Shown: positions 1 through 64,000 of the stretch, piece after piece | Numbering within the stretch: the stretch's first letter is position 1 | How the letters are laid out: the number at the start of each line of letters is the position of its first letter | NCBI GenBank assembly: GCA_900095095.1 | Contig: FMBT01000296.1 | Coordinates: 670,904 to 734,903, forward strand | Source of the DNA: Fragilariopsis cylindrus CCMP1102 | Taxonomy: Eukaryota > Bacillariophyta > Bacillariophyceae > Bacillariales > Bacillariaceae | Reading direction: 5' to 3' | Length of the DNA stretch: 64,000 bases | Position numbers and translations under genes: made by a program | Notes under the pieces: generated by a model | Told to the model about the DNA's origin: nothing | Databases searched by the model: none | Seen by the model: only the letters and a program-made list of their open reading frames with translations

Positions 1-871
1 TTAAAATATTCAATATTTCTAAATAAGCGATAAAATTATTCGGAAATAAATTTGGACAAACAATTAATGTTGTACCAGGTGTATCTTTTAATCGTAAACA
101 TTCACCTAATACTGCGGCTAATATATCTGTTTGATTGGATCCTTGAATAACATCAATATTCAATTGATTTTTTAATAATGATTGTTCGGCAAAGGGACAT
201 AAATTATATTGAATTACAACATTTTCTAACCAATCTAATGTATCAATTGTAATTTGTTGTTCGTATTCAATTCTTTCCATTTCAATGTCGGTAGTACTTT
301 TATTATCATTTTTAGTTCGAGTAATAGTAGTAGTATCGAATTGTTTTAATATACGTTGACGTTGTTGTGATTGCGATTGTGATTGTGATTGTAATTGTGA
401 CGATTTCATTATTATCTTATTTTCGTCGTCATCGTCCTTATTATAATGTTTTACATGATGATCGATAATGTTGTTGCTATTAGTAATATCTCCGCTACTA
501 CTACTATACAGTCGAGTAGATGTCGACGTGTGTTGATGTATTTGCTGTCGTGGTGGCTGTTTTCGTTGTTGTTGTTGTCGTATGTGCTGCTGCTGCCGAT
601 AACGATGATTGGATGACAGAATAGTCGTAGTCTTTGATTGTGGTTGTGTATTAGTTACGAAAGCTGCTATCGTTCTACTACTACTACTACTACTACTACT
701 GTGACTACGACAAGCATTGCTACTGCTACAGCAAGATCTTATTATACTATTACTACGACTACCCGCCGCCATAATTGTGGTTGATGACTTTGTCAAAAAA
801 GATGATGAAATGAGAACCGTCCACATAATAACAATAATAAGAAGAATACTATTATTGCTATTACTGTACAT
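1..871 (-). CDS. DUF1415-family protein, partial (3' part lies outside the window)
   Basis: A frame is open on the minus strand from an ATG at 871 to the window edge (290 codons) with no stop; an in-frame TAA lies five codons upstream of the ATG. The first 30 residues contain a hydrophobic stretch (ILLIIVIMWTVLI), so a signal or transit peptide is likely. Residues of about 40-190 are low complexity (runs of Ser, Gln, Asp). The folded part begins near residue 200, where TLDWLENVVIQYNLCPFA matches the start of the DUF1415 domain (Trp, then Asn-Leu-Cys-Pro-Phe-Ala), followed by LIVCPNLFP near the edge. DUF1415 has no established biochemical role; I recognise the family but not a function. The remaining C-terminal part of the domain should lie to the left of the window. 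It is divergent from the next gene, leaving about 720 bp for two promoters. Confidence 0.75.
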   Translation of the reverse strand, partial: MYSNSNNSILLIIVIMWTVLISSSFLTKSSTTIMAAGSRSNSIIRSCCSSSNACRSHSSSSSSSSRTIAAFVTNTQPQSKTTTILSSNHRYRQQQHIRQQQQRKQPPRQQIHQHTSTSTRLYSSSSGDITNSNNIIDHHVKHYNKDDDDENKIIMKSSQLQSQSQSQSQQRQRILKQFDTTTITRTKNDNKSTTDIEMERIEYEQQITIDTLDWLENVVIQYNLCPFAEQSLLKNQLNIDVIQGSNQTDILAAVLGECLRLKDTPGTTLIVCPNLFPNNFIAYLEILNIL

Positions 872-1593
872 TTCTATACCGAATTAGCTTATTATTGTAC
901 GGACGAAAGTTGTTGTTGTTTTCGTTCTCTTTTTTATTTATTTCTTATTTCGTTAGAGTGGATCTTAGTAGTAGTACTTATCGCTAGCCTGCTCCGGCGA
1001 GGATCTTAGTATAATAGTAGTAGTAATAATTGTAGCAGACTGATTTTTTGATTTACCGTAATTTTAGTTCGTAATAAACCTGAAGTAAATCATGCCGATC
1101 GTGATGGGTGGCGGTGGTTGTCGATTGTACTAGCGGTTGATTGAGTCGTTCACACGACTCGACTCAGTCGAGTAAAATCAATTTCAATTTTTCTTCATTT
1201 TCAGGCGTGGCTTTATTTTACGCGGACGATAAAAAATATTGTTTTTGTTCACTGGATAAAATGTATTTTAACACGGCGGACGATAAAAAAAAATTGTTTG
1301 TGTTGAGTCGATGCTGCTGCCTATAAAAGCTAAATCATGTCCAAACAAAGGACAGACTATTTGTTTTTCGAGTTTTCAGTTGTATCCGTTTCATCGTTGA
1401 TGATTGAATTTTTTCCTGAGGAAGTAAGTTACAGTAGCCAGTAAATAATGTTCTCGTGTCTCGTTTGTCAATTTCGGAATCTCATCATTGGCATCGTAGT
1501 AATGCGTACACGTATCTTTATGAACGATTTAATATTATTTATTGCCGCAAGCATATAGTATAACCCCCCTTCTTGAATTGAATCAAATAGTAG
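872..1593. other. Intergenic, divergent promoter region
   Basis: No credible coding sequence. It contains clustered GACTCGAGT-like words around 1140-1170. Near 1326-1342 the sequence aaagctaaatcatgtcc resembles the end of the dispersed repeat family described at 6835-8792, so a small repeat relic may sit here. The 61-codon frame at 1141-1326 starts at TTG and is judged spurious. Confidence 0.4.
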
Positions 1594-2779
1594 ATGATGT
1601 CGTCATTAGCTTTGAACACCACCCCCACGCTTAAGTCGTATACACCGGATCTCGAAGTAATCGTTGGTGATGGTGATGCCGAAAATGAAAAGAAATCATT
1701 TATGTACCATGGAGCAATTTTGGCTAATGCAAGTGAATACATCGATACAATGTTATCATTGCCAATGAAGGAACAACAAACACGTTCAATATCTTTTCCT
1801 GATATACAACCAGAGGAATGGTTACAATGGACACAGTACGTATTAGTACCAGCAGCAGCTGTCGAATTTAATTTATTCCATATTGATGATGTCGATAATA
1901 ATAAAAACGCGATTAATATTATACAATTTTATGACAAATACGAATTCCGTAGTGGTATTAATTTGATCGATTCTAAATTGTCTGAAAAAAATGGAAAGAG
2001 CTTACCTCAGGCTATCATGGACAGGCGGCTTCTGATTACTCATCTTATGAATTAGTAATTGAACTGATGTTGAGGATATGCAAAGATGAAATTGACTTGC
2101 CATTATCTAAAAGGCTCATCCCCAAAGTTATCGCATCTATTAATTATCTTGAATTTAAATCGCTATTGTTGGAACAATCAGAAGCCAACATAAATGTTAT
2201 TCTACAATATTCATTCCAAACTGACGCAGAAACGACGCAATCAAGAACCTTAGTTGGATTGGTGGATCTTGTAAAAGGTGTAACCATTCGTCCTAGATCT
2301 TTGGAAGAAATGAAATTAATAGTTCAAGAAGAATCGTTTGTATCTACATTAAAAAGAAAAATCCATGACATTGGCCACAGTGAGGAGTTGTTGAGATTTT
2401 TCGAGAATTAAGCCTGGTAAAATTTATGTGGGTGGGGGGGGGGGGGGGGGGGAATGATGACAATGTGATGAATGGTGAATATACTTCAACCCGGCAACAT
2501 AGTTGTATTAAGCTTGGTGTAATAGATAGATGGTACGTGATGCATCATCGGGATGGTCGGCATTTTATCGTCCAATCAATGGATGGACTAGGTGCAACAT
2601 GGACGATTTCTTCTTTCAAAATATCTGAGAGTGATTCAAATATTTGTCTATACAAGTGGCATAAAGGGGGAAAGATAACTTCTCTTCTCCCTCCAAAGTA
2701 TGGCTGGGAAGATGCTGTTGTGAAAAGTGAGAGTGAGAGCATGTTTGATTTGCACCTTGATTCTCCTTTTTGGGGTTGA
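1594..2779 (+). pseudogene. BTB/POZ-domain gene split over three frames
   Basis: Frame 1 from an ATG at 1594 reads about 130 residues typical of diatom BTB/POZ proteins: DLEVIVGDG, then FMYHGAILANASEYIDTML, ISFPDIQPEEW and FYDKYEF. BTB domains mediate protein-protein contacts and often recruit Cullin-3 ligases. After an A7 run near 1984-1990 the sensible reading moves to frame 3 (ASDYSSYELVIELMLRICKD, ending at 2411). A third block in frame 2 (2455-2779, with VMNGEY, DRWYVMHH and LLPPKYGW) resembles the C-terminal domain seen after BTB in diatom proteins, and begins right after a G19 run. Two frame changes and an in-frame stop argue for a decayed gene. Alternatives are homopolymer sequencing errors or an intron I did not recognise; no GT-AG pair restores all frames. 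The BTB call is fairly sure, the pseudogene status less so. Confidence 0.6.
2434..2452 (+). repeat. Poly-G tract of 19 bases
   Basis: An uninterrupted run of 19 G, between the second and third coding blocks of the BTB relic. Such tracts are unstable and hard to sequence, so length and frame here should be distrusted. Confidence 0.9.
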
Positions 2780-3935
2780 TAGTAAGGACCAAGCCAAGAG
2801 TATTGAGATTAATTATTTAATTACATAGCAAATTCGTGTTACTTTTCTTTCATTTTTATCTTGCGATTTACTGTATACCGGTATGCTTGTAATATATTGG
2901 ATATAAATGGTACGGTACAAGTAGTAGTAGACACAAAACATTAATATAATGTAATGTAATATCTAATTTATACTAGCTCTTACTAATACATACTTGCGTA
3001 TGGTATTTGTCGAGAGACGAGATGCTGACACTATAAGATACTTTGAGTTATAGTCTAGTCTAGTCATGTCTGTTCTCGTGAGTGAGTGAGTGAGTGAGTG
3101 AGTCTCAGGAAATATTGCGACACGCTCTACCTAATTTGTTCTTGTTTAGATAATTTCATAGTTTTTCTTCAAATTTCGACGACAACAACCACAGGCAAAT
3201 AGAAACAAATGAAGACAATTTTCGGTGCAAGACTTGTGTTTATAGCAGCCTGTTCGGCGGCGCCGGGAGAAGAAACAACTAGGTTCGTCATATCGACGTC
3301 TCCAGAGTTGTCATCGGCGAAGCCAGAAATAGGCGATAGATTTCCATCGGACAAAGGTCAAACGATGAGCAGGAGAAGTGGCTATCAGGCATGGAGCAAA
3401 AGAAGCTATTGCTACAGGAGGAGCAGAGGGGTAGAAGTAAACTTGCTATGTTGACAAGAAGCAACTTGAAAGTATTCAACTCTAATAATTCATGTAAGAA
3501 GCACCATAAGTGATGGTGACGCAGCGAATGATATGAATATGATTTCAGTGCTTTGGGTCCGTTTCTCTACGTAATTATTGTTAGTGGTTGAGGGAGACAG
3601 CAATACGATATATTGAATACAATCCTACTGCCTTCTGCGGTATTGTACAGTTGTACCTGATAGTATTCACTCGTATTCGTTCACTGAAGGCAAACGTCTT
3701 GCCAAGTCAACACCAGCATAATCATATCCACAATAGAAAAATGGAGGTAGATCTGTTATATAACTACTATAAAATTTTAATATCGTACATTAGATATTAT
3801 ATACTATGTGCTGTACAAGTGTTTACGTGTTATCGTATGTGATGGGCGTCAATTGAATTATATGTGGAACAAGATTCCTCGATGTATTCACTATGTTATT
3901 TTTATCCATCCTTCTTTTTAATATTTTCCTTCTTT
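2780..3935. other. Mostly intergenic, weak coding signals at 3169-3515
   Basis: A GTGA tetranucleotide repeat lies at 3078-3103. Around 3170-3515 both strands carry moderately protein-like frames: the plus strand reads DEQEKWLSGMEQKKLLLQEE (about 3358-3417) without a good start, and the minus strand reads SPISGFADDNSGDVDM. I cannot decide whether a small gene, an exon or a relic is present. The rest holds nothing recognisable. Confidence 0.3.
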
Positions 3936-6441
3936 TTAATATTCCCGAATCATTGTCTTTACCTTTGAAATCATAACGTAATTTATTAGGTCGACTACGT
4001 TAACTCTGACGTTGATATCGTCTTTACTATCGAAAGGACTATCAATGTCAAGTACCGAAAACAGTGTTGAAAGGTCGGTGTCGCTTAGTTCGGGCTTGCC
4101 GAGATAGTTTAGGGCTGCGTTTAGCTCTCGGATATAGATACATTCCCTCTGCTCTGAATTGACAAAATCTACGAACTTTGATATTTTCTTTCGTATTCCT
4201 TTCAATTCTACCGAAAGCAGACAGAATTTAACCCATTCTTGTGGCCCGATACTGCCATCTTTCTCTATATCCTAGAAGTGTGTATTATAATATGTAAAAT
4301 AAAACAAAAAGCAATCTAGTAAGTAGCCGATATCAATCGATGCTATTGCGAAAGCGGAGAGCGGTATCTCTTACCATAATTCTTAAAACAAGAGTGATAA
4401 AACGGATACCACGTCTGCTGTGTAAACCATTCTCCTGTAGCACGTATTGAAATGTTTCAATAGACATTGATCCACTCTCGGCGGTATCAATTGCCTCAAA
4501 GATTCTAGGTGCTGCATCCAATACCCATTTAGGATCGTTTCGTTGGTTCTTGTTAGAGACAATTTTCCTTCTTGAAAAGAAATTACCGGTAATAAACCTT
4601 TGTTTTGAAAGTCCACAATCCGAAGCAGATTCACAAGTCGCTTTGGTTACGACTTCTGTGTCGGTCTCGAGTGTTTCCTCGTCACTTAAGTTATTTACGC
4701 TATTTAAGTTGGAGCGATGCCTAGTTTCTTCTAGTTCGTCTTTGATGCGTACATCTCCAAAGTGTTTCTGGAGGAAATCATGTGCGTTGTCGGGGTAGAG
4801 AGCGTCCTTGAGAAGGTAAAATCCTTCGTGCAAACAGCGGACTTTTTTGAGATGATCCTCTGGAACGGTTATGCTGGAAAGTGGTACCGCGATCAGAGAT
4901 GAGGTTCCCTGAATGACGATGAAGGGCATGGCGGCAAAACAAAAGGGTAGCGTCATAAAAGGTATTCCATATGGCTGTAATAATGTAGTAAGTGATTGCT
5001 GTAATATGACCGTCATGGACCCAGCTAGTATTGACACAGTAAATACAGTTCTTGATGGTGTGTAGAACATGAACATCGCGATCACCGTTAGACACGAGTT
5101 GAACCCAAACAGTCCACTTTCGACTTGTGCACATGGTACTCCAATCATCACACCAACAGCAGAACCAATAATAGATCCAAAGAGTGCTCCCATGGCACTG
5201 ATACGAGAGCATATTGATATTCCTGTTAGTACTAATGCACCAGAGACAATATTGTCGGCGAGAAAAATCTGGCCTATACCTCGGATACAACCTGCAAAGA
5301 ATCCTTGAATCGTAATCGTAACGTCGAAATCCAGATCCACACCGCTTTCATTATGTACACCTACTACTGCTGTCTTGACTCTTTCCATGTTAACGGTGGC
5401 TAGCATATATATTACGACGCTTACGTTGAAAGGAAGGGTAAAAGGTGGCGTTTTGTATGGGTGTAACAATTTACCCATAAAGACAAACAAGATCGAAGAA
5501 AAGCATGAAAATACAATAGTTGAAATAAGTATTGCTGGAGAGAAGCCTCGATATTTTTCTTCGTCGGGATTGTCGAACGTTGCTATTGCGAGACCGCACA
5601 GAACGCTATTGTATCCGAATAGACCAGATCTTTTGAGTCCTTTTTCAAAACCCAGCAGATATGCAATTATTGTACCTGACACAGTACCAATAACACCATG
5701 TACTGCTACTCGGTCTGATTGAATGAAGAGAGCGATCAAAATGAACAGCCCAGTTATTGGATTATTTTGAAAGACAACTATAGATGTGGTTGTTAGATAA
5801 CGTAAACATGAAGCATTCATAAATTGAAAAACTCAGGTGTACGATTCTCCTGATTAATACTAACCTTGTCCGATACCACGTAAGCATAATTCAACAAACA
5901 CAAAGAACTCTGGAAATGGTACTCGCTTCATAATAAACTCTTGAGACCATGGGATTGTTCCATTTGATAATTTGATAACCTTGTAGATATGATCCAAGAA
6001 GGAGAATGAAGACTTGTCCATCTCCTGTTCCTTCTCATTCGAATTTACATGATGACGTTCAAAGTAAATCGAAAATAGACGTGCAATACTGTCTTTGATT
6101 TTATTATCAAGATTTTTCACCACGTTGACATCGGCTCCCTCTTCGATGCTGTAAATATCATGAATGTCATCATCATCGTCATCATCATCCCGATCGTATC
6201 CGAGCTGCTCGTGGTAGTGCGAAAAAACAGTGCTGTGTTGACGAGTTCGAGATGATTGTTCGGGAACCTCTTTCCTTCGATTCAGATGAGTTGTTGAAAT
6301 TACTGACGCATCAGGTTCTTGGGAATACGACAATTTTCTCGCATGCTTTCCACTTGCAAGTTCATATGTTTTCCAAACTCGGACCTCTTCGACGGGCATG
6401 GTAGGTAAATTAGAAAGTAAGTCGTACAGGATCGAATACAT
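3936..6441 (-). CDS. Urea transporter (UT/SLC14-type) with C-terminal EF-hand region
   Basis: Three exons fit: 6441-5865, 5777-4375 and 4271-3936 (771 residues). Introns are 87 bp (5864-5778) and 103 bp (4374-4272), both GT-AG. The first join restores the family motif GIGQVVFQNNP, which is good evidence for that splice. Residues of about 180-520 form the UT-type channel: ten or so hydrophobic segments, with the pseudo-twofold repeat visible as LFGYNSVLCGLA and LFGFNSCLTVIAM, plus two Thr-Leu-Pro-Phe motifs. UT proteins form a passive urea pore in membranes. The N-terminal 180 residues are mostly unique and include an Asp8 run. The C-terminal 150 residues hold a canonical EF-hand loop, DIEKDGSIGPQE, created exactly at the second splice, flanked by two degenerate ones (DTAESGSMSIET; DIDSPFDSKDD). 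Calcium control of urea flux is an inference. Earlier 5' exons cannot be excluded. Confidence 0.85.
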
Positions 6442-6834
6442 GTGTGGAAATGAAGAAAATGAATACTTTTGTATCCGTTATTTGTTGTGCATTTATTGTG
6501 TGTTTGATATTTTAGCGAGAATACATCGTGGAATCCAAATATATACTGTATTTATTTTAACAGTGTCACTTCTATTAATTCGTTCATGCGTGGACCAATG
6601 CAGTAATTGAGTCAAACCGTCGCTTCAACATCGAATACTACCGGCACATAACAAATTGATACAAAGTTCACTAGTGCCACTTCTATTAAGACTGAGTCGC
6701 GTTTTTGCCATCCATGATCTCTTTCTACCATTTTTTTGACAACTGTCGTGAAACTCCAATTTTTTTGATGTTTTCTTTTTTTAGTCCTATTCTTTCTCCG
6801 GAAGATTGCTTCGCTTTTTTAAAACTTTAAGTAC
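6442..6834. other. Intergenic, nothing recognised
   Basis: Upstream region of the urea-transporter gene. AT-rich, no coding frame or RNA structure that I can support. Confidence 0.4.
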
Positions 6835-8792
6835 GGCAACACATTAGCTTTTCTATTTGGGGGTTTTCGTGAGAAATAGTGTTTCTAATTAACTATTTTT
6901 TAAATCAAAAAAAAGGGAAACTGGTTATTATTATAATCCCCCAAAAGTTAGCATAGAGGCGAGGGGGCTCCAAATAAAATATATTTGGGACACAAAAATA
7001 TATTGGGGACAAAATAGCCCAAAATGAATTCTCTATATAAAAACTAAATCATACCCAAAATTTTACTAGTATTTGTTAGTGTAGTATATAATAACAACTT
7101 GAGCATCAAGTATATACACCTAAGAAGTCATTTTTTTGGAAAATAAAATATTAAGTTTACAATTGACCTATTGGATGGAGAATTCTTATATTCCTTATTC
7201 TGGTAAGCTAACTGGTATCTCATAACGTAGGCTCACACACAGCACACATTTTAGAGATTTAAAATGTATGTGTACACACAGCAAAATATCTTATTTGAAA
7301 GGGTTGCAGAGGTCAATATCTTCTGGGTCGGGTGCACTAGCATCCACATAGTATACTGGAACATTGTAGTTGCCTCCTACCACTTTTTTGTTCCTATGGT
7401 TGTTGATTAAATTACAATCCGCTGTTGTGGAAGGTACACAAAAATAACATGATTTTTTATGAACAAAATGAACCACAAAGTAACTTTTTTACAAGGGTTG
7501 CAGAGGACAACATCAGATGGGTCAGGTGCACAAGCATCCACATAATGTACTAGAACAATGAGTTTGCCTCCTACCATCCCTAGTGGTTCATCATCCCTTG
7601 ACTAAAGTAATTCTGACTGGTATCATTTTTATCTCACAAAATTTCCAGTGTAGTTAGGTTATTGGAATATTAAACAACTTTGAGTAATAAGATGAATAAC
7701 TTCTCCTTAGGTTCTAAAACTAGCATGGTGCACCAAAATACCACCCAGTCATCCATCCTATAACCATAGGGGATGAATCAAGGGTCATGATCCCTTATAC
7801 ATACCTTATTCTTGTCTCCAGAACACAAACATTGCATTTTGGCCAACATGCCATGCCCAAAAGTAGCATTCAGAAATAGGCTGCCACAACATCAAAAAAG
7901 GAATTTGACCATGGTTTCAACACCCAAATACCTTCCACATATGCATATGGTCAAAATTCACCAACAATACCTGGAACAGTTGCCATATTGGTGGTGTGGT
8001 GGGGCGGGGAACAATATAATAGACATAAAATGGCCCAAAATGCACAGGTTGCAAAAATATTTGAGACGCTACCGCACCCATTTAGGTATGCTGAGTCCCA
8101 AATAAAATAGCTAGGCATCGAGTAAATTCATAAAGATGTTGGATTGTATCATTGAATTTTGTAATCATACATATATTTGGGGTGTCAAGGGGCAAAACCC
8201 ACCTCTATTAAAACACACACTTTCTTTAAGTGCCAAGTGTGCGTGTAATCAAGGCCATGATGCACCATCAATACAGACCTAATAACCTTGAGAGATTGTA
8301 TGGAGCTCAGCATTATACCTATGGGTACAAGGTACAACTAGTGCTTAGGGCTCTAGGGAGGTTAGAAAGGTGTCAGGGCGTGGTAAGCCCCCAAAAGGGT
8401 CATTTAGGCCCCAAAACAGGTTCCCCCTTTAGCGCCCACATCAGCATGGTCCTGCCCATAGCTTGCCAAGTTTATATTCCCTTTGGTATATATGGGTAAC
8501 TCCATGTGCTTACTTTGGGACAATTCATCTGTTTGAGTGTGTACTAGGTCACATACCCCCCTAAATGGGCAATTTTCCCATGTCCTAGGCTGCATCACAC
8601 CCTTTACCACCTTCCAGTGTGAAGAACACATACCTAGCGCCCCAAAGTCCCGTTCAGGTATCCACCCTATGCATATTAAGCTCAGATTATAACATCTGAT
8701 AGGGACTTTATACATGCTAGGATGGGTTAGAGTGCCAGAAAGTGGAGTGGTACAGGTAGCAAGTACCACAGGACATGATTTAGTTTTTCCAT
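6835..8792 (+). repeat. Dispersed repeat family, copy A
   Basis: Similar over most of its length to 47818-50608 (copy C) and to the reverse strand of 31559-34015 (copy B); the part around 7039-7290 also matches 62582-62800 (copy D). Shared landmarks are a TTTGGGGGTTTTCG start, the block around TTTAGCATCAAGTATATACACC, and the end CCACAGGACATGATTTAG. A perfect 14-bp inverted repeat, AAAAACTAAATCAT at 7039-7052 and its complement at 8775-8788, brackets 1750 bp and could be the termini of a non-autonomous DNA transposon. Minus-strand fragments (for example KVNMRDHDPWFIPYGYEMDD in copy C) align between copies A and C but carry stops, so an old coding region is possible. No intact transposase is present. 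Copy A lacks the segment of about 600 bp that copies C and D share. Confidence 0.7.
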
Positions 8793-9612
8793 TTCGCGCA
8801 CCAAAAAACACACTTTAAGAGTATATATTGTCTGTAAATTTGTTCCTTTCCAATTGTGAACAAGCATCGCGCACCGTACATGATTGGTATTGCAGTCGAG
8901 ATGATAGTTAATTATTTTGGATTCCTGAATTAACACTTATTTTAATCCATTTGTTTGCATTCCGATTAGCCATATGTTTCACTTTGGTATAATTCACAAT
9001 CCTTGTTGGCCAAATCACATCTAAAAAAATTTCTAAAGTATGATTATGACTCGACTCGACTCATAAAAACAAGACAAGACAAGACATATCAATCCAGAAC
9101 AGAGTCGAAAATGATTCGATTCCTTTTCAGAATGCTCCAATACATGCACACACATATGTATGATAGAATCACACGGTGAATTATAGTACTCCTCATACTG
9201 TACGTGAACGGAATGGAATACAGTATGGAGAGTTTCGAAAAATGTATTCCTACTAATATTAGTAGTCGTAATAGAGCTAGCTAGCTAATTTTTTTTAATC
9301 AATATTACTAAAGAAGCGATAGGACCTACATCATATAATATTACTGCAGGACTACATCATATTACTGTAACCAAAGTAAAGCCATTGTACTGTTATACAG
9401 TGTTATACAGTGTTATACAGTAGTACTGTACTGTACTGCACTGTAGTCATGATCGTTACGATTGACTGACTGACTTGACTGACTGACTGACTTGACTGAC
9501 TAACGGAAGACATTTCGAAAAATGATTACTAATTTTTTCTTCTTTTTTTTTTCTTCGTTGTTGTCAACCTGGCATTCAATAACTAACTAACTAACTAACT
9601 AAACTAACTAAC
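8793..9612. other. Intergenic with simple tandem repeats
   Basis: Holds TGTTATACAG repeated three times (about 9391-9420), ACTGTACTGTACTG words, GACTGACT repeats (9463-9500) and AACTAACT repeats (9581-9612). No gene seen. Confidence 0.5.
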
Positions 9613-10640
9613 TTAACTCCATTTTTGTTTACGCTTATCGGCACGACGTTTTCTTTTTTCTGTCAGTATTGGATCCACTTCCTTATTATTATCCTCCTTA
9701 TTATCCTTATTTTTATTATTATTATTCATGATTGCTGCTGTGGATGGATAGAATGTCGAATATAATTGATAGACACCGATGATTGGTACACCCAGTATGG
9801 TAATATAAAACCAACGTGGACTATGTAATACCGATAAGAATTGTGTTCCAATCGTTGCAACGAATAAATCTAAATTCGATCCACCCGCTAAATCTTTTTT
9901 ATTTTTCTTATTAGTGGCAGTAGTTGCTGGAATGGCACATGATTCTAGTATACCCATATAACTATAGGCTTGTAATAACCATGTAATTACCATACCAAAT
10001 AGACCAAATTTTGTACCGTCATATGGTATAGAATCGGAGGTACCGAACATTACTACAACATATAATATATTAGATAGTACTAATATTGGTATGTAAATTT
10101 TGGCTGTTGCTTGTTTGGCTGTGTATGTGTTTGTGTTTGTTTGTCATGTGAGTTGTGTTTGCGTTTTGTTTTGTACAGTAGTTAGTGGATCGAACAAATA
10201 AAAAATAATATATGAAAAAAAAAGTAAGAAGAACAATTAAATGTTGTTATTGATACATTATTGGGAAACGAAGACGACGACGAAGAAGACGACGACGACG
10301 ACGTCCGCAATAAACAGCATTGCCTACCATGTCGTGCCTCAAGTCAAGTCAAGTGAAAACGATCAAAAAAGACTACCGTACTTGAACTGTACTGTACTAG
10401 AACTACAATGCATTACTGTACCACTATAATTAATGCTGATCGAATAAGTTAGTTCGTTAGTTCGTTAGTTGCATTGCATTGCATTGCATTGCATTGTATT
10501 GCATCGACTATTAGCTGTGTGTGACGAACAATGACGACGAACGAACGATCGATCAATGAAAAGTAAATTCACAATAATTCACAATCAAAAGATGCATACT
10601 ACGTACCTGCCGCCGCTTTCTTTGCTGCTGCTCCTGCCAT
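9613..10640 (-). CDS. TMEM208/SND2-like ER membrane protein (DUF788)
   Basis: Two exons: 10640-10607 (ATG plus 11 codons, donor GGTACGT) and 10118-9613, joined across a 488-bp GT-AG intron (10606-10119); the product has 179 residues. The 34-nt first exon codes MAGAAAKKAAA, a short basic start typical of this family. Hydrophobic segments follow (ILVLSNILYVVVMFG; FGLFGMVITWLLQAYSYMG; FYITILGVPIIGVYQLY), then a strongly basic tail, EKRKRRADKRKQK, which matches the conserved C-terminus of TMEM208/SND2. Length and order of parts agree with the family (about 170-180 residues). Members reside in the ER membrane and take part in SRP-independent targeting of tail or central hydrophobic segments. The long intron is filled with low-complexity DNA (GAC triplets, TTGCA pentamers). 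Confidence 0.8.
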
Positions 10641-12017
10641 TATTAATAATTATATAATAATTGTATAATATGATCCTAGTAGCTGTTACCACTGTATTAC
10701 TGTGTGGCGTTTTTCCTCTATTTTCTTCTTAGTAGGACAAGACGAGTTGAACGAGCAAATACCTGGGCTGAGCAAAGAAATAAGATAATGATGATGATGA
10801 TACAGTAATGATGTACAGTAAGTAAATTTAAATAAAATAGAGAGCTTTTGAAGAGAGTAAAGTAAAGTAAAGTCAGTCGAGAAGCCAAGTCGTCAGTTTT
10901 TGAGTTTAGTCGTTTGAGTCGAAACAATTACTCAGTCGAACTAGCTGCCTTCAAACATCATATCATTTTTTCAAACGTGACTTAAAATCATGTTTCATTC
11001 GACTCAGTCGACTGAATCTCCAAGTAGATTATTAGGTATTACAGTATGTGTATGATTTCGCCGATATCTTGCGCGCATAAAGAAATAAAAGATTTCCTTC
11101 ATGCATGATTGTACAGTCTACAGGGAACACAGCTTCTTTGTTAGATTCTCTTGTTTGAGCCCTTCTCGTTACGAATTTTTATTTACGGGGCGTAAGGTGT
11201 CAGTCAGCTTATAATTTCATGTGCTTCTCCGTTGTTCGTAAACGCGTGACATGAACGTGCCTGTGCCCTAAACGAAAGAAATGAAAAAGTCAAGGTTACT
11301 TAGCAATTTTAGGTATACATTTATAGCTAAATTAACGTTTCATTAACTTCCCACATAAAATCACTATCAAATTAATGTCGAAACAAATAAATCACAGTTT
11401 TCATGTCTCATTATTGTTTTCTTTTGTGAGCCTCTACACGATAAAAGATAAAAGGATACTTTTACTTCGCGTACACTTGCACACTAATTACACATACGTA
11501 CACAATAAAACATCAACCATGACAGACATGTGTCAACAAAGAACAAGAAAGAAAGGCAAGACTCAGCTCACTTCAAGAACTTTACTATGAGGTCAAACGC
11601 TTTTGGACCTCACCTCTCTTCGACGAAATTACAAACGCCTTGCAATACTGTAGTCAACAAGAACAAAAGACTCGGAAGGCAGAATTCTCTCAAGAATTTT
11701 ACTACTAGTAGTATGTGTCAAACGTTTTTGGACCTCACCTCTTCCACGAAATTTTCAAAAGATCGCCTGTTAAAATTTTCTACTCAACGTAACAAAAGTA
11801 CATATTCAACGTGTGTAACACCTTTTTTGTCTCATCTTATTTCGCTTTATTGAATCGAATGTAATTGAATCTCGCCTTTAACTTATACATCCTATCTTAT
11901 CGTATCGATTGAACTGAACTGAACTGAACTGAACTGAATTGAACCGAATTGAATTGAATTGAATTGAATTGATCTCAAGCTAGCTTCGCCGTACTATTCA
12001 TACATTCATACATCATT
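10641..12017. other. Intergenic, upstream region of the secreted cluster
   Basis: Holds (GAACT)n/(GAATT)n pentamer repeats at 11908-11970, within 110 bp of the next start codon. The segment of about 11091-11410 has a recognisable second copy at 15763-16060 upstream of the second paralog (shared: gatttcctt, gcgtgacatgaacg, ggttacttagca, attaacttcccacataaaat). The frames at 11375-11853 look non-coding. Confidence 0.5.
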
Positions 12018-15000
12018 ATGATCCGCCGATTACCACTAATGAGTGTACTTGTCGTCGTATTGGTATCTTTAATGAGGATGCCTACTACTGTCGCTGCTGC
12101 AGCTGCAACAACCATTAAAGAAGAAACTACTCAAGTAGAAGGACTGGTGATCGATCAAAACCCATCATCATCATCAGCTGGATGGTTACGAAAAAGTATC
12201 CTCAACATCTTTACCACCACCTCCACGAATCAAGAAGAAGAAGAAGTTACAGCAGCAGCAGCAGCAGCAGCAGTAGTTGTAGAAAATGAAGACTTTTTTG
12301 AATACCGGTATGACGAATTATTGTTAGGGTCATCATGCCAAGATGATGAAACATATCGTTATGAAAATGATCCACTGAAGGATTGTATGACATGGGTATC
12401 ATTAAAGCCAAACAAACGGTGTAGTAGGAATGCAGGTGTTGTCTTCATCTTCGATAAGGATAATGATAACAACAACGATGACAGTGATGGTAGTAGTGAC
12501 ACTGCTACTACTACAAGCACTACGAGTACGAGTACGAGTACCAGTACTGCTGACGAAGATATTGCTAAGAATAAGATGGAAGTTACAATCAAATTCTTTT
12601 GTCCATCTGTCTGTGATAGTAAGTGCCTTGATTCTGGTAATGAAAACGAAAATGATGATAAGGATGATAAGGATCATCCTCACAATGAATCTGAAAATGA
12701 AAATGAAAATGAAACTGAACAAGAAAAACAACTTGAACGCGAACAACAACGTGATTTACGATCATGGAGTTGGGGTAGTAGTAGTGCTGGTGCTGGTTCA
12801 TCGTCATCATCAGCAAATCCAAGAGTTTCTAGTAGTGGTGGTGGTGGTAGTAGTAATGGTTGTGGTAATTCTTATTTAAGTAGAATATTCTGTAATCCCC
12901 GAGCACCACCACCACCATCGCCACAATTTAGACCAGCTAATAATCGTCGACCACGAAGACCAGTACTAGTACCAGTACCAGTAAATATTGTCAGTAATAA
13001 CGGTAACGGTAGATATAGTTTTAGTTCTGGTAGAGTGAATGGATTTGGTAGAGGTATAAATAGTGCTCGTAATCAAGGCAATCAAGTATATCTGGTTGAA
13101 AAACCATCCACACCATGGACGGGAATGTATCAAACTATTATATATGTCCCGACCAATCGTCCAGTATCCGCTGCTGGTATTATTGCTATTGCTGAAACTG
13201 AAGAAGCTGCTGCTGCACAAGCACCAACTGCACCAGTTGCACCAACAACACCGAGACCATCAGTAAGTAGTAAATGAAAAAAAAAATGATTGTGCAAAAT
13301 GTGTAAATTTGTAAATTCCATTCTATTCTATTCCAAACACCAACACAAACAAGAACAATAACGGTACCAAAATCTAACTATTCTGTTTTCTTTTTATCTT
13401 TGCATTTTGTTATACTGTACTGTACTGTACTTTATACCATATTATTATTAGAGAGAACCAACACCACGTCCAACATCAGATCCCACACGAAGTCCAACAC
13501 CACGTCCAAGTGCACCCCCAACACCACGTCCAACACCAAATCCAACACGAAGTCCAACAAAACGTCCAACTGAAAATCCAACACGAAGTCCAACACCACG
13601 TCCAACATCAAGGTAAGTTGTTCAGATCTTATAAAATAAATGATAAATATGTCATAATTTTTACACGCATCACATACAAACTAAATACACTTCCATTATT
13701 TTTGTACTCCATTTTTTTATTTTTTATGTTACTTCATCATCATCATCATCATACAACATCATCATTGTAATTAATTCATTCATTGATTCATTCATTCATA
13801 GACCATCTCGAGCACCAACTAGACGGTAAGTATTTTCCGTTTCTATTTTAGTTAATATACACAACACCTATACGAACGATAACCGGGTACAATAAAGAAG
13901 AGGATATTATTATCTGTACTCTTAATATTTATATTTCTCACTCATTTCATTCAATTTTTTTCTCCGTTGCTTCTATTACACCGCATTCATAATAAACAAA
14001 CACATACCAAAAAAAATACATAAACATAACAGCCCAACAAGAAATCCTACTCGACGACCGACCAGTAGACCAACAGAACGACCAACAGTAAGCTAATATC
14101 AGCAGTCCTATCATATCATACGAATTGAACGAATTAAAGAAACAATGAATGATTATTATATTTTTGTTTGTTTGTTTGTACAGTAAATCAATTACTTTTT
14201 CGCTTTCTTTTTTGTTTCTTCCTAAACTTATTCTAACTTATTTTTGCTATAATTTATTTCTATTCATTCCTTTGATTTGTTTTGTTTTTCTTAGCGACGA
14301 CCGACAAGACAACCAACCCGGAGACCCACTGTAAGCTAGCTCTAAGCGGTTGATAACGAACTAAATCATAATTCACAGAGATAAAATCATATCATTGATC
14401 TCTGCAGTATATTATTGTCTTTGATTCTTGTCATTTATCAATATCTTTTCTGACTAACAAGACTTTTCTCTTAAAACAACATTTCTTTGCATAATATTCT
14501 TTCCTTTTGTAGTCTGGACCCACCCAGTCACCAACTGTACGTCAAAATTTGTGATCTCTTCTACTGTAACTGAATTATAACGTTCTACTTTAATATTTTT
14601 CATTCCTAACATTATTTGCAATTTTTTTTACTCTTCTTTTCCTTACCACAGCCACGACCAACAAGAGCGTAAGCATTTTATTCACCGCACGCATCTTGAT
14701 TCACTTGATTGTTTGATCAGCATTTGATCGTTTGGTGAATAAAGTATATATCTTGTCCTAATAATGGTCATCTCCGTACCTCACAAAACTTTCTTTCAAT
14801 TTTTTTCATGTTTGTCAATCGAATTAAAATAAATAACAGTCCGACAACAGCACCTACGCCAGCGTAAGCCTTATTTATGATTTCGATTGATTGGTCAATA
14901 GTTTCGTTCCCAAATGATCCCAGCTCACTTTTTCTCTCTCTCGTTTGTCAATTGAATTAAAAATAAATAATAGTCCGACACGAGTTCCTACGCCAGCGTA

Positions 15001-15307
15001 AGCCTTATTTATGACTTCGATTGATTTCTTTCTTTCTTTCCAAAAATTTACCCAGCTCACATTTTTTTTCCTTACACACACACACACACATATGCATAGT
15101 CCTACTCCTGGTGTAGCTAGTGCTGTTCCAAGTGCTGGTCCGAGCCTTAGTGCTGCTCCTAGTCGGGATCCGAGTAGCAACCCTAGTGAATCACCAAGTA
15201 CTTTACCTAGCTCTGCTCCTAGTCGGGATCCGAGTAGCAACCCGAGTGCTGTCCCAAGTTCGGAACCTAGTTCTATTCCTAGTGCTATGCCCAGTAACAG
15301 CCCATGA
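12018..15307 (+). CDS. Secreted Cys-domain / Pro-Thr / Pro-Ser repeat protein, paralog 1
   Basis: Ten exons fit with consistent phase: 12018-13262, 13452-13612, 13802-13825, 14033-14087, 14295-14330, 14513-14536, 14652-14668, 14840-14863, 14974-14997 and 15100-15307 (605 residues). All introns are GT-AG, mostly GTAAG donors. A signal peptide (LMSVLVVVLVSLMRMPTTVAA) starts the protein. Six cysteines follow between residues of about 107 and 205: [22 protein letters not shown], then FFCPSVCDSKC, an ShK-like spacing interrupted by an acidic insert. Then come a Ser/Gly linker with [11 protein letters not shown] and a block YLVEKPSTPWTGMYQ, both conserved in the next two genes. Exons 2-9 code almost only Pro-Thr repeats; exon 10 codes Pro-Ser-x-x-Pro-Ser. 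Such tails are typical of extracellular, probably O-glycosylated wall proteins. Function is unknown. Failure to splice intron 1 would add three codons and stop. Confidence 0.75.
14811..15078 (+). repeat. Tandem duplication of one microexon with its introns
   Basis: Exons 8 and 9 of paralog 1 (14840 and 14974) are 134 bp apart. Both the exons (CCGACA...CCTACGCCAGC) and the flanking intron DNA (ttgtcaat[c/t]gaattaaa before, gtaagccttatttatga[t/c]ttcgattgatt after) are nearly the same. This is a direct copy of an exon-plus-intron unit. Confidence 0.8.
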
Positions 15308-16681
15308 GAAGAAGAAAAACAAAGTACATGTACAATCCTGCTAACAACGTCATCATACGTAATAACCAAAAAAATCAGTGTTGTTGATGATGATGATGTT
15401 GTTCTCGTCTAATAATGTTAATATTTATCTGTCCAACAAATTAAGCTCGTACAGATGCTCTACAATAGTTTTTAACCAAGTTCAAACGATCTTATTATAT
15501 TACTAACAACAATACACGCTACATACAAAGAAACATATCCACAGCTTTTCAGTTAGATTGGGCCTTTCTCGTTTACCTCTTCATTGTTCCTCCATTTTTT
15601 GTGAAGGGCACGCGTAAGTGTCAGCTCATACTTTCTTGTTGTTCGTAGAAGTGGTATGAACGACCTTTACAAGTCCGTTGTCGGCATGTTAATGATTTCG
15701 CCGATCTACTGTACTCTAGATGCATGATTGGACTGCCATTATTAAAGCAAGAATAAAAGATTTCCTTTCGCCACCAGATATGGCATGCATGATAGTACAC
15801 CAACAGCTTGCCATCTTATAGTTAGATTGTTTGGGCCTTTCCCCGTTTAGTACACCGATGTTCTTCGTTGTTCCTTCATTTTTTGATAGTAGCGCGTGAC
15901 ATGAACGGACTTTTATGCCACGGTTACTTAGCATTTCTAGGTGAATTTATGGCTATTAGTAACGTTTAATTAACTTCCCACATAAAATAAGATCTAATTA
16001 ATCTTTAAATAAATAAAATTACTCAAAGTTATGGATATAGGTGTCTCATTATTTAGGTCTTGTACAATATTTCGATATTTGGATTTAGATTTTCGCTCTT
16101 TTTTTAGTTAAGCATCACATCATGACAGAAGCGAAGACTCGACTCAGCAATCAAGAATTTTACTGTACTAACACTTATACGTTAGAAATTTCTACAGAAG
16201 TAGTATTTCCTTCTCAGTTCTACAACATAAAACAAGTTCATTCAACGTAACACATCATATTCTCTCATATCTAATTGAATTGAATTGAATTGAATTGAAT
16301 TAAAGTCAAAATCAAAGTCAAAGTCAAAGTCAATCATAATCAAATTCAGAATCATTACTGTACGAATTGAATTGCTAAGCTATTCTTCTTGTTCTTTCTT
16401 TCCGCAAATCTCAAAGTCAGCGCGACGCATCCCTTTTTCCTTTTTTTGAGACACCAAGTTTTTTTCTTAGACGAAAAGGAAGGAACACGAAGAAAGTCAC
16501 CACACGTAGACTCAAGATAAATCTCCCGCCCTGCCTCATCCTACTGCTACTGCTACTACTACTGCTACTGCTACTGCTACTGTAATAGGACCTAGTTTAT
16601 CATCATCGCACAAAACATCCGTCCCATTCTATTCATTCATTCATACATACATACATACATACATACATACATGCATACATC
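15308..16681. other. Intergenic, duplicated upstream region
   Basis: Contains the second copy of the upstream segment (15763-16060, compare 11091-11410) and a partial third copy near 15540-15670 (agttagattgggcctttctcg). Also (GAATT)n at 16275-16300, CTGCTA repeats at 16542-16581 and a CATA repeat ending one base before the next ATG. No gene. Confidence 0.5.
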
Positions 16682-18985
16682 ATGATCCGCCAATTATTAC
16701 TAAGTGGACTCGTCGTATTAGTATCTTTAATGATGATGCCTACTAATACTGTCGCTGCAACAACAACAACATCCATTGTAGGAGAAACTACTCAAGGAGT
16801 GGTCGATCAAGAGCAAGAACAGCAAAAGAAGAAGAATGGTCAACACCCGCCATCATCAGCTGGACGGTTACGAAACAGTAGCAGTAACAGCAATAATATC
16901 CTGAACATCATCGCTACCACCACCACCACCACCACCACCACCACGAATCAAGAAGAAAAGATTGATCATGAAGACTTGTTTCTTGAATATTTTAGAAACG
17001 AATTAGCATGTCAGGATGATAAAGCATATCGTTATGAAAATGATCCACTGAAGGATTGTATAACATGGGTATCATTAAGACCAAACAAACGGTGTAGTAT
17101 GAATTCAGGTGTAGTCTTCATCTTCGATGACATTGACGACAACGATGACAGCGACGGTAGTATTGTCGGCGGTAGTAGTGACGATAGTATTAGTGACACT
17201 GCTACTACGAGTACGCGTACTACTACAAGTACTACTGACGGAGAAGGAGACGCAGACGGAGACGGAGACGGAGAATATTTTAATAAGAATAAGATGGAAG
17301 TTACAATCAAATTCTTTTGTCCATCTGTTTGTAACAGTAAGTGCCTTGATTTCGGTGATAATGAAAATGTTGATGAGGATAAGGATAAGGATGAGGATAA
17401 GGATAAGGATCACACTGATTATGAAAATGAAAATGAATCATTATTTTTAAAACAAGAACAGCAACAACAAGGACAAGAAAAACAACTTGAACGCGAACAA
17501 CAACGTGATTTACGATCATGGAGTTGGGGTAGTAGTAGTGCTGGGGGTGATTCATCATCATCAACATCAACAAATCGTGTGAGTTATAGCAATACTGGTA
17601 ATTCCTATTTAAGTAAAATATTTGGTAATAATAATAAAGCACCACCACCTCAACGACGATCACCACCGCGATATACAATAGTTAATAATCGAGGACCAAG
17701 ACCAAGGCCAAGACCAGTACAACAAGTATATTATGTAGACAAACCCAGGACATCATGGACAGGAATGTATCAAACTGTTGTTTATGTACCGTCCAATAAT
17801 CGTCCTGCTACTATTGTTACTGTTATTGACGAGACTGCTAGCAATATTCTTCCTCCTGTTGGAATACCACCTACTAGACGACCAACTGTATCTATTGCAC
17901 CAGTTGCACCAACAACACCTCGTCCATCAGTAAGTTATAAAAAAATAAACGACTGTACAAAATGTATGAACTGTAAATTCCATTCAATTCTACTCCAAAC
18001 AATATGAAACACAAACACAGGAACCATAACAATACCAAAATCTAACTATTCTGTTTTCTTCTTCTTTGCATTTTTGATACACTATACACTGTCAAACTTA
18101 TTATATTATATAATATTAAATCATTGCTATAATAGAGAGAACCAACACCACGTCCAACATCAGATCCAACACGAAGTCCAACACCACGTCCAACTGCACC
18201 CCCAACACCACGTCCAACAACAAATCCAACACGAAGTCCAACAAAACGTCCAACACAAAGGCCTACACCACGCCCAACACCACGGCCTACACAAAGACCA
18301 ACACCACGTCCAACACCAAATCCAACAAGAAGGCCAACACCACGTCCAACACCAAATCCAACAAGAAGGCCAACACCACGTCCAACACCAAATCCAACAA
18401 GACGGTAGGTATACAGTTTAAAGTCTACAGTATATAGTACGATTTGTGTTTGTGTATGCGTGTATGTACAGTATGTAGAATCGATGATTGTATCATATCT
18501 CTATCACAATATTATCTCCTACAAAAAAAAAATTATCAGATTTTGTACTCTTTATTTTTTATCTTACACCGTCATTCAATTATTCATTCACTCATTCATA
18601 GACCAACTCAAACACCGAGTAGACGGTAAGTATTTTCCATTTTCCATTTTGTTTGTTTAGTTTGGTTGTATAATAAACACCGATACGAACGATATGATCA
18701 ATTACAGAGGATCCGTTTTTTGTCACTTTCAATACGATACTTTTTCTCACTCGTTACATTCTATTTTTTCTTTTGCTTCTATTACACCACAATCTTGAAC
18801 AAATACAAATGCAAATACAAATACAAATACAAAAACAAATGCAAAAACAAATGCAAAAACATAACAGCCCAACAAGAAGTCCTACTCGACGACCGACCCG
18901 TAGTCCTACAAACAATCCAACAGCACGTCCGACAAGACGTCCGACAAGACCTCCGACAAAAACTCCTACAAAAACTCCTACATAA
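16682..18985 (+). CDS. Secreted Cys-domain / Pro-Thr repeat protein, paralog 2
   Basis: Four exons fit: 16682-17929, 18136-18404, 18602-18625 and 18868-18985 (552 residues). The signal peptide, the six-cysteine region ([28 protein letters not shown]) with an acidic insert, and the [11 protein letters not shown] and [15 protein letters not shown] blocks all match paralog 1 closely. Exon 2 is longer than in its neighbours (269 nt) because a short Pro-Thr unit ([12 protein letters not shown]) is repeated three times. Exon 3 has the same length (24 nt) and phase as in the other paralogs. Exon 4 ends in [10 protein letters not shown] and a stop, so this copy lacks the downstream string of microexons and the Pro-Ser exon of paralogs 1 and 3. 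It may be a natural short form or a 3' truncation. Start chosen because the signal peptide aligns with paralog 1. Confidence 0.75.
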
Positions 18986-20536
18986 GCTGCTGCTCAACTG
19001 AATTAATTATTTGAAAGAACAAGAATTCACGCCGCATTATACGACACATGTCCACTTCCACTTCCACATCTTCAGGATATATCTATATCTATATCTATTA
19101 TATGTAATCCTCTGCACGTAAAAAATAAGTCACAACAGAATAAATAAGCCACCACAGTCATTTAGTATTTAGTATTTAGTATTTGTGGCAATTGTAACAG
19201 TTCGATTAACTTTCATATATACGCAATAAATAAAATCTATAATTACCCTCTATTAATGTCATATACTGTACTGTATGAAAGGTCTCATAATTGTTTAGGA
19301 ATGTTATATCAAATAGCTAACTACTACTAGTAGAGGAAAGCTGTTCCTACGCAATGTAGCGTTTTCTAAATACGTTAGTGATAAAAGACGTCGACGTTAA
19401 GTATTAAAAAAGAGAATACAATTCTGTAATTCGTTTTTTCTTTCATGAATATGAATATGAATATGATGACGATGATGATATGTGTCATAGTCCTAGATAT
19501 GTAAGATGATGATGATTGTTTACAGTCATTGTATCTTGTAGTGATTCCTTCTCCATTTTGGTTCTTTTAATAAAGCGATTGATTCGATTCTTCGATGATT
19601 GATTCCTTCATTTCAATGATGAGTGATCGACCATAATTGTGCGTGTCGCTACTATAAAATGTACAGTACAGTACTGTATACTTCCGAAATTGCAATTTAA
19701 ATGATATTACTAGCAATTTGTGAGGAGGCAAATTATTTTTAGTTTTTTCATGCGCGAGAAAATAAAGCGGCGGCTTGAAAAAGTTTAAGGCAATGTTAAT
19801 TCACGTAAATTAATTCGCCTAAATAATGGTAATTAATTTTGTTGCTTGGTCAAAAAAATGACTCACTCAGTCCTCGTCACCGCGGGGTTCGCCTTTTTTT
19901 ATACCATAATAATAATATAAATCATGTCAATTAAGTATATATCAATACTTCAAGTAATTATGACTTTACATCATAATATTCAGATCTTTGGATCAATATT
20001 GCCTTTTTTCTTTTTTGTATGCTACTAACTGTTAGACTATTAGAATTTAAAAAAAAAACCCAACAAGGGACATTCCGCCATAAGAATTTATTGCTGAGCG
20101 AAGAATGATCACAAGAACAAAGCTACACTACAACAATATGCATCATTTCGAATGAATGAAGGAATCGAATCGAAAAATCAATAACATATATCACTTGCAG
20201 TTCACGACTATACAGAGATAACTTTTCAGCTTATACTATTTCATCAATAGGGAAGTGAATCTTCAGCCAACTTCAGTTCAGTTCAGTTACTTATCGAATC
20301 AATCAATATATCACAGTAATACGCTACAAGACTAATAAACAGGAATAACCTTTGCAACTTATTATTTTATCAACAGCTGAGTGTGTCAAGATCCTTATTG
20401 GCCAACACAACATTTATTTCAGTTCAGTTCAGTTTTAACGTATAATAAAACGTCCTACTGTATTATAATTCTATCCTGTCCTATAAACGAATTTATACTC
20501 AAATTCAAGCCAGTCAAAAGTCAAGTCTTCAACAAC
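18986..20536. other. Intergenic between paralogs 2 and 3
   Basis: AT-rich with simple repeats (TATATC at about 19078-19100, TTTAGTA at 19163-19184) and a GTACAGTACAGTACTGTATA word at 19661-19680. A weak echo of the shared upstream segment (ggtctcataattgtttagg near 19281) is present. No gene seen. Confidence 0.4.
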
Positions 20537-23500
20537 ATGATTCGACACTACAGTAAGATCAGCAGTAGGAGTAGTAGTAGCAGCTGTAAACAAAGGAGTA
20601 GTAGACGAAGGATACGACAGTCTATCGTTCCATTCGGAATTTTATTGGTCGGACTATTATTCGTTCTCGTCTCGTTGCTGATAACGTTACCCTCCGCTGT
20701 TGTTGTCGCCACCGCCACCGCCACTACAACCGGAGAAGAAGAAGGAGAACAGCGGGTATTACTTTCTTCTTCTGAAGGTCATCAAGTTGTATTTGATGAT
20801 GAGCAGCAGAAGACGACGAGGGATCAACTACGACAGCATAATTATTCATCATCAGCTCGACGACGACGTTTATTACGAAACAGAAATAACAAAAACAGTA
20901 GAGAACGTAATAATTATGCAGATAATAATGATAATGATAATGATGATGATATTATATATGGCGAGGACGACAAAGTCATTGATGATGAAGATTATGATTT
21001 TGGTTGTGATGAGATTATTATGGATGAATCTGAATCTGAATCGTCATTAGAAGAAAGAGGAGAAGCAGAAGAACAACGCAATTTACGATCATGGAGTTGG
21101 AGTAGTAGTAGTGCTGGTGCTGGTTCATCCTCATCATCAACAACAACAAATCGTGTTAGTAATAGCAACACTGGTAATTCCTTTTTAAGTAGAATATTTG
21201 GAAATAGCAATCGCCGACCATCAAGAACAGTGCCTACTGCCAGTAATAATAATGGCAGTACTAGTAGATATAGTTTTAATTCTGGTAGTAGAGTTGGTGG
21301 TGGATTTGGTAGTGGTATAGGAAATAATAATAATAATAATAATAATCAAGGTAGTAGCAATCAACAAATATATTATGTCGAAAAACCAAGAAGATCATGG
21401 ACGGGGATGTATCAAAATATTATCTATGAACCATCGAATAATCGTCAATCATCATCATCTAGTACATCTTCTGGTGCTGGAAATATTGCTGCCGGAGAGG
21501 GAAATCCTCGTGCTTCAATACCACTGATTCCTACTACACCACCACCAACTTTTGCACCAACAGTGTCTAATAGGCCAACAGTAAGTACATGCATACAGTA
21601 AAAAGGAATTGAATTCCATTCCATTCCATTCCAAGCAAAATGTACAAATACAACAAGAACAAAATCGAACTAGTCTTTTTTTTCTTCTCGTTTGATTTCA
21701 TTGCCTTTTTCTCTTCCTTTTCTATTTTTGTTGCTTTGATGAACTTAACTATCTATCATATTTTCCTTTCTTGCAATATATTATAGAGAACACCAACATC
21801 AAGACCAACACCAAAACCTTCCAGATCACCCACTCCTCGTCCTACTAAAGTACCGACGCAACGTCCAACGAAACGTCCTACTCGAGAACCGACACTACGT
21901 CCAACGAAACGTCCAACACAACGTCCAACACCAAAGTGAGTTGAGTTATTAATATTAATATTGTACAGTAGTGCATTGACAAGTATTGAATTGAATGCAT
22001 TGAAATTATATTTGAGATCAGATTTTACAGTAGTACAGGTATTCGTTTGTTTGTTGCATGATCTCGAAAAGAAAAGTAAATTGAACTGAATTGAATTGAA
22101 TTGGATTGGATTGAATTGAATTGAATACTCTAGTCCGAAGAGAAAAAAAGAAAGCGAATTTATCCATCATCATTTGTCGTGTTCAGTTCCGTTCCGTTCG
22201 TCATCACACGAATGAAGACTGTTGCTTCATTCGATGAATGAATCGAATCAAAATAATTCTTCTTTTCTTTCTATTATTTCTCATGCAAAACACCTCTCTC
22301 TCTCTCTCTTTATCCCCCCCCCCCCCCCCTTCTTCCTCATCGTCACCATCGTTATTAATCATTAGACCATCCCGTGAACCTACAAGACGGTGAGTATTTT
22401 TAGTTTAGTTTAAACACCTACGATGCATGATCGATTACTGAAAAAGATCCGTAATGAAAGAATTCTTCAGTCAGAAGTACTCACTCACTCGTTACATTAC
22501 ATTTTCTGCTTCTATACACCACAAATCTTCTACAAAACAAAAACAAAACAAAACAGCCCAACAAGACGTCCTACTCGACAACCGACCCCTCGTCCTACAC
22601 CAAGTCCAACAAACCGACCGTCTGTAAGTAATAATAGAGCAGAACCAACATACCAATTAATTGTTCATCCAAATTAGTTGTATAAGTGTATGATTAACCT
22701 CAATATCATTTGCTTTGTCATTAATATATATATATATATATTCGTGTCTAATAATTTCATTCTTTCTGGCTTCTGTGTACATTTTTCTTCTTCTTCTTTG
22801 TTTCTTCTTCTCAGCCGCGGCCTACAAATTCTCCAACACCACGACCAACAGTAAGCAGCAGTCATATGAATTGAATGATCAATATATTATATATATCATT
22901 ACTATTTTTTGTACAGTAACTAAACTTATTATTCGCTTTCTTTTCTATTTAACTTATCCTGGCGAATCTGTTTCTATTCTTTTGACCTCTTCTGTTTTGT
23001 TTTGTTTTTTAGCGACGACCGACAACGCAACCAAGTCGTCGACCCACTGTAAGCAGTTACTATAGAACTACATTGCACTTCAAAAACATAAATCATACGA
23101 TTGATCTCTATCGTCTGTTGTCATTTACATCCTTTCTGACTTATGATCATTTCTCTTAAAAACCTTTTCTGCGTAATATTTTTCCTTTGTAGCGACAACC
23201 CACAGAACCTCCAACGCGGGTACCAACTGTACGTAATTAGAAACAAACATATGTATATGGTTCATCGATTCAAATGTATGATAGCTGTTTCTTTTTCTAA
23301 ATAATAACTGTCTAACGATGTATCTCTTTTTTCCTTAAACATACTATTTGATCTTATAATTGTTTCCCCTACCACAGCAAGCACCAACATCATCGTAAGT
23401 GAATATTCACCTTCATTCACTGGATCGTTCGATCGATATGTGTCGTGTTTTAAAAATGCATCACTAACTCACAAACTATTTGTTCATTCTTCGTAACCAA

Positions 23501-24197
23501 ACGATTGATAAATACTCATAATAGTCCAACAAATCCTCCTACAAGCGCTCCTAGTTCGGAGCCAAGCGAGCTTCAAAGTGTTGTTCCTAGTTCTGTACCA
23601 AGTGCTGATACCAGTTCGTTGCCCAGTACTGTTCCTAGTGTTGATCCGAGTTCGTTGTCCAGTGCTGTACCCAGTGCTGTACCCAGTGCTGATACCAGTT
23701 CCATTCCAAGTCTCGAACCAAGTGTTGGTTCGAGTTCGTCGTCCAGTGTTGATACCAGTTCGTTGTCTAGTGTTGTAACCAGTGCTGATACCAGTTCCAT
23801 TCCAAGTCTCGAACCAAGTGTTGGTCCGAGTGGCGCACCCAGTTCCATTCCTAGTTCGGAACCGAGTCTATTGCCCAGTGCTGTACCCAGCATAAGTGTT
23901 GCACCAAGCACAAGTGTTGTACCCAGTGCTGTACCCACCAGAACTGCTACACCTAGCGTAAGCGCTGTACCTAGCACCATTCCTAGTCTCAAGCCAAGTA
24001 ATTTTCCGAGTGCTTTACCTAGCTCTGTTCCAAGTCCTGATTCGAGTGGCGCATCCAGTTCCGTCTCGAGTGAGTTATCTAGTTCCAGTGGCAGTGGCAG
24101 TGGTACTTCTACTGGTACTACCAGTAGTTCTGGTGAAGGTTCTGGTCAAAGTTCTAGTGATGGTAGTTCTACTGGAACTGGATCGTCTTCTAGCTAA
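20537..24197 (+). CDS. Secreted Pro-Thr / Pro-Ser repeat protein, paralog 3 (Cys domain lost)
   Basis: Nine exons fit: 20537-21580, 21787-21935, 22366-22389, 22557-22623, 22815-22850, 23013-23048, 23193-23228, 23378-23394 and 23525-24197 (693 residues). The ATG at 20537 is preferred because MIR starts all three paralogs; a basic stretch precedes the hydrophobic signal anchor (FGILLVGLLFVLVSLLITL). The linker blocks LRSWSWSSSSAGAG and YYVEKPRRSWTGMYQ are kept, but the six-cysteine domain is absent: only one cysteine (GCDEI) remains where it should be. Exon lengths and phases mirror paralog 1 (24, then 36, then 17 nt with the same phases). One extra 36-nt exon (22815-22850) is present, and one 24-nt exon is replaced by 36 nt. 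The last exon codes about 225 residues of Pro-Ser-x-x-Pro-Ser, ending in Ser/Gly/Thr. Confidence 0.75.
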
Positions 24198-24330
24198 AAC
24201 ACTAGCGAAATGTAGAATTAATTGTTATATTGATCTATTTATGATGTGTGTATGTTTATACTCTATGTAATCTATAAATCTATATGTAGGATGTAATATG
24301 AGGTGGTCAGGATTATACTGTATAAAATAG

Positions 24331-25044
24331 TTAGTTAAATTTTATGTCCTCAGAAGAATCAATAATTGTTTCAATACCAAGCAAATCTTCCATAAATTCA
24401 AGTTCACATTCTTCAGCACAATCAGAATTATCACTATTAACATATTTAAGTAGGATCATTGATCGTAATATTGGACTTAAATTCATACCAAGTAAGACTA
24501 ATTGCATATTAACTTCTTCTATATGAAAACCATGATTAGGAACGAATCCACATGATATCCCTAATAATCGACGTCCAACAAATTGTGCATACTGCATTCG
24601 GAAAAGGTGTTATTAGAGACTTCGAATTTTTATTACTACCAGTAAATAATGATGGAAGATCCATAAATACATGCGAACTGGCTGATAGTATCTGTACCAC
24701 AACATCTGTTGTCATCTTTGTTGTAGCCGTTAATTTTACTACGGAGTTGATCTTAGATGTGTAGATGCAGTTACAGCAGTAGTAGAACTAGTAGTAGAAC
24801 TAGTAGTAGAACTAGTAGTTGAAACATCTATAAAATCTTGTGGTGATAGATAGTATCTAGTTGAGTCGTCGTCGTACTTGCTGCCGTTGACGATAATGGT
24901 AATGATAATGATCGTGGACAGCAGAAACCAGAAGAAGTGCTCGCCATCAAAAGAGCCTTTGTGTGTAGTAGTATCAGCGTCATCAGCATCAGTATCAGTA
25001 TCAGCTTTATCCCCAGAAGTATCAGTAAAAGTATCTTGATTCAT
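24331..25044 (-). pseudogene. Decayed unidentified gene with a membrane anchor
   Basis: Three consecutive protein-like blocks on the minus strand lie in different frames. The first (25044-24739) starts MNQDTFTDTSGDKADTDT and has a hydrophobic anchor, FFWFLLSTIIIITIIV. The middle one (about 24770-24620) reads TTDVVVQILSASSHVFMDL. The last (24597-24331) reads QYAQFVGRRLLGISCGF, HGFHIEEVNMQLVLLGM and ends at TAA. No GT-AG intron restores the frame, so I favour a relic with several indels. Homopolymer errors are the alternative. Family not recognised. Confidence 0.5.
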
Positions 25045-25607
25045 TCGAGAACATTAATCTTTAAGGATCGGAGTATTTTGATGAGAGTAATGTGTGTTGT
25101 TTTGTTTCTTTGGTGTTTGATTGATCTTCCTCTTTTATGATGATCAAAAAAGCGAGCTCGCTTTTACACGGAATAAACAAAGATATAATATGGAAAAGAT
25201 CACAAATCCAACATAACCGATTTACTGTGCAGTGTTTGAAATTTGCGCGCGCGACATTTCTTTGTTGGTCCTTTCGCTAAGCAGGAATAACTGTATTGCC
25301 AAGCAGACAACAGTACCGTTAAAGGCGTTTTGCTCTTTGGACACTTCACGCTTTGGTCACCTCACGCACTGTAAAAAAAAACGAAAGAAACTCAAGCGAA
25401 GGTGCATGTATTAATATTGTATATAATCATCTCACAAATTAAAAATACTCAAAAGTAAAAACCCTAAAAAAACAACAAACAACAAACTACAAACTACAAA
25501 CTACAGACTACAGACTACAAACTACAAGCAGCAAACAGCAAACAACAAACAGCAAAACAACACTACCAAACAACAAACTACAAACTACAAACTACAAAAG
25601 AAAAACG
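25045..25607. other. Intergenic; CA-rich repeated leader before the next gene
   Basis: From 25478 to 25600 the plus strand is a purine/C-only tract built from AAACTAC, AGACTAC and AAACAAC units, ending 8 bp before an ATG. It is probably the 5' leader of the gene at 25608. The rest is unremarkable. Confidence 0.5.
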
Positions 25608-26051
25608 ATGAATTCAAAAATGAATACTGTTATTATTGCTGCACTTTTCTTAGTGTTCACTTCTTCTATGATGCAAATGAACGGTGTTGAAGCCGCCAAG
25701 AATAATAGTAATAATCGCAAGCTTCGAGGAGCAGAGAGTAATAAAGTGCATGGTAAAATCCCTAATCGTCGCAATAATCGCCGCGAGTTAGTTGGGGCAG
25801 GGGCAAATGGGTGCCAACTAAAAATTGATGATGTTGAAATTGGTGGTAGTTGTGGTGATCAACTCGCAGGTACTAACTTAGCTAAAGGTTGCTTTTATAA
25901 TAGTCAAGGTAGTCTTGTTAGTTCAAATACATTTAATAATTCTGATCTTACCTACAAAAATGGCAAAACAGGGAAAGCTGATTCTTCACCCCCACCACCA
26001 GATTCAACAAAGTGTGTATGTGAAAAATCGATCTGGACTAGCTGTGAGTAA
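25608..26051 (+). CDS. Small secreted six-cysteine protein
   Basis: 147 residues in a single frame. The N-terminus has a clear signal peptide (VIIAALFLVFTSSMM) and a probable cleavage after GVEA. A basic Asn/Arg-rich spacer follows (residues 30-65) with RKLRG and NRRNNRREL, which could be a pro-region processed at basic sites. The C-terminal 80 residues hold six cysteines: NGCQLKIDD, IGGSCGDQL, KGCFYNS, then KCVCEKS and WTSCE, enough for three disulfides. I do not recognise the family. A short secreted, cysteine-stabilised protein fits a signal, structural or defence role, but none can be assigned. The start is supported by the repeated non-coding leader ending just upstream. A downstream exon after the GTGAGTAAG at the 3' end is possible, because the stop codon overlaps a donor-like site. 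Confidence 0.65.
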   Translation: MNSKMNTVIIAALFLVFTSSMMQMNGVEAAKNNSNNRKLRGAESNKVHGKIPNRRNNRRELVGAGANGCQLKIDDVEIGGSCGDQLAGTNLAKGCFYNSQGSLVSSNTFNNSDLTYKNGKTGKADSSPPPPDSTKCVCEKSIWTSCE

Positions 26052-26678
26052 GTAATTCGTTTCTATTTTTCCTCAAAGAAAGAAAAATATATACGGTAGT
26101 AATATAAAGTAAAATAACACATATAAATTGAAACGTGACTAATAAAAAGTAGAAGATGAAATAAACAAAACAATACATAAATGAAATAAAGTTTAATGAA
26201 AATCTCGTCTTATTCGTTTAATATTATTTCATAGTATGAATACAACATAATACGCGTAGCATGAAACTTTTACTCAATATATAAATAAAATATAAAAAAA
26301 TAGCAGTTCAGTTGAATAATTAAAAGGAGGTGGTTGGTGATTTTCAAAAATATACAAAAAGAATTCTTTACTTATTTATTTATCTACTGTTACAGTACAG
26401 TACTGTGATCATCAGATCATTTTATTATGGTCGTCGTCATTCGTTCCATTCTATTATTCTCTTTCTTCAAAATCTCGCACTTTCTTATCATTCACTGGTC
26501 TCTCTCTCTCTCTCTCTCTCTGCCATTCTTCTGCATTCACTGTCGTAGTTACTCTGCCATTCAATTCAATTCGTCGTCATTCGTTCCGTTCTGTTAATTC
26601 TTTCTCAAAATCTCGCACTCTCTAAGCTGTCATTCGCTGCTCTCTCTCTGTCTCTCTCTCTACTGCATCCCTCTTACT
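26052..26678. other. Intergenic with CT repeats
   Basis: CT-dinucleotide tracts at 26501-26521 and 26639-26661, and a TACAGTACAGTACTGTG word near 26391-26407. A block with TCTCGCACT and CATTCGTTCC occurs twice (about 26438-26500 and 26577-26640), a small direct repeat. Confidence 0.5.
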
Positions 26679-27368
26679 CTATTTTATCTTTATTTCGTTC
26701 TGTATATATTGTTCAATAGCAATTCGATCTTGAATTGCTATCTGTTCCGCACGACGTTGACATTCCATCGATATAGTAGTATATTCGAAGGCAATTTTGT
26801 GTACATCAGTATTGTAATAAATTCCAGATGATTTGTTCCATTGATTCTCCTGTTCGACAAAGACTTTTTCACTGGCAATTATACGATTCATTTGCCTTGT
26901 ACGAGAACCAATTTTTGTATGTGATTCTAATCCACGGATACATAATTGTTTATTTTTACTGCTTGTTTTCATTTTTATTGTTCCATTTCTATTGGCATAT
27001 GCCACAATTTTTTGAACACGTCGTCGAATTGCTTCTTCTTCCTCTTCTTGTATCCACGTATTACATATCTCATCATTTGTCATATCATCAATTGATATTG
27101 TATATTCGATTTGATTTTGACCCTTTGGTATAAATTGGACCACGCTATTATTGCTATTGCTATTGCTATCACTCTTCTTCATAGATGATCTCAATGGTGG
27201 CGGATGATTACTGCTACTATTACCGGTAACAGTAGTATTGCTGTTTTTGTAGTGGTAAGTGATGTACGTACACGTTGGTATGTTGTACGGTTCGGGTAAT
27301 TTCATTAATACTCCTTGATTATCATCCTTCATTGTTGTTGTTGGAGATTCGATTGCTGTTTTGATCAT
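26679..27368 (-). CDS. Uncharacterised diatom-type protein, member 1 of a family of three in the window
   Basis: 229 residues, one exon, ATG at 27368. The N-terminal 75 residues are Pro/Ser/Asn rich. Then VVQFIPKGQNQIEYTIS is followed by DDMTNDEICNTWIQ and an acidic then basic helix (EEEEEAIRRRVQKIV). The second half reads CIRGLESHTKIGSR, FVEQENQW and TISMECQRRAEQIAIQD, largely charged helices. The same order, Val-x-Phe then Asp/Thr-x-x-Glu-x-x-x-x-Trp then basic residues, appears in the genes at 37997 and 39930. I associate this pattern with large uncharacterised protein families of diatoms; no biochemical function is known to me. No signal peptide is seen, so it is probably cytosolic or nuclear. 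Confidence 0.6.
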   Translation of the reverse strand: MIKTAIESPTTTMKDDNQGVLMKLPEPYNIPTCTYITYHYKNSNTTVTGNSSSNHPPPLRSSMKKSDSNSNSNNSVVQFIPKGQNQIEYTISIDDMTNDEICNTWIQEEEEEAIRRRVQKIVAYANRNGTIKMKTSSKNKQLCIRGLESHTKIGSRTRQMNRIIASEKVFVEQENQWNKSSGIYYNTDVHKIAFEYTTISMECQRRAEQIAIQDRIAIEQYIQNEIKIK

Positions 27369-29434
27369 TGTAGAGTAGTTGTTGTAATTGTTCTACAGTA
27401 GTTGTTGTAGTAGTTGCGGTGCAGGATACGATATACAGTACTGGATTCGATTCTATTCAATGCAGTAACGTTAGTAGTTTTCAATTGATTTGATTGATTG
27501 TACAAGTAGATTAGGTGTGCTTTCTGTGTTTTATGTTATCGGTAACATGCGAATGATTGTGAACAGTAACTTTGCTGACTCTACATGCAGTACAATTGCG
27601 TACAATTGCGTACAATAGTGACATCATCTTAGCCTTTTTAAAGAGCCTTTTTTATCAGCGGGGGTCTCGTATCATCCGCAGTGGGAGTCGTGTTCGTCTT
27701 ATTGAACGTCGTCGTCGTCGCGGATCTACTGTACTTACAGTACTTAACCTACTAAGTTCAATAATACCTAACTTCAATACGGCGAAAGTTGTCTAATTGT
27801 TTTAATAATGTTGTTTCGTGAAGAAAGAAGGAAAATCGATTTCTATTAAGGTAATTGCATTGTGTGTGCTCCTTGCGTGTCGGTGTTACAATACGTTCGG
27901 TTCGCAATTGTAATTAAATTTTGAACTGTGATTGAAGCGCGATGAAACGGTATGTTTCAAGTTTTTTTTAAACAACTAATGTAGTCGTAGTAGAGCTTCT
28001 TTGATTGAAGTTCAACGTTCGTCAGTAGTACATAACATAATTTACTTCGCGATCGTTATATATTATAATCAACCCTACTTGAAGTGCGACTACTTTACAA
28101 CTTACAGTACTACAGTAGACATCGCTTTAGCGAACTTTGTATTTTGTCTGATACTAATAATACAGTAGATTGCATTTATGCTGATGCATCATAATGTTGA
28201 GTGTGTTTGTGTGTTTGTGTGTGTGTGCTTTAATATTTGTCTATTTATTTGATGATTTATGATGGCATGATGTGTATGTATGTCATCCATGTAATGTAAT
28301 GTATGTGTAAACAGTGTTGTCATCATCTGATCTGCTTTGCATACATCATGCATACATTTCTTTCATGGTGCATTCATCATTGGTAATGGTGGTTTGCCAG
28401 GAACAGAATCCACTTGGTATGCAATAACAGGTAGGCAGGATTGATTGATAAATAAATTATTGACCAGTCCAGTATGTTTTTTGTTTGTTTGTTCCATTTA
28501 GTATTATACAAATATGATTGTAGTGAGTGGACATCATTGTGTCCATTTTAGATTAGCAGTTTATACCAAACTTGCCATGACCCAGCCATACCACAGCTTG
28601 TTAGTTGTGTATCAGGTTTAAGTTCCAACAACCACATCATAGCAACATCCACTCAATAACTTTTGGTTGCTGTATTTGGTTTGGTAATTTTGTTGTGTTG
28701 CAGCAACATCCCAGAACATTATGTTGTATATAAAAAAAAAATTGAACCATTTTTGAAGAGAATGTACAGTCCTACTTTTTGAATCATTTGTGAAGCAGAA
28801 GTACAATTGTGGTCATGAATGTACATGTGCCTCCTCCTTACTACCTCCATTCCTTATTAAATTTTATAGAAACTCCATTAAATGTGCTATACTAAGATAA
28901 TCATAGGTCCTATCTCATACCACACTGTACCTCCTTGTTGTGTGCACCACCAGTTTCAAGTTCTAACCATACACATGGCATGGCATGAGTGAGGCTAGTG
29001 TAAATAGGACAAGTAAAAAATAGGACAAGTAAAGTAGTACAACTAGTAGACCAATAGTGAATAAGGTCAAATTTTGGCAGGTAGTATTAGCAGAATAACA
29101 AAGAAAAGAGAGAAATTTATGTGCAGTTTAACAGCTTTCAAGCTATGGCGCCAAGGTTGGCGCCACTTTTTGGGGTCAATTTTTGTGGGGGTATATTTCC
29201 CTCAAAAATCGGTCCTATACCCCCCTATTGAGACACAGCGCGTCTCCGAATAAGGGCACGTGTCTTTTTATATACTCAATAGAAGTCCCGTTTGCTTTGT
29301 ATGGGCCGCACCTACAGCGTAATACCGGGCAATAATAATAAATCGGAAGAGCCATAGTAGGAAAATTCGCGGTAGCGCTAAGTATCGTGTAAGTTCTTGC
29401 CTTGCGCGATTATTTATTTGAATAAATATTGAAA
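27369..29434. other. Long non-coding stretch
   Basis: No supportable gene. Visible features: GTGTTTGT repeats (28201-28230), a doubled TGGCGCCA palindrome (29146-29153 and 29158-29165, 4 bp apart), and a hairpin GGGGGTATA/TATACCCCC (29187-29195 with 29216-29224). From about 28200 to 31500 the texture differs from the gene regions (fewer triplet repeats), suggesting old mobile DNA. Confidence 0.35.
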
Positions 29435-29896
29435 ATGTTTGTACCCCAGTATAAATCAAATAACTGCCCTTGTGGTCCAGTTGGAAACAATCCGTTGATA
29501 CCAGATGATAGCCCTTGGTTCGAGTTGCTAATGCGTCAAATGTTAATTTATTTTGTCACTTTCTTCACATACATTCGCACCTCCAAAGATTTCCATTTTT
29601 ATTTATTTTTTTTAGATAGAAATTATCGCGTGTTTTTTACTAGTCAAAATACGCGCAAAATACCTTATAGCTTGAATCCTGTTAAGAAGTTGATAGGCTG
29701 GGAAATTTCTGTGGAGAAGGTATATTATACAAGTGCAAGAGATAGTTTTATTGTCATACCACCTGTGATGCAAAATGAGGATGAAGTATACTTTGGTTGT
29801 TTTGCACTACTGTTTTTTTTTTGCAAGGAAGGTGCCTTCCTTCCACAGGTGGGTGGTGTGTATCAGGTCTGTGGTCCCTCTCTCCTTCATTGTTGA
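29435..29896 (+). CDS. Unidentified 153-residue frame, doubtful
   Basis: Open from an ATG at 29435 with MFVPQYKSNNCPCGPVGN at the start and LNPVKKLIGWEISVEKVYY in the middle. Part of it (29560-29615) is T-rich and ends in a splice-acceptor-like TTTTTTTTAG, so this may be two exons around an intron whose donor I could not place in phase. The start is 210-250 bp downstream of the hairpin and TGGCGCCA pair. Family not recognised; it may be a relic of mobile DNA. Confidence 0.25.
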   Translation: MFVPQYKSNNCPCGPVGNNPLIPDDSPWFELLMRQMLIYFVTFFTYIRTSKDFHFYLFFLDRNYRVFFTSQNTRKIPYSLNPVKKLIGWEISVEKVYYTSARDSFIVIPPVMQNEDEVYFGCFALLFFFCKEGAFLPQVGGVYQVCGPSLLHC

Positions 29897-29936
29897 CATT
29901 CCCTCAACTAGGTTAATTGTATATAGAAATCTGCTG

Positions 29937-30099
29937 CAGTCTAGTGAACTTAGGTAGCTTGACACAATTACTACAGAATAACACAACCCTGTCAACTTTA
30001 ACTTAAATTAAATTAACAAATCTTTTTTCCACAGTGAAGAAAGATTATAATGTTATCATAACCTGTCAATGTGTCTAGCTACCTAAGTTCACTAGACTG
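29937..30099. mobile_element. MITE-like element with 29-bp terminal inverted repeats
   Basis: The 29 bases at 29937-29965 are the reverse complement of 30071-30099 with one mismatch (arms begin CAGTCTAGTGAACTTAGG). The interior of about 105 bp has no coding frame. Size and structure fit a miniature inverted-repeat element; no clear target-site duplication is visible. A structured RNA gene is a less likely alternative. Confidence 0.6.
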
Positions 30100-31439
30100 A
30101 AGACTTAGTTGCTCATGATATCATGTACATCCACGTCTATGAAAACTATATATCCATTCACTACTTCTAGTTGCTCATGATGTCATGTACATCCACATCC
30201 ATTCAAACTAGAAGGTGTTCATTCACTACTTAGTGACTCATGCATTACACCTACAGCAGTAGCTGTTGTTGCTGCTGCTGCAGTTGTTTCCGTGGAAGGT
30301 AGTAATGCTATCATCATGTATGCTGACCATGTACATTAATACTACTACTGGTGTGGCAAGAAAAGGAGGTATTATTATGTGTGCCATTCAACACCAACAC
30401 CATCTAGAAAGAAGAGGAATCTAAGAACAACAAATAGAAAGATAATGCATGAAGATGGCTAATGTGATTGGTACACGTGCATCAGTTGAATTGGCTTTGG
30501 TGGTGTTCTATTCATATCTCTTCTTGCTTTTACTATGCACCTCCCATGATGATGTGTTGAGATCCAACTCTGTCTTCATATGCACCTATAGAGGTATAGG
30601 TAGGAATAATGTGTAAGTAGGTACCATCACAAAAAATAGGGACCAATCAATACATGCATTTAAATAGCTATAAGAGCTACAAGTGTCTCCAAACCGGTAA
30701 TCAAAAAGTCAACAGGTTGGTAACCAAACAACAGTATGAAACAGCAGCATAAGCTGCTGCTGTGTGTGAATTTGTTGTGCAATTCCCTAAAAACTTCTGC
30801 AGCCTGCCATATAAAGGTTGATCAGTAATAAATAGTGGGTTTATATCAACACTGGTTCATCAACTCACTGGTTTATAATATATTGCTTCTACTACTATTC
30901 CAATTAACTAGGCAACAATATGTTGTTGTGTGCTCCCTGTACAATTTGTTTGTGTGAAGGGCTTGTGTTGAGAGGAAATAATGGACAACACAACAACAAC
31001 ACTGGTAGAAAATATTGTATTGAGAGGTATAGAGGAAAACAACACACTGCATTGCAGATCACTGTTGTGCATATTATGAGCATCCTTTTCTAGTGTATAC
31101 TGATTCTTTCCCTTTCAATTATAAAGCAGTACAAAGCAACACAACAAGAACTGGTCTGATGTGTGAGAATTGCTTGTGCTGATGTGTTGGTTATATTCCT
31201 GTTAATCAAACAATATGAAGCAAGAGCAAAAAGAACTCTGAACTGCTATGTACAAACAAAAACAGAGCCACAGTAAGCTAGGCAGGGGGAATATTGATGA
31301 CTAGGTTGTGTGACCTTACCAGCAAATTGCCAGATATGCTGCTGCTAGATATACTCATGCTAATCATTTGCCAAGGTTATTGATGATGAAACAAATAGTA
31401 ATGATTGCACATGCCAAGCAGTATGAGCAAGCACAAGCT

Positions 31440-31491
<52 letters not shown>

Positions 31492-31558
31492 AACACAGCC
31501 ATGTACTTAGATGGGTCGCTTGTAACATAGCATAGTGTGGCTCATGTGTAGTATAACT
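30100..31558. other. Non-coding stretch with short repeats
   Basis: Begins with a tandem 62-bp repeat (units at 30106 and 30168 sharing TAGTTGCTCATGAT and TCATGTACATCCAC). A CA-dinucleotide tract lies at 31443-31497. No gene recognised. Confidence 0.5.
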
Positions 31559-34015
31559 ACATTTGCGTGCCTACCTCCAACAGCAGAATCAACTTTACTC
31601 TTCAACCACAAGAACAAAAAAGTGGTAGGATGGTAAGACAAGATTCTCATACACTATGTGGAGGTTACTGCACCCAACCAAAGGAAAGTTTTCCTTTGGA
31701 ACCATTTTGAATAAGAATTTCCGTGGTGCATTTTGCTCCAAAATATGACTATTTGCGTGCGGTGCATACCTCTCTCACCAAAATCAAGTTTTGTCTTCAA
31801 CAGCAGGAACAAAAAGCAGTAGGAGGTTAAGACAAGATGCTCATACACTATGCGGAGGCTACTGCAGCCAACCAAAAGAAAGTTCTCCTTTGGAAACATT
31901 TTGATTAAGAGATTTTGTGGTGCATTTTGCTCAAAAATATGACCATTTGCTGTGCATACCTCCAACAGCAAAATCAAGTTTTCTCTTCAACCGCAAAAAC
32001 AAAAAAGTGGTAGGAGGGTAACATCTCATACACTATATGGATGTTAGTGCACCTGACTCATCCGGTGTTGTCCTCTGCAACTCTTTCAAATGAAATATTT
32101 TGTTGTGTGTACACATACATCAAAAATATGACTATTTGCGTGCCTACCTACAACACCAAAACCAAGTTTTCTCTTCAACTGCAGGAACAAAAAAGTAGAA
32201 GGAGGGTAAGACAAGGTTCTCATACACTATGTGGAGGCTAATGCACCCAACCAAAAGAAAGTTCTCTGTTGGAACCATTTTGAATAAGAGATTTTGTGGT
32301 GCATTTTGCTCAAAATATAACCATTTGCGTGCCTACCTACAACACCAAAATCAAGTTTTCTCTTCAACAGCAGAAACAAAAAAGTAGTAGGAGGTTAAGA
32401 CAAGATGCTCATACACTATGCGGAGGCTACTGCAGCCAACCAAAAGAAAGTTCTCCTTTGGAAACATTTTGATTAAGAGATTTTGTGGTGCATTTTGCTC
32501 AAAAATATGACCATTTGCTGTGCATACCTCCAACAGCAAAAAATCAAGTTTTCTCTTCAACTGCAAAAACAAAAAAGTGGTAGGAGGGTAACATCTCACA
32601 CACTATATGGATGTTAGTGCACCTGACTCATCCGGTGTTGTCCTCTGCAACTCTTTCAAATGAAATATTTTGTTGTGTGTACACATACATCAAAAATATG
32701 ACTATTTGCGTGCCTACCTACAACACCAAAACCAAGTTTTCTCTTCAACTACAGGAACAAAAAAGTAGTAGGAGGGTAAGACAAGGTTCTCATACACCAT
32801 GTGGAGGCTTATGAACCCAACCAAAAGAAAGTTCTCTGTTGGAACCATTTTGAATAAGAGATTTTGTGGTGCATTTTGCTCAAAAATATGACCATTTGCT
32901 GTGCATACTGTCACATACCTCCAACAGCAAAATCAAGTTTTCTCTTCAACCGCAAGAACAAAAAAGTGGTAGGAGGGTAACATCTCACACACTATATGGA
33001 TGTTAGTGCACCTGACTCATCCGGTGTTGTCCTCTGCAACTCTTTCAAATGAAATATTTTGCTGTGTGTACACATACATCAAAAATATGACTATTTGCGT
33101 GCCTACCTACAACACCAAAACCAAGTTTTCTCTTCAACTGCAGGAACAAAAAAGTAGTAGGAGGGTAAGACAAGGTTCTCATACACTATGTGGAGGCTAA
33201 TGCACCCAACCAAAAGAAAGTTCTCTGTTGGAACCATTTTGAATAAGAGATTTTGTGGTGCATTTTGCTCAAAAATATGACCATTTGCTGTGCATACCTC
33301 CAACAGCAAAATCAAGTTTTCTCTTCAACCGCAAGAACAAAAAAGTGGTAGGAGGCAACTAAAATGTTCTAGTACACCATGTGGAGGCTTATGAACCCAA
33401 CCAAACAAAAGTTCTCTGTTGGAACCATTTTGATTAAGAGATTTTGTGGTGCATTTTGCTCAGAATATAACCATTTGCGTGCATACCTCCAATAGCAAAA
33501 TCAAGTTTTCTCTTCAACAGCAGGAACAAAAAAGTGGTAGGAGGCAACTAAAATGTTCTAGTACACTATGCGGATGCTAGTGCACCTGACTCATCTAGTG
33601 CTGTCCTTTGTAACACTTTCAAATGAAATATTTTGTTGTGTGTACACATCTTAAATCCCCAAAATGTGTGCTGTGTGTGAGCCTACATTGTGAGATACCA
33701 GTGGACTTACAAAGACTAAGGAATATAACAATTCTCCAACCAATAAGTCAATTGTAAATTTAAAAGTTTATTTTTCCAAAAAAATGACATCTTAGGTGTA
33801 TATACTTGATGCTAAAGTTGATATTATATACTACACTAACAAATACTAGTAAAGTTTTTTTCGGGGGGATACGAATTTCATTACCCCCAAATGTATTTTT
33901 TATTTTGCCCCCCCCCCTCTTATGCTAAATTTCGGGGATAGTTAATTGACTTCTAGGGATTTGAAAGTTAGTACTGTAAATTAAAAACACACCTTCTAAT
34001 GAATTGCCCCCAAAC
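31559..34015 (-). repeat. Dispersed repeat family, copy B, with a 190-bp internal satellite
   Basis: The part at about 33640-34015 is the reverse complement of the left end of copies A and C. From 31559 to 33640 there are about eleven tandem units of 186-195 bp, seen from the spacing of TCATACACTATG-type words at 31647, 31840, 32026, 32219, 32409, 32595, 32790, 32985, 33179, 33371 and 33560. Two unit types alternate irregularly: one with CCAACCAAAAGAAAG and one with CCTGACTCATCCGG. This indicates higher-order duplication. Minus-strand frames (QNAPQNLLIKM, VGCSSLRIVYE) are open within a unit but do not form a longer protein. Confidence 0.75.
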
Positions 34016-34446
34016 TAGAAGTTCTGTATTGCCTATAGAAAATAAAACTACTTCAGTCGTCGTGAGTACTGTGCGTGAAAGGAAGCGAGCCGTGCGTACA
34101 CTTCTTATTTTGAAAGTTTGAATACAGTAAAAAAGACACGAGCGAACTTCCTCTCCTGTCTTATTTTGTTTGTGCAAGACGGCGACAAGTCATGATATAT
34201 ATTAACGCGAATTTAATTTGCGATGGGACATTTCTAACAAGAATACACAAGAATCAATCAATATAAACAATATAAAGCAACACAACTAATAACCAATTAA
34301 TTGTGTTACTGTACTGCACTGCACTGCACTGTACATGGAGTAGTACAACACAACAGTCCTACACTGCAAGTACTTACAAGACGAAGACGAAAACAAAGAG
34401 AGACAAAGAGACAAAGACAACAGATCACACTAAAAGATATAATAAA

Positions 34447-36809
34447 ATGATCCGCATTATTAGTCCCACAATAAGTGGATTCGGCGGTCGTGGTGTTTTA
34501 CCACCGGTATTACCGGTATTGGCAATTGCATTCCTTTCTTTGATGACTGTAACGACTTTATTAACGACGACAACAACAACAATGTTTGCAGTAGTAAATG
34601 CTGCACCTGCTACAACTAAAACAACGGCACGTAATATTAAAATTCTGAATCATTCAGGCGCTAAAGTGGAATTATATTGGATTCATGTAAGTTAGTTTGA
34701 TGTGTGTGTTTTGTTTGTGTAATTGTGTGTGTTCGTTTCCCCCCCCTTCTATACTACGTTTACGTTTTATTCGATCGTATCGTGCTATGACTGACTGACT
34801 GACTTTAAATATCTATAACGAATCTAGATGACTAAAAGAAATAACTAAAAGAAATAAGTAAACGAAACCTAACGCTTATTTCTATATTCTACTGAATACT
34901 GTACACTGAAATACAAACAACAAACAAACAAACAAACAACAATAACAGCCAGATACAAGAGTTGGTAGTTTAATGTCCACACCACATATCTTATCCGGTG
35001 CGGACTTTGCATTAAATTCCTATATGGGACATGAATTTGAAGTACGTGAATTACCATCATCGAAAAGTGGTGTATGTACACAACGATTAGAGGATCAAAC
35101 ATGTGGGAATGGTTTATTTGCGGTATCTGAAAATAATGATCAACTCCTCACAGTGACACAAGGTTTTGAAGTGGAATTTTTAGATGATCAAATACGTGCT
35201 AAATTAAAAGCAATTGCAATTTTAGATTCTTGTCAAACAAAAGCAGCAAATAATACAATGAATACATTAACTTTAATGGATTGTATACAGAATGGTATGA
35301 CCAAAACATTAGCAAAAGCAAATGAAGAAATTAATTTTCAAACCAAAATTAGAACAGGTATGGCAGAGATGATGGAAAATTATACCTGTGCTGATTTAAA
35401 GCTAAATACAAGTGAATCCATCCGTACAGATACGTGGCGTGGTGCACGTGATCACAAGCGACGGAATGTGAATGTATTATTAGATCGTCCCGCATCTAAA
35501 ATTATAGTAATAGACAATTTTATTAGTGAACAGGAATGTACTGCAATGGCTAATGCAGCTAAACCAAAGTTACATCAAGCAACTGTGGCTGATGGGAAAG
35601 GTGGATCACATATGAGTGAACATCGAAAAGCGATGCAAGCTGGAATTAAAGTACCATGGTCCTTAGAAAATAGTAATGGGAATGGGAATGGCAATGGTAG
35701 TGATATTGCTATATTATCACGAAAGGTTTATGATTTTACGAATTATATGTTAGATTTAAATATCAATGAATATGGTCAAGAAGATTTAATGTCCATTCAA
35801 TATTTTGGTCGGGGTATCAATGATACACAACCAGATCGATATACACCCCATTGTGATGGTGATTGTACAGGATTGCCACATAAGACTGGAACAAGAATGG
35901 CAACAATGGTGATGTATTGGTAAGTTGCGTATGTGTATGGATAAGTTGCATAAGTAGTGTATGTGTGTGTGGGAGTTGAATATGGACGAGTTAATAATTC
36001 CCTTTTTCCAGTACAGTATCACACTTCATTATATGTAATTTTACTTTACTTACTTATTGCATTTTTATTCCATTCTATTCATCTGAAAATTTCGAATTCG
36101 TTCATCTTTTTACGAAAGCAATATTCCTGAAGTGGGTGGTACGTAAAAGTGTTGTAAACGTGTTTTTTTTGTTGTTATAGTTTTCATAATTGTTTCTTTG
36201 TAGGGAGTTTTGTCTTCTGTATGCTTTGTTTTCTGTTTTACCCATTATTCTTCTCACATCAACACATATACGTCTGATCATTTGCTCGTCTGTTCGTTTG
36301 TTTGTACTATATATTCATTCTCGGTCGTTTTCATCTTCATTAACATCAACATCAACATCATCATTTACAGGTCATACAAACTTTCGTAATGCAGGTGTAC
36401 ACGTCAAGCCAAAAATTGGAAGTGCTGTATTTTTTTCATACATCGATCCAGATACACGTATCACAGATACTGGTCTTACCGAACATTCTGGATGTCCAGT
36501 TCTTGAGGGTGAAAAGAAGATTGTGACACAATGGATTCGTCTTGGTGTGGATGATGATAGTCCATGGGATGCTTTCAATTCGCGTAAGTACTAGTACAGT
36601 AGTGTGTACAGTAGTGTGTATAGGACTAGTGTGTTGTACTATAAAACAATATCATACTATATCATATCACGGACGTAATTTTTAACTAACCACCCTATTC
36701 TCTTTGACATCTAATCTAACAAATTATGTATACTTCCTATTAACGTGTGTGTGTGTGTGTGTGTGTGTGAGCAGTGGGTTTAAAATATTCTGATGAAGAT
36801 GACGATTAA
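34447..36809 (+). CDS. Prolyl 4-hydroxylase-type 2-oxoglutarate/Fe(II) dioxygenase
   Basis: Five exons: 34447-34686, 34949-35919, 36119-36138 (a 20-nt microexon), 36371-36583 and 36775-36809 (492 residues); all introns are GT-AG. The microexon supplies CNIPEVGG and restores the strand leading to HTNFRNAGVHVKP. Catalytic features: iron ligands HCD (residues of about 381-383) and His449 in TEHSGCPV, and the 2-oxoglutarate lysine at 459 in GEKKIVTQW, ten residues after the histidine as usual for the family. The N-terminus has a hydrophobic signal or anchor (VLAIAFLSLMTV). Residues of about 55-120 (NIKILNHSGAKVELYWIHPD, then NSYMGHEFEVRELP) resemble a VHL-beta-type domain found in some algal P4H proteins. 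It should hydroxylate prolines of secretory-pathway proteins. The 3' end reads GLKYSDEDDD then stop, an acidic tail. Confidence 0.88.
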
Positions 36810-37996
36810 TGCATTAACGAAAGTGAACAGTGAATAATGTACATCCGTCATCATTTCAACTCTAGGTGCTCTATTATTGTCTTATTAAGTTTGTGTTAGA
36901 AAATTATGAGTAAGCTGTGTGTTACAATACTTGCTGTATTTGATCGATACTCTGTGTGGTTCATGTGGATGCATCCACTGTCCGATTAAGAATTGGTAGC
37001 CTCCGGCGGCAGGACTAAGTTGCACGATAGTGGTTGCACAGTGTATATTGATCTCTCTCTCTCTCTCTCTCTCGCTCCTTTAAAAAGATCATCTATACTA
37101 AAGAATCCGAATAAATTAAGAATCCGATTAAGATTTTAACAAGGAATAAAGACTAAATTCCACTTACACAATCTAAAATTTTATCTAATACCACTAATAG
37201 TCGATGTCTCATCAAATTCTTCTTCTTCCCATGATCGTAACTCATTAACAGAATGTGTTTGCTAATCGTATTTGATTTTTATATGATTAAATGCCAGTTC
37301 AGATCATGTTATATAAATATTATACCTATCTGATAGAGTAGCTAAAATTTGTCATCATTATTCCTTACTCTACTAGAGTACAGCCGTACACGACGTAATG
37401 CGCTTTACTTACAGTGCACGATATAATGAGAAGTTTGTGTCTACTATTATGACACTTCAGCATGCGTTAAATTCTTCTTGTCGCTAAATACAGTACGTGC
37501 TTGTATAGTGATACAATTCTTGAACAAATTCTGCATTTAATGATACACACTAATATTATAGTACGGTATGTCATTTATGTCCCAAAATTTGACCGACGTA
37601 ACTGCGCAATCGTGTTTAGAATTTATTTAACTCGGTTTTGATGCTGGTAATGCATGGAACGATAATAGAACAGCATGGAACGATAATAGAACACGCTTTG
37701 ATTTGACTTTTATTTATTTATTTGACACAGTTATTCTTCTCATAAAGTTATAAATCATCAATCAAATCAAGCCAGATGATATTTTACGGGTTGCACAGCA
37801 GTAACGGGGAACTTTGTTCATGATGTTTTTCTTCTTTATCTTTTCGACTCATAAGATCTAACATCAACCTCTTACAGTACATACTTGCTCCAATGCAAGC
37901 CGATCGATTAATTGCACTCGGACGAGTCTCAAAGTTTTCATTATTATTAAAAGGTATAGGAAGAGTTATATAGAAAGGAAAAGGAAAAGAAAAATA
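36810..37996. other. Intergenic, nothing coding
   Basis: Contains a CT tract (37052-37073) and AT-rich sequence. A short direct repeat, AGCATGGAACGATAATAGAACA, appears twice at about 37650-37692 (one copy slightly truncated). No gene recognised. Confidence 0.45.
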
Positions 37997-38752
37997 ATGA
38001 CACCGGTAATAAATAATAGTATGTCTAATAATGATACATCAATCAGTAATAGGAAGAGGAAGGTTCATTTTAGTAATGCGGTAAACATAACCGAGATCCA
38101 TACACATCGAGATTATACAACGCAAGAGCGGACATCGATCTGGTATACAGGTGACGAGTATAGTAAATTCAAACGTTTGAAGAAAATTTGGATGTTACTG
38201 GATGATGATGTTGATGTTGATGTTGATGTTGATGCTGATAATAATAGAATCTTACATGTAGCAGTAGAGGAGCAGGATAATAATAGTCAGTTTCATCATC
38301 ATCATCATCATTATCATCATCATAATCATCGTAAAAGAAGGAAATGCTCAAATCGGGAACTTATAATACGGGCACAAGAAATGGAAAGGACATATATTCA
38401 CGATTCAAAGAAACGATCCTCTTTTTGGATTAGGTTAGCAGAACTCTATCATAAAAAAGCAACATGTTCTGTTATTTTAGCACATCATCGTGCTTTAAGA
38501 AATAGGAACGACATTCAAAAATCATTACTACTATGTAACAGCAGTTGCTCATCATCATCATCAATGTCATCATCATCATCATCGTCATCCATGAGCACAA
38601 CAATCTTAACGAAACGATTACCATTATCCACGACCAACTTTATGGCACAGTTTGAATACGATAATGTAAATAATGCACTACCTGCTACTGATTCGATGAT
38701 GATGATGGTATCTGTACCAAATCCTTTGAGACAGCAATGCTTCTTAGAATGA
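37997..38752 (+). CDS. Uncharacterised diatom-type protein, member 2 of the family
   Basis: 251 residues, single exon. The key segment is KVHFSNAVNITEIH followed by RDYTTQERTSIWYTGDEY and a basic helix, the same order as in the genes at 26679 and 39930. The middle contains a DVDVDVDVDAD run and a His-rich stretch (HHHHHHYHHHNH) that may bind metals or simply be low complexity. The second half (ELIIRAQEMERTYIHD, then SVILAHHRALRNRNDIQ) is again charged and helical. A Ser run of about 25 residues precedes the C-terminus. No signal peptide and a basic KRRKCS stretch make nuclear or cytosolic location plausible. Function unknown. Confidence 0.6.
   Translation: MTPVINNSMSNNDTSISNRKRKVHFSNAVNITEIHTHRDYTTQERTSIWYTGDEYSKFKRLKKIWMLLDDDVDVDVDVDADNNRILHVAVEEQDNNSQFHHHHHHYHHHNHRKRRKCSNRELIIRAQEMERTYIHDSKKRSSFWIRLAELYHKKATCSVILAHHRALRNRNDIQKSLLLCNSSCSSSSSMSSSSSSSSMSTTILTKRLPLSTTNFMAQFEYDNVNNALPATDSMMMMVSVPNPLRQQCFLE
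38169..38351 (+). repeat. Triplet-repeat segment inside the member-2 gene
   Basis: GATGTT triplet-pair repeats (38203-38236) and CAT triplets (38294-38334) encode the Asp-Val and His runs. Such in-frame microsatellites are likely to vary in length between strains. Confidence 0.6.
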
Positions 38753-39380
38753 ATATTAAAAATGCATATATTTACGGGAACCAAAAGATAGAAAAACATA
38801 TTAGTAATATAATATATTGCGATATAATTCCTACTGTAATGAATTCTATATTAGTCTATATCTATCTCATTATGAGAATAATTAATTTACCTTTAGTACT
38901 TATACACATTCAATATCAATACATTAAAATCAAAGCCTAGTACTTAGATATTGTTTTTTTTTTAAAGATTCGAACGACTTATTGATGCTCCGTTGTTTCT
39001 ATTTTATTTCGATTGACACGGGGACGGCAAGAGGTAGTGTCTGTTTTAATGATACGTTATAGAGGATCCGGAATGCATCGAGGCAGAGCACGATATCTAT
39101 ACTGTGTGATGCAATATATTCCATCTCTTATTCTAAAGTTAAATGATTTCGCTCGCAGCGATCGTCCATACGTTTGCATGTAGAGCCTATTGCACAGTAA
39201 GCTTTCTAGTATTATCTCTAAAATTCAGAAGATTATTACGTATGATACATTCAAGAATTAAAGTATGACATTATATAATGCACTGTATTAAGAGTATTGA
39301 GTATATAAGAAAACAATAACGACACAACCACATAACAAGCGAGTATTGATTGTCCTCTCTTGAACCATCACCTCGCAATA
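38753..39380. other. Intergenic, nothing recognised
   Basis: AT-rich; a short frame at 38737-38940 overlaps the end of the previous gene and is not convincing. Confidence 0.4.
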
Positions 39381-39740
39381 ATGATGGATGAGAGATCTAC
39401 TATCAAGTCAGATGATTTTTTGACGCTATTATCAAACCAAAAAAGACAACCGATGATCGTGGATGTTCCTCAAGTTGGACATTGAGTGACCGTCATGCTG
39501 AGCACCATATACGTAAGTGATTCTACTTTCCCAATATGACAAAGTCAGGGGGAATTTTATTCAAGCAACATGATACTGATTTCACCAAGACATGAGAATA
39601 TATTGAGGCACACATGATAAGTTTTGGAAGGAGACAAAGGTTGATAGCATGCCAACAAAGGCAGATATCTCTTTTGATATAATCAAAGACCCTCGAGAAC
39701 GATGGGAAAAGCAACCACTGAAATTTGCTTCAACTCTCAC
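39381..39740 (+). pseudogene. Possible gene relic
   Basis: A 34-codon frame from the ATG at 39381 reads MMDERSTIKSDDFLTLLSN and stops at 39485. After a donor-like GTAAGTG at 39515 and some broken sequence, a second protein-like block near 39640-39740 reads VDSMPTKADISFDIIKDP and RERWEKQPLKF. The blocks are in the same orientation but several stops lie between them. It could be a degraded gene or the ends of a gene with unrecognised introns. Family unknown. Confidence 0.3.
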
Positions 39741-39929
39741 ATAGATACCAAAACAGTACATTCGTGTGATCACACGCAGAATGCAAAGCAATGCACCGCA
39801 AACACAAGAACACAAAATAATTGTTCATGCAGTATAATACTCTATCTACTAGCTAATTATACGGTATATTGTTAGTAATGAAAATTCTTGTGTGTGTGTG
39901 CTACTGATACATATTGATACATACTGATT

Positions 39930-40325
39930 TTACATAAAGTGATCAATTTGAATGAAGCTGATATAACAATAGAAATGCAGTCTTCGTACTAGTTGCTTCT
40001 TTTGACTTCTTTTTATTATTGGCGATGATGAACTACTACTGCATTCCTTCTCATCATCATCATCCAATTCTCTCTTCTGCTCTTTTAGCATCCTTTTGAT
40101 TTTTCGACGTGATGGATCCTCCGTCCATAATAGTTTGTGTTCTTTTCTTGTCAATGATCGCTTTAAGTTCACAACGGCATGGACCGTTGTTAGATTATCG
40201 GCATCCTTAAACGAAACACTAAGTTGTTGTTCTCTATTCTTACCTTTAGCAGATGTGGCAGTACATGTTGTATCGTCATAATTCATCCTATCGTCGTGAC
40301 TCATCATCGTAGTTAAGATTGACAT
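39930..40325 (-). CDS. Uncharacterised diatom-type protein, member 3 of the family (short)
   Basis: 131 residues from the ATG at 40325; the frame is open further upstream, but only through a palindromic repeat and without ATG. The core is LSVSFKDADNLTTVHAVV then RSLTRKEHKLLW and a very basic helix (RRKIKRMLKEQKREL), which parallels the Val-x-Phe / Thr-x-x-Glu / Trp / basic pattern of the genes at 26679 and 37997. The protein stops soon afterwards, so it lacks the second helical half of those two. It may be a shortened copy, perhaps because of the adjoining inverted-repeat element. Function unknown. Confidence 0.45.
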   Translation of the reverse strand: MSILTTMMSHDDRMNYDDTTCTATSAKGKNREQQLSVSFKDADNLTTVHAVVNLKRSLTRKEHKLLWTEDPSRRKIKRMLKEQKRELDDDDEKECSSSSSSPIIKRSQKKQLVRRLHFYCYISFIQIDHFM

Positions 40326-40344
40326 AATATTATTTACGTATAGT

Positions 40345-40389
40345 ACTTCTTCACTTGCGACGAACGCAGTGAGGAGCAAGTGAAGAAGT
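40345..40389. repeat. Perfect 14-bp stem hairpin next to the transposon end
   Basis: ACTTCTTCACTTGC at 40345-40358 pairs with GCAAGTGAAGAAGT at 40376-40389 around a 17-base loop; with one mismatch the pairing extends to TATA on both sides. It lies between the start of the gene at 39930-40325 and the left terminal repeat at 40395. It could be a small MITE, or a structured leader of either neighbour. Confidence 0.6.
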
Positions 40390-40394
40390 CCTAT

Positions 40395-41563
40395 AGTAGT
40401 CGGTATTTGTGGTTCAACTGCAAAAGTACTCTTTTACTTAAGGTGGAAACAAAACGAGTTTTCCTTTGGGGATTTTATAATCACACTTATAATTCCTACT
40501 TTTTTTGAAAGCTTGATTGCTAGTTTGGGCTACTCTGTTCCATTGGGGACTTTCAATTCCTACATCTTGACATCACGTGTCATCATAGGAATTCAATCGT
40601 AAAAAGTAAAAAGGCATATTATATATATTCTTTAAGACAAAAACCAATATAAATCGTAGGCTTGTGATGTGTACGAACCCTCACACATCATCGTCTCATA
40701 ATTTTCAATTTTAAAATCGAAGATACTTCAGAGAGCGGTATCTCTTCACCGCGAGCTGTAATTCTTTTCCATTTCTTTCTGGTTGTAACAACGACGATTG
40801 CGATGGACGATGGCGATGGATGATGACTAGAATCAAAGATAATTCAGAGAGCGGTATCTCTTCACCGCGAGCTGTAATTCTTTTCTATTTCTTTCTATTC
40901 TATACAAGATGATTGTAACGACGACGATGGACGATGGATGATGATGGATGAAGATGACGGCGATGATGGAGGATCAAACAATCGATAGATAGAGATACAA
41001 TGAACTTAAAATTGACCAATGATATCAAAATATTGTGAGGGGTATGATGATGGAGATGGTGGTCCACCCAGCGGCATGGAGGTGCAATACTTATTGGTTG
41101 GATAGCGGGACGATGCGACTTCACGAATCGTGAATTATTGACACCACTTCAACGGACACTAAATATCTGTAAGAAAGACAATCATCGTTGCTTGGTTGCT
41201 CTGATCACTTACTTTTCAAAATCATTATCATTCTAACTAGTGGTTGTCATTTTTTTAAATTTTCCCGTTCTCTTTGTTCTGATTTCGACTCTCAACAAAA
41301 TACGGTATTTTGACTTCGTGATTTTGAATCGACCCTTCTTGATGGCTATTGTTCTTTATCATGTTCTTGACACTTTAATTCCTACTTTCTAATCGTGTTC
41401 AAACTTTTCAATTACCTTAATTAAATAAAATAAAATAAATGAACCAAAAAACAAAAACTACATAAATGCTACAGAATAGAATAGGACCATAGAAAGTACC
41501 GATGTACTTTGCCAGTAAAAATCAGAGAGTACTTTTGCAGTTGAACCACAAATACCGACTACT
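40395..41563. mobile_element. Non-autonomous DNA transposon with perfect 38-bp terminal inverted repeats
   Basis: The bases at 40395-40432 are the exact reverse complement of 41526-41563 (arms include GTCGGTATTTGTGGTTCAAC). The 1169-bp element has no transposase. Inside is a tandem duplication of about 116 bp (units at 40716 and 40832 sharing GAGAGCGGTATCTCTTCACC). A motif like CTTTAATTCCTACTTT occurs near both ends. No target-site duplication is evident, so exact termini are uncertain by a few bases. Confidence 0.75.
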
Positions 41564-41784
41564 TTCGTATTTGTGTAATTGCAGATCGAGGTTTTTTTTT
41601 TAAATTTTATGGAACAAGTGACGGAATTGCTCAAGCGTACAGTATCATCAAAGCGCCATGATCTGTGAGATAAATTTGGTGTGTTCTATTAATGGACTAC
41701 ACGTTAAGTAGCAGTCGTACATTATTTTTATCTAACAGAGTTTGTTGAAGCCATGAACAGTAATAGTAAACTACTCAGGCAGGT

Positions 41785-41992
41785 GTGGTTCATCCAATTT
41801 TGTTTTGGTTCATCCAATTTTGTTTTGGTTCATCCAATTTTGTTTTGGTTCATCCAATTTTGTTTTGGTTCATCCAATTTTGTTTTGGTTCATCCAATTT
41901 TGTTTTGGTTCATCCAATTTTGTTTTGGTTCATCCAATTTTGTTTTGGTTCATCCAATTTTGTTTTGGTTCATCCAATTTTGTTTTGGTTCA
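41785..41992 (+). repeat. Minisatellite, ten perfect 20-bp units
   Basis: The unit CATCCAATTTTGTTTTGGTT is repeated ten times without change from 41791 to 41990. Because 20 is not a multiple of 3, all three forward frames stay open and cycle through the same 20 residues. These frames are by-products, not genes. Confidence 0.95.
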
Positions 41993-42575
41993 CCATCTAA
42001 ACCATAACTCACCGCCCAACCCGTCCTCCACCTTTATGGTGTGCTTTTAATATACGGGGATCAAATTGCAAAAAGACGCGATTTGAGGGACCTTAAGAGG
42101 TCGTATTTGGAAAATGTCAACTCCGACGATTTTAGCGTCCATATTCTTTTTCCGGTAACTCTTTTTTTGAATGTGAATTGAGATTTTTATGATTGATGTT
42201 TGCACGTGCTCAAAGGATGACTTTTCATTTGCGAGAAAAACGGTTGACGTCCACTACAAAAGTGTGCTCATGGGACTCAATTGTTTGATTCAAGACCAGA
42301 ATCGACTAGCTTGACTAAAATCTAAATTAACAGCGACGAAGTGCGATCTCTTTGGGCTCGATCTTTTCCATTCTCATGAAACAAAATTTGTTTTGTTTTG
42401 ATGCATGATCATTTTTCTTTATTTACCGTACAATTAACAAAGAGGGTAACAAGATTTATTCGCTTATAATAATAGTAAATGATATACAACAACTAGTAGC
42501 TTCTCCACAGCCTTACTTCTTTCCTGGCAAAATAGTACAAAACAAGTTTATTATATTCTACTACTACTGTATGAG
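41993..42575. other. Intergenic, nothing recognised
   Basis: No coding or structured feature that I can support. Confidence 0.4.
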
Positions 42576-43010
42576 ATGATGTCGTCAACTTCCGCTTCCC
42601 CTTCCGTCGTTGATCGCAACAGTAGTAGAGATGGCAATAATGTAAATGGAAATGAAATAAATGAGAGTAGTCGAGAAACGGGTGCTACTGGTGCCGATGC
42701 CAGTGACGAAGTAAGAAATGAAACAAATAATGTCGTTCTTCTTCGCAATAACAACAACGACGATGGCGATGGCGATGGTGATGGTGATGGTGATGGTGGT
42801 GTAATTGTAATACGTGATAATGATAGTGATAGTGATGATATGGCACTTATTAAAAACGATAGCAGAGATGACGACGATGAAGATTACAGTAGTAATCATG
42901 ATGATGATACACGTATTAGTGTAAGAAGTTGTGTACCAGCTGCTGAGATGGAATCAAGAATAACTTTTACCTCACACAGTTGTCTGTTGGATTTATGTTT
43001 AGCCGTGTAA
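42576..43010 (+). CDS. Low-complexity acidic protein, doubtful
   Basis: 144 residues from an ATG preceded closely by another (MMSSTSASPSVV). The protein is mainly Asn, Asp, Gly and Ser, with a (GATGGC)n-coded DGDGDGDGDGDG run. The only less repetitive part is the end (RISVRSCVPAAEMESR). Base composition in this stretch is shaped by triplet repeats, so an open frame could arise by chance. If real, it is probably a disordered protein or the first exon of one. No family recognised. Confidence 0.35.
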   Translation: MMSSTSASPSVVDRNSSRDGNNVNGNEINESSRETGATGADASDEVRNETNNVVLLRNNNNDDGDGDGDGDGDGGVIVIRDNDSDSDDMALIKNDSRDDDDEDYSSNHDDDTRISVRSCVPAAEMESRITFTSHSCLLDLCLAV

Positions 43011-43785
43011 CGTTAACGTTAACGATAACGATAACGTAGACGCAATGCAACATAAATCACACACACTACAAAGATCACTACAAAGAGTTAGGAAACAATC
43101 TGTCTTCAAATGTCACAGTAACAATCTAAATACACAAACGCACCATAACTTATTAATTTAACACCAGCACAGCACAGCACAGCACAACACAACACCGCAT
43201 GGCATCACAGAGGCGGTCGACTCGACTCGACTCGTCTTCCACCTCTTTTTGTTTCAATAGTAAAACAAGACCGTCAACATAAAGAGGTAGTACAGTACAG
43301 CACAGTACAATACAGTACAGTAAGTAAACAACACAACGATCGACGCGATGCGATGCGACACCGGTTAGCATTAAAGCTAGTTTTGTGTTGTCCATACAGA
43401 AAATGATTTGATTCTCGATTCGATTCATTCAATTCACCATACATATCATATTTTCATAGATAAAGAAACATAAACATAAAACGTATGTTATAGTCAATAA
43501 TATACTTAAAATGTTGTACAGTAGTTTAGTACTGTACTGAAGTTGCTGCTATTATAATTACAATTATAGCTAGCTAGGTAGATAAGTAGATAAGTATTCA
43601 TTCATTCATTTTTCTATCCGCATTCGCATGTGGTGGTGGTATCATTATAGTGTACATTGTACGCTGCTGCTATGCACTTCACGGAAACAAATCCTTTGCA
43701 ATGCCTGTTGATAAGGAAAGTCTCAAATATATATAAGTCGTCCAATAGTCGCGTCCATCGAGTGCGACAAATGTAATTGCAGCAC
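43011..43785. other. Intergenic rich in CTGTAC/GTACAG words
   Basis: GCACAGCACAGCACA repeats (43166-43190), TACAGTACAGCACAGTACAATACAG-type sequence (43290-43322) and a further cluster at 43515-43540. Minus-strand frames here are Cys/Val/Leu translations of these repeats and are not credible genes. Confidence 0.5.
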
Positions 43786-44569
43786 CTACTGAAGGGGTAG
43801 TACTGTAGGGGTAGCATCAAACGATGCGGCAGCATAAGCAGGAGGAGAGGTTGGGATACTACTAGCCATACGGCGGTTTGCCATTTCATCAAAGTAACTG
43901 TCATTGTCATCGTCCTCGTCGCTGGAGAATCCAATAGAAGACCCACATCATCCAGTAGTTTCATAATATAAAGTGTAAAATGGGTTAAGCCATCGCACCG
44001 ATCTAGAAGGTATGACTCTGCCTGCGTGATATCTCCCGCCCATCTCTATAACGTTATCCCACACGGAGAAGGCAGGTAAATGATCTTGGTTCGGATTTAT
44101 AGTCGTATATGTACAATTCTTCTTTTGTCATGTTTGTTGACATCATAATTAGTGACGAAATGTAGATGCGAGCTTTCTTCTGTGACGACCATACGTGGTT
44201 CATCAGTAAAGCTGATAGCTAACTGAACATGGATCTAACGCCAATATAAGACAGCGATGGCGTCAAACTGTTCTTCGTTCTCAGCGTGTGTACTATAGGT
44301 TATCGGGCTGTGCTCATGTAGGCCGCTTCGTCACTCCAAGCATTATAAAAATCGATTGAACACTGCGCGTAGTCTTCCGCTCCAATGATATGCATGATGT
44401 CGGTTACCATTATAGAGGGACATAGTAAAATTTTGGGAACTGGAAGTTATTCGAATCTATCAACAAATTGGCGGCCTTTAAAGTCACAGTAGCCGATATT
44501 GGACTTATCTATTGGGGTATATATATAAACACCAGGATATGGATCGAAGCTATCTACATCATTTATCAT
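43786..44569 (-). pseudogene. Degraded unidentified gene
   Basis: Reading the minus strand gives a chain of protein-like pieces broken by stops and frame changes. First comes DVDSFDPYPGVYIYTPIDKS (from the ATG at 44569) with GYCDFKGRQFVDRFE. Next are MVTDIMHIIGAEDYAQ and YNAWSDEAAYMSTAR, then ISFTDEPRMVVTEESSHLHF and QAESYLLDRCDGLTHFT. An acidic end, DEDDDNDSYFDEMANRR, reaches a stop at 43786. At least four stops or shifts and no intron model make this a relic. I do not recognise the family. Confidence 0.5.
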
Positions 44570-46160
44570 TGTCTCTCCCACTTTTCATTGCGTGTACTAC
44601 AGATCCGGTTGGAACATCCCCCTTAACTTCTATTGCATCGGTCATGTCAAAAAAATGAGCTACAGTACCGTACCTACAGTATTAGTGGAATTCAAAAATA
44701 AAATACCGTTGCGAAAGAGAAAGGTGATACTACCGTACTTACTTCTACAGCAAGAAAGAATACTGTTCCACGAATACGTACTTGTGTTCGCACAACGAAG
44801 TCGGATTAATCAATAAAAATAATTAATCATTGTTCGTCGAACATTATCATGGTGAGGTGGAAATTTTAGTAATTGTCTTTTTTCTGTAACGACTGTAGAG
44901 TGCAACATAATTAAATTTTAGTAACTGTCTTTTTTCTAACGTAGTTTTAGTACGTTATTTTCTTCCCCAACCTTCCTATCCACTTATCGAGTACAAAATA
45001 ATAAATGTGGGTCGTCGTTACTGAATCAATTAATAAATCATCGTGTCTTGATATGAAACGCAAATTGACGTACGACGTAATGTTAATTAATGACAATGGT
45101 GTTACATTGAAAAATGTCATAATGATGTGTTGTCAATGTTCTTTCTTCATGACGACGCGAACACGCGTGGAAGTATGATACCCGTACATATTTTAATTAG
45201 AGCTTTAAAAAAATGAGATGATTGATTCTATGGAATTACTGATAGTGATTTTCAAACAGACAAACACTATCACGAATCTCATTTTAGTCAACTGCTTTAC
45301 TATCATTAATTATACAAAATATTTGTTTCCTTGAAACCTGATAGTCTCATTTTTAAAATGGCACACTTCAGATTATGTACAAAAAGCCAATTGAAATCTG
45401 ATAGTCCGTTTATGATCTCTTGGGGATTGATTGTTCGCAGATTATGTTGTACAAAAAGCCATGAAGTCAAACACGTAAGAGCGATGATTGACAAAAGAAC
45501 ATTAAATCATAGTCTTGCCCTATTTACTTTTCTTTGCTTTCTTTGCATGTGTACAGTACGGTAATACAAACTACACCAAAACGAGGGAAGAACGTGCTGG
45601 CTGTGAAGGATTGACTAATTGATTGTACGAAACAAAGCAAAGCAAAACACCGATGGATCTAAAGAAAGAGTAGCTTAGACATAAACTACAGCATAATATT
45701 TTACACCCAGCAACAGCAAAACAAAGAGCAATCACAAACGCGAACGCCAACGAACCAAACATTCATCGAAATAGTACAGTAAGTGAACTAACTGTACACG
45801 GAGAGAGACGAGAGAGAGACGAGAGAAAGAGAGATTGCCGTTCACCCATTCACTCATTCATTCATTCATTTTCATTCTTTTGTTACTATCCAAAATTAAT
45901 CATTGCAGCCTGTTGTGATAAAGAAGAAGAAGAAGAAGAAGAAGAGATAATCAAAAGCAGCATTACTAATCACCCCAGTTGTTATCGTCGATTCTCCGTT
46001 CCAAGAAGATCAAAAAGAAACCCACAGCACTATAATAGGTGCCTCGTGTTAACAGCAGCAGCAGCAGCAGCAGCAACAACAACCGGTACTACATCAGCAG
46101 TAGCACTCGCAATAACACTCTTATCAATTCCGATCGCTGCATCATCTTCACTCATTTATA
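44570..46160. other. Intergenic
   Basis: Two imperfect copies of AGATTATGTACAAAAAGCCA about 70 bp apart (45370-45465), GAGA repeats at 45800-45833, GAA triplets at 45925-45947 and CAG triplets at 46049-46073 just before the next gene. A 63-codon minus frame (45762-45571) has a hydrophobic start but no other support. Confidence 0.45.
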
Positions 46161-47243
46161 ATGAATCAGGTATCACCGCCAACCTCGCCACTAACTGGTT
46201 CGTGTTCACTTTCACTTTCACGTTCGCGTTCGCCCATCAGACCACCATTGAAGAAATCAAGGATTATTTGCGGCGACGATAGTAGTAACAACAGCATAGT
46301 AATCTGCAGCAGTCCACAAGCTGCTGCTGCTGCTCGAGAAGAAGAAGAAGTAGAATCAAGAAGTAGTGGCTGTCGTCCTGTTATAAGAAAGACAACTTCG
46401 GTGAATACTACTAGTACTACTAGTATTACACAGGAGGATTTATTGTTATTACCTTCTCCTGATTCTAATCAAAAGAAAGTTGACAGCAACAGCAACGATG
46501 CTGACGATGCTGACGATGCTGATGCTGATGCTGATGCTGATCAACCACCACCAATTGGATTTATTGCTGACTATCTTAGACAACTCTATCGCAATAAAAG
46601 AAAGAATCGCGGGGATGATCATGATGATGATGATGATGATACGGACGAGATCGAGATGGCGGAGGACGAGCAGGAAGAAAATGATACTGATACTGATACG
46701 AACAGCACCTGCAGCAATTGCAACAACAAAAGCAGTACTAATAATAAGTTGATATCACTCCGTGATATAATTTATCAAGAATCTGAATATGAAGCAGATA
46801 AAATCCTGAATCGTACTACTACTTCTACGGACGATTACGATTACGATTATGATTATGACTATACTTGTAATGACAGCAGCAGTCCTTCTTCTAGCGCCGC
46901 TGCTATTACTGCTGCTGCTACTGATGATGATGATGATGATGATGATGATAGAATTGCAGCTTCATCATTAGAGATTTTACATATCGTACAAAGACAATTA
47001 ATAAGTACTTTTCGTAAACAACAAGAACAAGAACAACAACAACACCAGGTGACGAAGATTTGTAGATCAAGTGTTCGAAAACGCAAGCATCTATATAACA
47101 ATGATGATGATCGCGATGATGAACACGATCACGATCACAATGAAGTTGATATCAACAATCATGATGAGACCTTGATTGTTTCTACCGGTTGTTTACATAA
47201 AGAAGAAGAAGAAGAAATACAACCACTCACTACTTCTGAATAA
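46161..47243 (+). CDS. Acidic, low-complexity, probably nuclear protein
   Basis: 360 residues in one exon from the ATG at 46161. The N-terminus is Ser/Arg/Pro rich (SLSLSRSRSPIRPPLKKSR), resembling an SR-type or nuclear-localisation segment. Then come Asp/Ala/Glu runs coded by GAT and GCT triplets, and short ordered-looking segments: PIGFIADYLRQLYRNKRK, KLISLRDIIYQESEYEAD and SSLEILHIVQRQLISTF, which look like amphipathic helices. The tail has KICRSSVRKRKH and ends EEEEEIQPLTTSE. I do not recognise a family. Helical islands in disordered acidic sequence fit a regulatory nuclear protein, but this is inference. The frame starting upstream at 46046 is a different one coded mainly by CAG repeats. 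Confidence 0.5.
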   Translation: MNQVSPPTSPLTGSCSLSLSRSRSPIRPPLKKSRIICGDDSSNNSIVICSSPQAAAAAREEEEVESRSSGCRPVIRKTTSVNTTSTTSITQEDLLLLPSPDSNQKKVDSNSNDADDADDADADADADQPPPIGFIADYLRQLYRNKRKNRGDDHDDDDDDTDEIEMAEDEQEENDTDTDTNSTCSNCNNKSSTNNKLISLRDIIYQESEYEADKILNRTTTSTDDYDYDYDYDYTCNDSSSPSSSAAAITAAATDDDDDDDDDRIAASSLEILHIVQRQLISTFRKQQEQEQQQHQVTKICRSSVRKRKHLYNNDDDRDDEHDHDHNEVDINNHDETLIVSTGCLHKEEEEEIQPLTTSE

Positions 47244-47817
47244 AAAGTAAAAGTACATATATATTTCCTATTCGATTACATCTTAAGATTGTTGATTCAC
47301 AGTAATGAAACTAAAACTAAATAATTAACTATAAACAGTTGTTCGACTAAAGTTATCATACTTACTTTTATTATACGAATGAATATAGTAAAGTAAAAGA
47401 AGTATACATACTATATAGTTTTTTATTATCGCGCTTTCTCAAATCTAGTCCCAGTTCTCTGCCACGCATAGATAAGAACGTTCATCTTCTACGTATTTTC
47501 TTTATTCTTGCCAAAATAATAGAAAATATAATATGGGAACTAGCATCATGGATTTATGATGTTTGGGCTTGTTTATTGGGCGTGTGATTTCACACAAACA
47601 AGAATTCTGTCTTCTTACATACATACTTCAGTACATGGACGACGAAGATATGATTGATCGATGGAGCTTATTGTGCTAATGGAGTGAATGAGTGAATGTG
47701 TATGGCAGTGAGTGAATGTATGAATGATTGAGGAATCAAAACGCTAAGAAAATGTGACGGTTATTGTGCTTGCTCGATTGCACGAAGTTGGCCATCACAA
47801 CAAAACTGATCATATTT
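47244..47817. other. Intergenic
   Basis: GAATG/GAGTG short repeats at 47680-47730; nothing coding. Confidence 0.4.
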
Positions 47818-50608
47818 ACAGGCAACACCTTTAACTTTTAAATTTGGGGGTTTTCGTTAAAACTACTGTTTTTAATTAACTGTTTTTTAAATCCAAAAAA
47901 GTGTAACTGGATAATTAACAATATCGGGGGCCCCCAAATTAAAAATGCAATTTGGGGTAATAAAATTCGTACCCCCCCAAAAAAAAACTTTACTAGTATT
48001 TCTTAGTGTAGCATATAATAAAAACTTTAGCATCAAGTATATACACCTAGAAAGTCATTTTTTAAGAAAATCAAAGTATTAAATTTACAATTGAACTATT
48101 GGATGGAATACTGTTATATTCCTCAGTCTTGTTAGCCTACTGGTATCTCACAATGTAGACTCACACACAGCACACATCAGCTTTTTATGAGATATCTTGT
48201 TCTGGGCACAAAGCAGGGTAGAACTTCCAGGAAAATGCTTCTTTTTAGTCAGGGAGAGTTCCTCTACCTTACCATGTGTGTAACAAATATCGGTCTTAAA
48301 ATATATGGAAGGCACTCTTTCAATTCATGTTCACATACCTGTACGCTGACCAGCCTCTAACGCACCATCTTACTAGTTAATTTGATGGGGCTATTATTTT
48401 TGCTACAACAACTTTTTTTGGAAAATAAAATCATGGAACCCATTATATCCTTAATATTTATACGTATGCAAGACAGTGGGTACATCCAGGGGTTTACTTT
48501 CTTCGTCATGGAACAAAAACCAATAAATACCCTATTTTAGCTAAAATCCACTTAAAATAATTTTGCACGAGATGTAGCATATGAACCAGAGGCCCCAATG
48601 GTTCCGGCTTTAGCTGGGTTAGGTAACTATATGATTATTTGTGTGGAAATAGCTGTCAAACTTTGTTTTGGAGCATAAATCAGCCCACAGTGATTATTTT
48701 AAGTACGGTCCTTGACTGCATTTTATGAGATATTTTTGAAAACAGGGGTAAACTACAATTGCATCCAAAATAATGGTGGGTTGGGATGATGATGGTTTCT
48801 ATTCACAAGTTATATTGTATGAGGACCTTACCTAACCCTCCTACCACTTTTTTGTTCCTGCGGTGTAGAGTAAACTTGATTTTGGTGTGCGAGGTATGCA
48901 CACAAAAAATGGTCATATTTCTGAGCAAAATGCACCACAAAATCTCTTATTCAAAATGGTTCCAAAGAAGAACACTCTTTTGGTTGGGTGCAGTAGCCTC
49001 CACATAGTGTATGAGAACCTTGTGTTACCCTCCTACCACTTTTTTGGTCCTGCGGTTGAAGAGAAAAGTTGATGTTGCTGTTGGAGGTAGGCACGCAAAT
49101 AGTCATATTTTTGAGCAAAATGCACCACAAAATCTCTTATTCAAAATGGTTCCAAAGAAGAACACTCTTTTGGTTGGGTGCAGTAGCCTCCACATAGTGT
49201 ATGAGAACCTTGTGTTACCCTCCTACCACTTTTTTGGTCCTGCGGTTGAAGAGAAAAGTTGATGTCGCTGTTGGAGGTAGGCACAAAAACAACTGGGTGA
49301 ACAGAGATCCAGGTGTAGGTTGGTATGAAACACTAGACAGATTGAATGTGTTTCCCTCCTACCATTCCTGGTGGTTTATCATCACTTGACTAAAGTAATT
49401 CTGATTGGTATCATTTTTATCTCACAAATTCTCCAGTGGAGTTGGGTTATTGGAATATATTAAACAACTTTGAATAATAAGATAGAAGATGAATGACTTT
49501 TCCTTAGGTCAATAATAATATGAATAACTTCTCCTTAGGTTCCAGAACCAGCAAGGTGCACCAAAATACCACCCAGTCATCCATCTCATACCCATATGGG
49601 ATGAACCAAGGGTCATGATCCCTCATATTTACCTTCTTCTTGCCTCCAGAACACAAACATTGCATTTTGGCCAACATGTCATATTTCCATGCCCAAAAGT
49701 ACCATTCAGAAATAGGCTGCCACAACATCAAAAAAAATAGTTGGACCATGGTTTCAACACCCAGATACCTTCAATATATGCATATGGTCAAAATGCACCA
49801 ATAATGCATGAATCATTTGCCATATCGGTGGTGTAGTGGGACGGGGAACAATAGAATAGACATAAAATGGCTCAGAATGCACACACAGCAAAAATATCTG
49901 AGATGCTACAGCACCCATGCCAGGTATGCTGAGTCCCAAATAAAATAGCTAGACATCAACCTAATTCATAAAAAAATTGGATTATATCATTGCTTGAAGT
50001 TACCATGCATATATTTGGGGTGTCACGGGTCAAAATCCACTGCTATTAAAACACACAATTTCTCTAAGTGCCAAGTGCGCGTGTAATCAAGGCCGCGATG
50101 CACCATCAATACAGACCTAATAACCTTGAAAAATTACATGGAGCTCAACATTATACCTATGAGTACAAGGTCCAACTATTGCTTAGGGCTCTAGGGAGGT
50201 TAGGAAGGTGTCAGGGTGTACTAAGCCACAAAAAGGGTCATTTATGCCCCAAAACAGGTTTTCCCCCTTTAGCACCCACATCAGCATGGTCCTACCCATA
50301 GCTTGCCAAGTTTATATTCCCTTTGGTGTATATGGTCAACCCCATGTGCTTACTTTGGGACAATTCATATTTTCGAGTGTGTACTAGGTCACATACCCCC
50401 CCCCCCAAATGGGCCATTTTCCCATGTCCTAGGCTGCATCACACCCTTTACCACCTTCCAGTGTGAAGAAAGCATACCTAGCGCCCCAAAGTCTGGCCCA
50501 GGTATCCACTATACCATCTGATTGGGACTTTATACATGCTAGGATGGGTTAGAATGCCAGAAAGTTGAGTGGTACAGGTAGCAAGTACCACAGGACATGA
50601 CTTAGTTT
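47818..50608 (+). repeat. Dispersed repeat family, copy C
   Basis: The longest plus-strand copy. Its left end (GGCAACACCTTTAAC, then TTTGGGGGTTTTCG) matches copy A at 6835. The part at about 48180-48800 matches copy D at 62800-63430 (shared AAGCAGGGTAGAACTT and TTTTGCACGAG). The part at 48840-49290 holds two to three of the 190-bp satellite units known from copy B. The part at 49340-50608 matches copy A at 7550-8790. Minus-strand blocks MDDWVVFWCTLLVLEP and WQPISEWYFWAW are interrupted equivalents of copy A sequence, so a coding ancestor on that strand is possible. Confidence 0.75.
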
Positions 50609-52393
50609 TTCGAATAAGAACTAAATAAGTGCAGTTCTGTCATTTGACTAAAAGTTAAAATGTTACTAATTAAGTACTTTGTTTTTGCACAAAAGTCTAG
50701 CACTTTTTAATTAACTAAAAAGCCTGTAAAAGTTAAAGTGCGTTGAAAAACCTTTAAAGTTAAAGTGTGTTGCCTGTATATACATTTTCTATGTAAATCA
50801 TACTGGCTCGCGGGACACAAGAAAAATCCAGGTTAACCAAGTCAGATACTTACTGTACGAAATCGCACGAGAAATCCGGGTTCCCAACGCACGGAAAGTG
50901 TAAAACTGTTATGAAAATGTGAACGGTATTGACTTTTGTACTGCCTCTCCTCTTGTAGTAAATACAGTCATTTTCACCCCTTTTTTTGAACCGATCCCTC
51001 TTATATTTGTAAGTGTTTTAATATATGTTGTTAGCTATCTGTAGAGGTACTTAATATTAAAATCTGTCCATTATTAATGAAGATCTGACGAGGTGGGTGT
51101 TGCCATTATGTTTCATTTTTTTCTTTTCCTAACTTACTGTAAACATCCTCGGTCGTGTATTTTTCTATTTTATTTTCTGTTTTTCAGTCGTGGTTTTTTC
51201 TTCTTTTTTTATCATATATTTTTTGTTCGCTCCGATTGATACTCAATCATCAAATAATAATACGAGCGAAGGTGCACGATATGTTACCGCTTTGACTTTT
51301 TCTGATTCCTCAAGTGATTATAATCGAACAATACGGTACAATAAACAACGCCTTTTTCAGAATTGATATTGATAACATTGAGATAATATTACATTTCGCG
51401 ATCATATTGTCTCACGATGTGTATACAAAATTCTTTTAGAAGTGCAACACAGCTGATGATTAGCAGTTGCACGATTGGCCGTTACTCGGGTGAATTGCAT
51501 CTAAACTTATTGTGATGTATCATAATGCGATACCCACATTATACTGTACTAGTAAGGAGCCCCCCTCTCGTTTCCTGTCATCAAATAAGCTCAGCTAGCG
51601 AAGCAATCGTGCATTATATCTTCCTGTTCTTTCCTTTTTCGAAATAACCGTCTTTCACTTCTCTTCACTTCACTTCCGTTACTTAATAAAAAAGTAGAAC
51701 TAAAACTAAAACAAAACAATGCAAGTTATATAATCAATCAGTCTAAATTATTTGTCTAGCAGAACCTAACAAGAAATCAAGAATAAAGAATACGAATACG
51801 AATACGAATACGAATACGAATACGAATATTCGTTAAACAGAAACAGAAACCACGAGATTGGCAATAGTAATAACGTTACTGATTCTGTTCTACGGTAGTA
51901 AAAAAGTACTGAGTGTAAGCAATAGGACACGTGGCTGCTATTGCTGCTGTTTCTGTTGCTGTTGCTATTGCTGCTGTATAATAATTGAATTTTGTCTCAT
52001 ATACATCAAGGGGAGTACTTGTGCAACAAAAGCATTACATATAGTATGTCATCTCTCTTCAGTATTGTCTTGTCTCCTTCTTGCTGTAGTAATGGTTGAA
52101 ATATCAAAATCGTCGTAACAGTAGAAGTAGAAGTAGAAGCAAAGTAGAAGCAGAAGCAGCGAACGTACTGTATTAGAAGAAAAAGACAAAGTAGTAGAGA
52201 CGGAAGGAATCATCAGTATCCCGTCGCCATCATGATATTTATACGAATGAATCGTTTCACAGGACATCAATAATCTTCGTCATCAACAACGACATTATCA
52301 ACGACTCATACTGAATCGTAATCTATACATTGATCTTTAGGAACAATCCTATAGAGAATCAATTGATTTTAATTCAATTGAAGATAATATTGT
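50609..52393. other. Mostly non-coding
   Basis: Contains (TACGAA)n at 51790-51829 and GAAGTAGAAGCA repeats at 52120-52160. A plus-strand piece near 52150-52230 reads SERTVLEEKDKVVETEGI and might be an exon of the gene-like region just downstream. Nothing else is recognised. Confidence 0.4.
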
Positions 52394-52954
52394 GGTGACA
52401 GTAGTGGTCGAGAAGATTGTGGTCAGCAGCAGCAGTACGATGATACGTACGATGATGAATACTGTAATGACGACAATGACGATGTCGATGACGTTGACAA
52501 TTTCTGTACTTGTATTGATGCCCCTTCTATATCTGAGATCGCTGTTGCGGTACGTTGGAATGGTACAGTACTGTATCTGATGAGCTCGCTGAGATGGTGG
52601 ATGGTATCACTATATCTGACGGTATAGTGTAGTAGTTGCAGTTGCAGTTGCAGTTGCAGTTGCAGTTGCGTGTGCGTTTGCTTTTTTTTATTCCGACAAA
52701 AAATGAAAGGATGAAAACATTCGTAAAATTGTATACAGTAGAATTGCATGTTTTGCTTTGTTCAATTTTTTTTTTGATTTTGTTTTAATCATCGTGCGGA
52801 TCTGCCGGAGCATCCGGTAGTGAAATTTCATTGGTTAGAAACGCTAACTAACAATGGTAATAGACATCCTCATAGTCTAATAAATGATGAACTAGTTAAT
52901 GACAGAACTCAGATATCTGTCTCCATTGTAGTTGAGTGTACAGTAAATGTCTAA
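52394..52954 (+). other. Possible exons of an unrecognised gene
   Basis: Two open segments look coding but have no good start. The first (about 52415-52549) is acidic (YDDTYDDEYCNDD, then FCTCIDAPSISEIAVA) and ends at a consensus donor GTACGT at 52550. The second (52799-52954) reads DLPEHPVVKFHWLETLTNNG and INDELVNDRTQISVSIVVE before a TAA; I could not place its acceptor. A CAGTTG hexamer repeat (52636-52668) lies between them. Confidence is low. Confidence 0.22.
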
Positions 52955-53312
52955 ATAATTAAAGTCATATGGCTGCAATGCTAAAACTCTTGAAAAGGGT
53001 ATTGGTATCATATCAATAAAAGTAGAAGATCAACACCAATACAGTTACTCGATAGAAGCGAATGTTTTTAGTATAGTTTTGTGGATAAAATCGCTAGGAA
53101 TGTTCCTTGAAGAACGAGCCAATGATCTAATTGTCATGATGATTCAATCGCGAAGGTAACAACTTGACTAAGCCTACTTGTATTACAACAACATTTTTCT
53201 TGACGTATTATAACTCAATGCTATCTCCAATTACCTATGTGACGTCTAAAGAAAAGCTAAGTTGTAATAAAACTAATGATATCAAACCTAGTATTAATAG
53301 TAAGGTAACTTT
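52955..53312. other. 3' flank of the giant repeat gene
   Basis: Nothing recognised. Confidence 0.4.
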
Positions 53313-56300
53313 TTAGACTGGAAATTGTACACTCAGAGGGCAAAAATCACATACATCACTACAGCAATCCCCAAAATTTACACATAAATCATCACAGTAA
53401 CAACTGAGACCAGAGTTTTGAAAACAGGTTTTATCCTTACAACTACCTTTAATAGATGCTTTTGGAGGATAGAAACAAGTGAAAGAAGAAGGTTCAAAAC
53501 TAGGCGGAAGACTTGGCATGAAGCTGGGTCTACTTGAGATGCTACTCGGATCAAAACTAGGAGAAGAGCTGGGAACACCACTTGGTGGAAGACTTGGTAA
53601 AGAACTTGGAACAGCACTGGGTGTAAGACTTGGCCCAAAACTAGGCAAACCACTAGGAACCTCACTTGGGATGGAACTTGGCAATTCACTTGGGATGCTA
53701 CTCGGATCAAAACTAGGAGAAGAGCTGGGAACACCACTTGGTGGAAGACTTGGTAAAGAACTTGGAACAGCACTGGGTGTAAGACTTGGCCCAAAACTAG
53801 GCAAACCACTAGGAACCTCACTTGGGATGGAACTTGGCAATTCACTTGGGATGCTACTCGGATCAAAACTAGGAGAAGAGCTGGGAACACCACTTGGTGG
53901 AAGACTTGGTAAAGAACTTGGAACAGCACTGGGTGTAAGACTTGGCCCAAAACTAGGCAAACCACTAGGAACCTCACTTGGGATGGAACTTGGCAATTCA
54001 CTTGGGATGCTACTCGGATCAAAACTAGGAGAAGAGCTGGGAACACCACTTGGTGGAAGACTTGGTAAAGAACTTGGAACAGCACTGGGTGTAAGACTTG
54101 GCCCAAAACTAGGCAAACCACTAGGAACCTCACTTGGGATGGAACTTGGCAATTCACTTGGGATGCTACTCGGATCAAAACTAGGAGAAGAGCTGGGAAC
54201 ACCACTTGGTGGAAGACTTGGTAAAGAACTTGGAACAGCACTGGGTGTAAGACTTGGCCCAAAACTAGGCAAACCACTAGGAACCTCACTTGGGATGGAA
54301 CTTGGCAATTCACTTGGGATGCTACTCGGATCAAAACTAGGAGAAGAGCTGGGAACACCACTTGGTGGAAGACTTGGTAAAGAACTTGGAACAGCACTGG
54401 GTGTAAGACTTGGCCCAAAACTAGGCAAACCACTAGGAACCTCACTTGGGATGGAACTTGGCAATTCACTTGGGATGCTACTCGGATCAAAACTAGGAGA
54501 AGAGCTGGGAACACCACTTGGTGGAAGACTTGGTAAAGAACTTGGAACAGCACTGGGTGTAAGACTTGGCCCAAAACTAGGCAAACCACTAGGAACCTCA
54601 CTTGGGATGGAACTTGGCAATTCACTTGGGATGCTACTCGGATCAAAAACTAGGAGAAGAGCTGGGAACACCACTTGGTGGAAGACTTGGTAAAGAACTT
54701 GGAACAGCACTGGGTGTAAGACTTGGCCCAAAACTAGGCAAACCACTAGGAACCTCACTTGGGATGGAACTTGGCAATTCACTTGGGATGCTACTCGGAT
54801 CAAAACTAGGAGAAGAGCTGGGAACACCACTTGGTGGAAGACTTGGTAAAGAACTTGGAACAGCACTGGGTGTAAGACTTGGCCCAAAACTAGGCAAACC
54901 ACTAGGAACCTCACTTGGGATGGAACTTGGCAATTCACTTGGGATGCTACTCGGATCAAAACTAGGAGAAGAGCTGGGAACACCACTTGGTGGAAGACTT
55001 GGTAAAGAACTTGGAACAGCACTGGGTGTAAGACTTGGCCCAAAACTAGGCAAACCACTAGGAACCTCACTTGGGATGGAACTTGGCAATTCACTTGGGA
55101 TGCTACTCGGATCAAAACTAGGAGAAGAGCTGGGAACACCACTTGGTGGAAGACTTGGTAAAGAACTTGGAACAGCACTGGGTGTAAGACTTGGCCCAAA
55201 ACTAGGCAAACCACTAGGAACCTCACTTGGGATGGAACTTGGCAATTCACTTGGGATGCTACTCGGATCAAAACTAGGAGAAGAGCTGGGAACACCACTT
55301 GGTGGAAGACTTGGTAAAGAACTTGGAACAGCACTGGGTGTAAGACTTGGCCCAAAACTAGGCAAACCACTAGGAACCTCACTTGGGATGGAACTTGGCA
55401 ATTCACTTGGGATGCTACTCGGATCAAAACTAGGAGAAGAGCTGGGAACACCACTTGGTGGAAGACTTGGTAAAGAACTTGGAACAGCACTGGGTGTAAG
55501 ACTTGGCCCAAAACTAGGCAAACCACTAGGAACCTCACTTGGGATGGAACTTGGCAATTCACTTGGGATGCTACTCGGATCAAAACTAGGAGAAGAGCTG
55601 GGAACACCACTTGGTGGAAGACTTGGTAAAGAACTTGGAACAGCACTGGGTGTAAGACTTGGCCCAAAACTAGGCAAACCACTAGGAACCTCACTTGGGA
55701 TGGAACTTGGCAATTCACTTGGGATGCTACTCGGATCAAAACTAGGAGAAGAGCTGGGAACACCACTTGGTGGAAGACTTGGTAAAGAACTTGGAACAGC
55801 ACTGGGTGTAAGACTTGGCCCAAAACTAGGCAAACCACTAGGAACCTCACTTGGGATGGAACTTGGCAATTCACTTGGGATGCTACTCGGATCAAAACTA
55901 GGAGAAGAGCTGGGAACACCACTTGGTGGAAGACTTGGTAAAGAACTTGGAACAGCACTGGGTGTAAGACTTGGCCCAAAACTAGGCAAACCACTAGGAA
56001 CCTCACTTGGGATGGAACTTGGCAATTCACTTGGGATGCTACTCGGATCAAAACTAGGAGAAGAGCTGGGAACACCACTTGGTGGAAGACTTGGTAAAGA
56101 ACTTGGAACAGCACTGGGTGTAAGACTTGGCCCAAAACTAGGCAAACCACTAGGAACCTCACTTGGGATGGAACTTGGCAATTCACTTGGGATGCTACTC
56201 GGATCAAAACTAGGAGAAGAGCTGGGAACACCACTTGGTGGAAGACTTGGTAAAGAACTTGGAACAGCACTGGGTGTAAGACTTGGCCCAAAACTAGGCA

Positions 56301-59300
56301 AACCACTAGGAACCTCACTTGGGATGGAACTTGGCAATTCACTTGGGATGCTACTCGGATCAAAACTAGGAGAAGAGCTGGGAACACCACTTGGTGGAAG
56401 ACTTGGTAAAGAACTTGGAACAGCACTGGGTGTAAGACTTGGCCCAAAACTAGGCAAACCACTAGGAACCTCACTTGGGATGGAACTTGGCAATTCACTT
56501 GGGATGCTACTCGGATCAAAACTAGGAGAAGAGCTGGGAACACCACTTGGTGGAAGACTTGGTAAAGAACTTGGAACAGCACTGGGTGTAAGACTTGGCC
56601 CAAAACTAGGCAAACCACTAGGAACCTCACTTGGGATGGAACTTGGCAATTCACTTGGGATGCTACTCGGATCAAAACTAGGAGAAGAGCTGGGAACACC
56701 ACTTGGTGGAAGACTTGGTAAAGAACTTGGAACAGCACTGGGTGTAAGACTTGGCCCAAAACTAGGCAAACCACTAGGAACCTCACTTGGGATGGAACTT
56801 GGCAATTCACTTGGGATGCTACTCGGATCAAAACTAGGAGAAGAGCTGGGAACACCACTTGGTGGAAGACTTGGTAAAGAACTTGGAACAGCACTGGGTG
56901 TAAGACTTGGCCCAAAACTAGGCAAACCACTAGGAACCTCACTTGGGATGGAACTTGGCAATTCACTTGGGATGCTACTCGGATCAAAACTAGGAGAAGA
57001 GCTGGGAACACCACTTGGTGGAAGACTTGGTAAAGAACTTGGAACAGCACTGGGTGTAAGACTTGGCCCAAAACTAGGCAAACCACTAGGAACCTCACTT
57101 GGGATGGAACTTGGCAATTCACTTGGGATGCTACTCGGATCAAAACTAGGAGAAGAGCTGGGAACACCACTTGGTGGAAGACTTGGTAAAGAACTTGGAA
57201 CAGCACTGGGTGTAAGACTTGGCCCAAAACTAGGCAAACCACTAGGAACCTCACTTGGGATGGAACTTGGCAATTCACTTGGGATGCTACTCGGATCAAA
57301 ACTAGGAGAAGAGCTGGGAACACCACTTGGTGGAAGACTTGGTAAAGAACTTGGAACAGCACTGGGTGTAAGACTTGGCCCAAAACTAGGCAAACCACTA
57401 GGAACCTCACTTGGGATGGAACTTGGCAATTCACTTGGGATGCTACTCGGATCAAAACTAGGAGAAGAGCTGGGAACACCACTTGGTGGAAGACTTGGTA
57501 AAGAACTTGGAACAGCACTGGGTGTAAGACTTGGCCCAAAACTAGGCAAACCACTAGGAACCTCACTTGGGATGGAACTTGGCAATTCACTTGGGATGCT
57601 ACTCGGATCAAAACTAGGAGAAGAGCTGGGAACACCACTTGGTGGAAGACTTGGTAAAGAACTTGGAACAGCACTGGGTGTAAGACTTGGCCCAAAACTA
57701 GGCAAACCACTAGGAACCTCACTTGGGATGGAACTTGGCAATTCACTTGGGATGCTACTCGGATCAAAACTAGGAGAAGAGCTGGGAACACCACTTGGTG
57801 GAAGACTTGGAATGAAACTGCGGACAGCACTGGGTGTAAGACTTGGCCCAAAACTAGGCAAACCACTAGGAACCTCACTTGGGATGGAACTTGGCAATTC
57901 ACTTGGGATGCTACTTGGATCAAAACTAGGAGAAGAGCTGGGAACACCACTTGGTGGAAGACTTGGTAAAGAACTTGGAACAGCACTGGGTGTAAGACTT
58001 GGCCCAAAACTAGGCAAACCACTAGGAACCTCACTTGGGATGGAACTTGGCAATTCACTTGGGATGCTACTCGGATCAAAACTAGGAGAAGAGCTGGGAA
58101 CACCACTTGGTGGAAGACTTGGTAAAGAACTTGGAACAGCACTGGGTGTAAGACTTGGCCCAAAACTAGGCAAACCACTAGGAACCTCACTTGGGATGGA
58201 ACTTGGCAATTCACTTGGGATGCTACTCGGATCAAAACTAGGAGAAGAGCTGGGAACACCACTTGGTGGAAGACTTGGTAAAGAACTTGGAACAGCACTG
58301 GGTGTAAGACTTGGCCCAAAACTAGGCAAACCACTAGGAACCTCACTTGGGATGGAACTTGGCAATTCACTTGGGATGCTACTCGGATCAAAACTAGGAG
58401 AAGAGCTGGGAACACCACTTGGTGGAAGACTTGGTAAAGAACTTGGAACAGCACTGGGTGTAAGACTTGGCCCAAAACTAGGCAAACCACTAGGAACCTC
58501 ACTTGGGATGGAACTTGGCAATTCACTTGGGATGCTACTCGGATCAAAACTAGGAGAAGAGCTGGGAACACCACTTGGTGGAAGACTTGGTAAAGAACTT
58601 GGAACAGCACTGGGTGTAAGACTTGGCCCAAAACTAGGCAAACCACTAGGAACCTCACTTGGGATGGAACTTGGCAATTCACTTGGGATGCTACTCGGAT
58701 CAAAACTAGGAGAAGAGCTGGGAACACCACTTGGTGGAAGACTTGGTAAAGAACTTGGAACAGCACTGGGTGTAAGACTTGGCCCAAAACTAGGCAAACC
58801 ACTAGGAACCTCACTTGGGATGGAACTTGGCAATTCACTTGGGATGCTACTCGGATCAAAACTAGGAGAAGAGCTGGGAACACCACTTGGTGGAAGACTT
58901 GGTAAAGAACTTGGAACAGCACTGGGTGTAAGACTTGGCCCAAAACTAGGCAAACCACTAGGAACCTCACTTGGGATGGAACTTGGCAATTCACTTGGGA
59001 TGCTACTCGGATCAAAACTAGGAGAAGAGCTGGGAACACCACTTGGTGGAAGACTTGGAATGAAACTGCGGACAAAACTTGGACCTGCACTAGGATTAGA
59101 TTTCGGTGCACCATTTGGATCAGATCTAGAACTTGGAGCAGCACTCGGAATAGAATTCGGTGCACTATTCGGATCAGAGGTAGATGAAAGAATTGGAACA
59201 GAACTCGGTGAAACCGCACTTGGTTCAACACTTGGAACAGAAATTGGAAGAGAACTTGGTGAAAGATCTTGCTCAAAGCTCGGTCTGGAAGTAGGAGGAG

Positions 59301-61663
59301 TACTTGTGACAGCACTTTGGACAGAATTCGGTGCACCACTCGGATTAGAGCTAGGGGAAAGACTAGGAACAGAACTTGGTGAAAGGCTGGGACTTGCACT
59401 TGGGTCAAGACTTGGAACAGAACTCGGAAGAGAACTTGCTGAAAGTTTGTTCCCGAAGCTCGGTCTGGAGCTAGGAGTAGTACCTTGGACTGCATGTGGG
59501 ACAGAACTCGGTGCGCCGCTCGGATCCGGACTAGGAGGTGAAAGACTAGGAACAGAACTTGCACTTGGGTCAAGACTTCGAACAGAACTCGGAAGAGAAC
59601 TTGGTGAAAGACTGGGCCCGTAGCTCGGTCTTGAAGTAGGAGTAGTACTTGGGACAGCACTTAGGACAGAACTAGGAGAAGCACTCGGATCAACACTTGG
59701 TTTTGTGCCTGGATCCGCACTCGGTTCCGAAATAGGGACCTCACTGGGAGCAAGGGTAGGGGCAGCGCTCGGATGAAGACTAGGGATGAAACTGGGTGCA
59801 GCACTCGGCAATAAACTTGGTTCGAAACTGGGCAAGCTACTTGGTGAAAGACTGGGACCTGCGCTTGGGTCAAGAATTGGAGTAGAACTGGGGTCAAGAC
59901 TTGGAACAGAACTAGGAAAACCACTGGGCAAAGTACTTGATGTAAAACTTGGGACAACACTCGGCTTTCTACTCGGATCCAGACTAGGAGTAGAGCTAGG
60001 TAAATCACTTGGTGATTGACTTGGCCGAAGGATTGTGAAACCGATCGGTGATTTCGTTGTCTTTATAGTTGATGAAACTGTAGGAGATTCCGTTGGTGAT
60101 ATCGTCTCACGATCAGTTGGTAAGGTCGTAGGTGGATCCGTTGTCGTCGACATCGTAGGTGAATCCGTTTTTGAATCAGTAGGATAAACGGTTCTTAAAT
60201 TAGTAGGTGATGCCGATGGACTATCAGCGGGTGAATCTGTAGGTAATGCGGCAGGTGGTGTAAAACGATTTTCGATTGGTGATGAAGTCGGAGAATCGGA
60301 TGGACGTAAGGTAGGATCAGCTTTTGTAGGGAAAATAGTTGGCGAATCCGAAGGTGACGATGTTGGTACAGGTGACGGTTTTATTATAACAGTATAACTA
60401 AGAGCTTCTATATATCCACCAGATATTATTGCTTCTGTAACTAATTCAGTTGCATCATCTGCATTACAAGATCCACCGTTATTGATGACACTAATAGTAA
60501 ATATATAACATGTTGTTACATCTTCAGGAATATTCTTATTATCTGGATATACATTATTACAATTTGTTGTCTTTGGTATGATGACTTTTACAATACAATC
60601 CTTATAGGGACTGGCTGATAGGTCATCATCGATATCTAAGATTTCTTTCGTTATACTTGTAAGATCTATAATCAAATTCCTTTTTGGCAATGAACGAGTA
60701 GATGGACCAGCTAATCCATCAACGCTTGCCAAATCTAATGTATCAAATGGTGTAGGTGCATTAGTTGAACGTTTCGTTGTCGGGTTCTTCGTTTTCTTCA
60801 CCTTCTTCGTACGTTTGGTTTTGCTTTTTGATTTCTTTGTGTTTAATTTCTTCGACTTTTTGCTCTTTTGAATGTTACTCTTATCATCTCCTTTGCCTTT
60901 GCCTTCACTCTTTCTGCTTTTTGACTTCTACTTGTTTCGTCTCTTTGGCTTTTGCCTTCACTCTTTCCACTTTTTGACTTCTACTTATTTCGTCTCTTTG
61001 ACCTTTCCCTTCACTCTTTCTGCTTTTTTGACTTTTACTTATTTCGTCTCTTTGGCCTTTCCCTTCACTCCTTCTGCTCTTTTGACTTCTACTTGTTTCG
61101 TCTCTTTGGCTTTTGCCTTTACTCTTTCTGCTTTTTTGACTTTTGCTTATTTCGTCTCTTTGGCCTTTGCCTTTGCCTTCACTCTTTCCGCTTTTGTTGC
61201 TTTTCAAGCCCTTCTCCAAACTCAGTAGGTCCCGTACTAACGGTTTCACTTTGTTTGAATCATCTTTCTTATAGTAACCGGCATCATAGGCACCGTCGTA
61301 ATCATATGCTACACTGCCGTCAACAACTTTTGCCGTCGCAGTAGTATAATTTCGTAGCAACTCTCGGTAGAAATTCTTAGCAAACAGGACAAATTCTTCT
61401 GTGGTGGTGGTAATGGACAAATTCTCGCCGTTGTTGTAGTTGTAGTTATTGCTGCTGTTATTAATAATTCTACCAGTAGGAAGGAGGCTGACAAATAAGA
61501 AACCGGATCCGGCAGCTACCAACGTTAATAACAGTGATAGAAGTAACAGCGAATTACTCCTTCCAAAACAACGCGATCGATGTTCTTGTTGTTGATAATG
61601 GTCGTTCACTCTCTCATTGTGTAGTACAGTAGTAAGTGATTTGTGTATATTGGTACTATTCAT
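53313..61663 (-). CDS. Giant Pro-Ser repeat surface protein with somatomedin-B-like C-terminus (frameshifted as given)
   Basis: About 2780 residues if read through. It starts at the ATG at 61663 with a basic N-terminus and one membrane anchor (LLLLSLLLTLVAAGSGFLFV). Next come a Lys/Ser/Arg repeat (KSQKSRKSEGKGQRDE units, about 61195-60905) and an ordered region (60780-60380) with LDLASVDGLAGPS, YKDCIVKVIIP and TCYIFTISVINNGGSCN. Then follows a Pro/Ser/Thr stalk, and about 35 copies of a 52-residue unit (PSSIPSELPSSIPSEVPSGL and so on). It ends with a cysteine domain of ten cysteines containing CYCDDLC and FGDCCSDVCDFC, the somatomedin-B pattern. The frame changes at two adjacent KSQKS units near 60895 and 60950 (each one base short) and at 54645-54649 (A5 instead of A4 in one 156-bp unit). 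These may be assembly errors or real mutations. Probably a cell-wall or adhesive mucilage protein; the role is inferred. Confidence 0.7.
53534..59069 (-). repeat. Array of about 35 units of 156 bp
   Basis: GGATCAAAACTAGGAGAAGA recurs every 156 bp from 53548 to 59009, with units identical to the eye. Exceptions are one inserted A (54645-54649) and one variant unit at 57805-57920 (AATGAAACTGCGGACAG, and ACTTGGATC in place of ACTCGGATC). The same AATGAAACTGCGGACA variant occurs at the array border (59060). Since 156 is a multiple of 3 and the unit lacks stops in several frames, long frames also exist on the opposite strand and in another minus frame. Confidence 0.95.
60905..61200 (-). repeat. 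54-bp repeat coding basic Lys-Ser-Gln units
   Basis: Five to six units of 53-54 bp (plus strand: CTTTTTTGACTTCTACTT, then TTTCGTCTCTTTGGCC). The two units nearest the repeat stalk have T5 rather than T6 at the same place and are one base short, which breaks the reading frame twice. Confidence 0.85.
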
Positions 61664-62581
61664 TCGAGGATTTATTTGTTCGTATAATATTTGTATTCTT
61701 CCTTTTTCTCTTTCTCCTTTTCTGATATATTTTCTGATATATTATGACACAATCATCGAAATGAATATACAAGACTACGGTAGATGGGAGGAGATGACAT
61801 TGCATCACTCCCATACAGTAAATTTATTACTCATTTTTTGTTTTAAAAAAATGATCTTGTTACGACACAAAGCACTTGATATCCACATAGTATATATGTT
61901 CTTGTATATATGTATGAATATTATAATATAGGACTAATATACTAAAATATAAGACCTAGGTAGCGGGAGGTTCAACAATTAAGTATTTAACTAAAACGGC
62001 ACATTGTTGCCTTATTCTTGACCTTTTTCAGTATATAGTGTAGTCGCTTCAACTTCCGATATCAAATGTCTTCTCAGGTATTTCCTCGTCGCGCAGGAAA
62101 ATATCAGCTGAGAACCGTATTTACAGATTCAACTGACGTAATTATGCAACAAAATGTTACTAGTATGCAATTGCCGAAAATCGTATTTACAAGATTCAAC
62201 TGACGTGATGAGGCAATAAAATGCTACTATTGTGCAAATTTAAAAATATACGGTAGACGTCGATGTATTCTTCTCTTCACGGTACCGTGGTCGCGTCTAC
62301 GTAGCTTCAACATACTACCAGCTGGTAATTACGATAGAAAATCGGATCAGACCGTTACGAATAATAATATATATAAACGCAATCTAATCATAGTTTCAGC
62401 GGTAATTTCTAACTTCAAGGGAAGAACAAGAAGAACGCGACGAGAGGAGTGAGTCAGTGGTCGTGTCGAATATATTATAAAAATAGAGCTACTACTGTAG
62501 TCAAAGAAGTTTCGACTTGCGTCTTTCTTGTAAAAAGTGCCTGTTATCGAAACTACTGACGCGATTCTTAATACCAACGCC
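61664..62581. other. Upstream region of the giant gene
   Basis: No gene. A phrase shared by 62115-62145 and 62185-62212 (TTTACA-GATTCAACTGACGT-AT) shows a 70-bp direct repeat (62110-62230). Confidence 0.5.
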
Positions 62582-64000
62582 AATATAAAAACTAAATAAT
62601 GCCAAAATTTTACTAGTAATTATTAGTCTAGTATATTAACAACTTTAGCATCAAGTATATACACCTAAAAGGTCATATTTTTGGAAATAAAGACTATGAA
62701 GTTTACAATTGACCTATTGGATGGAGAATTCTTACATTCCTTAGTCTTGTGAGCCTACTGGTATCTCACAATGTAGGCTCACACATAGCACACATCATCT
62801 TTTTATAAGATATCTTGTTCAGGACACAAAGCAGGGTAGAACTTTCAAGAAAGTACTTCTTTTTGGTCAGGGATACTTCCTCTACCTTACTATGTGGGTA
62901 ATAATAATGATTCTAAAATATGTTGGAGTTGCTCCTTCAGTTCATGCATACATTCCTTTACAATGACTAGCCTTTAACGCACAATGTTACTAGTTAATTT
63001 GTTGGGGCTATTATTTTTGCTAGAAGAACTTTTTTTGGAAAATAAAACCATGGAACCCATTATATACTTAATATTTATATGTCTGCAGGAAAAACATTGG
63101 TGAACAGGGATTCTCTTTCTTCGTCAAGGACCAAAAACCAATTTATACCCTATTTTAGCTAAAATCCACTAAAATAATTTTGCACGAGGTGTAGCATGTG
63201 AACCAGAGGCCCTAATAGTTGGGGCTTTAGGTGGGTTAGTTTATTGATGAGTATTTGTGTGGAAATACCTGTCAAAATTTGTGTTGGAGCAATTTTCAGC
63301 CCAATAAATCACTATTTTAACTACAGTCCTTGATTGGTTTTTAAATATGAGATATTTTGGAAAACAGGGGTAAACTGCAATTACATCCAAAATAATGGTT
63401 AGTTGGTATGATGATGCTTTCCCAATCACAAGTCCATATGTCCTAGTGAGGACAGGGAATCAATTCTGTGTTCTAATCTACCTGGTGGTATGTGTAAATA
63501 AAGATAATGAAAGCTGTGTTTGGGTTATAATCTTACTTTGTAGTGTGGATGGTGTGTTTATTACTTATTTTAATATATAGAAATGACAGTAACAAATACC
63601 AGATGTAGTACTTTATCTTAACAAAAGCAGTATAGAGATGGTTTGCAGCAGACACTTACTGGCAGATATGGGTATGTTTTGAAAGTCAATTCACTGTTGT
63701 GAAAGGGGGAAAAAAAGATTTTGATTAGAAATTTTGATAAACAACAAATTTGAAAGGCTTACATGGGACAAAACCAGAGAGTTTGGGTGCACTAACATGT
63801 ATTTAATGTACTAGTACATTGTGTTTGCCTCCTACAACTTTCCTGTTCTTGTGCTTGAGAAATAAAATTTGTTTTGCTGTTGATGCACACACACACACAC
63901 ACACACAACCAGATTTTCCACAAGAAATGAACAACATAACATCTAATTTGAAGAGAAAACATGTATGTACACATGCCCACACAACAGCATGAAATAACAA
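62582..64000 (+). repeat. Dispersed repeat family, copy D, running off the window
   Basis: Starts abruptly with AAAAACTAAATAATGCC, one base different from the 14-bp terminal sequence proposed for copy A. It then follows copy C (TTTAGCATCAAGTATATACACC; AAGCAGGGTAGAACTT; TTTAGCTAAAATCCACT) to about 63430. Near 63780-63860 it enters one degenerate satellite unit (TTTGGGTGCACTAACATG, then GCCTCCTAC). A CA repeat lies at 63885-63907. The right end is outside the window. Confidence 0.65.

Follow-up and report, generated by a model that had tools for sequence, protein, structure and literature searches.

Predicted Pro-Thr stalks encoded partly in microexons, with introns at two repeat positions, in a tandem gene cluster of Fragilariopsis cylindrus

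Three neighboring genes of the diatom Fragilariopsis cylindrus CCMP1102, here called A, B and C, encode Pro-Thr (PT) tails that are divided among exons as short as 17 nt, which raises the question of whether the length of these stalks is adjusted by splicing or is set by the DNA itself. The genes lie in a 64,000-nt stretch of genomic DNA that was analysed as a whole and is referred to as the window. An earlier note on this DNA had described three head-to-tail paralogs with tiny exons, and this was confirmed by the gene models (Table 1): all three genes are on the + strand, the cluster starts at 12018 and ends at 24197, as the note had placed it, and one intact frame per gene (605, 552 and 693 aa) runs through a total of 20 introns. 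All of these introns start with GT and end with AG (20/20), with the donors GTAAGT (8 introns), GTAAGC (7), GTACGT (2), GTGAGT (2) and GTAGGT (1). They are 102–430 nt long (median 185.5 nt), and the retention of any one of them leads to an in-frame stop within 37 codons (20/20). The run of microexons that had been ascribed to all three genes is present in A and C and missing from B, which has four exons with a single microexon. On the 3′ side of B, a comparison of 18868–20536 with 14088–15400 of A gave no match better than E 0.21, and, besides exon 4 (E 1.7e-13), a search for relics of the 3′ exons of C downstream of B gave a single match, with E 0.28. The gene structures of A, B and C are real and unusually regular.

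Table 1. Features of the A–C cluster, in positions of the window
Feature	Position	Strand	Description
Gene A	12018..15307	+	10 exons, 605 aa; open frame, GT..AG at 9/9 introns
Gene A exons	12018-13262, 13452-13612, 13802-13825, 14033-14087, 14295-14330, 14513-14536, 14652-14668, 14840-14863, 14974-14997, 15100-15307	+	Gene model; lengths 1245, 161, 24, 55, 36, 24, 17, 24, 24, 208 nt
Six-cysteine domain of A	12336..12626	+	ShK-like spacing; Cys3–Cys4 loop acidic and Ser/Thr-rich
PT-repeat exon array of A, exons 2-9	13452..14997	+	365 nt coding
A exon 4 3′ part with donor (14052-14095) vs exon 5 with donor (14295-14338)	14052..14338	+	75% identical over 44 nt
Tandem exon-intron unit copy, A exons 8 and 9	14826..15026	+	Two 67-nt copies, 91% identical, start-to-start 134 nt
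Gene B	16682..18985	+	4 exons, 552 aa
Gene B exons	16682-17929, 18136-18404, 18602-18625, 18868-18985	+	Lengths 1248, 269, 24, 118 nt
PT exons 2-3 of B	18136..18625	+	Gene model
Gene C	20537..24197	+	9 exons, 693 aa; gene model
Gene C exons	20537-21580, 21787-21935, 22366-22389, 22557-22623, 22815-22850, 23013-23048, 23193-23228, 23378-23394, 23525-24197	+	Gene model; lengths 1044, 149, 24, 67, 36, 36, 36, 17, 673 nt
PT-repeat exon array of C, exons 2-8	21787..23394	+	365 nt coding
C tail, PS-rich then Ser/Gly-rich	23525..24197	+	Last exon, gene model

As the earlier note had read them, the three proteins share a hydrophobic, signal-like N-terminus, the linker RSWSW and the block WTGMYQ. The top 19-mers for hydrophobicity start at residues 1, 7 and 10 in A, 1, 2 and 6 in B, and 30, 31 and 33 in C, in which ∼30 Ser/Arg-rich residues precede the hydrophobic segment. 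An RXL motif stands directly before RSWSW (RDL in A and B, RNL in C). RXL has been described as a potential cleavage site (PMC9650480) and as a canonical protease cleavage site, reported for SiMat7-like and all new KXXK proteins (PMC5501833). Further copies are found elsewhere in the proteins (one in A, one in B and three in C), so RXL can also occur by chance. KXXK motifs number two, zero and zero in A, B and C, and pentalysine clusters are absent from all three. The tails contain 33, 37 and 34 PT dipeptides and 21, 5 and 36 PS dipeptides (A, B and C, respectively), and the four-residue P-T/P-S spacing runs on across the introns. A hydrophobic C-terminal segment or anchor was sought in A, B and C and none was seen, so that the label ‘surface protein’ given to them in the note is not established.

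The remainder of the window contains other repeats. Very large PS-repeat frames (two frames of 2115 and 2094 aa) are located on the − strand at 53316–60927, where a 156-nt unit is repeated ∼35 times with 99% matches; the 53.3 kb end is Cys-rich, and a Lys/Ser-rich part with 54-nt repeats lies at 60.9–61.2 kb. A 189-nt satellite with 10.6 copies occupies 31560–33586, and a 190-nt array with 2.5 copies, the consensus of which looks by eye like the reverse complement of that satellite, occupies 48812–49289. A 20-nt unit is present in 10.4 copies with 100% matches at 41786–41992. A match to the urea transporter family (PF03253, E 4.6e-75) lies on the − strand at 4336–5832, and scans of the window with Rfam (gathering scores) and for bacterial-code tRNAs returned none.

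A and B contain a six-cysteine domain, with all six cysteines in the C..C..C..C...C..C spacing and Cys3 separated from Cys4 by a long loop, and this Cys-rich domain is absent from C. The exon-1 proteins had no Pfam match above cut-off; ShK (PF01549) was matched neither by the exon-1 proteins of A and B nor by the A domain alone. Elsewhere in the host genome, PF01549 gave 16 matches at E ≤0.001, none of them on the contig of the window. The best hit of a PDB sequence search with the Cys domain (E 0.057) was taken as chance. The same domain type occurs at many other places in the genome, often in tandem. A pattern scan of the sampled loci and the window returned 46 matches, of which 31 were aligned with A (its row shown with the loop removed for display) and 15 were kept out of the alignment, namely A, B, seven double-length matches, four that are apparently antisense to PT repeats and two on the other strand of the window. 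A large six-cysteine family with the pattern C..FRF..C..YVA.KP.KRC..FCPATC..C, often in tandem, was observed at surveyed loci L013–L038 and L062; one copy of it (from L024), scanned alone, had no Pfam match above cut-off.

The internal exons of 17, 24, 36, 55 and 67 nt encode PTxx repeats, which supports the modular PT tail proposed in the earlier note. The PTxx repeat unit is 12 nt long, and all introns (20/20) are located at only two of its 12 positions, ten at each: register 6, which lies after the T codon (phase 0), and register 11, which lies inside the fourth codon (phase 2). Registers were called from the four nearest P[TS] motifs, which agree 4/4 in 16 introns and 3/4 in the remaining 4. 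Because the introns use only two repeat positions, the lengths of all 17 internal exons are 0, 5 or 7 modulo 12: exons of type 0-0 or 2-2 have lengths divisible by 12, those of type 0-2 leave a remainder of 5 and internal 2-0 exons one of 7 (17/17). For the same reason, neither the reading frame nor the repeat register is disturbed when sequence between equal positions is duplicated or deleted. Under a uniform null with n independent intron positions, the chance of observing only two registers, calculated by hand as ∼66 × (1/6)^n, falls from 2e-4 at n = 7 to 7e-6 at n = 9; paralogy puts the true n below 20, and the uniform null is generous given splice-site needs. A and C each have exactly 365 nt of internal PT exon, partitioned differently; a constant stalk length in these two genes was considered and rejected, as the five length differences cancel exactly under 6 of the 32 possible choices of sign (hand count), which is not significant. 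The larger differences between the stalks of the paralogs lie in the number of repeats within exons, both in exon 2 (161, 269 and 149 nt in A, B and C) and in the last exon (208 nt in A versus 673 nt in C). Stalk length would differ among the paralogs because their DNA differs.

Analysis of intron similarity, judged against 200 shuffles within 20-nt blocks, indicated that five introns of A resemble introns of C (i1, i3, A i4/C i5, A i5/C i6 and A i7/C i8; P 0.000 to 0.010), and therefore at least five of the nine intron positions of A predate the A/C split. Introns i1, i2 and i3 are alike between A and B, as is i3 between B and C (P 0.000 to 0.010). No similarity above chance was detected for A i2/C i2, B i2/C i2, A i6/C i7, A i8/C i8 and A i9/C i8. 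Of the 15 pairs of neighboring introns in A and C, A i7/i8 and A i8/i9 are clearly alike, A i6/i7 is marginal (P 0.045) and 12 are not alike. One clear duplication of an exon-intron unit is present inside A (exons 8/9). In C, both introns flanking the extra 36-nt exon 5 resemble A i4, C i4 with P 0.045 and C i5 with P 0.000.

In one explanation of these arrays, the cell would skip combinations of symmetric microexons in a regulated manner to tune stalk length or glycosylation. The phases are compatible with this: as the earlier note had stated, most internal microexons start and end in the same phase and are hence frame-neutral (10/12 of those ≤36 nt, the other two being 17-nt 0-2 exons; 10/17 of all internal exons, with 5/8 in A, 1/2 in B and 4/7 in C), and 56/256 exon combinations in A and 26/128 in C keep the frame. 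In Phaeodactylum, ∼20% of gene models are reported to show exon skipping and ∼24% intron retention (PMC5859163), so skipping is possible in A–C, while nothing in the sequence calls for it. However, the combination counts are within those expected for random phases (P 0.066 in A and 0.155 in C), and so are the numbers of symmetric exons, both against uniform random phases (P = 0.086 for 5/8 in A and 0.17 for 4/7 in C) and when only phases 0 and 2 are permitted (P = 0.37 and 0.49). Selection for equal phases was rejected because the symmetry does not exceed that of random phases. If all symmetric exons were skipped, A and C would each lose 132 nt (44 aa), and B, with its single microexon, 24 nt (8 aa); the short introns and strong donors would suit constitutive recognition across introns. 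With symmetry within chance and at most 44 aa of A or C at stake, the splicing-driven stalk-length system suggested in the note is not borne out, and we regard regulated skipping as unlikely.

Repeat mechanics alone could also account for the arrays: introns would have been gained at the same target sites, the register would reflect splice-site needs, only A exons 8/9 would be duplicated and the partition would be functionless. The 12 unlike pairs of neighboring introns are in line with this, as is the sequence preceding the cuts (CA or CT at register 6; AG, CG, GC, AA or TC at register 11). The similarity of the end of A exon 4 to exon 5, donors included (Table 1), and the resemblance of A i4 to two introns of C speak against this view, and it too seems improbable. 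The genes could moreover be decaying or unexpressed, or their models partly wrong, for example in the last exon. B lacks a counterpart of the 3′ exons of A with no relic found, and dN/dS in exon 1 is moderately below 1 (0.71 for A-B, 0.49 for A-C and 0.40 for B-C, at dS of 0.34, 1.02 and 1.29); from RSWSW to the end of exon 1 it is 0.85, 0.58 and 0.68. Yet the three frames are intact over 20 introns, none of which breaks the repeat register, and the dN/dS of the Cys domain between A and B is 0.34, which makes decay or faulty models very improbable. We favor, with moderate confidence, a tandem family of diatom secreted PT-repeat proteins in which stalk length is set by the DNA and splicing is mainly constitutive. 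The genes would be expressed, and the secreted products would consist of the signal-like N-terminus, a Cys-rich head (in A and B only), RXL, RSWSW and WTGMYQ, followed by the stalk. The latter would be an extended, mucin-like PTxx/PSxx segment, probably O-glycosylated and, as we infer, situated in the cell wall, mucilage or extracellular matrix. It would be built and remodelled as whole 12-nt repeats and, in at least one case, a small exon-intron unit are duplicated, with phases presumably fixed by the repeat. Against this explanation, most neighboring introns within A and C are unlike each other, and introns may have arisen independently at recurring target sites.

The rarity of such arrays was assessed with a PT-exon finder (exons ≤120 nt with at least two P[TS] motifs and flanking splice sites; 17-nt exons are out of its reach). 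On the + strand of 12018–24197, it returned 13 candidates, of which 12 are modelled exons and the last is a nested variant of exon C7. No candidate came from the opposite strand of the cluster, from either strand of the remaining window or from 60 shuffles of the cluster that preserved dinucleotides (given strand). The genome searched comprises 67.9 Mb in 818 contigs. A survey of PT loci (among them 30 places from one search and five further stretches) covered 82 loci, of which 14 belong to the A–C cluster and the other 68 represent 46 distinct stretches (218.8 kb including overlaps). A PT/PS run of at least five units is present in 55 of these 68 loci. A flanked PT exon of ≤70 nt was found in 0/68, of ≤120 nt in one and of ≤400 nt in three, in a survey that is biased toward loci retrieved mostly with the Cys domain or with a long, unbroken PT query, with stretches mostly of 3–5 kb, and that would miss microexon-only loci, as at least two P[TS] motifs are needed per exon. 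In L058, L064 and L079, introns apparently divide the PT repeat into larger exons (95, 240, 125 and ∼150 nt). DNA searches with the microexon arrays of A and C, which score best candidates only, returned the A, B and C loci and one 20-nt match (E 0.44) inside C. A search for other WTGMYQ paralogs gave nine matches at E ≤10, four of them in A–C; the best of the other five (E 0.016) contains internal stops and was taken as chance. The silicon transporter family PF03842 had 27 matches in the host genome, all above cut-off; of 14 control genomes, one gave a weak signal and none was above cut-off.

Several known systems resemble parts of this architecture. In Thalassiosira pseudonana, XPT/SX repeats, RXL sites and a silicon response are described together in frustule-type proteins, and the function of the repeats is said to be little known (PMC5501833). 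Like these XPT/SX proteins, A–C have tetrapeptide P-T/S repeats, RXL and a hydrophobic N-terminal segment; unlike part of the published PT-repeat set, they have few KXXK motifs and no pentalysine cluster, and the available portion of that paper makes no mention of a PT repeat split into microexons as in A–C (PMC5501833). Mucin-like or large modular extracellular proteins such as CaFAP1 and diatom trail proteins (PMC11420354) are similar by description. Schistosoma MEGs (PMC5825161, PMC10526429) share with A–C secreted-type proteins, short symmetric exons and the organization as a gene family. In MEGs, as outlined in these sources, ∼80% of the coding region consists of 6–36 nt symmetric exons, and protein variants have been reported. 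A–C differ in that exons ≤36 nt form a small share of the coding sequence (149/1818 nt in A, 24/1659 in B and 149/2082 in C) and are placed in a simple repeat, and they fall outside the MEG definition given in PMC5825161, in which most of the coding region lies in such exons. Apart from this microexonic share, schistosome MEGs would be the nearest functional analogue of A–C. That the cluster is a diatom counterpart of MEGs, in which register-locked, frame-neutral PT microexons would be spliced combinatorially into graded glycoprotein stalks with the two boundary classes as compatible joints, is a speculative and doubtful extension of this likeness. In collagen genes, exon organization follows a 54-nt rule. 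As in collagen-type genes (PMC4838654), successive symmetric exons in A–C encode an extended repetitive protein, which differs from collagen in its 12-nt unit, its two cut positions and the unrelated protein. Among the literature matches listed, judged by titles and abstract openings, no report of PT microexon arrays in diatoms was found, and the only paper combining ‘microexon’ and ‘diatom’ concerns mouse synapses.

The cluster illustrates cleanly how intron positions can be constrained by a simple repeat in the encoded protein. As each 12-nt unit has two cut points, exons bounded by equal cut points can be gained or lost with no effect on frame or register. A, B and C also provide a compact and well-delimited system for studying the splicing of microexons in diatoms.
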